Of a stretch of DNA of 37,410 nt, positions 1 through 37,410 are shown piece after piece (within the stretch, counting starts at the first letter, position 1; each line of letters opens with the position of its first letter). Under the pieces are notes generated by a model. It worked only from the letters and a program-made list of their open reading frames with translations. It was not told where the DNA came from and did no database searches. The stretch comes from Eubacterium sp. (lineage in GTDB: Bacteria > Bacillota > Clostridia > Lachnospirales > Lachnospiraceae), in the NCBI GenBank assembly GCA_017477505.1, contig JAFUVQ010000068.1, positions 1 through 37,410 on the forward strand, in the 5' to 3' direction. The position numbers and the translations under genes were made by a program.

Positions 1-1123
1 GTAGTAGTAATCCTTCGTTTAGGATATTGATAGCAGCGTTCTGGTCACGGCTTATTGTAAGACCGCAATCACATGTCATTTTACGGATAGCTAAATTCTT
101 CATTTCAGGATGTAGCATACCACAACAATGACATATCTGTGATGACGGGAACCACTTGTCTACCTTGATGAGATACTTATTTCTATCGGATAGTTTATAT
201 TCAAGCATAGACAGGAACATACCGTAACCATTATCGAGAGTAGCTTTGCCGTTACCAAAGCCTTTGTTAGACATAGACTTTATGTTTAAGGATTCTACGC
301 ATACAACATCATACTGATTGGCTATCTCAGTAGATATCTTATGCAGGTTATCCAAACGCTGATTAGCGATATGCCTATGTATCTTATTCACTTTACGGAG
401 TTGCTTTACATAATTATTGGACTTAACCTCGTGTTTCTTAGAACCTTGCATACGTGATAGCTTACGCTGAGCCTTAGCAAGCTTATTGTGGCTCTCACGA
501 TAATACTTATGATTAGTACCTGTATTGCCATTACTATCTACGTATAAGCCGTCAGAAGCATAATCTAACCCGATGGCATTAGTTTTATCGGCTACATAAG
601 GATTTACAGTATTCTCAAACTCAAAGAGTACGGAGATATAATATTTGCCGTCTGATTCCTGTGATACGGTAGCTGATTTAATTGTCCAACTATCGTCAGG
701 CACTCGATGGATAACAGCTTTTACCTTTCCGATCTTAGGGAGCTTAATACATTTATTGTCTATGATAGCAACTGTGCCTTTTTGATTGTTTGTAGTATAG
801 GACTTACGACTATGCTTGGCAGACTTGAATTTAGGAAAACCGTTTTTCTTCTTACGAGATTTACTAAATGTATTACGAAAAGCCTCCTGTAAGTCCATCT
901 GCTTATTGGCAAGAGCAAGGCTGTCTACTTCTCTAAGATAAGGATAATCGTTCTTATACTTAGCAGGTGTAACAGTAGGAAACTTGCCAGTAGCCTTGTA
1001 GCCTTCAATCTTATCCGAAAGCATGAGATTATAGACCTTACGACAACAGCCAAAGGTCTTAGCAAACATGACAGATTGTTTAGTTGTAGGATATGCTCTG
1101 TACTTAATTGCTCTGTTTGCCAT
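1..1123 (-). CDS. tnpB: IS605 OrfB / TnpB RNA-guided nuclease, C-terminus cut by window edge
   Basis: TnpB of IS200/IS605 elements, a RuvC-like nuclease guided by an RNA transcribed from the element's right end. About 374 residues are visible and the frame is open all the way to position 1. It begins MANRAIKYRAYPT. The first RuvC acidic residue is in IGLDYASDG, the second in CVESLNIKS, and a four-cysteine zinc ribbon (CHCCGM ... CDCG) is followed by the final aspartate motif SRDQNAAINIL. All three RuvC acidic positions and all four cysteines are present, so the visible part looks functional. The start ATG at 1123 lies inside the end of tnpA, so translation is probably coupled. Only the last residues and the stop codon are missing. 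Confidence 0.9.
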   Translation of the reverse strand, partial: MANRAIKYRAYPTTKQSVMFAKTFGCCRKVYNLMLSDKIEGYKATGKFPTVTPAKYKNDYPYLREVDSLALANKQMDLQEAFRNTFSKSRKKKNGFPKFKSAKHSRKSYTTNNQKGTVAIIDNKCIKLPKIGKVKAVIHRVPDDSWTIKSATVSQESDGKYYISVLFEFENTVNPYVADKTNAIGLDYASDGLYVDSNGNTGTNHKYYRESHNKLAKAQRKLSRMQGSKKHEVKSNNYVKQLRKVNKIHRHIANQRLDNLHKISTEIANQYDVVCVESLNIKSMSNKGFGNGKATLDNGYGMFLSMLEYKLSDRNKYLIKVDKWFPSSQICHCCGMLHPEMKNLAIRKMTCDCGLTISRDQNAAINILNEGLLL

Positions 1124-1520
1124 CTTTCTTACCTTGAGATTGGATGTATTGCTTAATAATATCTACTGTAGCACCGCCCGTAGTTAACAGACAAAAGCTC
1201 TGCGACCAGAACATCTCTTTCCAAAGAGATTTACGTATCTGAGGATATTCTTTTTTGATAAGTCTACTGCTTGCAGATTTATAAGCATTGATAAATTTGC
1301 TTATTTCTGTATTGGGCTGTCCTCGAAATAGTATATGTACATGGTCTATGTCGTGATTCCATTCCTCTAATGTGATGTTATAGGACGGAGCTATCTTCTC
1401 AAATATCTCTTTGAGACGGTTTGAGATTATATCATCTATCACTTTATTACGATATTTAATGCACATAATAAGGTGATAATTGAGCATGAATACCGAATGA
1501 TTATTATTATCTAATTTCAT
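1104..1520 (-). CDS. tnpA: IS200/IS605 Y1 transposase TnpA
   Basis: A 138-residue HUH single-strand transposase, which cuts and rejoins the single-stranded ends of the element. The metal-binding HUH motif is HVH in IDHVHILFRG (around residues 60-62). The nucleophilic tyrosine is in IIKQYIQSQG near residue 126. The length is normal for the family (130-155). The start ATG at 1520 follows an AAAGGA ribosome binding site. The stop overlaps the start of tnpB. No frameshift or missing catalytic residue is seen, so the transposase appears intact. Confidence 0.93.
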   Translation of the reverse strand: MKLDNNNHSVFMLNYHLIMCIKYRNKVIDDIISNRLKEIFEKIAPSYNITLEEWNHDIDHVHILFRGQPNTEISKFINAYKSASSRLIKKEYPQIRKSLWKEMFWSQSFCLLTTGGATVDIIKQYIQSQGKKDGKQSN

Positions 1521-1596
1521 AGTATTTATATCCTTTACAATGTTTACGACTGATTACACTATGATTATAATACTATGAGATACAAAAGTCAATAAA

Positions 1597-1660
1597 ACGC
1601 CGTGTTTATCGCAATTCATCCCACCACCTGTAGAGGTGGGGGATTTCTTGCTCACGGCGT
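1597..1660 (-). repeat. IS200/IS605 end hairpins
   Basis: Two nested dyads are seen. The inner one pairs CCCACC with GGTGGG around a TGTAG loop (about 1620-1641), as expected of the transposase-recognised subterminal hairpin. The outer one pairs ACGCCGTG (1597-1604) with CACGGCGT (1653-1660). The outer arm contains the stop codon of the neighbouring phosphoesterase gene (1652-1654). Confidence 0.6.
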
Positions 1661-2839
1661 GTTAAAGCTTACATTCACAACTGTAACTTCGCTGTCAGTT
1701 CCTATTCTCATCGGAGGCCCATAATAACCCACGCCTGCTGTAACTATGGTATCCATACCATAAAGCTTCTTAACTCCGTAAGCATTTTCATTGAAAAAGG
1801 GAACCACAAGATTGCCGGGGAACATCTGTCCATTATGAGTATGTCCGCAGAAAACAGCATCTGCGCCATTTTCCGCAAGATCTTTAAACTGAATAGGTTC
1901 ATGCTGCATAACGAGCACAGGCTTTGATTTGTCAACATCAGCCAGAAGATCATGGGCATTCTTACGATTAGCAGTGCCATCTCCTGCTTTCTCACCATCT
2001 ATACGGCCGGAAAGAACTATCTCACCTCCGGCAAGCTCTACACTTTCATCATAGAGAACCTTGAAACCGGAAGCTGCAAAGAATTCCTCCATGTCTTTCG
2101 TCCTGAAAGCTTTGGAAACAGGTGATATCGGAAATCCGCCGAAAAGATTCTCATCTACATCATGATTTCCACATACAGCATACACACCGTATTTCGATTT
2201 CATTTTAGCCAATTCCGCGGAATATTCTTCCGGATGTCTCAGTCCTTCATAATTACTTGTAAAGATATCACCGGCGATAAATATTACATCAGGATTTACG
2301 GAATTAACCTCTTCAACCATCCTCTTGGTTGCTTTAATATCGGAATTTACACTTAGATGCAGATCTGCGATAAGTACAATTTTCAGATTCTTAACAGATG
2401 AAGTTTCTTTATCTATACTGATATCATAATTCACAATCCTGGGTCTCTGGGCATGAAAAAGCCCGAAAGCCGTAACTATAGCAGCCAGAACAAATGAAAC
2501 ATGAAAAGCATGCCTTAAGGCAATCTGCTCCTCATCCTTTCTTATCTTACAAATGATATGGGTTATGATGGTTGCCAGTATTACAAAACCTGAATAGTAC
2601 ATAAAGAATCCAAGCCAGATATTTCCTGTCATCATTGAATAATATTTAATTGAAGATTTCGGCAGAAAAGCCCCGAGAACCGGTATAACCGCCAGAATGA
2701 AATAAACAGTTATTCTGATAGTCCTAGTCTTTCTTCCGATTTTTGCATAATAGGGATTTTTAACTATAACATATTCAGTAAGTATAGAGATTAGCGTCTG
2801 AATTATCACATAGATAATTAGAAAGACTATACCGAACAT
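1652..2839 (-). CDS. Membrane-anchored calcineurin-like metallophosphoesterase
   Basis: A 395-residue protein with an N-terminal membrane part and a C-terminal metallophosphoesterase domain of the YaeI/YkuE type. Four hydrophobic segments are visible (about 1-20, 42-60, 73-97, 112-130). The metal-binding motifs follow in order: ADLHLS (158-163), GD (190-191), GNHD (224-227), a histidine in VMQHEP, and GHTHNGQ near the end. All ligands of the dinuclear metal centre are present. Relatives act on phospholipid-linked or nucleotide substrates, but the substrate here cannot be read from sequence. The start ATG follows AAAGGAG. The gene begins 11 bases after the stop of rsmE, so it is probably the last gene of that operon. 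Its 3' end touches the IS200/IS605 end. Confidence 0.88.
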   Translation of the reverse strand: MFGIVFLIIYVIIQTLISILTEYVIVKNPYYAKIGRKTRTIRITVYFILAVIPVLGAFLPKSSIKYYSMMTGNIWLGFFMYYSGFVILATIITHIICKIRKDEEQIALRHAFHVSFVLAAIVTAFGLFHAQRPRIVNYDISIDKETSSVKNLKIVLIADLHLSVNSDIKATKRMVEEVNSVNPDVIFIAGDIFTSNYEGLRHPEEYSAELAKMKSKYGVYAVCGNHDVDENLFGGFPISPVSKAFRTKDMEEFFAASGFKVLYDESVELAGGEIVLSGRIDGEKAGDGTANRKNAHDLLADVDKSKPVLVMQHEPIQFKDLAENGADAVFCGHTHNGQMFPGNLVVPFFNENAYGVKKLYGMDTIVTAGVGYYGPPMRIGTDSEVTVVNVSFNTP

Positions 2840-2850
2840 AAGTAACTCCT

Positions 2851-3648
2851 TTAGTTGTCAATATTAAACATAAGTATAGACAGAATAGTAAGTCCCGCTG
2901 TTTCTGTCCGCAGAATCCTGTTACCGAGTGATATAATCCTTGCTCCTATCTCTTTTGCCATATTTATCTCTGATGCAGCAAAACCTCCTTCGGGTCCTAT
3001 GAAAACTGCAATCTTCTTTTTGGCAGCAGGACCTGTCCCCTCTCCTTCAGCACGGGACAGATTTACCCCATCACCAACTAATCCGGCTGTAAAGTCAATA
3101 GTTTCTCTGGCATATGACATTCCTCTTGCGTCTTCATAAGGAACTAATACCATATCATAGGAAGAAGCAAGTTGAATAGCTTCCTTAAAGCTTTTAAAGG
3201 ATTGCACCTCAGGAATGATTCCTCTTCCGGACTGCTTCGAAGCTGCCTCGGCTATAAGCTGATACCTTGCTGTCTTCTTCTCCCGCTTCCTGTCCTCCAG
3301 TTTAACTATCGTTCTTTCCATCATAACAGGAACTATATCATGGACACCCAGTTCAACAGCCTTCTGAATTATGAACTCCATCTTGTCACCCTTGGGCATC
3401 CCCTGAAAAAGAGTAATATCCGCCGGAAGCTCAGCTGCTGAATCACATACATCAATTATATCAGCAATAACTTCATTTTCTCCAAAAGAAGAAATAGCAG
3501 AAATATAATCTCTCCCTCTGCCATCACTTACCGTAATCTCATCACCCACTGAAAGTCTCAGAACATTTTTAATGTGATTAACGTCCTCTCCGGTAATACT
3601 GATACTTTTATCATATTCATTTATTTCATCTTTGAAAAATTTATGCAT
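2851..3648 (-). CDS. rsmE: 16S rRNA (uracil-1498-N3)-methyltransferase RsmE
   Basis: A SPOUT-class methyltransferase that methylates U1498 in the decoding region of 16S rRNA using S-adenosylmethionine. The 265-residue length is slightly above the usual 240-250. The N-terminus (MHKFFKDE) begins the PUA-like RNA-binding domain. The C-terminal knot carries the signature FIGPEGGF, followed by LGNRILRTETAGL. There is a roughly 20-residue insert of low conservation before the SAM-binding knot. Start ATG at 3648 has an AAAGGA site. It lies 50 bases downstream of prmA in the usual Firmicute order dnaJ-prmA-rsmE. Confidence 0.95.
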   Translation of the reverse strand: MHKFFKDEINEYDKSISITGEDVNHIKNVLRLSVGDEITVSDGRGRDYISAISSFGENEVIADIIDVCDSAAELPADITLFQGMPKGDKMEFIIQKAVELGVHDIVPVMMERTIVKLEDRKREKKTARYQLIAEAASKQSGRGIIPEVQSFKSFKEAIQLASSYDMVLVPYEDARGMSYARETIDFTAGLVGDGVNLSRAEGEGTGPAAKKKIAVFIGPEGGFAASEINMAKEIGARIISLGNRILRTETAGLTILSILMFNIDN

Positions 3649-3698
3649 ATTTAATCCTTTTTAATATGATCATAACGCCCGTACACATTCAGGAGCGA

Positions 3699-4670
3699 TT
3701 ATTTCGCCACAAAACATACCCACTCATTTAGATGAACTGTATCTATAATATTAAATCCATTCTTTATGAGAGCCTGTCTTACTTCATCTTCTTTCTCATC
3801 TATGATTCCGGATGTGATAAAGAGACCATCCTCCTTCATATAAGGTCTTACCTTTGAAGAAAGAGGGATAATGACATCGGCAAGGATATTTGCAACAACA
3901 ATATCAAATTTTTCATCTACTGAGGAAACACCGAAGCCACTGCCGGATTTTGCGTCATCCCCCTCAGCCAGAAGGTTGCCGACCTCAAAATCAATCCTGT
4001 CATCACTGAATCCATTTACGGCAGCATTCTCATGGCTGGATTTAATAGCCTGAGGATCTATATCAATTCCTTTGACATAACCTGCTCCGAGATATACACC
4101 GATCATTGACAGAATACCGCTTCCGCACCCTATATCAAAGATTGAATCCCCGTCCTTAAGATACTTCTTGATCTGACCGATACAGAGATTAGTGGTCTCG
4201 TGAGCACCGGTACCGAAAGCCATAACCGACTCAATCCTGACAACGGTATCAGTATCTTTGATTTCGTCCCAGGTCATCCAGTTAGGAAGAATTACTATAT
4301 CATCATAAAGTCTGAAAGGTTTAAAGAACTCCTTCCAGTTATTCTGCCAGGTCGAATCATCCGTAGTAGGTTCGGTGCTGATCGCACCGCTTCCAACATT
4401 TATAAAGCCGGAAAGCTTTTTTAACTCCTCTGTTACGCTTCTTCTCAGATTGTCTATATCAAATCCTTCAGGGAGAAAGCAGGAAACCTTTGCTGTTCCG
4501 TCATCCTCACCAACAAGAGGAATATCTACAAACATCTCTGCGATTTCTTCTTCAGTAAGAGGAACGTTATCCTCTATCATAACACCTTCAACACCCATAT
4601 CATTCAGAAAATCACTGACAAGATCTTCTGCTTCGGTTGTTGTATCGACAGTAAATTTAGTCCAGATCAT
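3699..4670 (-). CDS. prmA: Ribosomal protein L11 methyltransferase PrmA
   Basis: A class I SAM-dependent methyltransferase that trimethylates ribosomal protein L11. At 323 residues it is close to the family norm. The N-terminal substrate-recognition part begins MIWTKFTVDTTTEAEDL. The catalytic domain carries AFGTGAHETTNLC, the SAM-binding DIGCGSGILS and the acidic GIDIDPQAI, then NILADVI, which corresponds to the catalytic NxxxxxL region. Start ATG at 4670 follows GAGGAT. In most Firmicutes the gene directly follows dnaJ; here a lipoprotein gene lies between. Confidence 0.95.
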   Translation of the reverse strand: MIWTKFTVDTTTEAEDLVSDFLNDMGVEGVMIEDNVPLTEEEIAEMFVDIPLVGEDDGTAKVSCFLPEGFDIDNLRRSVTEELKKLSGFINVGSGAISTEPTTDDSTWQNNWKEFFKPFRLYDDIVILPNWMTWDEIKDTDTVVRIESVMAFGTGAHETTNLCIGQIKKYLKDGDSIFDIGCGSGILSMIGVYLGAGYVKGIDIDPQAIKSSHENAAVNGFSDDRIDFEVGNLLAEGDDAKSGSGFGVSSVDEKFDIVVANILADVIIPLSSKVRPYMKEDGLFITSGIIDEKEDEVRQALIKNGFNIIDTVHLNEWVCFVAK

Positions 4671-4777
4671 AAATCATATCCTCATCATTCTTTACTAATC
4701 ATCTATTTCTAATCGTTACTAATCTTCATATAGTAATCTATAATTACAATTCTTCAATAACTTCTCTTCACTAACTT

Positions 4778-6058
4778 CTATTCAATAAATGTCAAATATG
4801 CCTGATCCTTATAGAAATAGAACCTGTGTCCCGAACCATACTCAGTATTTTCTATAAAGCTGCCGTCATCATTAAAGCTTAAATTGCCTGAAACAAAATT
4901 CAGAGAATAAGCATAGGTCACTTTGTTCTGGAAGCTGATGACTATAACAGAACCATCTGAATCCTCTTGTTCAGTATTTTTTACCTTGATAACGCATTCC
5001 TTCTGTCCGTCAGAATTCAGATCATGGTAATCATACCCGACAACCCTGTAATTATAATAAGGACTGGCATAACCCTTAGTGAGATATGTATTAAAATCAA
5101 CATTTCCTTTTGTTTCACCGAAATTATCGCCCGTCACACAGAAAACATTTCCACCATTATTAATCAAACTCTCAGACCTGGTCTTAACCTCATCATCCGA
5201 AAGCCCTTCAGATGTCGAAGGTATATATTTATAAATGATAAGAGGCAGGAAGATATTTGTCTCAACGAGACTGAGGTGTTCTGCCCCGGGAACCAGATCT
5301 TTCATTTTGGGATAATCAGCATCCGGGTCCTGATTAAAATCAGCATCATAAATGGTTTCACCACTTAGTTCATTACCATTCAAGCGAACCTTACTGGCGC
5401 CATAATATCCCATATGTGCCCATACAGAGATGTAGCCTTTTTCAGGCATAGAATAAAATGAAGTGTGACCGCAGCCGGTAGATGCTATTTCTACAGCTTT
5501 GCCACCTTCGAACTTATAAATCTTTAAAAAGTAGTCAGCTTCGCAGGTGCCGAATTTTATAAACAGTTCCGGAGTACCGTCATCATCCGCATCATAAACA
5601 AAATATCCATCGGAAGGAACCGAAAACGAACTGTCACCCATATTCTGAAGACTCTCACCCTGAACGCTTACAAGCTGATCGTAGAAAGCCTTCTGCCATC
5701 CTTCCATCTTTCCTGTATCATATGAAACAGAAACCGAATTGACATCTGTTTCAAATAATCCGGCCGGAGCAACTTCTTCCCCAAGTGTACCATCCGCAAC
5801 TTTCACATCATTACCGTCAGCTTCTGTATTATTACCTTCGGCGTTATTACCAGCTGCATTATTATCGTCGGCATTATTACCGACCGTATTATTATTATCA
5901 CCACTCACATCAATTGCTTCAGTGCCACCCTCAGCTCCTGCCACTGTGAATTCATTTTTCTTTTTTCCAAAATGCGGAGCATCACACGCCGAAAGAAGCA
6001 TGGCAAAAATCAACCCCACGGAGAATACTTTCAGAGTACTTCTGCTGACAATCTTCAT
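4778..6058 (-). CDS. Lipoprotein of unknown function with Asn-rich linker
   Basis: A secreted lipoprotein of 426 residues. Residues 1-24 form a lipoprotein signal peptide ending in the lipobox LLSAC, with Cys25 as lipidation site. Residues about 52-85 are a low-complexity, Asn/Asp/Ala/Gly-rich linker built from imperfect NNAxxN repeats, which would hold the folded part away from the membrane. The rest contains two calcium-loop-like motifs, YDADDDGTPELF (about 155-166) and DLNSDGQKECVI (about 346-357), as in VCBS/FG-GAP-type repeats. I do not recognise a family or function. Start ATG at 6058 follows GAGGAA. It is separated from dnaJ by a strong terminator, so it is transcribed on its own or with prmA-rsmE. 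Confidence 0.8.
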   Translation of the reverse strand: MKIVSRSTLKVFSVGLIFAMLLSACDAPHFGKKKNEFTVAGAEGGTEAIDVSGDNNNTVGNNADDNNAAGNNAEGNNTEADGNDVKVADGTLGEEVAPAGLFETDVNSVSVSYDTGKMEGWQKAFYDQLVSVQGESLQNMGDSSFSVPSDGYFVYDADDDGTPELFIKFGTCEADYFLKIYKFEGGKAVEIASTGCGHTSFYSMPEKGYISVWAHMGYYGASKVRLNGNELSGETIYDADFNQDPDADYPKMKDLVPGAEHLSLVETNIFLPLIIYKYIPSTSEGLSDDEVKTRSESLINNGGNVFCVTGDNFGETKGNVDFNTYLTKGYASPYYNYRVVGYDYHDLNSDGQKECVIKVKNTEQEDSDGSVIVISFQNKVTYAYSLNFVSGNLSFNDDGSFIENTEYGSGHRFYFYKDQAYLTFIE

Positions 6059-6133
6059 TTTTTTCTTTTCCTCTTATATTAACAAAGTCAGATATGAAAA
6101 ATCATTCTGAATAAAGTCGTTGACAAAATCTCA

Positions 6134-6164
6134 AAAATACTCCGGCACAAGTCCGGAGTATTTT
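6134..6164 (-). terminator. Intrinsic terminator after dnaJ
   Basis: A perfect 12-base-pair stem (6134-6145 with 6153-6164) with a 7-base loop. On the minus strand the descending arm ends in TATTTTT, so it ends the hrcA-grpE-dnaK-dnaJ transcript. Confidence 0.85.
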
Positions 6165-6187
6165 CATGTATTATATAGGAAAAATTA

Positions 6188-7336
6188 TCAGAATCTCTTC
6201 TTTCTCTTCTTGTGATCTCCGAAGGAGAATCCGCCTGAAGATTCAGTTGCCGCTCTGGTCTGAACCTGAGAAATCTGCTCATACTGATTAAGTATATTCT
6301 TCTGTTCCTCAGTAAGATTATCAGGAACCTGAACGATAAGTGTTACATAGTGATCACCACGGACGTTCTTATTCTTGAGTGTTGGTACACCCTTGCCCTT
6401 AAGCTTAACCCTTGTATTGGTCTGAGTACCCGGCTGGATCTCATAATTGTAAGGTCCGTCGATGGTATTGATCGTAATCTTTCCACCAAGAGCTGCCTGT
6501 GTAAATGAAATAGGCTCTGATGAGAAGATATCATATTCTTTTCTTTCGAACTGTGGATGACGGTCAACAAGGATAGTTACGAGAAGATCACCTCTCTCAC
6601 CTCCGTTGGTACCGGGCTCACCCATCTCACGAAGACGTATGCTCTGTCCGTTATCGATACCTGCAGGAACCTTGATCTGGATAGTCTTCTTACTCTTAAC
6701 ATATCCGGAACCTGCACAGTTTGAACACTTGAACTTTATGAGTTTACCACTACCCTGACAGTCAGGACATGTAGTAACTGTTCTTGCCATACCGAAGAGT
6801 GATTGCTGTGTATATACAACCTGACCTTTGCCGCCGCATTTTGTACAATTATCCGGCGGATGCCCGGGCTGTGCACCGGAGCCTTTACATACAGGACATT
6901 CATCCTTAAGCGGAAGCTCCATATCCTTCTGTGTACCGTAAACAGCCTCTTCGAAGGAAATACGAACAGTCGTTCTGATATCAGCACCTCTTATAGGGCC
7001 GTTTGATGGACCCTTTCTGGCACCTCCACCAAATATATCACCAAAGAGATCTCCGAAAATATCACTCATATCAGCGAAATCGAAGCCAGTACCACCCTGA
7101 TTTGGATCAAATGCCGCATGACCGAACTGGTCATACTTGGCTCTCTTCTCAGGATCACTCAGGATAGCATATGCTTCAGCTGCTTCCTTGAACTTCTCTT
7201 CAGCGACTGCATCCCCCGGATTTGCATCCGGGTGATACTTCTTGGCAATTACTCTATAAGCTTTTTTTATCTCACTATCCGAAGCGCCTTTTGATACGCC
7301 AAGGACGTCATAATAATCTCTTTTTACATCTGCCAC
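6188..7336 (-). CDS. dnaJ: Chaperone protein DnaJ (Hsp40)
   Basis: The co-chaperone that delivers substrates to DnaK and stimulates its ATPase. The J domain (about 4-70) has the HPD motif in [11 protein letters not shown] Gly/Phe-rich segment follows, then four zinc-binding CxxCxGxG repeats ([32 protein letters not shown]) and the C-terminal substrate-binding domain. I take the GTG at 7336 as the start, because AAGGTGA lies 5 bases before it and the protein then begins [14 protein letters not shown], which is typical. An upstream in-frame GTG at 7345 would overlap that ribosome binding site. The product is 382 residues. It is the last gene of the CIRCE-controlled operon. Confidence 0.96.
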
Positions 7337-7370
7337 TTTGGTCACCTTTTTCCCGTAAAATCAGTGTTTA

Positions 7371-9254
<1,884 letters not shown>

Positions 9255-9261
9255 CTACAAT

Positions 9262-9927
9262 TTAGTTTGCCACTTTTACCATGCTGTGGCGAAGCACCTG
9301 GTCTTTATACATATAACCCTTCTGCATCTCTTCGATGACTTCATTCTCGCCATACTGCTCATCCTCAACGTGGATAACAGCATTGTGGAACTCAGGGTCA
9401 AACTGCTTTCCTACCGCATCCATAGGCTTAACACCTATAGCTGACAATGTATCCATAAGCTGCTTGTATATCATCTCAACACCTTCTGAGAAAGCATTCT
9501 TCTCTTCCTCCGGAATAGCATTGAGCGCTCTTTCGAAATTATCTACAACAGGCAGAAGCTTCTCAAGAGTATCCTTGGCTCCCATTCCGAACATCTTGGA
9601 ATTCTCTTTTTCATTTCTTGCCCTTGCATTATCGAAATCAGCAAGAAGTCTCTTATACTTCTCTTTATTTGCCTCAGCAAGTTCCTTTGCAGCATCAAGT
9701 TCCTTCTGAATTGCCTTGGAACCGCGTCTGTCCTTCTTTGGTACAGGAACCGGCCTTTCCTTCTCTGCTTCTTCCGTGAGAACTTCCTTCTCTTCAGAAA
9801 CAAATGCAACAGTTCCTTCCGCTATCTCTCCGGATTTAGCTTTAACATCCTGCTCATTTGCAGGTGTGGTGTTTTCCTTCTCTTCCTTGAGCTCCTTAAG
9901 CATTCTGTCCATGCCTCTTGCAGCCAT
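9262..9927 (-). CDS. grpE: Nucleotide exchange factor GrpE
   Basis: GrpE releases ADP from DnaK. The 221-residue protein has a charged, poorly conserved N-terminal third (Glu/Lys-rich to about residue 70). A long coiled-coil helix follows (KEKYKRLLADFDNARAR), then the C-terminal beta domain with GVKPMDAVGKQFDPEFHNAV and a final YMYKDQVLRHSMVKV, matching the family signature. Start ATG at 9927 follows GAGGTGA. Its first base overlaps the stop of hrcA (TAATG), so the two are translationally coupled. Confidence 0.96.
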   Translation of the reverse strand: MAARGMDRMLKELKEEKENTTPANEQDVKAKSGEIAEGTVAFVSEEKEVLTEEAEKERPVPVPKKDRRGSKAIQKELDAAKELAEANKEKYKRLLADFDNARARNEKENSKMFGMGAKDTLEKLLPVVDNFERALNAIPEEEKNAFSEGVEMIYKQLMDTLSAIGVKPMDAVGKQFDPEFHNAVIHVEDEQYGENEVIEEMQKGYMYKDQVLRHSMVKVAN

Positions 9928-10982
9928 TAATCTTCACCTCGCTTTTCATTTTTTCTAAATATTTGGTCCAATTCATCTGTAAGATTTTTAAGAGTGGAAA
10001 CAACCTTCTTATAATCCATACGTTTTGGTCCTATAATACCTATGGTGCCCTTAGCACCTTCAGGCAGCTCATAGGTAGAGGTTATGATTGAATAATTCTT
10101 CATATCCTGAACAGGTGACTCATCTCCGATGTAAATCTTGATTCCATTTTTCTCATCAGAACTGAGTGCTTCATCTGCCAGCTGATTAAGTCCCTCTTTA
10201 TCCTCAAAAGTTTCAAGGAGCGCCTGTGCTCTCGACACATCATTGAGCTCATTATATCTTAGGATATTCGAAGCTCCGCTGGTGTATATCTGCATCTCCT
10301 CCGCTTCTTTGACCGCATATACGATACCTTCAAATATCGATTCAAGGATATCGGCATATTCACCGGCCTGCTGCTTCATGGTCTGCATCATTTCGAGATT
10401 AATCTCTTCAACAGATACACCTTGTAAAAATGTATTGAGCAAAATATTAAATTTTAACACTTCCTCATTGCCCAGTGGTCTTGAAACATGTATGAGCTGG
10501 TTTCTGGCTACGTTATTACCTACAACTATGACTGCAACAAGCTCCTCTTCATCAACCTGTGAAAGCTGAATGAATTTCACCTGCTTGTTCAAGAGCCTCG
10601 GTGTCGTAACCATACTGGCATAGTTCGTATTGTATGCCAGAACCTTTGCAACCTGCTTCAGCAGAGACTCAAGTTTATCCACACGCTCCAGGAGCGCCCC
10701 CTGCTGTTTTTCCGTCTCAGACTTCTCTTCCATCATGATATCCACGTAGAATCGATAGCCCTTGTCGGTAGGAATTCTTCCTGCCGATGTATGAGGCTGT
10801 ACCAGATAACCAAGTTCCTCAAGATCTGCCATAACATTCCTTATGGTAGCAGCACTGAGATTAAGATCAGTGTATTTGGAAATGGTACGTGAGCCTACAG
10901 GTTCTCCGGTTTCAAGATAATTAGCAATGATTGCTCTCAGAATCTTGACTTTGCGTTCGTCAAGCTCTTCATAAACTCCCAA
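9927..10982 (-). CDS. hrcA: Heat-inducible transcription repressor HrcA
   Basis: The repressor that binds CIRCE and shuts off the class I heat-shock operon. The 351-residue protein begins with a winged-helix domain (LDERKVKILRAIIANYLETGEPVGS, then the recognition helix in LSAATIRNVMADLE). The GAF-like inserted domain and dimerisation region follow (IGIIGPKRMDYKKV near the end). The start is a TTG at 10982 preceded by AAGGCGG; no in-frame ATG gives the conserved N-terminus. The gene is first in the operon, directly downstream of the CIRCE element it recognises, so it regulates itself. Confidence 0.96.
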   Translation of the reverse strand: MGVYEELDERKVKILRAIIANYLETGEPVGSRTISKYTDLNLSAATIRNVMADLEELGYLVQPHTSAGRIPTDKGYRFYVDIMMEEKSETEKQQGALLERVDKLESLLKQVAKVLAYNTNYASMVTTPRLLNKQVKFIQLSQVDEEELVAVIVVGNNVARNQLIHVSRPLGNEEVLKFNILLNTFLQGVSVEEINLEMMQTMKQQAGEYADILESIFEGIVYAVKEAEEMQIYTSGASNILRYNELNDVSRAQALLETFEDKEGLNQLADEALSSDEKNGIKIYIGDESPVQDMKNYSIITSTYELPEGAKGTIGIIGPKRMDYKKVVSTLKNLTDELDQIFRKNEKRGED

Positions 10983-11007
10983 TCAATCACCGCCTTCTTG
11001 TTATCTG

Positions 11008-11034
11008 TTAGCACTCATCTAGTCTGAGTGCTAA
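11008..11034 (-). promoter_or_regulatory. CIRCE operator (HrcA binding site)
   Basis: A perfect consensus CIRCE inverted repeat: TTAGCACTC, 9-base spacer, GAGTGCTAA. It lies between the promoter and the start of hrcA, so bound HrcA would block the transcript. Confidence 0.98.
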
Positions 11035-11045
11035 ACACTAGACTA

Positions 11046-11074
11046 AATCTAACACTTGAGCAGTCTCATGTCAA
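11046..11074 (-). promoter_or_regulatory. Sigma-A promoter of the hrcA-grpE-dnaK-dnaJ operon
   Basis: On the minus strand, a consensus -35 TTGACA (11069-11074) is separated by 17 bases from a -10 TAGATT (11046-11051). The CIRCE element follows about 11 bases downstream, the classical arrangement. Confidence 0.9.
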
Positions 11075-11086
11075 GGAATTTTTCGC

Positions 11087-12283
11087 TTATTTTAAAAGAA
11101 AATCAGCCAGAATAACATTGCTGACATCTATACCTTTATCTGTCAGCCTGACAGTATCTCCGAAGCTTTCCATATAGCCCTGATCGGTATAATAATTAAT
11201 TACTTCGCCATATACTTCGTACATATCCTTACCGAAACGATTACGGAAATCCTTACGGCTTACGCCTTTGGTCATTCTGAGTCCCAGGAACATAAATTCC
11301 TCCATACGGCTGTCTATGTACATGGTCGTAACCGAATCACGTATCTCTCTTGATACCTTCTCATAGATGGAAACCTTATCATTTATCTGGGCAAGATCCA
11401 TCTGTGCGGATTCTATATATTCTATATATCTCATCAGATTCCTGATATTTGTATATCTTTCGCCCTTAAAGAATGACGCCGCTCCTATTCCGAAGCCTAT
11501 ATATTCCTTGCCGCTCCAGTAAACGATATTATGACGGCATTCATATCCCGGCTTTGCGTAATTAGAGAATTCATATCTCTCATAACCGCCTGCCGAAAGT
11601 ACCTTCTTCGTCATGGCATACATTCTTCTGTCAGTTTCCTCGTCCGGGATTCTGGCCAGAAGCTCCTTATTGGCCGCAAGAGGTGTACCCTCCTCGACCT
11701 GAAGAGAATAAGCCGATATGTGCTCCGGGGCGAGATCCATGACTCTGGTCAGTGTATCAACATAGGTATGTATATCCTGTCCCGGGATTCCGGACATAAG
11801 GTCGATATTAATATTCTTAAAGCCTGCTCTCCTCGCCATGGCATATCCATCTATAAATTCATCATAATCATGGATACGTCCCAATACGGAAAGCAGCGCA
11901 GGATCGGCACTCTGGAGCCCGAGTGAAATACGGTTAATGCCATATGAAAGGTATGACAAAAGATTCGTATATTTAAGTGTTCCCGGATTAGCCTCAATGG
12001 AGATCTCGGCAAACTCATCAATCTTAAATACATTTCTTATACCTGTCATAATACGCTCGATAAGCGCCTCATCGAGAATACTCGGAGTTCCTCCTCCTAT
12101 GTAGATCGTACGCACCAGATATCTGTCACTAAAAGGCGCGTATAGACGCATCTCCTGACAGAGTGCGTCTACGTATCTGATTTTTTCTGCAAATGTAGCG
12201 TCTGAAAATGACAGGAAGTCACAGTAAACGCATTTCTGCATGCAGAAAGGAATATGTATATACAAACTAAGATCTTTTCTCAT
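11087..12283 (-). CDS. hemW: HemW, radical SAM haem chaperone (HemN-like)
   Basis: A radical SAM protein related to oxygen-independent coproporphyrinogen oxidase. Members beside lepA/hrcA are HemW, a haem-binding chaperone rather than the oxidase. The iron-sulfur CxxxCxxC motif is in HIPFCMQKCVYCDF (cysteines at 14, 18 and 21). YIGGGTPSIL and SIEANPGTL follow, and the C-terminal HemN domain ends the protein. The open frame begins at a TTG at 12295, but ATG 12283 has GAGGG five bases upstream and gives MRKDLSLYIHIPF, so I prefer it (398 residues). It follows lepA by about 50 bases. Confidence 0.92.
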   Translation of the reverse strand: MRKDLSLYIHIPFCMQKCVYCDFLSFSDATFAEKIRYVDALCQEMRLYAPFSDRYLVRTIYIGGGTPSILDEALIERIMTGIRNVFKIDEFAEISIEANPGTLKYTNLLSYLSYGINRISLGLQSADPALLSVLGRIHDYDEFIDGYAMARRAGFKNINIDLMSGIPGQDIHTYVDTLTRVMDLAPEHISAYSLQVEEGTPLAANKELLARIPDEETDRRMYAMTKKVLSAGGYERYEFSNYAKPGYECRHNIVYWSGKEYIGFGIGAASFFKGERYTNIRNLMRYIEYIESAQMDLAQINDKVSIYEKVSREIRDSVTTMYIDSRMEEFMFLGLRMTKGVSRKDFRNRFGKDMYEVYGEVINYYTDQGYMESFGDTVRLTDKGIDVSNVILADFLLK

Positions 12284-12334
12284 TGTAACCCTCAAACCGG
12301 GCAGCCATAAGAATCACGCCACCCTTATATCCAA

Positions 12335-14146
12335 CTATTCCTCATCCAGCTTCAGAACGCTCATAAAGGCCTTCTGCGGAATCTCGACATTTCCTATCTG
12401 ACGCATACGTTTCTTGCCTTCCTTCTGTTTCTCAAGAAGTTTCCTCTTACGGGTGATATCACCGCCGTAACACTTCGCAAGCACGTCCTTACGCATGGCT
12501 TTTACAGTCTCCCTGGCGATGACCTTGCCGCCGACTGCAGCCTGTATAGGAATCTCAAACAGATGTCTCGGTATTTCATCTTTAAGCTTTTCACACATTT
12601 TTCTGCCTCTTTCATAAGCAGAATCTGAAAATACGATGAATGAAAGTGCATCCACTTCTTCCCTGTTTATAAGAATATCGAGCTTAACAAGCTTGGAACG
12701 TTCATAACCCTTTAATTCATAATCAAATGAAGCGTAGCCCTTCGACCTTGACTTCAGCGCATCAAAGAAATCATATATGATTTCATTAAGAGGCAGATCG
12801 TATTTAAGGAGCACTCTTGTCTGCTCAATATATTCCATACTCTTATAAACGCCGCGTCTCTCCTGACAAAGCTTCATGATTGCACCTGTAAACTCAGACG
12901 TAACCATGATTTCTGCCGCAACTATAGGTTCTTCCATATAGTCAATTTCCGAAGGGTCCGGAAGGTTTGTTGGATTGGTGAGTTCTATCATCTCTCCATT
13001 TGTCTTATAAACCCTGTAAACAACACCGGGAGCTGTAGTAACAAGGTCGAGATTGTATTCTCTCTCAAGCCTTTCCTGTATTACTTCCAGGTGAAGAAGT
13101 CCGAGGAAACCGCATCTGAAACCAAAGCCCAGGGCAATCGAGGTCTCAGGTTCATAGAAGAGCGACGCGTCATTTAACTGAAGCTTTTCAAGAGCTTCCC
13201 TGAGTTCCGGATACTTCGCACCATCCGCAGGATACATACCGCAGAATACCATAGGTCTGGCCTTCTTATATCCCGGAAGTGCCTCCGTACACGGATTCTC
13301 AGCATCTGTAACCGTATCACCAACCTCCGTATCACGAACATTCTTAAGACTGGCCGTGATATATCCTACCATTCCGGCCGAGATTTCCTCAGTAGGGATG
13401 AACTGCCCGGCACCGAAGATTCCGACCTCAACAACGTCAGCCTCAGCACCGGTCTGCATCATTCTTATCCTGCTTCCTTTATGTATGAAACCGTCAAAAA
13501 CTCTGCAGAATATAATAACACCCTTATATGAGTCATATAAGCTGTCAAATATGAGTGCCTTAAAAGGTGCATCGTTATCACCTGAAGGAGCAGGCAGTCC
13601 GCTCACTATCTTCTCAAGAACTTCCTCAATATTAATTCCATTCTTTGCGGAAATGAGAGGCGCATCCTCGGCTACTATTCCTATAACATCCTCAATCTCA
13701 GCCTTAACCCTGTCGGGTTCAGCCGAAGGAAGATCTATCTTGTTAATGACAGGAATCACCTCAAGGTTATGATCAACAGCAAGATAAACATTTGCAAGAG
13801 TCTGAGCCTCTATACCCTGAGCCGCATCAACAACAAGTATCGCGCCCTCGCATGCAGCAAGACTTCTTGAAACCTCATAATTAAAGTCTACATGTCCGGG
13901 AGTATCAATAAGATTGAATATATATTCCTCGCCGTCATTTGCTTTATAAATGATACGAACAGCCTGAGACTTTATGGTAATACCCCTCTCACGCTCTATA
14001 TCCATATTATCGAGAACCTGAGCCTGCATCTCCCTCTCTGTAAGAGTTCCGGTTTTCTCGATAATCCTGTCGGCAAGGGTCGACTTGCCATGGTCTATAT
14101 GTGCTATTATGCAGAAATTTCTGATTTTTTTCTGATCTAAATGCAT
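12335..14146 (-). CDS. lepA: Elongation factor 4 (LepA) GTPase
   Basis: A ribosome-associated translational GTPase with a role in ribosome biogenesis and back-translocation. The 603-residue length is exact for the family. G1 is [10 protein letters not shown]3 is DTPGHVDF, G4 is NKIDLP. The domain order is GTPase, domain II, EF-G-like domains III and V, and the LepA-specific C-terminal domain ending [19 protein letters not shown]. Start ATG at 14146 follows GAGG. It starts 12 bases after dtd, so the two are co-transcribed, with hemW downstream. Confidence 0.98.
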
Positions 14147-14158
14147 CCTGATTCCTCG

Positions 14159-14605
14159 CTATAATTTGTCACTATCCAATATTATAGTAAATGGACCGTC
14201 ATTCGTAAGCCTGACATCCATGTGAGCACCGAAATTTCCGGTTTCTACTCTTTCCACTTCTGCCCTGCATTTATCTACTATATAGTCATAGAGTTTCTCC
14301 GCATGCTCCGGTCCGCCTGCTTCTATAAATGAAGGTCTGTTGCCCTTCTTACAGTTCGCATACAGAGTAAACTGTGATATCAGAAGGAGTTCTCCTCCTA
14401 CGTCCTTAAGAGAAAGATTGGTTTTGCCTTCACTGTCAGAAAAGATTCTGAGCCCGAGCATCTTTTTTACAACCTTGTCAGCAACCGCGGTATCATCCGC
14501 ATCGGAAACGCCGATAAGTACCATAAAGCCTTTTCCGATCTTCCCAATCACATTTCCGTCAACGGTTACATCCGCCTCGCTTACCCTCTGAATAATAAAT
14601 CTCAT
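14159..14605 (-). CDS. dtd: D-aminoacyl-tRNA deacylase
   Basis: Removes D-amino acids mischarged onto tRNA. The 148-residue protein has the family start [13 protein letters not shown], the catalytic [17 protein letters not shown] and the cross-subunit Gly-cisPro motif in [11 protein letters not shown]. Length and motifs are standard. Start ATG at 14605 has an AAAGGGG site. It lies only 19 bases downstream of the terminator-like stem of the tubulin-like gene, leaving almost no room for its own promoter in the gap. Confidence 0.95.
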
Positions 14606-14624
14606 AAGAAGCCCCTTTACAAAC

Positions 14625-14650
14625 AGTGAGCCACATCTCTGTGGCTCACT
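14625..14650 (-). terminator. Stem-loop between tubulin-like gene and dtd
   Basis: A perfect 11-base-pair stem (14625-14635 with 14640-14650) and 4-base loop. On the minus strand it is followed by GTTTGT, a poor U-tract, so termination may be partial. Confidence 0.7.
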
Positions 14651-14661
14651 ATAATCATTAT

Positions 14662-17163
14662 TTAAATCTGATAAGCATGATCACCATCGATATGGAGAAC
14701 TTTCTTGCCCGAGAGCTCACCATACGCCTGTGCCATATCTGAATATACCGCAAGCATGGATGCCGGCATATTGTAGATGATATCATCCTCGGTTATGGAC
14801 AGTTCACCCGGTGTTATAGCTATGGAATTCTCCTTCTCATTATATGGTTCAGCTATAAGAAGACTCTTTACAACATTACTGAAGTGAGGCATACCCTCCG
14901 GAAGTGAGATATATTTTCTGCTGCTGTGTTTCTCGGTTACATTATCCTTGATAACACACATTTTCTTTCTGCTGATCTTCTCACGTGATCCCTGAACAAA
15001 GGCATTTGCAGCCTTGGAAAGAACCATATCTCTCTTTTCACTGTCCTGAGATACGAAGAGTGCATTCATCTCCTGGAGTGTCGGAGATTCCTTGGCAAAT
15101 GACATATAGATAAACTTCTCGGCAGCATATACTCCAATGCCCGCAAAAAGATTCTTATATATCTTCTCCATATGCTCTCTGATCACAAGAGGACGTTCAT
15201 TCTCTATATTATTCTTATTCTCATTATACATGCGGATTAGAGATGCCTTGAAGTCTTTAATCCTCTCATCTGTCACGTAATCTATAGGAAGAAGCTCACT
15301 CTGCTTGGAATGCTTAAGCATAAAGCTGAGAACATGTTTACTGTCAAGAGCAAGTCCTTCAATGGATGATTTAAGGTCTGATGAGAACTGTGAATAAAGA
15401 TCATCCAAACGCTCAGCCACCTGTCTCAGCCATCTTATGGTATCTCCGAGAACATCTGTATTCTCAAGTCCCTCCATGAGTATATTTCTTTCGGAAGCAA
15501 GAGCCTCTTTGATACATGCGTCAAAGTAACCTCTCTCCATCTCCTTCTTTTTATTCGGAAATGTAAAGAACGGAAAACTCTTCGCTATCATATCCTTAAT
15601 GGATTCTATAGTTCTCTCGTACTCTGCACTCGGAGTATAGTCTCTTGACTTTTCCGCAAGAAGCTGAACCTCTTTGATAAGTCCCTTATCTTCTGTTATG
15701 CCTGCAAAACCTTTGGCACCGATAACATGCAGTGTTCCGATAGGACCATACTGCTCGGTACATTTGTCTACAAGCTCATCTATGCTCTTCCAGAGCTTTG
15801 TCTCGATATTCTTTGCAATACCGGATACATTTGGTTTCATATTCTCAAGGTCTCTGGTAAGACTGCTTCTGAGAGTATCACGTCCCTTTCTTATATCCTT
15901 GAATGTAGGAGGCGTTGTAAATACAGTATTTATAAGTCCGTTGACCTTAAGCCTTATCTCATCTCCCGGCTTACCCTCTATAAAAGTCTTAAGCTCTCCC
16001 AGTGCATCTTCGATATATCCCTGAACCATAGGCTCATCAAGAGGTGACTTTATAAAGTCTTCATAAACCTTTGTGAAAATCTCATATTCACTAAGGTTCT
16101 CTATCTCACGGATGGGAATCTTGTAATCAGTCTCGCTGATAACCTTGAATGCATTTTCATCATTTTTTCTGAAGAAAATGTCTCGAAGATTCTTGTGACC
16201 GCCGCCGAATTCCTCGCCGCCTATATACTTGCCTGATGTAAGCTTATACATAAAATAAGCTATATCTCTGTAAATGCTTGCATCGGGAACATATCCCGCA
16301 TCATCCTTTCTGCCGGAAACAAGCATACAGGATTCAAATATATCTTCCTTCATGGCAAGTCTGTGATTGCCGCTTTCAAATGTATATGACTCACCTCTGT
16401 GAGAGATTCCCATATAATAAGACACTTCAGCCAGAGTTGCCACAGCGTTGGCATTCAAAAGCTTTCTTGCAGGACCTGTGATGGTATTATCGGCAAAAAG
16501 CACATCCAGTGTGATAAGTATAGCTCCCATACGGAAGTTATTCATCTTCTGTGATCTTGCATAAGCTCTTATATTATATGCAATGTCAGAAAGCATTCCG
16601 CTTCCCGTTCCACCGCCTATACCGGAAACAAGGATAACGTCCAGTCTTCTGGATGCGGATTTCCTGTACATCTGATTCATCTTCTCAAAAAGAAGAATAC
16701 GAACATCTTCATATGCATTTGAGAACATGAGTCTTCCAACCTGTCTTGAGCTGCCTGCACCAACGGTACCGATAATATCGGGCTCAAGTGACGGGCTCAT
16801 CCATTTCGCAAGATTATCTACTACATTTGCCCTGTTGGAATCATCTGAAAGCATGTACTCAAGCCCCGGTCTGTACACGCTGATCACTTCCGTGGCATTA
16901 AAACCGAGACCTTCCTTACTGTCATTTATAGTCTGCTCCATATAAGGAATATCAGAATCCACCATTAGAAATTCAATATTATCTTCAGGTGAAATCTCAT
17001 CCAGGAGCATACCCTTCAGATTAAGGACTGCTTTACTTCCGGAACCGCCCAAACCGATGACAAGAAGATGACCGTTCAGTTTCTGATCATCATCACCTTT
17101 ATCAAATATACGTATATCTCTGAGCTTGTTAAACTCGCTCTTTTGAGTGTCAATGAGAATCAT
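14662..17163 (-). CDS. Tubulin/FtsZ-superfamily protein (tubulin-like, FtsZl type)
   Basis: An 833-residue protein with an N-terminal tubulin-like GTPase domain. The Rossmann-type strand and loop [12 protein letters not shown] is at about 35-46. A second glycine loop [11 protein letters not shown] is at about 133-143. The tubulin signature GGGTGSG is at 183-189 in [15 protein letters not shown]. The rest is helical and charged, with no membrane segment. It is not cell-division FtsZ: too long and with a different core. It fits the large bacterial tubulin-like families (Pfam Tubulin_2; FtsZl of Makarova and Koonin, proposed to act in membrane remodelling). Start ATG at 17163 follows GGGGGAAA. 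It is last in a unit with a tubby-like and a PurF-like gene, 18 bases after the former. The biological role is unknown. Confidence 0.8.
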
Positions 17164-17181
17164 TTTGATATTTCCCCCAGA

Positions 17182-17679
17182 TTAGTAACGATACTTATTT
17201 GATGCATATAATGCAAATGCAAATGCAATGCAAATAAGTGAATCAGGATCATTATCCACCTGGATAATGTATGTATCCGTAATATTAAGTGCCTGGCCAG
17301 GTATAAGGTAAGGCTGGTTACGAACACTCATGATCTTGAGGCGTCCCTTCCATATATTGTAATTCCAGGCAAATCCTTCACCCTCTATAAGCCAGTCATT
17401 GTAATCAATATCATATTCAGGTCTTCCGAAACGGTCATCTCTTTCAACTGTTCCGAATTCATCTCCTCTTGCACAGAACTCAAATTTATTTCTGAACATT
17501 CCGGCCTTCTCCTGAACATACGCAACCTCACTGATCGTGTCATGCAGGAAAATCTTTATTCTGTGACCTGCAGGAAGGAAATCATCTTTTGTGTAATACA
17601 TAGGCTTGCCATTTGTATTAAAAATCTGAAATGAATCCTTCTCTTCTACGTCGCTTGCTTTAATGAAAAATCTTTGCAT
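17182..17679 (-). CDS. Tubby-like / LURP-one-related (YxjI-like) protein
   Basis: A 165-residue protein resembling the LURP-one-related (LOR) beta barrel, a relative of the tubby C-terminal domain. It begins MQRFFIKASDVEEKDSFQIFN. Short alternating strands follow, and the C-terminus is a central hydrophobic helix (SLICIAFAFALYAS) that would run through the barrel, which is the family pattern. In tubby proteins this fold binds phosphoinositide lipids; the bacterial role is not established. The open frame reaches 17700, but ATG 17679 has AGGGGG seven bases upstream and is preferred. The gene lies between PurF-like and tubulin-like genes with gaps of 27 and 18 bases, so they are almost certainly co-transcribed. 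Confidence 0.7.
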   Translation of the reverse strand: MQRFFIKASDVEEKDSFQIFNTNGKPMYYTKDDFLPAGHRIKIFLHDTISEVAYVQEKAGMFRNKFEFCARGDEFGTVERDDRFGRPEYDIDYNDWLIEGEGFAWNYNIWKGRLKIMSVRNQPYLIPGQALNITDTYIIQVDNDPDSLICIAFAFALYASNKYRY

Positions 17680-17706
17680 ATTGTAACCCCCTAATTGCAA
17701 CTAATG

Positions 17707-19122
17707 TTACTCTCTGCCGTTCCAACAGTAGGTACAGAGTTTGTCCTTATCTATACCGACAGCCTCAATCATATCATCTATACGATTGAAACTGAGTGAC
17801 GTGAATCCCATACGTTCACGTATCTTATCAAGCATAAGATGATATCTGTCAGAATCAGGGTTTGCATAATCCTCGAGAATAACTCTCTCAACATTATCAC
17901 CCTCTTCTTCTCTGATAACCTGTCTGGCGATAAGCTCCATCTCCGAAGTAGATCTGGAGAAATTGATATATTTACATCCGAAAAGGAGCGGTGGACATGC
18001 AGGTCTGACATGAACCTCTTTGGCCCCACTCTCATACAGAAATTCAGCTGTTTCACGAAGCTGGGTTCCTCTTACTATAGAGTCATCTATCATAAGGAGA
18101 CTCTTTCCTTCTATTATTTCATGAATAGGAACAAGCTTCATCTTAGCTATGAGATTTCTCTTTTCCTGCATGGTTGGCATGAAACTTCTAGGCCATGTAG
18201 GAGTATATTTTATAAACGGTCTTGCAAACGGAATGCCCGATTCATTTGCATAACCTATAGCATGTGCAGTTCCCGAATCGGGCACCGGACATACATTATC
18301 TATCAAATAATCATTACCTGCATCACGTTTTGCCATAAGACGTCCGCAGTCATTTCTCATGCTCTCAACAGATTTGCCCTCATAAACAGATGATGGATAT
18401 CCGTAATAAACCCAGAGGAAAGTACAGATACGCATCTTCTCGCCCGGTTTGGAAAGTGTCACAGCTCCTTCAGGAGTTATAACAACTATTTCGCCGGGTC
18501 CTAAATCCTTGTATGGTTCATATCCCAGTTTAAGAGCTGCAAATGATTCGAATGTAGCACAGTAGCCCTCTTCCTTACGTCCGAGTATAACAGGAGTCCT
18601 GCCATATTTATCTCTTGCAACATAGATTCCCTTCGGTGTAAGAAGAAGTATGGACATGGACCCTTCTATAAGTTCCTGTGCATACTGAATACCCTCAACC
18701 AGATTATCCTTCTGGTTGATGATTGCTGCAACGAGCTCTGTCGCATTAATATCCCCGCCACTCATCTCAAGGAAATGAGTCTGTCTGTTCTGGAAGATCA
18801 TATCCACTATCGCGTCGGTATTATTAATCTTACCGACAGTAGTTATGGCATAGGTTCCATGATGAGAGCGCACGATAAGAGGCTGTGGCTCATAATCAGA
18901 TATACATCCTATACCCAGATGTCCTTCCATACTGGATAATTCTTTTTCAAATTTTGTTCTGAATGGAGAATTCTCAATATTGTGGATAGCCCTGTTAAAG
19001 CCGTCCTTACCATAGGCAACCATGCCGCCTCTTCTGGTACCAAGGTGAGAGTGATAGTCTACTCCAAAGAAAAGATCGAATACGCAATCTTCTTTAGACG
19101 CTGATGCAAAAAATCCGCCCAT
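17707..19122 (-). CDS. PurF-like amidophosphoribosyltransferase homologue lacking the glutaminase nucleophile
   Basis: A homologue of glutamine PRPP amidotransferase, the first enzyme of purine synthesis (471 residues). The phosphoribosyltransferase half is well kept: VCPVPDSGTAHAIGYA (about 278-293), PRPP-binding LLMIDDSIVRGT (342-353), and C-terminal CTYC (463-466) as in iron-sulfur PurFs. The glutaminase half is degenerate. The protein begins MGGFFAS, so the essential N-terminal Cys is Gly. The GHxRYST segment reads GHLGIGC and the HNGN oxyanion segment reads TVGKINN. The start ATG 19122 is supported by AAGGAA; the frame continues to 19239 but without the right N-terminus. It is first of a three-gene unit. 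It may use ammonia, or have a non-biosynthetic role. Confidence 0.85.
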   Translation of the reverse strand: MGGFFASASKEDCVFDLFFGVDYHSHLGTRRGGMVAYGKDGFNRAIHNIENSPFRTKFEKELSSMEGHLGIGCISDYEPQPLIVRSHHGTYAITTVGKINNTDAIVDMIFQNRQTHFLEMSGGDINATELVAAIINQKDNLVEGIQYAQELIEGSMSILLLTPKGIYVARDKYGRTPVILGRKEEGYCATFESFAALKLGYEPYKDLGPGEIVVITPEGAVTLSKPGEKMRICTFLWVYYGYPSSVYEGKSVESMRNDCGRLMAKRDAGNDYLIDNVCPVPDSGTAHAIGYANESGIPFARPFIKYTPTWPRSFMPTMQEKRNLIAKMKLVPIHEIIEGKSLLMIDDSIVRGTQLRETAEFLYESGAKEVHVRPACPPLLFGCKYINFSRSTSEMELIARQVIREEEGDNVERVILEDYANPDSDRYHLMLDKIRERMGFTSLSFNRIDDMIEAVGIDKDKLCTYCWNGRE

Positions 19123-19175
19123 AAAAGTAATTCCTTTTCTATAAAAATCTCCCCACGTTATAATTTCCCCAAAGT

Positions 19176-19230
19176 AAAAAGCACGCTGCCCCCCGGAGGG
19201 CTTCAATAATACGAAACTGCGTTTCCTATT
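19176..19230 (-). promoter_or_regulatory. Possible attenuator in the PurF-like leader
   Basis: The leader of about 120 bases can form two stems on the minus strand. AATAGGAAAC pairs with GTTTCGTATT (one mismatch, about 19205-19230). A GC-rich GCCC/GGGC stem (19188-19201) follows shortly before a run of five T. The second could act as a conditional terminator. Evidence is from base pairing by eye only. Confidence 0.35.
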
Positions 19231-19249
19231 ACTAAACAAACATATGATA

Positions 19250-19278
19250 AGTATATACTAATCAAGATAAGAAAACAA
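19250..19278 (-). promoter_or_regulatory. Promoter of the PurF-like/tubby-like/tubulin-like operon
   Basis: On the minus strand, -35 TTGTTT (19273-19278), 17-base spacer, -10 TATACT (19250-19255). It lies just after the terminator of the preceding gene and about 120 bases before the PurF-like start. Confidence 0.7.
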
Positions 19279-19280
19279 CC

Positions 19281-19323
19281 TTTTTTAAAAAAGGGAGGCT
19301 ATCCGAAGATACCCTCCCTTTTG
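19281..19323 (-). terminator. Intrinsic terminator after the large PKKEE-repeat gene
   Basis: On the minus strand, GGGAGG pairs with CCTCCC and is extended by an inner TATC/GATA stem capped with a TTCG tetraloop. A run of six T follows. A strong rho-independent terminator. Confidence 0.88.
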
Positions 19324-19339
19324 GCTAACTGTTCAGTTA

Positions 19340-22300
19340 TTATAACCCAAGCTTTGGCTTTGCATTTTCTTTCTTTACATTTTTATCCACTTGAGTCTTC
19401 CTCTGCGGTGCTTTCTGTGGTTCTGTTTTAATATTCAGCTTTAAGTCAACATTCATATTTTTCAAAAAGTCTGAAAGTTGAGCTGATTTTTGCGGATTAA
19501 CCTCAGCCAAATCTTCAACAAAAATATTTGCAAGCTTTTCACATGACTGCAGCATCACCTTAAACCTTCTCTCACTGGCACCGAATGGTTCAGAAGGCTT
19601 TCCCTTGTTGTTCTGATGCTCACCAAATGAAAAATTATATTCTTTCTGCTTATTCAGATACTGTGGCTTACGTGAATAGAGGTACTTATTCATCTTATCC
19701 AGCGTTATGCTTTCTAATTTGACTATAGTCTTCTTATCAACTCCGGCCTCCTTCTGCACATTAAGATCTTTAAGATCTCTTGTAACTTCTTCAAAATACT
19801 TTGAAGTTCCAACCTGTCTCTTATCCCGAACAGCATATTCCATTTCGTGAATGATGTCTCTCATAGATCTGTCAGGAGCGCCGTACTTTTTCTCGGCTGC
19901 CTTAACATCTTTGGTAAGACTATCCCTGACTTTCTCCATAAGTTCTCTTCTCTTTTTGGAATTTTCTCTCTCATATCCTTTGTTGGCATTTTTCTCATCA
20001 TATTTTCTTGCTATATAATGATCCATATCCATGAGAACATCTCTTTTTCTGTTGATAATCTCCTGCCATGCCTTTTTATCTTCCTTGCCGCTAAGTTCAA
20101 GATTATCTTCAGATTTTTTAATCTTCTCAAGTTCCTTATAAATATTAGAATACTGCTCAGTACCACCCCAGACACCTTTTTCGCCACCTTTAAGAGACTT
20201 GATCATCTGTTGCATGGTCATTCGATTTAAATCATTATCCGGATCTTCGAAAACAAATTTACTGCTTCTATCAATGTCAGGGTTTTTACTCAGGAAACTG
20301 TCTTCTTCTCCTAAAATTATATTGTCCTGATTTTCCTCTTTATTCTTTGGTGCTTCCTCTTTCTTTGGTGCGCCCTCTTCCTTCTTAGGTCCTTCCTCTT
20401 CCTTCTTAGGTCCTTCCTCTTCCTTCTTTGGTCCTTCCTCTTCCTTCTTTGGTACCTCTTCTACCTTAGGTCCTTCCTCTTCTTTCTTTGGTACTTCCTC
20501 ATTCTTAGGAACCTCTTCTACCTTAGGTGCTTCTTCTTTCTTAGGAGCTTCTTTCTTCATGAAATCAGGTTCAGGTACATTTCCATTACCATTTACCAGG
20601 CTCTTCATATAAGCATCCATCTGAAGTCCGGCTTCTTTGAGATCAGACCTGTCCGGCCTCTGGATTTCTCCGGACTGCTTATACTTGATACTCAGATCAT
20701 TATTATATTTCAGATTATTCAGCTTCTTATTCCATTCAACTACATTAATCTTTCCTTGAGCCATTTGCTGAGTAGTTTCCAATATTTCTTTGCTGTACTC
20801 ATCAGCACTAAGCTGGAAAATCTCTTTACGTTTTATGACTTCTTTGCCATTTACTTCTGTAACAGTATAATCCGGATTATTCTTTCTACGCTGAATCTCT
20901 CTCTGTTTTCTTTCAGCAAAGAATAACTCTCTTTCATGAGCATTTCCGTTTTTCTTTACATTTTCATAAGCTTTAATATCATTCTCGATTGTATTCTTCA
21001 TTTTGCCGGCTATCTCAGGATCAGCCTCTCTTTCAAAGCTGTTATATCCGGCTTTTTTAGCCTGTTCCTCGATATATTTAGGATCTTTTCTTAATTCATC
21101 TTCCTTAACCAGGTCAGCAAATTTATCGTTGATCAGCTTAGTACTCTCACCGATCATTTTATCAATATCGGTTGTCTTTTTAATATTCTCTCTGATTTCC
21201 TCAGGAGACATTTTATGAGTAAACTCATTATCCCGAAGAGCCGTGTCTGTCTTCTCTTTTAGTTCTCTTAGTTGTACCAGTTTACTCTGTTCAGCCAGGT
21301 AACTCTCACGTCTTTCTCTGGCTTCCTCATTTTCATCCTTAACCTCAGGAGCCTCATCCATGGACTGTGGCTTGCCATAAATGTTAGCTCTGATCTTGAT
21401 ATCCATAGTATCGAAGACTATATCATCCTTAAGATCACCGGTCTTCTTGCCGGCCACACTCTTAAGAATAGCAGATGTTTTATCTATCTCATTTGCAACA
21501 TTTTCAATTGTCTTCTTCTCTTCATCAGTCAGATTTGGCTTATCGTAATCATAGTAATGATCGTTATATTTTACCTGGGCATAATCATAAAGAGCCTCAC
21601 CTATAACATCTCTGACTCTGTCAGCAAATGAATAGTCCTTTTCAGTACCATCAGAATGAAAACTGGTAACAAATGATTTATATGTCATATTCTTTGATAA
21701 ATACTCATGAATATGCTTTCCCATAGGATCATTTTCAATGAATTTCTGAACATTCTCATCAAGATTGTCAGAATATAATTCATTGATTATGTCTTTTTTC
21801 CACTCATCATTATCAGCATGTCTGTATTCTTCTCCCAATTTACTAAGATAAGCAATTTTCATAGCATCGAATACAAATTCATCTTTACGCTTGTTATACT
21901 CATCTTCGGAATCTTTGGCAGATTTCTTATAATCTCCGGTTATCTTAATGCATCCATAAACGTTCTTTGCCAGGTTCTGAACTTCTAAATCAGTAAAGCC
22001 GCTGACAGCCATAGGTCTATATGTATTAAGTTTAGCTTCATTAAAGTTTACTTCATCCTCTTTACATTTTTCAACAACACTGCCATACGCCTGAAATACC
22101 GCCTCATAAGCAGCATCCTGATTTTTGGCGTGTTTCGAAATATAAGAGTTCATAAGACGACGAAGTTTTATATCCGTACCAAATACAGCCTGAGCTTTAA
22201 TCGGTATTTCAACGTTGCTCTTAGAATTCTTAGCTACTTTTTTCTCCATGTCCAGAAGTGCTTCTTCTGCCTGCTGCATACCTTTGATTTCATTCTGAAT

Positions 22301-22381
22301 TTCTTCCAATTCCGGGTTACCGGCAGAATTGATCTTCAAAAGCTTATTTGCAATTTCTTTTGTATACTTTGACTTTGGCAT
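19340..22381 (-). CDS. Large charged coiled-coil protein with PKKEE repeats, unknown function
   Basis: A 1013-residue, very charged (Lys/Glu/Asp/Asn-rich) cytosolic protein without signal peptide or membrane segment. Residues 1-600 are helical with many heptad-like stretches. Residues about 609-682 are a low-complexity repeat of Pro-Lys-Lys-Glu-Glu units, mostly KKEEEGP. The C-terminal part (about 720-950) seems to hold two copies of a roughly 100-residue helical module. Each has a LxDMxxYI-like helix followed by a charged stretch and an ERR/KRR helix (copy A about 726-820, copy B about 838-950). A similar module occurs in the 964-residue protein at 24733-27627. I recognise no known family. 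The start has AGGAGG. The gene ends at its own strong terminator and is separated from the asparaginase gene by 98 bases. Confidence 0.75.
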   Translation of the reverse strand: MPKSKYTKEIANKLLKINSAGNPELEEIQNEIKGMQQAEEALLDMEKKVAKNSKSNVEIPIKAQAVFGTDIKLRRLMNSYISKHAKNQDAAYEAVFQAYGSVVEKCKEDEVNFNEAKLNTYRPMAVSGFTDLEVQNLAKNVYGCIKITGDYKKSAKDSEDEYNKRKDEFVFDAMKIAYLSKLGEEYRHADNDEWKKDIINELYSDNLDENVQKFIENDPMGKHIHEYLSKNMTYKSFVTSFHSDGTEKDYSFADRVRDVIGEALYDYAQVKYNDHYYDYDKPNLTDEEKKTIENVANEIDKTSAILKSVAGKKTGDLKDDIVFDTMDIKIRANIYGKPQSMDEAPEVKDENEEARERRESYLAEQSKLVQLRELKEKTDTALRDNEFTHKMSPEEIRENIKKTTDIDKMIGESTKLINDKFADLVKEDELRKDPKYIEEQAKKAGYNSFEREADPEIAGKMKNTIENDIKAYENVKKNGNAHERELFFAERKQREIQRRKNNPDYTVTEVNGKEVIKRKEIFQLSADEYSKEILETTQQMAQGKINVVEWNKKLNNLKYNNDLSIKYKQSGEIQRPDRSDLKEAGLQMDAYMKSLVNGNGNVPEPDFMKKEAPKKEEAPKVEEVPKNEEVPKKEEEGPKVEEVPKKEEEGPKKEEEGPKKEEEGPKKEEGAPKKEEAPKNKEENQDNIILGEEDSFLSKNPDIDRSSKFVFEDPDNDLNRMTMQQMIKSLKGGEKGVWGGTEQYSNIYKELEKIKKSEDNLELSGKEDKKAWQEIINRKRDVLMDMDHYIARKYDEKNANKGYERENSKKRRELMEKVRDSLTKDVKAAEKKYGAPDRSMRDIIHEMEYAVRDKRQVGTSKYFEEVTRDLKDLNVQKEAGVDKKTIVKLESITLDKMNKYLYSRKPQYLNKQKEYNFSFGEHQNNKGKPSEPFGASERRFKVMLQSCEKLANIFVEDLAEVNPQKSAQLSDFLKNMNVDLKLNIKTEPQKAPQRKTQVDKNVKKENAKPKLGL
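20380..20442 (-). repeat. 21-bp tandem repeat encoding KKEEEGP
   Basis: Three consecutive 21-base units (20380-20400, 20401-20421, 20422-20442) are identical or differ by a single base. Degenerate copies extend on both sides over about 20340-20557. The unit length is a multiple of three, so copy-number change keeps the reading frame. Confidence 0.85.
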
Positions 22382-22479
22382 GTGTTAATCCTCCTCTTTA
22401 TACAGAAAAATGTATATTACTCTTAATCTACTAAGCCATAATAACACTTAAATAACAACAAAAGCGCAACAGATTATCA

Positions 22480-23463
22480 CTAATAAACTAAAAATGCATT
22501 TTTTATCTGACTGATATCCATATTTTTTGCAAGAGCAAGCCTGAGTAATACTGCAGCCTTCTGTGGAGGAAGATTATCCCCCGCGATAGTTTTTTTACAA
22601 ATAAGGTTATCCCCGATAATAATGCCATCATTTACGCGCGAACTGATGACAACCGGAATCTCAAGTTTTTCAATAATACTCTTAAATTGCTCGCTGAATT
22701 CACCGGCCCCTGCTCCGGCAATAATAATTCCATCAGAAAGCTTTGCAGCATAATCCAGCAGTCCGGGATCGGCATCAACTGAAAAATAAACCACATTTAC
22801 CTTAGGTAGCATATCAATATTCGAAATATCAAACTCGGTAGATACAGTATGACATTTCTCCGGTGTATTATAGAAATATACATTTCCATCTCTTACAACA
22901 CCTAAAGCGCCGCTCTCTCCTCCTGATATAGCTGTCAAATGATATGTGCTGCTTTTGGAAACTGAACGCGCGGCATAAATCCGGTCAGCAAATACGACCA
23001 GTACACCTTTACCCGCTGCATTTTCCGAAGAAGCCACAGTCACAGCCTGGTAAAGATTTGCCGGTCCGTCAGCAGATATAGCAGTAGACGGCCGCATGGA
23101 TCCGGTCACAACCACAGGCTTATCGGTCTTTATTGTAAGATTCAGAAAATAAGCTGTTTCCTCCAGAGTATCAGTTCCGTGAGTTATGACAAATCCATCT
23201 ACTTCCGGATTCTTAGCCATATCATTTATATTCCGGGCAAGAGAAATCCAGATTTCTGAAGTGATATCATCTGAATTTACATTGCATATCTGCCTTGTTT
23301 CTATATCAGCCACTGAATCCAGTCCGGGAACAGTCTCTATGAGTTTTTCGGCACTGACAGCCCCCGGCTTATACCCTGCCATCTTTCCTTCGTCGCCGAC
23401 TCCGGCTATCGTTCCACCGGTAGCAAGTATAATTATTTTTTTCTTTTTTATCTTTTTTTCCAT
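22480..23463 (-). CDS. L-asparaginase
   Basis: Hydrolyses asparagine to aspartate and ammonia. The 327-residue protein has the first catalytic threonine in ILATGGTIAG (about 12-21). The second catalytic motif is ITHGTDTLEETAYFL (Thr-Asp pair), followed by VVVTGSMRP. A C-terminal domain ends the protein. No signal peptide is seen; the N-terminus is Lys-rich (MEKKIKKKK), so a cytosolic enzyme is likely, although the overall pattern resembles both type I and type II enzymes. It starts 24 bases after the PAP2 gene with a weak ribosome binding site, which suggests it is translated as the second gene of that unit. Confidence 0.93.
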   Translation of the reverse strand: MEKKIKKKKIIILATGGTIAGVGDEGKMAGYKPGAVSAEKLIETVPGLDSVADIETRQICNVNSDDITSEIWISLARNINDMAKNPEVDGFVITHGTDTLEETAYFLNLTIKTDKPVVVTGSMRPSTAISADGPANLYQAVTVASSENAAGKGVLVVFADRIYAARSVSKSSTYHLTAISGGESGALGVVRDGNVYFYNTPEKCHTVSTEFDISNIDMLPKVNVVYFSVDADPGLLDYAAKLSDGIIIAGAGAGEFSEQFKSIIEKLEIPVVISSRVNDGIIIGDNLICKKTIAGDNLPPQKAAVLLRLALAKNMDISQIKNAFLVY

Positions 23464-23487
23464 TACACCAACTATTAATATGATAAT

Positions 23488-24477
23488 TTATGCATTTTCA
23501 GCTATTGTCCCTGTTGCTTTATCTGCTTTTTCAACTACTTCATCAGCTCTGACGATAAACTTGCCCTTTTCAATCTTATTGAATAACATCGGGAAAAGTC
23601 CCAGTGCAAAAAATGCATCGATCGCATATCTGAAAAATCTTATAACAAACTGAAGTGTGGTAGCTGAATCAAGTATTGAATCAGGGAACGGAAGTTCGAG
23701 AAGGAAGTTCATAAGGAGGAAAGTTCCTAATCCACCTGCAAAACGCAGTATACATCTCCAGATCACTTTGGTATTTTCGAAATTAACAAATTTTCTTTCA
23801 AATGCATCAGCAAGGAAGAATCCACCCATGATGCCGAGTGCCGTGTAATAATCATTGGTTTTACAGTAAAACATTCCTGCCAGTGAAGTTACGAAAATAA
23901 TAAGGTGAAGAACCCACATCTTCTTAATCTTTTTCTGAAGATATGAAAACAGGAACAGTACTATCACACCAACTCCCCATCCCACAAGTACATCTGTCGG
24001 ATAATGAACTCCGATTATAACTCTGGAAAGGCCTATAAGAAGAGGAAGTATGACAGCCAGAGCCATCAGAATCTTATTACCCTTCTTATATTTTGCCAGA
24101 GAACCATACATGATAGCTGAATTCATCGCGTGACCGCTTGGAAATGAAAATCCCTGTGCAGCAATATCCATTATATCCGCATCACTGTGTACCGGTTTAA
24201 GACATTTTATCGTAGGATTATCAAAATAAGGTCGTCTTCTTAAGAAAACATTCTTTATAAGAGGATTCCAGACAATTCCGACAACCATATTGGTTCCTAT
24301 ATATTTACCGTATTCCTTGTCATAGCACCAGTAGAGGAATCCAAGCATCGCCGTCAGAGCCAGTTCCTCTCCGAACATAGTAAAGAATGACCCCAGGTAT
24401 ACACCAACAGTTCCAAGAAACTGCTGCAGCCATTCCATCAGTGTCACTTCCCAATCAAAATAAAAAGTATTACCCAT
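23488..24477 (-). CDS. PAP2-family membrane phosphatase
   Basis: An integral membrane phosphatidic acid phosphatase type 2 protein (329 residues, about 7 hydrophobic segments). The three-part active site is complete: KNVFLRRRPYF (KxxxxxxRP), FPSGHAMNS (PSGH) and SRVIIGVHYPTDVLVG (SRxxxxxHxxxD). Likely substrates are undecaprenyl diphosphate or lipid phosphates at the outer membrane face; the sequence does not decide. ATG 24477 has AAAGG twelve bases upstream. An in-frame ATG at 24438 (MEWLQQFLG) is an equally plausible start. A C-terminal hydrophilic tail follows the last membrane segment. It precedes the asparaginase gene by 24 bases. Confidence 0.9.
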   Translation of the reverse strand: MGNTFYFDWEVTLMEWLQQFLGTVGVYLGSFFTMFGEELALTAMLGFLYWCYDKEYGKYIGTNMVVGIVWNPLIKNVFLRRRPYFDNPTIKCLKPVHSDADIMDIAAQGFSFPSGHAMNSAIMYGSLAKYKKGNKILMALAVILPLLIGLSRVIIGVHYPTDVLVGWGVGVIVLFLFSYLQKKIKKMWVLHLIIFVTSLAGMFYCKTNDYYTALGIMGGFFLADAFERKFVNFENTKVIWRCILRFAGGLGTFLLMNFLLELPFPDSILDSATTLQFVIRFFRYAIDAFFALGLFPMLFNKIEKGKFIVRADEVVEKADKATGTIAENA

Positions 24478-24640
24478 TGTCCATTACGACCTTTCGCAAG
24501 TATTTTTTCAAAATAATGCATTTGAAATTAACTCGGTAATTATAACATATATAGAATCAGTTTTTCCATATTTAATTAAACCTGTCAACTTTCTCATTAA
24601 ATCCGTCAGCTTTTCTTGTATGAACAAATATAATTCATGA

Positions 24641-24672
24641 AAATGAAAAATGGGGGCGTTATTTTCGCCCCT
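24641..24672 (-). terminator. Intrinsic terminator after the kinase-like gene
   Basis: A GGGGCG/CGCCCC stem (24653-24658 with 24666-24671), followed on the minus strand by CATTTTTCATTTT. The remainder of 24478-24732 shows no convincing gene. Confidence 0.75.
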
Positions 24673-24732
24673 CATCTTCCATATCAATAAAACGAATGAT
24701 TTATTCAGTTGCAAAGCCTTTGAAGAACCATA

Positions 24733-27627
24733 TTACTTCTTTTTCACCTTAACCTTAACATTACTATTGGGAATTCTTCTCAAAGGAATCTCCTTGGGTT
24801 TTATGATCTCTTCCGGCTTCTTTCTGTCCGGATGAAGCTTACGCGCCTCTACACCGAAATGATCGATCATATAATTAACAGCATCTGTATCCGGTACACC
24901 GATTGTGCGAGTCTTCATTTCTATTCTTTCTTCTATAAAACCCTTATACTTATTATAGAAATTCTTAAACTCATCACTTTTGACAAGTTCATCCACTGCC
25001 TTAAGCGGCTTTTCAAGCTTTACATCCCTGAGGTTTTCCAATGCAATAAGTTCAGCATTTGAAGCAATGTCGTCTTTTTTCAACTTCAAAAGCCCAAGCT
25101 TTTTTTCAACCATAAGAGATGCCACAGATCTTTGGAGGAGTTCATCATCACCCGGCATTTCCTTCTCCGCATATGAAGTAATTCCTTTAATCTCTTTTTT
25201 GAATTTCTCCCTCTCCCCGGGTCTGATACTGTTAACGGCATATCCCAGCGCTATATCGAACTTCAGATTATCCAAAAATTCTTTCTCTTTATTACCATCA
25301 TGCCGGTCTCCTACTGCCTCAAAATGAAGTTCATATAATTCATACTTAGCCCTTGATTCATGGTTTTTGAATAAATTCTCATTTCTTACTTTAATAAGTT
25401 CTTCAACATACTTAACACTTTTATGCGCATTGTCAACATTATTCTTAAGATAATTTCTTTTATTGGCATTAAATTCATTAATCTTAATGAGTGCCTTATC
25501 CATTTCTTCAAATGCTTCAAGCTGTTTCTTAAGAATTTCCCTTGCTTCTATAGCATTTTTGTAACGTCTTTCAGTCTTTCCCGGTACATGTTTCGGATCA
25601 TCCTTACGCGGATCATTCCTCCATTCTTCACCGGTTGTCTTACTGTCTTTATATTCAATATAATTATTTACATCCAGAAGTGCCTGCCGAGTCATGGCTT
25701 TGATTATTTCATAATTCTTATGATGACCGTATATTCCATTTGCTTTTGTCGGAGCGCCCGAATATCCAAGCGAACCATCCCGTAAGCTCTTCATACTTCT
25801 AAGCATCAGATTATACGGATTATCTTTCCCCTGAAAAGCAACCGTATCATTTTCTATCTTACTGCAAAGCGCACTAAAATCAGGGTACATTTCAACCGTA
25901 GCCTTATAACTTAAATCGTTATAATCATTTTTGAACCTGTCCTCGAACCTGTCAAGATTAACATTTATATTCATAAGATCACTGACACGATTGAACAGAT
26001 TCTCCTTTTTACCTTTAGCTCTAAGATCCTGAAAGGACATGGATTTAAGCTCATCATCTTCCACGACCTTAATTCTTCCGTTAATTACAGAGCCTTTTCC
26101 ATACCCCTTTCCAAATTCCATATTATCATTATGAATCTTTTCTTTAAGGGCATTAAGACGAACTTCTGCATTTTTGACCTCTTCAGTGGTAAGTTCATAA
26201 CCATAAAGCATCTCCTTCAAAGATTCAGGAGTAAGATTCATGATTTTATCAGCCATACTTCTGGTAATCACATTCATTGCACCAAGCTTAACGGCATTAA
26301 GTGTTACCTTCCTCTCAAAATCCTCTGAACCAAAGGAGAGATCGTTATCTATGCCCTGAATTGATTCCAGCACAACAGTCCCATCTTCCCTCTTCTTAAA
26401 ATTAAACAGGAAATTACCTGAATGTCTGTCCGGATTCCCGCATAAGTAATCAAGCACCTGAAGATCTGCGATCTGCTTTTTCAGCTTAAGGTTCTCAACA
26501 CTTTCACCGGTAACTTCCAGGAACATAGGTTCCTTATGCATCCTGTCTCTTTCACTACCGATTGCCTTTTTCATAAAGGTTCCCTTCATCGGCTTGCCAT
26601 TTATATTTACCTTTACATTTTCAGAAGCAGCGATTAATTCAGAACATCCCAGCACATCAGCAACTAAGCTCATAGCTGAGTTTCTTCTGTTGTTTCTGGA
26701 GGTTCTCTTTATTCCGACATTATTCATAATACCCGAAGCATTATCAACTATAGCTGCCGCATGCATAGTATCAAGAAATATATTTAACTGTTGTTTATTC
26801 TTTATAGTCTCCCCAAGGTTATATGTATTATCAGGATCTAAAATTTCAAATACTTTTTGAGGTTCCTGCAGTGACAAATATTTATAGTCCCTGATAAACT
26901 TCTTAAAGTTATCATTAAAACCTGCGATTCTTTCATACATATCATCGGCATTATCCAGAGAAAGAAAACTCGCCTTCTTCCCATATTTTGCCATAGTTTT
27001 CTTGATAGCGTCCTTCGTAGTGTCAATATCCTTAGCCTGATTATCCTGTGTAAAGAAACCTTCAACCTCTTCTCCCTTTTCGTTAATTATCGTAAGCGGG
27101 ATACGCTGATTCAGATTGCCGCCGGTTCCAACCTTTACCGAACCCGGTTTTACTGCATAGTTTTTAACACGTGATTCTTCAAATATACCACGCATATTTA
27201 TTTCAGAATTATCCTTTAAAGCCTTATTAAACGAAGCAAGGTCTTTGGAAAGTGTTTTCGCAAGAAGGTCATTCTGCTCCGCCTCCCTTAAAAGCTTCTT
27301 TTGCATCTTGGTAGGTTCAGAATCTACCGGCCTTCCTTGTCCCAGATATAAGGCTTTTCTGTTAATTGCACGGTTAAGAATATCCAGTTTCTTAATGGTA
27401 TCATTATAATACTCCTGCATTTTCTTCTTTCTGTCCTCAGAAAGAATCTCATCCGAATCAACTATATTGTTATTCAGGGTACGAAGTGAATCCAGAACAG
27501 CCTTCTTCTGTACATAGAATTCCTGACCTCTTTTTACCTTTTCAAACGCACGAATACTTAAGGCATAACCTTTCTTTCTTTTTTTAAGGCGCTGATTGGT
27601 GTAATTGATCTCTTCTACTTCACGCAT
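24733..27627 (-). CDS. Large protein with atypical kinase-like domain, otherwise unknown
   Basis: A 964-residue, charged cytosolic protein without signal peptide or membrane segment. A kinase-like core spans about 145-435. It has a Gly-rich loop KVGTGGN with strands to EVEGFFT (165-193), a helix RNNRRNSAMSLVADVLG, then VLDYLCGNPDRHSGNFLF (391-408) and GIDNDLSFG (425-433). The DRHxxN catalytic loop and DxDxSFG metal-binding motif resemble PI3/4-kinase, Fam20 and HipA-type atypical kinases, with key Asp400, Asn405, Asp427 and Asp429 all present. Residues 1-100 are coiled coil. Residues about 605-705 resemble the C-terminal modules of the 1013-residue protein at 19340-22381. The tail is Lys-rich (VKVKVKKK). 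ATG 27627 is preceded by GGAGG. The kinase assignment is inference from motifs; substrate and role are unknown. Confidence 0.72.
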   Translation of the reverse strand: MREVEEINYTNQRLKKRKKGYALSIRAFEKVKRGQEFYVQKKAVLDSLRTLNNNIVDSDEILSEDRKKKMQEYYNDTIKKLDILNRAINRKALYLGQGRPVDSEPTKMQKKLLREAEQNDLLAKTLSKDLASFNKALKDNSEINMRGIFEESRVKNYAVKPGSVKVGTGGNLNQRIPLTIINEKGEEVEGFFTQDNQAKDIDTTKDAIKKTMAKYGKKASFLSLDNADDMYERIAGFNDNFKKFIRDYKYLSLQEPQKVFEILDPDNTYNLGETIKNKQQLNIFLDTMHAAAIVDNASGIMNNVGIKRTSRNNRRNSAMSLVADVLGCSELIAASENVKVNINGKPMKGTFMKKAIGSERDRMHKEPMFLEVTGESVENLKLKKQIADLQVLDYLCGNPDRHSGNFLFNFKKREDGTVVLESIQGIDNDLSFGSEDFERKVTLNAVKLGAMNVITRSMADKIMNLTPESLKEMLYGYELTTEEVKNAEVRLNALKEKIHNDNMEFGKGYGKGSVINGRIKVVEDDELKSMSFQDLRAKGKKENLFNRVSDLMNINVNLDRFEDRFKNDYNDLSYKATVEMYPDFSALCSKIENDTVAFQGKDNPYNLMLRSMKSLRDGSLGYSGAPTKANGIYGHHKNYEIIKAMTRQALLDVNNYIEYKDSKTTGEEWRNDPRKDDPKHVPGKTERRYKNAIEAREILKKQLEAFEEMDKALIKINEFNANKRNYLKNNVDNAHKSVKYVEELIKVRNENLFKNHESRAKYELYELHFEAVGDRHDGNKEKEFLDNLKFDIALGYAVNSIRPGEREKFKKEIKGITSYAEKEMPGDDELLQRSVASLMVEKKLGLLKLKKDDIASNAELIALENLRDVKLEKPLKAVDELVKSDEFKNFYNKYKGFIEERIEMKTRTIGVPDTDAVNYMIDHFGVEARKLHPDRKKPEEIIKPKEIPLRRIPNSNVKVKVKKK

Positions 27628-27744
27628 GATGTATCATCCTCCATAACATATGTATAAATAGATTAATCTAAGCAGATTCATCTGACATTCAAGCTAAATC
27701 TATAACATTAAGTATTTTACAATAAAACAAGCAACAAAACAGCA

Positions 27745-27790
27745 ACAAAAAGAAGGCCAAACAGCATTTTTTTTAAACACTGTTTAGCCC
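27745..27790 (-). terminator. Intrinsic terminator after the truncated recombinase
   Basis: On the minus strand, GGGCTAAACAGTG pairs with TGCTGTTTGGCC across an A-rich loop. TTCTTTTTG follows. It lies 32 bases after the recombinase stop. Confidence 0.75.
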
Positions 27791-27821
27791 TCTTATCTTA
27801 GTAAAAACAACCTTTCGTCAA

Positions 27822-28286
27822 TTAGTTCATCTCAGCGATAGCAGCCTGTCCAGCTTTAACTCTAAGGGAAGTCTTCTTGCTTTCATTCTGAGCAAGTGTA
27901 GCCATAATAGTAAGCCTGAGTTCTCCATCCTCATCATTAAGCGTCCAGATGTTATCCTCGGTAAAATACACCTCCACTCCGATTCTACGAAGTTTTCTCG
28001 TTTCTTGTAAAGTATCTACTGTATTTCTTGCGAATCGTGAGACTTCACGAGTCACTATCAAATCAAAGCAGCCATCATGAGCATCTTCTATCATTCTCAT
28101 AAACTGCTTCCTCTTCTTTGTAGAAGTACCAGTAATTCCTTCATCAATATAACGATCATACAAAACCCAGTCAGGATGCATCGCCATGATGTTATCATAA
28201 TACTGTACTTGATTATCAAGTGCCGATAACTGCGCCTCATGTTCAGTAGAAACTCTTGCATAGATTGCAACATTTCTTTTTGACAT
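27822..28286 (-). CDS. Serine recombinase fragment, catalytic domain only
   Basis: A 154-residue protein matching the N-terminal resolvase domain of large serine recombinases. The catalytic serine is in [11 protein letters not shown] and the arginine-rich active-site segments include [11 protein letters not shown]. The dimer-helix start is at [20 protein letters not shown]. Intact members continue for 300-400 residues with a recombinase domain, zinc ribbon and coiled coil; here the frame stops at [11 protein letters not shown], followed at once by a terminator. I see no continuation in another frame. So it is either a deletion remnant or a small protein domesticated from a recombinase. ATG 28286 follows GGAG. 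It lies 36 bases after the SHOCT-like gene, the usual neighbour of such recombinases in clostridial integrative elements. Confidence 0.85.
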
Positions 28287-28322
28287 GATATCTCCTATCC
28301 TGTTTTTGTACCCAATAATATG

Positions 28323-28520
28323 TTAACATAACGTCGGTAAAGCATCAACCATTTTGTGTGCCTTATTCCTAATTTTATTTATGGCATCATCAGAAATAAG
28401 CCTATCCTCATATAGACTCTCTAATAAAGCCATAGATATGTTAATACATAGCTTTTCGTACATAACAGAATCCATTTCGGAAATATCCCTTTCAGAAACA
28501 AGCTCAAAGCTCTGTTTCAT
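28323..28520 (-). CDS. Small SHOCT-like protein associated with the recombinase
   Basis: A 65-residue helical protein. The central part, with LCINISMALLESLYEDRLIS followed by a DDAINKIRNK helix, has the SHOCT-like pattern (a short hydrophobic helix, then a Leu-Ile-Ser/Thr turn, then a charged helix). This pattern is frequent in small ORFs next to serine recombinases in Firmicute mobile elements. ATG 28520 has AAAGGAG nine bases upstream; the open frame continues to 28571, but without a ribosome binding site that would decide for a longer form. Function is unknown. It is probably in an operon with the recombinase fragment. Confidence 0.6.
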   Translation of the reverse strand: MKQSFELVSERDISEMDSVMYEKLCINISMALLESLYEDRLISDDAINKIRNKAHKMVDALPTLC

Positions 28521-28640
28521 ATATTCACGCTCCTTTCGCTGTATTTTGGAAGTTATAACTGCCGATATCAAGTCTCCAGCTTAAGACATATATATATAGA
28601 AGAAAACTTTCATCTGAAGAGCTCATATCGTAAGTTATAA

Positions 28641-28871
28641 CAATTAAAAAGCCGGTGGTTATGGTTAATAACCCACACTGGACTTGCACCATCTTTATAG
28701 TTAGACCCTTACGGGGAGTATCATTATCAAGAGTAGCCGCAACCACGAGACCACCATAGTCTCTTTTTTGCAAGGATTTTATCGCTCCGGATGTGTCACA
28801 TGAAGAATTATCTTCCAACCATCATGGCGAATCTGCGATACGGCGCAATGCGAAGCATACTCCGAACGTCC
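28641..28871 (-). ncRNA. Candidate structured RNA of unknown class
   Basis: On the minus strand a promoter is followed by about 230 bases rich in local stems and then an intrinsic terminator. Visible pairings: ATGC/GCAT around TTC near 28853, GAAGA/TCTTC near 28810, GAGAC/GTCTC at about 28746-28762, CCC/GGG around CGTAA near 28712, and a long-range GTGGTT/AACCAC closure. A segment GATGGTGCAAGTCCAG has the look of a conserved RNA core, reminiscent of riboswitch or ribozyme joining regions, but I cannot assign it to a class. It could be a free RNA or a leader of the SHOCT/recombinase pair. Confidence 0.4.
28645..28676 (-). terminator. Intrinsic terminator of the candidate RNA
   Basis: On the minus strand, GTGGGTTAT pairs with ATAACCAC (one bulged G) around TAACC, followed by CGGCTTTTT. 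Confidence 0.6.
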
Positions 28872-28877
28872 GACTTA

Positions 28878-28906
28878 GTAATATTTATTCAATTTTCAAA
28901 TATCAA
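28878..28906 (-). promoter_or_regulatory. Promoter of the candidate RNA
   Basis: On the minus strand, -35 TTGATA (28901-28906), 17-base spacer, -10 TATTAC (28878-28883). Confidence 0.55.
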
Positions 28907-28997
28907 ATTCAGCTTGTTAGCCTGATGAACACACGAATCAAATCTCAATGCTACTATCAAACCTGATTCATATGTCCAGCCAGGATAGCAAGAAATA

Positions 28998-29029
28998 TCT
29001 GCAGAGGACTGCTAACAATCCTCTGCAGA
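28998..29029 (-). terminator. Perfect stem-loop after the HTH gene
   Basis: An 11-base-pair perfect stem (28998-29008 with 29019-29029) and 10-base loop, 14 bases after the HTH stop. There is only a weak T-rich tail (TATTTCTTG), so it is a terminator or an mRNA-stabilising stem. Confidence 0.6.
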
Positions 29030-29042
29030 ACAATAGCAATGA

Positions 29043-29264
29043 TTATTTAACCATTATATAAAACCCACCATACTCATCTTTGCTAAGTCTTCCATTTTCT
29101 ACCTTTTTAGAAATCCATCCTGCTGCTACCATAAACTTGATATCCCGTATTATAGTACGCTCGCTGACATGATATTTTTTTGCGAGTTCCTCATATGTAT
29201 ATAAATCACTATGATTTCTAAAGTACTTATACATTTTAAATCTTCGTATCGTAGCACTATTCAT
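29043..29264 (-). CDS. Small helix-turn-helix DNA-binding protein
   Basis: A 73-residue protein consisting almost wholly of a winged helix-turn-helix of the HTH_11/DeoR N-terminal type. Helix LYTYEELAKKYHV is followed by the recognition helix SERTIIRDIKFMVAAGWI, and a short wing ends with YGGFYIMVK. There is no effector domain. ATG 29264 has AGAGG upstream; a second Met at residue 11 is less likely. A perfect 12-bp palindrome lies 33 bases before the start, which suggests autoregulation. Similar tiny HTH proteins occur in integrated elements, and the neighbours (recombinase fragment, AbiE) fit that. Confidence 0.75.
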   Translation of the reverse strand: MNSATIRRFKMYKYFRNHSDLYTYEELAKKYHVSERTIIRDIKFMVAAGWISKKVENGRLSKDEYGGFYIMVK

Positions 29265-29296
29265 CCTAAAGTCCTCTCATCATTTACACCATAACC

Positions 29297-29325
29297 CTAT
29301 GGGTGACAGTGCTTGTCACCCATAG
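29297..29325. promoter_or_regulatory. Perfect palindrome before the HTH gene, probable operator
   Basis: CTATGGGTGACA, 5-base spacer GTGCT, TGTCACCCATAG: a perfect 12-bp inverted repeat. No T-run follows it on the minus strand, so it is not a terminator of the HTH transcript. Position and symmetry fit an operator for the adjacent HTH protein. Confidence 0.6.
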
Positions 29326-29480
29326 AAAAAAATAGTTGTGAAACGCTTGATTTATCGGACTTCGTTAGGAGGATTTCTGCTTGACAACCTTATAGGGGCA
29401 CACCAAAATCCCACGATGTAACGCCACCTTCCCGCCTGTATTTATAAAATAGGAGTTCAATAGGAAATGATATTCATAAC

Positions 29481-29514
29481 AAAAAAAGCCAAGGAAATAA
29501 CACTTCCTTGACTT
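29481..29514 (-). terminator. Second intrinsic terminator downstream of abiEii
   Basis: On the minus strand, AAGTCAAGGAA pairs with TTCCTTGGCTT (one G-U pair) with a 7-base loop. A run of T (TTTTTTTG) follows. Confidence 0.75.
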
Positions 29515-29699
29515 CACCAGAACCCCCGATATTACGATCTATTTTTATTCTCATAAATGTTTCATATATAATATGCTCTTTTCAAAATAAAAAATTTCGA
29601 TAATAGAGCAGAAAATCCCCTTCATATGCTTCACTCTACCTTCATTGTACAAAAATTCGTGTTTCATAAGAATGCCAGCCCGTTAGGGCATAGCGTACA

Positions 29700-29736
29700 T
29701 AAAAAAAGAGCAACAACCTCTTTAGGTCATCGCTCT
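29700..29736 (-). terminator. Intrinsic terminator after abiEii
   Basis: On the minus strand a 13-base stem with several G-U pairs (AGAGCGATGACCT with AGGTTGTTGCTCT) and an AAAG loop, followed by a run of seven T. It lies 41 bases after the abiEii stop. Confidence 0.8.
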
Positions 29737-29776
29737 CATAAATGCTATTATTATAATTCCGACACTAATCGGCTAA

Positions 29777-30619
29777 TTATAATTCAATCTTTTCAAATAA
29801 AGTATTAACAGCTCTTATTACATCTTCCAAACTGAATATAGCAGCATAATCATAACTGTTTTGATATTCTTCCCAATGCTTTTGTATATCCAAATCTTTT
29901 CTAATCTGTTCAACTATTTCAACTCTTCTCTCAAGAATGGCTCTTGTTCCCCTTTTCTCTGATGTCGCCATTAGAGCGTCTTTCAGTAACCTGTAATCAG
30001 GCTCTATATATGCACCGGATGTAAGAATAGTGATGTCATAGAAATCTCTCATTCTGGTATTGGCAGTTCCGCGACTCACTATTGTTTCCAGCTTTTCTGC
30101 AAGTACAGTCTCAAGATTATACGAAAGGACTGAAATACTTCTATCCTCAAAGGAAAGTGGATAATTATATTCAAGTTCCTTCGGAGTTATAACATCATCA
30201 GTTGATATATCCATCTTTAAAGGCGTTATCATTTTATCAAGCATGGCAGCCATCATTATCCTGATTCCCGGATATTCAAAATCATCCATAATCGGGGTAA
30301 CCTTTTTTATCGTAAAAACAATGCCATCATCTAATGGAATAGCTGCTATCTCAGTAATTATTTCCTTTAGTGTATCTTCATCAAGATCAAATCCCCTGAT
30401 TGTTGTATCTATATCCATTGTGTCTCTGTTTTCAATACCGACCATTGATGAGACGAGGATTCCACCCTTGATTATAAATTGATTTTTATATTTCGAAATG
30501 GAAAGTCTTTCAAGAAAGCGCTCCATTATATACTTTCTGATAATAACAAGAGACTTGTTACTATCGCCTTGTGCCTTATTACGAACTAAAGCCTTTAGTT
30601 GTGTTGAAGTATGAATCAT
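29777..30619 (-). CDS. abiEii: AbiEii-type nucleotidyltransferase toxin
   Basis: Toxin of the type IV AbiE toxin-antitoxin (abortive infection) system, a DNA polymerase beta-like nucleotidyltransferase. The 280-residue protein has motif I KGG (51-53, in FIIKGGILVSS) and motif II RDTMDID (65-71) with the two catalytic aspartates 69 and 71. Downstream, AEKLETIVSRGTANTRMRDFYDI supplies the conserved lysine and the RxxDFYDI segment typical of the family. All visible catalytic residues are kept. It overlaps the abiEi-like gene by 4 bases (ATGA), so the two are translationally coupled. Homologues include M. tuberculosis MenT proteins that modify tRNA; the target here is not known. Confidence 0.9.
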   Translation of the reverse strand: MIHTSTQLKALVRNKAQGDSNKSLVIIRKYIMERFLERLSISKYKNQFIIKGGILVSSMVGIENRDTMDIDTTIRGFDLDEDTLKEIITEIAAIPLDDGIVFTIKKVTPIMDDFEYPGIRIMMAAMLDKMITPLKMDISTDDVITPKELEYNYPLSFEDRSISVLSYNLETVLAEKLETIVSRGTANTRMRDFYDITILTSGAYIEPDYRLLKDALMATSEKRGTRAILERRVEIVEQIRKDLDIQKHWEEYQNSYDYAAIFSLEDVIRAVNTLFEKIEL

Positions 30620-31206
30620 AATAACACCTCCAAATATTGCTTTAGAATTTTCTCAACCATAAAAATCCGAGCATATTCCATCAAAGTAGGAATATCCTTA
30701 TCCTTTCTATGCACATACTCCTTTAATGCCGTTTGACGATTCTGTAAATCAACATTGGTATTAGGTCTCAATATATCACAAATTGTCCTTTCTGGTGAAT
30801 ATATTCTGACCTCGTGTCCCATTGTTGTCATTGCAACAGTTGCGCCTATATCAAACCACTCCCTTTTGACATTAAAAACCTTTACCCCTTGTTCTTTTAA
30901 AGCAGTTGAATTATACCCTCGCCTTACTGTTGCAGAGTATTTTTCCGGTTCTCTATCAGTCATCTCTAGTAAGAACAAAGCAACATTATGAGAATAAATA
31001 ATTCCCGGAAATCTCTGTTGAATAATAAACAAATCGTCCTTCCAGGCATCTGGAGACAGATAGATACCTCTGGCAACCTTTTCAAAATCATTATCACGAA
31101 CATATTCTAAAAAGTAAGTTTTCGAGATATTTAATTCCTTTGCATCACTTGTTTTAATGATGCCTCCATTCTTTTCAGATAATTCATCAAGTAACTTATA
31201 TTTCAT
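30616..31206 (-). CDS. abiEi: AbiEi-type antitoxin / autoregulator
   Basis: The antitoxin of AbiE systems, which also represses its own promoter. The 196-residue protein has an N-terminal winged helix (MKYKLLDELSEKNGGIIKTS, then KELNISKTYFLEYVR). The typical RGIYLSPDAWKDD and the AbiEi C-terminal domain follow, with SPERTICDILRPN. The frame is open to 31248, but ATG 31206 has GGAGGT eight bases before it and gives the family N-terminus. The 51-bp symmetric operator lies directly upstream. Length and domain order match the family (about 190-290). Confidence 0.88.
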   Translation of the reverse strand: MKYKLLDELSEKNGGIIKTSDAKELNISKTYFLEYVRDNDFEKVARGIYLSPDAWKDDLFIIQQRFPGIIYSHNVALFLLEMTDREPEKYSATVRRGYNSTALKEQGVKVFNVKREWFDIGATVAMTTMGHEVRIYSPERTICDILRPNTNVDLQNRQTALKEYVHRKDKDIPTLMEYARIFMVEKILKQYLEVLL

Positions 31207-31208
31207 AA

Positions 31209-31259
31209 AGTTTACCTCCACGCTACATATATTATCACAGTGTAGCACAGAAGTAAACT
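31209..31259 (-). promoter_or_regulatory. AbiE promoter with symmetric nested operator
   Basis: Two inverted repeats share one centre at 31234. The inner is GCTACA (31222-31227) with TGTAGC (31241-31246). The outer is AGTTTAC (31209-31215) with GTAAACT (31253-31259). The inner-outer gap is 6 bases on both sides. A likely -10, GATAAT (31231-31236, minus), lies in the middle, with a weak -35, AGTTTA, 17 bases upstream inside the outer arm. AbiEi bound here would cover the promoter and the ribosome binding site. Autoregulation through inverted repeats is known for AbiEi. Confidence 0.75.
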
Positions 31260-31351
31260 ATCATTTCATTCTTGAACAGTTTTAAATCACTCATCTGCCC
31301 TTCCGATTATGTTTTCAACATAGTATTCATTTACTACTACTCATATAAGTA

Positions 31352-31876
31352 TTAAATATAATAAACGTAATTCTCTTTTCTTGGCACAGCCTCATTCTTA
31401 GGTCCATTTGCATAACCAAGAGCACAATGGCCTATCCCTTCATAGTCACCCTCAACTCCAAGACTCTTAAGTATATCTTTACCAAAATCAGACTCAAACT
31501 CTTCTTTAGCTCTATGAATCCATATACTGGCAACTCCAAGGCTTTCAGCTGCATTCATAAGATTGCCCATTACAAGAGAACCATCATATATATGGGTAAC
31601 AATACTCTTATCTGCAAGAACTATAAGAATAACAGGAGCACCATAGAAAGGATCAAATCCTTCATTCCATCCACCTATCTTTCTATTTTCTTCAGCTATT
31701 TCATCACGAAGCTTCTTATCTGTAACAGCTATAATTATAGGACTCTGTTTTCCCATACCTGTCGCGGCATAAGTTCCTGCTTCTATTATTGTTTTTAGTT
31801 CTTCATCTTTTATCATATCTGGTTTAAAGCTTCTGCAGCTTCTTCTTGATTCAAGTACTTTAATTGTCTCGTTCAT
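31352..31876 (-). CDS. Nitroreductase-family FMN oxidoreductase
   Basis: A small FMN-dependent NAD(P)H oxidoreductase of the nitroreductase superfamily (174 residues). The N-terminal FMN-phosphate-binding SRRSCRSFKP (10-19) is followed by IIEAGTYAATGMGKQSPIIIAV. The C-terminal part carries LGVASIWIHRAKEEF and a GHCALGYANG motif before the closing residues. The substrate cannot be read from sequence. ATG 31876 follows GGAGGT. It lies 51 bases after the flavodoxin gene; the pairing of two FMN proteins suggests a shared redox role. No clear terminator follows, and 31249-31351 holds no gene. Confidence 0.92.
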   Translation of the reverse strand: MNETIKVLESRRSCRSFKPDMIKDEELKTIIEAGTYAATGMGKQSPIIIAVTDKKLRDEIAEENRKIGGWNEGFDPFYGAPVILIVLADKSIVTHIYDGSLVMGNLMNAAESLGVASIWIHRAKEEFESDFGKDILKSLGVEGDYEGIGHCALGYANGPKNEAVPRKENYVYYI

Positions 31877-31927
31877 TTTAGTTACCTCCGCATTTCTTAT
31901 ATAACAACTTCGCCTAGATTCAGTATT

Positions 31928-32410
31928 TTACAGAAACTTCTCTGCTATCTTCTTAAACTCATCCTCAGAAGTAATACCATTCAGCATGGCTCCTTCTGTT
32001 ATATGAGCACCTGGCGCACTTCCTTCAAGATCCTCTACTGAGCTTCCAAGACCGGTACTTCCTGAAGTTGCAAAAAGTACTATATCTTTTCCTGCCAGTT
32101 CATAGCTCTCAAGAAATGTATTTATCAGTACGGGGCTGGTATACCACCAGATAGGATAAAGAACAAATATCTTATCATACTGTTGTATATCCTCTACCGG
32201 AGCACCTCCAAGAGCAGGTCTTGAATTCTTCTTATCCTTCATTTCGACTGAACTACGGGACTGCTCATTTCTCCAGTCCAGATCATCATTTGTATATGGT
32301 ACTTCCGGAACTATTTCATATATGTCAGCTCCAATAGCCTTTGCAAGACCGGTTGCAGCTACTCCCGTAGTACCTGTCGCTGAAAAGTATGCCACTAATA
32401 TCTTAGTCAT
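31928..32410 (-). CDS. Flavodoxin
   Basis: An FMN electron-transfer protein of 160 residues, of the Flavodoxin_4-like group. It begins MTKILVAYFSATGTTGVAA, where SATGTTG is the phosphate-binding loop. Conserved downstream are PIWWYTSPVLINTFLE and LFATSGSTGLG. The open frame reaches 32455, but ATG 32410 has a strong AGGAGG upstream and the canonical N-terminus. It is 55 bases after the exonuclease gene and upstream of the nitroreductase. Members of this group are often annotated as general redox partners rather than nitrogenase or sulfite partners. Confidence 0.92.
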   Translation of the reverse strand: MTKILVAYFSATGTTGVAATGLAKAIGADIYEIVPEVPYTNDDLDWRNEQSRSSVEMKDKKNSRPALGGAPVEDIQQYDKIFVLYPIWWYTSPVLINTFLESYELAGKDIVLFATSGSTGLGSSVEDLEGSAPGAHITEGAMLNGITSEDEFKKIAEKFL

Positions 32411-32465
32411 CTTATTTTCCTCCTTATCGATATAACCTTTGGACTTTTCGTCCAAAAGTATATTT

Positions 32466-33146
32466 CTAAATATTTATCGTATAATTACATTCCGGATATC
32501 CAGAGCATCCCCAGAACTCTCCATACTTTCCATTACGAAGTTTCATCTGCTTCCCACACTGTCTGCATAGTGGAACCCTTTTCTTCCCGGACTCGAACAG
32601 CTCCATCTCATCTTTAAGAAGCTCATACACTTGCTGTGTCATATAGCAATCTGCTAATGCTCTATGCGCACCTTCCGTAGATATCCCGTAATGCACAGCC
32701 AGATCTGTCATTCTGTGATGTGCCATTTCTGGTAAGCATCTCCGAGATAAAGTAAGCGTATCAATATAATTATTATCGGGAAATGCATTTAAAAATGCCT
32801 CGCAGTCTCGGTATATGAATCCCATATCAAAAGCATGGATATTATGACCTACAAGCGGTAAGTCCTCAATGAACTTAATAAATTCCGGGAGAACATCCTC
32901 AAATATCGGAGAATCCCCTACCATCTCATCATATATTCCGTTCACCGCACTTGCATCTTCCGGTATATGGCGTTCAGGATTAACAAGTGTGCTAAACTCA
33001 TCTACCTTCTTATGATTCCTGACCTTAACCGCAGATATTTCAACCACCTTATCGGTGTAGGGGGAAATGCCCGTAGTCTCCAGGTCGAAAACCACATAGT
33101 CCGACGTGAAAATATCAAGTTTTGTTCCTGCTTTGTTACTTAACAT
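32466..33146 (-). CDS. DEDDh 3'-5' exonuclease with C-terminal zinc ribbon
   Basis: A DnaQ-like exonuclease (226 residues) related to the epsilon subunit of DNA polymerase III. Exo I is FDLETTG (20-26, with the Asp-Glu pair). Exo II is in VGHNIHAFDMGF, and Exo III has HRALADCYMT with the catalytic His and Asp. After residue about 195 there is a topoisomerase I-type four-cysteine ribbon, CRQCGKQM ... GCSGYPEC, which would bind single-stranded DNA. This fusion is found in several clostridial proteins of unknown repair role. ATG 33146 follows AAGGAA. It lies 27 bases after the DUF262 gene and may be co-transcribed with it. Confidence 0.92.
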   Translation of the reverse strand: MLSNKAGTKLDIFTSDYVVFDLETTGISPYTDKVVEISAVKVRNHKKVDEFSTLVNPERHIPEDASAVNGIYDEMVGDSPIFEDVLPEFIKFIEDLPLVGHNIHAFDMGFIYRDCEAFLNAFPDNNYIDTLTLSRRCLPEMAHHRMTDLAVHYGISTEGAHRALADCYMTQQVYELLKDEMELFESGKKRVPLCRQCGKQMKLRNGKYGEFWGCSGYPECNYTINI

Positions 33147-33173
33147 TTTTGTTCCTTAAAACTAATAATAGAA

Positions 33174-34913
33174 TCAATCTTTCGTAAGACCATTCTCTTT
33201 AAGATAATCAATGAATGCATCCATTATCTTATTATTTCTTTCTTTTATATCGGATTCTGTAAAATCCGTCTTACTATTAGCAAGCTCGAGTAATTCAACA
33301 ATTTTCGTGCCATCTTTCTGTTGACCTCTCTTGTTGATATACCCTTTATAATATACAGCTTTATCCATGAACCTATAATCAGAAGCTCTTATATTTATTT
33401 TCTTTTCAAGCAACGCCTTATTACCAAGAAGCTCAACACTCTTTTCATTACTTAAAGATTTTTCTTTTTCATTTCGATTCTTGGCATATATATGTTCTAT
33501 TTCCAATTTTGTTTCCAAAGATAATAATGGCTGTTCCTTAGATGTATATGCCCACCATGTAATCATTGATTTTGTTATAGGGCGCGCATTATAAAAAACA
33601 AAATTATTAAACATATTACGAACAGCGACCGTATCAAATCGAAAGTCATTGAACTCTACCGGACGATTATTCACTATATTTATCATTTCCGCAAAGACCG
33701 GAGTTCTTAATGCATTAACACCCGGATTTGTAACCGCATATGTCCAAACAAACGCAATTGTTTTATTTAAAAAGCCAAGAAATGCGTCATCTTCCAGCAT
33801 TCCTTCATCATCCTTATTCTGCATGAAATATACTGATACAAAATAAGTCCACATTCCATTAGGCGCATAATTCAGTACAAACAATCTTCTCAGAATCTCC
33901 TCTGAAAATCTTTCATTATTCTGATTTGATATATCATTCCAGAAGTTCGCCAAAGTTATAAGGTTCTCAAAAACTCCGGGAGTCTTTAAAAGTTTATAAC
34001 TGTCCTTCTCATAGAATTTTCTTAATGCCTCTGTTGTTGATGATTTAATACCAAACTTTGCTCTTTCATAATACATATATCTCGTAAAAAGTTCGTCCAT
34101 CGGTGTACCGCTAATAGGATGAAACATCTTATCACACAAAGCTTCTAAATCCTTCCACTTATCTATAAAGGCATTTTTCTGCCCTAAATCAGAATAGTAT
34201 TTATAGAACTGAGCTTTAAAAATATCAGAATCTGATAACGGAAGTCCTCTGTCATTCAATGTAGAAAAGATTCGTAGAGCCGTGTCCTGTGTTTCCGCTT
34301 CGATAGGTAACAAAATGCAATTATTCATTATTCTTGCAGGCAGATGTGCACAATACCCAGGATACTTTCCTATAAACTCATCTATCTTCCCCTGAAAGAA
34401 CCTGAATACATTGGCATACTTGCTTGAGTATTCCTTCTTAACATCTCCATTTCTAAGTATGTCAAGGAATTCCTCTTTATCATCATCTGTAGAAACCTGA
34501 GAGTCTATCTTCAATTCGTCTGTAATCAGATTATCAAACTCATCTGTTTTCCATATGCACTTTGATATGGCATTTCTTATACTTACAGAGTTTCTATCCT
34601 GCATATTTAATAGTTTTGTATAAAAGGCTCTAAGTAATAACATCAATGTAGTTAATCGCTGCTGTCCATCAATTATCTCCTGCTTATCACCATTTTTATA
34701 TGTCACTATAGGCCCCAGAAAATATTCATCATCCTTATTAAACTTGTCGCAATCTTCATCAGGAAATGCAAATACAAATATATCATCCCATAATGTCTGA
34801 CACTCAACATCTCCCCACGCATATGGTCTCTGATAATCAGGGATAAGAAAATCCGATTTCTTATCAGAAAATAATCTGAATACCGTTTGCTGATCAATGT
34901 TTAACTTTGACAT
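33174..34913 (-). CDS. DUF262/DUF1524 protein (GmrSD-like)
   Basis: A 579-residue protein joining an N-terminal DUF262 (ParB-like nucleotide-binding) and a C-terminal DUF1524 (HNH-type nuclease) domain, as in GmrSD type IV restriction and related anti-phage proteins. DUF262 hallmarks are PDYQRPYAWG (25-34) and the IDGQQRLTTLMLLLRA segment (81-96). The DUF1524 part has the metal-binding EHIYAKNRN near residue 467 and LLGNKALLEKKIN, which matches the usual NLxLLxxxxN pattern. Known homologues cut glucosylated or otherwise modified phage DNA; the target here cannot be inferred. ATG 34913 follows GGAGGT. It lies 17 bases after the hsdR remnant, so it was probably co-transcribed with the type I restriction genes. 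Confidence 0.9.
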   Translation of the reverse strand: MSKLNIDQQTVFRLFSDKKSDFLIPDYQRPYAWGDVECQTLWDDIFVFAFPDEDCDKFNKDDEYFLGPIVTYKNGDKQEIIDGQQRLTTLMLLLRAFYTKLLNMQDRNSVSIRNAISKCIWKTDEFDNLITDELKIDSQVSTDDDKEEFLDILRNGDVKKEYSSKYANVFRFFQGKIDEFIGKYPGYCAHLPARIMNNCILLPIEAETQDTALRIFSTLNDRGLPLSDSDIFKAQFYKYYSDLGQKNAFIDKWKDLEALCDKMFHPISGTPMDELFTRYMYYERAKFGIKSSTTEALRKFYEKDSYKLLKTPGVFENLITLANFWNDISNQNNERFSEEILRRLFVLNYAPNGMWTYFVSVYFMQNKDDEGMLEDDAFLGFLNKTIAFVWTYAVTNPGVNALRTPVFAEMINIVNNRPVEFNDFRFDTVAVRNMFNNFVFYNARPITKSMITWWAYTSKEQPLLSLETKLEIEHIYAKNRNEKEKSLSNEKSVELLGNKALLEKKINIRASDYRFMDKAVYYKGYINKRGQQKDGTKIVELLELANSKTDFTESDIKERNNKIMDAFIDYLKENGLTKD

Positions 34914-34930
34914 TAAAACACCTCCATTTT

Positions 34931-37240
34931 CTATTTGACATACTTTTTAAAGTTTTCTGCCTGTTCCAACACTTCCTTATATACATCATCTATAGTTACT
35001 GGTGGATATCCATACTTATCTAAAAGCAGGATCAAATCCACCTGAAGATTTGCTTTGATATCTTCTCTTGTAGACCAGTCAGTGTACTTTGCTTTATCAT
35101 CTACAACCTTCTTAATATCCTTGGACAGCTCTAGCATCTTATCTTCCGGATATTCAAATTCATACTTCTTTGATACGGCATATAATATGTCATAGAAAGC
35201 TTTCTCTTCGTAGTCAATACCCTTATCTTTAAAAGAATCATGTTCTTTCTTTAATTCGTGAAGAAGTTCTGACAATTGATCTGCTACATCATCCAGAACC
35301 TCTTTTGCAAAGGCTTCATCTCTCCGTCTGTTATTATATAATTTAACAACCGACTTCATTCTATCCGAGAACTCAACACTTTTTATCTTATTCACTCGCT
35401 TAAATTCTTCTATTGCAAATTCAAGAAGTCTCTGAAGCGCTTTGATTTTGGTATTTGGTAGGGATATCATTTCAATCTTAGCCATATATTCATCGCTAAA
35501 TAAATCAACATCCACATGTGTACCTGTCTCAAAAAGCTCCTCGATGCCATCTGACTCAATAGCCGACTCCAGCATCTTTCTCACTTTTGCATTCATACTT
35601 GAAGCATCCGGTGCATCACCCTTGGTAAGTTTAAATAGAATCGACCTAACCGCCTGATAAAAGTGAACCTTCTCAACATCTTCATCTGTAAACTCTTCAC
35701 TTGAGCTGCATAGATTAAATGCAAGCTTAAGTCTTTTTGTATTCTGCATAAATCTCTGCTCAAATTCTTCTGTAATCTGAACATATTCAACCGCCTTATT
35801 TAAGCAGTCCAGCTGTGCAAGTGGATCTCCTTCAAAGAAAGGTCTGGAATTAAAATTACAGAAAATCTGATCAAGAACCTCTAACTGGTCTTTTGCAATA
35901 ATTATAGCCTGCTCAACGCCCTCTAATTCACACTTCTCAAAGTTGGTATACTTTTTAAGGGCTATATTCATGTTTTTCTTTATTCCAATATAGTCTACAA
36001 TAAGTCCTTTATCCTTACCTTCATAGACTCTGTTTACACGGGAAATTGTCTGTATCAACGTATGCTGCTGTATAGGCTTATCTATATAAATCGTATCAAG
36101 TGCAGGAACATCAAAACCTGTAAGCCACATATCAACAACAATCGCTATCTTAAAGTTTGACTTCTCATTTTTGAATTGCCTATCAAGCTCTTTTCTATAT
36201 TCCTTATTCCCTAATAATTCATATAATTCCTTTTTATCATCTTTGTTCCTGGTCATAACCATACAGATTTTCTCTATTGGTTTAACCTTTTTCTTTTCAT
36301 CTTCGGTTAATGTATAACCATCAGCACACTCTTTCTTTTCGCCCCACTGAGGTCTTAGTGCTAAAATTCTGCTATACATATCATAAGCTATAAATCTGTT
36401 AGCGCATACAAACATAGCTTTACCGGCAACAGTAGCGCCCTCATTCACTCTTGTTTCATAATGATTTACAAAATCCTTTGCGACCATATCAAGTCTGTCA
36501 GGATCGCCGATAATAACATCCAGCTTAGCAACTGCTTTTTTGCTTTCCTCAATCTGTTCCTCAGAGGAACCTAATTCTGCACACTGATCATAGTATTCTT
36601 CTATCTCCTGAAGCTTCTGTTCATTAAGAGTTACCTTGGCAGCTCTGCCTTCATAAACAAGGTTAACTGTAATACCATCCTTTACAGCTTCAGTCATTGT
36701 ATAAGGATGCCCAACAATTTCTCCAAACACTTCGAGCGTCGCATCAATAGGTGTACCGGTAAAACCAACATAGGTAGCATTTGGAAGAGAATCATGTAAA
36801 TACTTAGCAAATCCGTAGGTTTTACTTACTCCACTTTCGGTAACTCTCATTTTCATATCAAGATTAACTTGCGATCTGTGCGCTTCGTCAGATATGCAGA
36901 TTACATTATCTCTATCAGTGAGAAGTTCCAAGTCTTCAGTAAACTTCTGAATTGTGGTCAAATACACACCGCCACTTGGTTTATCCTTTAATTCATTTCT
37001 TAATTGTTCCCTGGAATCAATACTGATAACCTGATCATCACCAATATACTTCTTCGACGCTACAAATTGCTTGGCGAGCTGATCATCCAAGTCTGTTCTG
37101 TCAGTTATAATAAGTATAGTTGGATTATTAAATTCTTTACTCTTCATAAGAAGTCTGGTAAGGAATAGCATGGTAAAACTCTTACCACATCCTGTTGTTC
37201 CAAAATATGTACCACCTTTTCCATCACCTTCGGGTTTCAT
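34931..37240 (-). pseudogene. hsdR: Type I restriction enzyme R subunit, 5' end removed by an IS30-family element
   Basis: The translocase (motor) subunit of a type I restriction enzyme. The remaining 769 residues begin at the ATP-binding region: Walker A GTTGCGKS (14-21), DEAH box ISDEAHRSQ, motif III GFTGTPID, motif VI QTISRVNR. A helical domain and DUF3387-like C-terminus follow. The N-terminal PD-(D/E)xK nuclease domain, normally about 250-300 residues upstream of Walker A, is missing. The frame is still open upstream of the ATG (TNLYKNIRQH), which looks like real HsdR sequence, and it runs into the IS30 end near 37270. So this is a disrupted gene: the motor may be made from an internal start, but cleavage should be lost. 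Confidence 0.88.
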
Positions 37241-37269
37241 ATGTTGACGAATATTCTTATAAAGATTTG

Positions 37270-37410
37270 TTCGTAAATTGCAATAACAAGTTGGACATTT
37301 CTATCTAGGCTGCATCTTGTTGGTAGATGATATCCAGCTCTTCCTCAAATATCTCATCAGGAGTTCGATATCCTAGGATCTTACGAGGAAGACTGTTGCA
37401 CCATGTTTCA
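37270..37410 (-). mobile_element. IS30-family insertion sequence, 3' end
   Basis: The end of the element includes the transposase tail plus about 35 bases with an AT-rich terminal segment containing AAATTGCAATAACAAG, a style seen at ends of IS30-family elements. The exact boundary with hsdR is uncertain by a few bases. The rest of the element lies beyond the window. Confidence 0.75.
37305..37410 (-). CDS. IS30-family transposase, C-terminal fragment at window edge
   Basis: The last 34 residues of a transposase, open to the window edge. The tail NSLPRKILGYRTPDEIFEEE matches the conserved C-terminal signature of IS30-family DDE transposases (LPRKxLxYxTPxExF). The stop is TAG at 37305-37307. 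Nothing of the catalytic domain is visible here; the rest lies outside the window. Confidence 0.88.
   Translation of the reverse strand, partial: ETWCNSLPRKILGYRTPDEIFEEELDIIYQQDAA

Follow-up and report, generated by a model that had tools for sequence, protein, structure and literature searches.

A PurF paralogue in a young three-gene arrangement of Lachnospiraceae, an apparent ammonia-dependent replacement for PurF

A 37,410-nucleotide contig of Eubacterium sp. (JAFUVQ010000068.1, assembly GCA_017477505.1; Lachnospiraceae), the whole of which is referred to here as the window, carries three closely spaced genes coding for a PurF-like protein (P), a tubby-like protein (L), and a tubulin-like protein (T), and it raises the question of whether these form one system, as a preliminary description of the DNA proposed, or have separate roles. 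The answer is largely a correction: this is a genuine operon, though a young one, and its PurF-like protein appears to act in its own right. That protein, P, is also the best lead, as an apparent ammonia-dependent stand-in for PurF. Glutamine dependence is the standard teaching for the first committed step of purine synthesis; if the reading of P is true, many gut and rumen bacteria could start purines from ammonia, and P would explain the apparently missing purF in metabolic reconstructions.

Organization of the locus and identity of T and L

The three open reading frames and their spacing are as previously described, with intergenic gaps of 27 bases (P stop at 17707, L start at 17679) and 18 bases (L stop at 17182, T start at 17163). 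The P reading frame is open up to a TTG at 19239, and the ATG at 19122 is adopted as its true start (Table 1).

Table 1. Features of the P-L-T locus in the window, in order of transcription
Feature	Coordinates	Strand	Remarks
Probable terminator of the upstream gene	19287..19318	-	Hairpin 19318-19293, one mismatch, then T6; by eye
Promoter-like TTGTTT-17-TATACT	19250..19278	-	Retained in L013 and L014
P, PurF-like	17707..19122	-	PurF paralogue, 471 aa; glutaminase half dead, PRPP loop intact
L, LOR/tubby-like	17182..17679	-	165 aa
T, Tubulin_2 (FtsZ-like)	14662..17163	-	833 aa, GGGTGSG motif
Stem-loop 3' of T	14623..14652	-	13 perfect pairs, no T-run
dtd (D-aminoacyl-tRNA deacylase)	14159..14605	-	56 bases beyond T, same strand
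lepA	12335-14146		After dtd

The promoter proposed for the unit is below the threshold of a consensus scan, and promoter-like sites in the window are not above shuffles (9 observed versus a mean of 14.0 expected), yet the site holds up on comparison, being kept by eye as TTGT[TGA]T-17-TATACT upstream of P in two relatives, L013 (Lachnospiraceae bacterium YSB2008) and L014, despite diverged flanks. The gene upstream of the promoter is a 1,013-aa open reading frame, and it seems to be ended by the hairpin and T6, which are absent from the list produced by the terminator scan. The perfect stem-loop reported after the last gene is present (-22.0 kcal/mol); it is not called by the terminator scan and may be no classical terminator. 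Other strong hairpins, different from that of the window, occupy the position after T in L013 and L014. Because the promoter spacing is kept, the gaps are short, and hairpins flank the unit, a P-L-T operon is well supported in the clade of the window. Purifying selection appears to act on P, L, and T alike, with dN/dS values between the window and L013 of 0.054/0.91 for P, 0.051/1.37 for L, and 0.151/1.61 for T, dS being near saturation. A search for a riboswitch before P gives no match in the window at Rfam gathering scores, and among 40 P loci the same search returns only one 6S RNA and two tRNAs.

The assignment of the third gene as tubulin-like is borne out, as T matches Tubulin_2 (PF13809) far over the cut-off (2e-63, 215 bits, cut-off 27) and carries the motif GGGTGSG; by these matches it is a Tubulin_2 protein of the FtsZ-like group. 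A second Tubulin_2 gene in the same genome (L019) has a vWA gene alongside, and no vWA match is found in P, L, T, dtd, or the 1,013-aa open reading frame. A viral origin of T was considered and dropped, there being no match to the patterns in a viral collection. The tubby-like second gene gives no Pfam match of its own, LOR (PF04525) included, yet of six relatives found from L five are over the LOR cut-off and one is below it, and through these relatives L is identified as LOR/tubby-like. The LOR fold is a beta barrel around a C-terminal helix, and a structure model of L has strands and then a C-terminal helix; at pLDDT 34.1 and from a three-row alignment it is too poor to use, as is that of T (pLDDT 33.3, also three rows). 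Identity with a known defense system was likewise rejected, as PADLOC gives no match for T, L, or the 1,013-aa open reading frame and only weak matches for the phosphoribosyltransferase part of P (PsyrT, 9e-4; ShosT, 0.022).

The P-L-T arrangement in the genus and the cytoskeletal proposal

Of the 61 genomes examined in the genus, 58 have T, 54 have P at E<=1e-100 (with fragments in two more), and 48 have L at identities of at least 51%, or 52 if distant LOR matches are included. The 58 T genes comprise 4 in the order P-L-T, 5 paired as T-L, 12 paired as T-P, and 37 with no pair seen, some of these at contig ends. Conservation of the three-gene neighborhood had been offered as a check on the proposal, and its restriction to 4 of 58 T-bearing species of one genus tells largely against it. 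The discrete operon stands for the window species and its three nearest relatives by gene order (with the promoter compared in two of these). Trees of P (47 rows) and T (61 rows) made by a quick method agree in placing the species with P-L-T as sisters of those with T-L, and in setting the T-P species on a branch apart.

T is nearly genus-bound, since full-length orthologues are found in only 5 of 200 Lachnospiraceae genomes (one per genus, two for the genus of the window), namely the window genome and G160, G180, G129, and G040. In three other genera T lies 17 to 26 bases after prfC (RF3), one of the three being verified by model, and fructose-bisphosphate aldolase is another neighbor of T in other lineages. 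In the rest of the genus, dtd or lepA is within view of L at 12 of the 20 loci read, and at 24 P loci rlmH is within view in 17 and a flavorubredoxin-like gene in 16; T therefore seems to be the gene that wanders. In the T-P branch, P is probably transcribed by itself, because 10 of the 12 T-P spacers contain a promoter-like site of its own, TTTAC[AT]-17-[CG]ATAAT (counted with no shuffle control), and several have a strong hairpin 3' of T, seen by eye.

These patterns bear on the proposal of a membrane-linked cytoskeletal system, in which T is predicted to polymerize, L to act as a lipid anchor, and P to report nucleotide levels. The literature search found no described system of this composition, in agreement with the preliminary description, and some coupling could be read from the promoter kept in the window, L013, and L014 and from the recurrence of T beside P in a separate clade and beside L in five species. 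The probability that T came to lie beside P or L one further time by chance is about 0.007 to 0.015, a rough figure that assumes 2,700 genes and 5 to 10 independent placements, and this recurrence is weak evidence of a functional link. Against it, the trio is scarce, most genera of the family have P without T, P in the T-P clade has its own promoter-like site, T keeps other company elsewhere, and a purine role suffices to explain P, and the cytoskeletal system is accordingly quite improbable and unsupported beyond the T pairings. P, spread across Clostridia without T, also looks more like a purine enzyme than like the nucleotide-linked regulator first suggested. The three genes of P-L-T have been inherited separately, their arrangement is young and limited to one lineage, and no obligate three-protein machine is indicated.

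P and PurF across genomes

P matches the purF model TIGR01134 (5e-56, 190.8 bits) below its curated cut-off of 350, and its rows form a clade of their own apart from PurF. It begins MGGFFA where PurF has Cys-Gly, and the glutaminase nucleophile is therefore gone; M[G/S]G replaces Cys-Gly in 69 P orthologues, that of the window included, which also have DYHSHLGT[RK]R in place of the PurF LQHRGQE. The glutamine-site motifs RYST.G and HNGN are lost as well, and the flexible loop KN.Y.GR.F is replaced by KYTPTWPRSF. Of 163 columns invariant in 15 PurF sequences, 42 P rows keep 71, have switched 48 to another near-fixed state, and vary at 44. The PRPP-binding loop DDSIVRGT is kept in all 42 rows, the VP.S loop is also kept, and four P cysteines align with the residues of Bacillus subtilis PurF that we take to be its Fe-S ligands. 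By these residues P, first labeled as inactive PurF, is a paralogue of PurF whose glutaminase site is dead and whose PRPP loop is intact, and it looks like a purine enzyme.

P is widespread. Among the matches listed it is full-length or nearly so in 134 of the 200 family genomes, with one further fragment, and a search at E<=1e-80 finds it in 89 of the 291 class-level (Clostridia) genomes and 17 of the 299 phylum-level ones, the window genome included. With classes assigned by how many matches were listed and how strong these were, the family sample comprises 116 genomes with both P and PurF, 18 with P only, 62 with PurF only, 3 with neither (61, 93, and 86% complete), and 1 with a P fragment; for the 143 genomes that are at least 95% complete these counts are 90, 11, 41, 0, and 1. 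Among the latter, and again among the matches listed, PurF is missing only where P is present. The complementarity is modest, with a one-sided Fisher p of 0.020 at 95% completeness and of 0.027, 0.039, and 0.044 at other thresholds, all among the matches listed and ignoring phylogeny.

In a direct search with TIGR01134, none of the 18 P-only family genomes gives a PurF match over cut-off, and PurF is recovered in 7 of 7 positive controls (the window genome and six other PurF-bearing genomes). Across the class and phylum, in a search for PurF only, 19 of 74 P-bearing genomes have no PurF over cut-off, versus 0 of 6 P-negative controls. Some P-only genomes are drafts. The possibility that P-only family genomes have no purine pathway was rejected in view of purD, which is over cut-off in 18 of 18 (and in 39 of the 39 genomes given); 8 of 9 P-only purD regions read have purE-purM-purN-purD, and the ninth, on a 3,288-base contig, has purM-purN-purD. 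M[G/S]G is found in 17 of the 18 P-only genomes, the eighteenth reading frame being without its start. P-only genomes do not group together in a quick tree of P, where the 42 rows require at least 15 changes and 23 of the 54 inner branches are weak or open; this scatter suggests that PurF has been lost repeatedly. By genome content, P seems to persist in place of PurF in these genomes.

The P-only genomes also bear on the reading of P as a pseudoenzyme that regulates purine synthesis by binding PurF (or PRPP). A dead glutaminase site in a strongly conserved sequence is what such a protein might show, and P and PurF are adjacent in G452 and, by coordinates, in G449 and G349. Yet P persists in 18 family genomes that have purD and in which no PurF was found; dependence of P on PurF was set aside because such genomes exist, and a regulatory pseudoenzyme is unlikely.

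Gene neighborhoods and the proposed role of P

Most P genes are without a purine neighbor among those looked for. With eight pur-type references and flanks of 1.5 to about 8 kb at 110 loci, 5 of 97 genomes have one: purE-purC-P-purM-purN (L190), where P is in the slot of purF; purB-P-purA (L167); purF-purB-P (L150); purF-P (L174, in G452); and a partial IMP dehydrogenase gene followed by purE and P (L305, from a P-only genome). The pyrG of L154 is more than 6 kb from P and was excluded from the count, and an open reading frame first labeled glnA3 has no NCBIfam match and was not used. At 20 P loci from other genera, no neighbor family occurs in more than three.

The L190 arrangement is relevant to another reading, that P is a phosphoribosyltransferase acting on some other amine or acceptor and that P-only genomes obtain phosphoribosylamine otherwise. 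Use of an acceptor other than NH3 is possible because the flexible loop is replaced, and the replacement is near-invariant and accompanied by the new YHSHLGT[RK]R motif. The location of P in the slot of purF speaks against this reading, as does the absence of PurF from nearly complete genomes only where P exists, on scattered branches, and a different acceptor is distinctly unlikely.

The neighbors of PurF itself differ between family genomes with and without P. In 7 of 7 P-negative genomes (G008, G014, G017, G062, G284, G438, and G141, of which G284 and G438 share one genus) PurF adjoins purB or is one gene from it. In 5 of 7 P-bearing genomes (G000, G370, G003, G004, and G035) it is near gltB/gltD, asnB, glnA, or pyrG, the exceptions being G479, where PurF is with purB, and G394, without those nitrogen genes. 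The contrast of 5/7 with 0/7 gives a one-sided Fisher value, calculated by hand, of 21/2002 = 0.0105, for windows of unequal size. Outside the family the context is mixed, with asnB-pyrG-purF in G484, a classical pur operon in G519, purF-purB-purA in the P-negative G518, and none of these neighbors in G293; purC matches beside PurF in G274 and G333 are weak (25 to 28% identity) and were not used. The contrast in PurF neighbors suggests a division in which PurF would serve nitrogen-poor and P ammonia-rich conditions.

P is probably an ammonia-dependent PRPP aminotransferase able to replace PurF, a putative enzyme that has been drawn into a young operon in the window. PRPP would bind at the intact loop, and NH3, rather than glutamine, would be added at C1 to give phosphoribosylamine for PurD, with the glutaminase half retained as a structural part. 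In many Clostridia P would be an ammonia-using isozyme beside a true PurF, and in other genomes PurF would have been lost and P would serve alone. Weighing against this reading are the replaced flexible loop, the retention of PurF by most genomes with P, the scarcity of purine neighbors, and the modest complementarity. In the genus of the window the P gene would have moved about. In a small clade it shares a short operon with the genes for a LOR-fold protein and a lone Tubulin_2 GTPase, and this operon is at dtd-lepA, a frequent location of L. We infer the catalytic activity, nitrogen donor, and physiology of P, and the direction of the gene moves, from genome data. A further idea ties P back to its neighbors, with the T GTPase and a lipid-binding LOR protein as a GTP-sensing scaffold that places and gates the ammonia-dependent purine-entry enzyme, a coupling that would have selected T repeatedly beside P or L; it would, if true, couple ammonia-based purine synthesis to a filament, and it is very improbable.

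Each of the three proteins has relatives among known systems. L resembles the LOR/Tubby C-terminal-like family (PF04525), whose cut-off its relatives reach, although Pfam does not detect L itself. T shares its Tubulin_2 domain and GGGTGSG with the group called FtsZ-like (FtsZl1/FtsZl2) in PMC9871819, after Makarova and Koonin 2010 (PMC2875224), but differs from FtsZl1 in its surroundings, as most published FtsZl1 operons include a vWA gene and none is found among P, L, T, dtd, and the 1,013-aa open reading frame. P shares with PurF (TIGR01134; B. subtilis 1gph/1ao0) the two-domain layout, the PRPP and VP.S loops, and the four aligned cysteines, and differs from it in the catalytic Cys, the glutamine-site motifs, the flexible loop, and its separate clade. 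The literature describes NH3-dependent activity for PPAT (PMC12017579) and ammonia activity retained by Cys-to-Ala/Ser PurF of Escherichia coli (PMC3261824). The nearest parallel by description is the crenarchaeal PurF', a PurF paralogue also without the N-terminal Cys, for which Brown et al. 2011 (PMC3261824) propose an ammonia-dependent PRPP aminotransferase. In crenarchaea the two genes occur together in every genome, whereas among the matches listed 18 of the 134 P-bearing family genomes yield no PurF. A literature search of open-licence papers found no printed description of the bacterial P family, and what is new is a bacterial family that, unlike PurF', appears to stand alone without PurF in many genomes.

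Flanks of the trio and neighbors of T

The gene upstream of the trio (P, a PurF paralogue with a dead glutaminase site; L, LOR/tubby-like; and T, a Tubulin_2 protein) codes for a 1013-aa protein that has no match in Pfam, and the long ORFs at the corresponding place in two relatives with the same trio (loci L013 and L014) have no BLAST match to it at 1e-5. At the other end, the stem-loop preceding dtd (D-aminoacyl-tRNA deacylase) could act on dtd instead of terminating the operon. In three other genera (L016, L017, and L018), only 17-26 bases separate prfC (peptide chain release factor 3) from the T orthologue downstream of it, and in a large branch of the window's genus T adjoins a class II fructose-bisphosphate aldolase gene.

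Locations of features (G000, the window's genome; L, locus; C, contig)
Feature	Location	Remark
Charged protein, Pro/Lys/Glu repeats	window 19340-22381	upstream of trio
Perfect 13-pair stem-loop, without a run of T residues	window 14623-14652	just before dtd
True purF-gltB-gltD	L338 (G000:C13), 2502-10645	
Second Tubulin_2 gene and vWA gene	L019 (G000:C23:256000-275500), about 7482-12828	
T and aldolase gene	L199, L203, L209, L215, L226 and others	aldolase gene up- or downstream

True purF and a second Tubulin_2 gene

The true, glutamine-using purF of the window's genome lies directly upstream of the glutamate synthase genes gltB and gltD; elsewhere, P forms a tandem pair with a directly neighboring true PurF, and either of the two can come first (G449:C7, G349:C7, and G452:C55 [L174]). 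The window's genome also has another Tubulin_2 gene (1128 aa) with an adjoining vWA gene, a pair with the typical layout of FtsZl1 systems.
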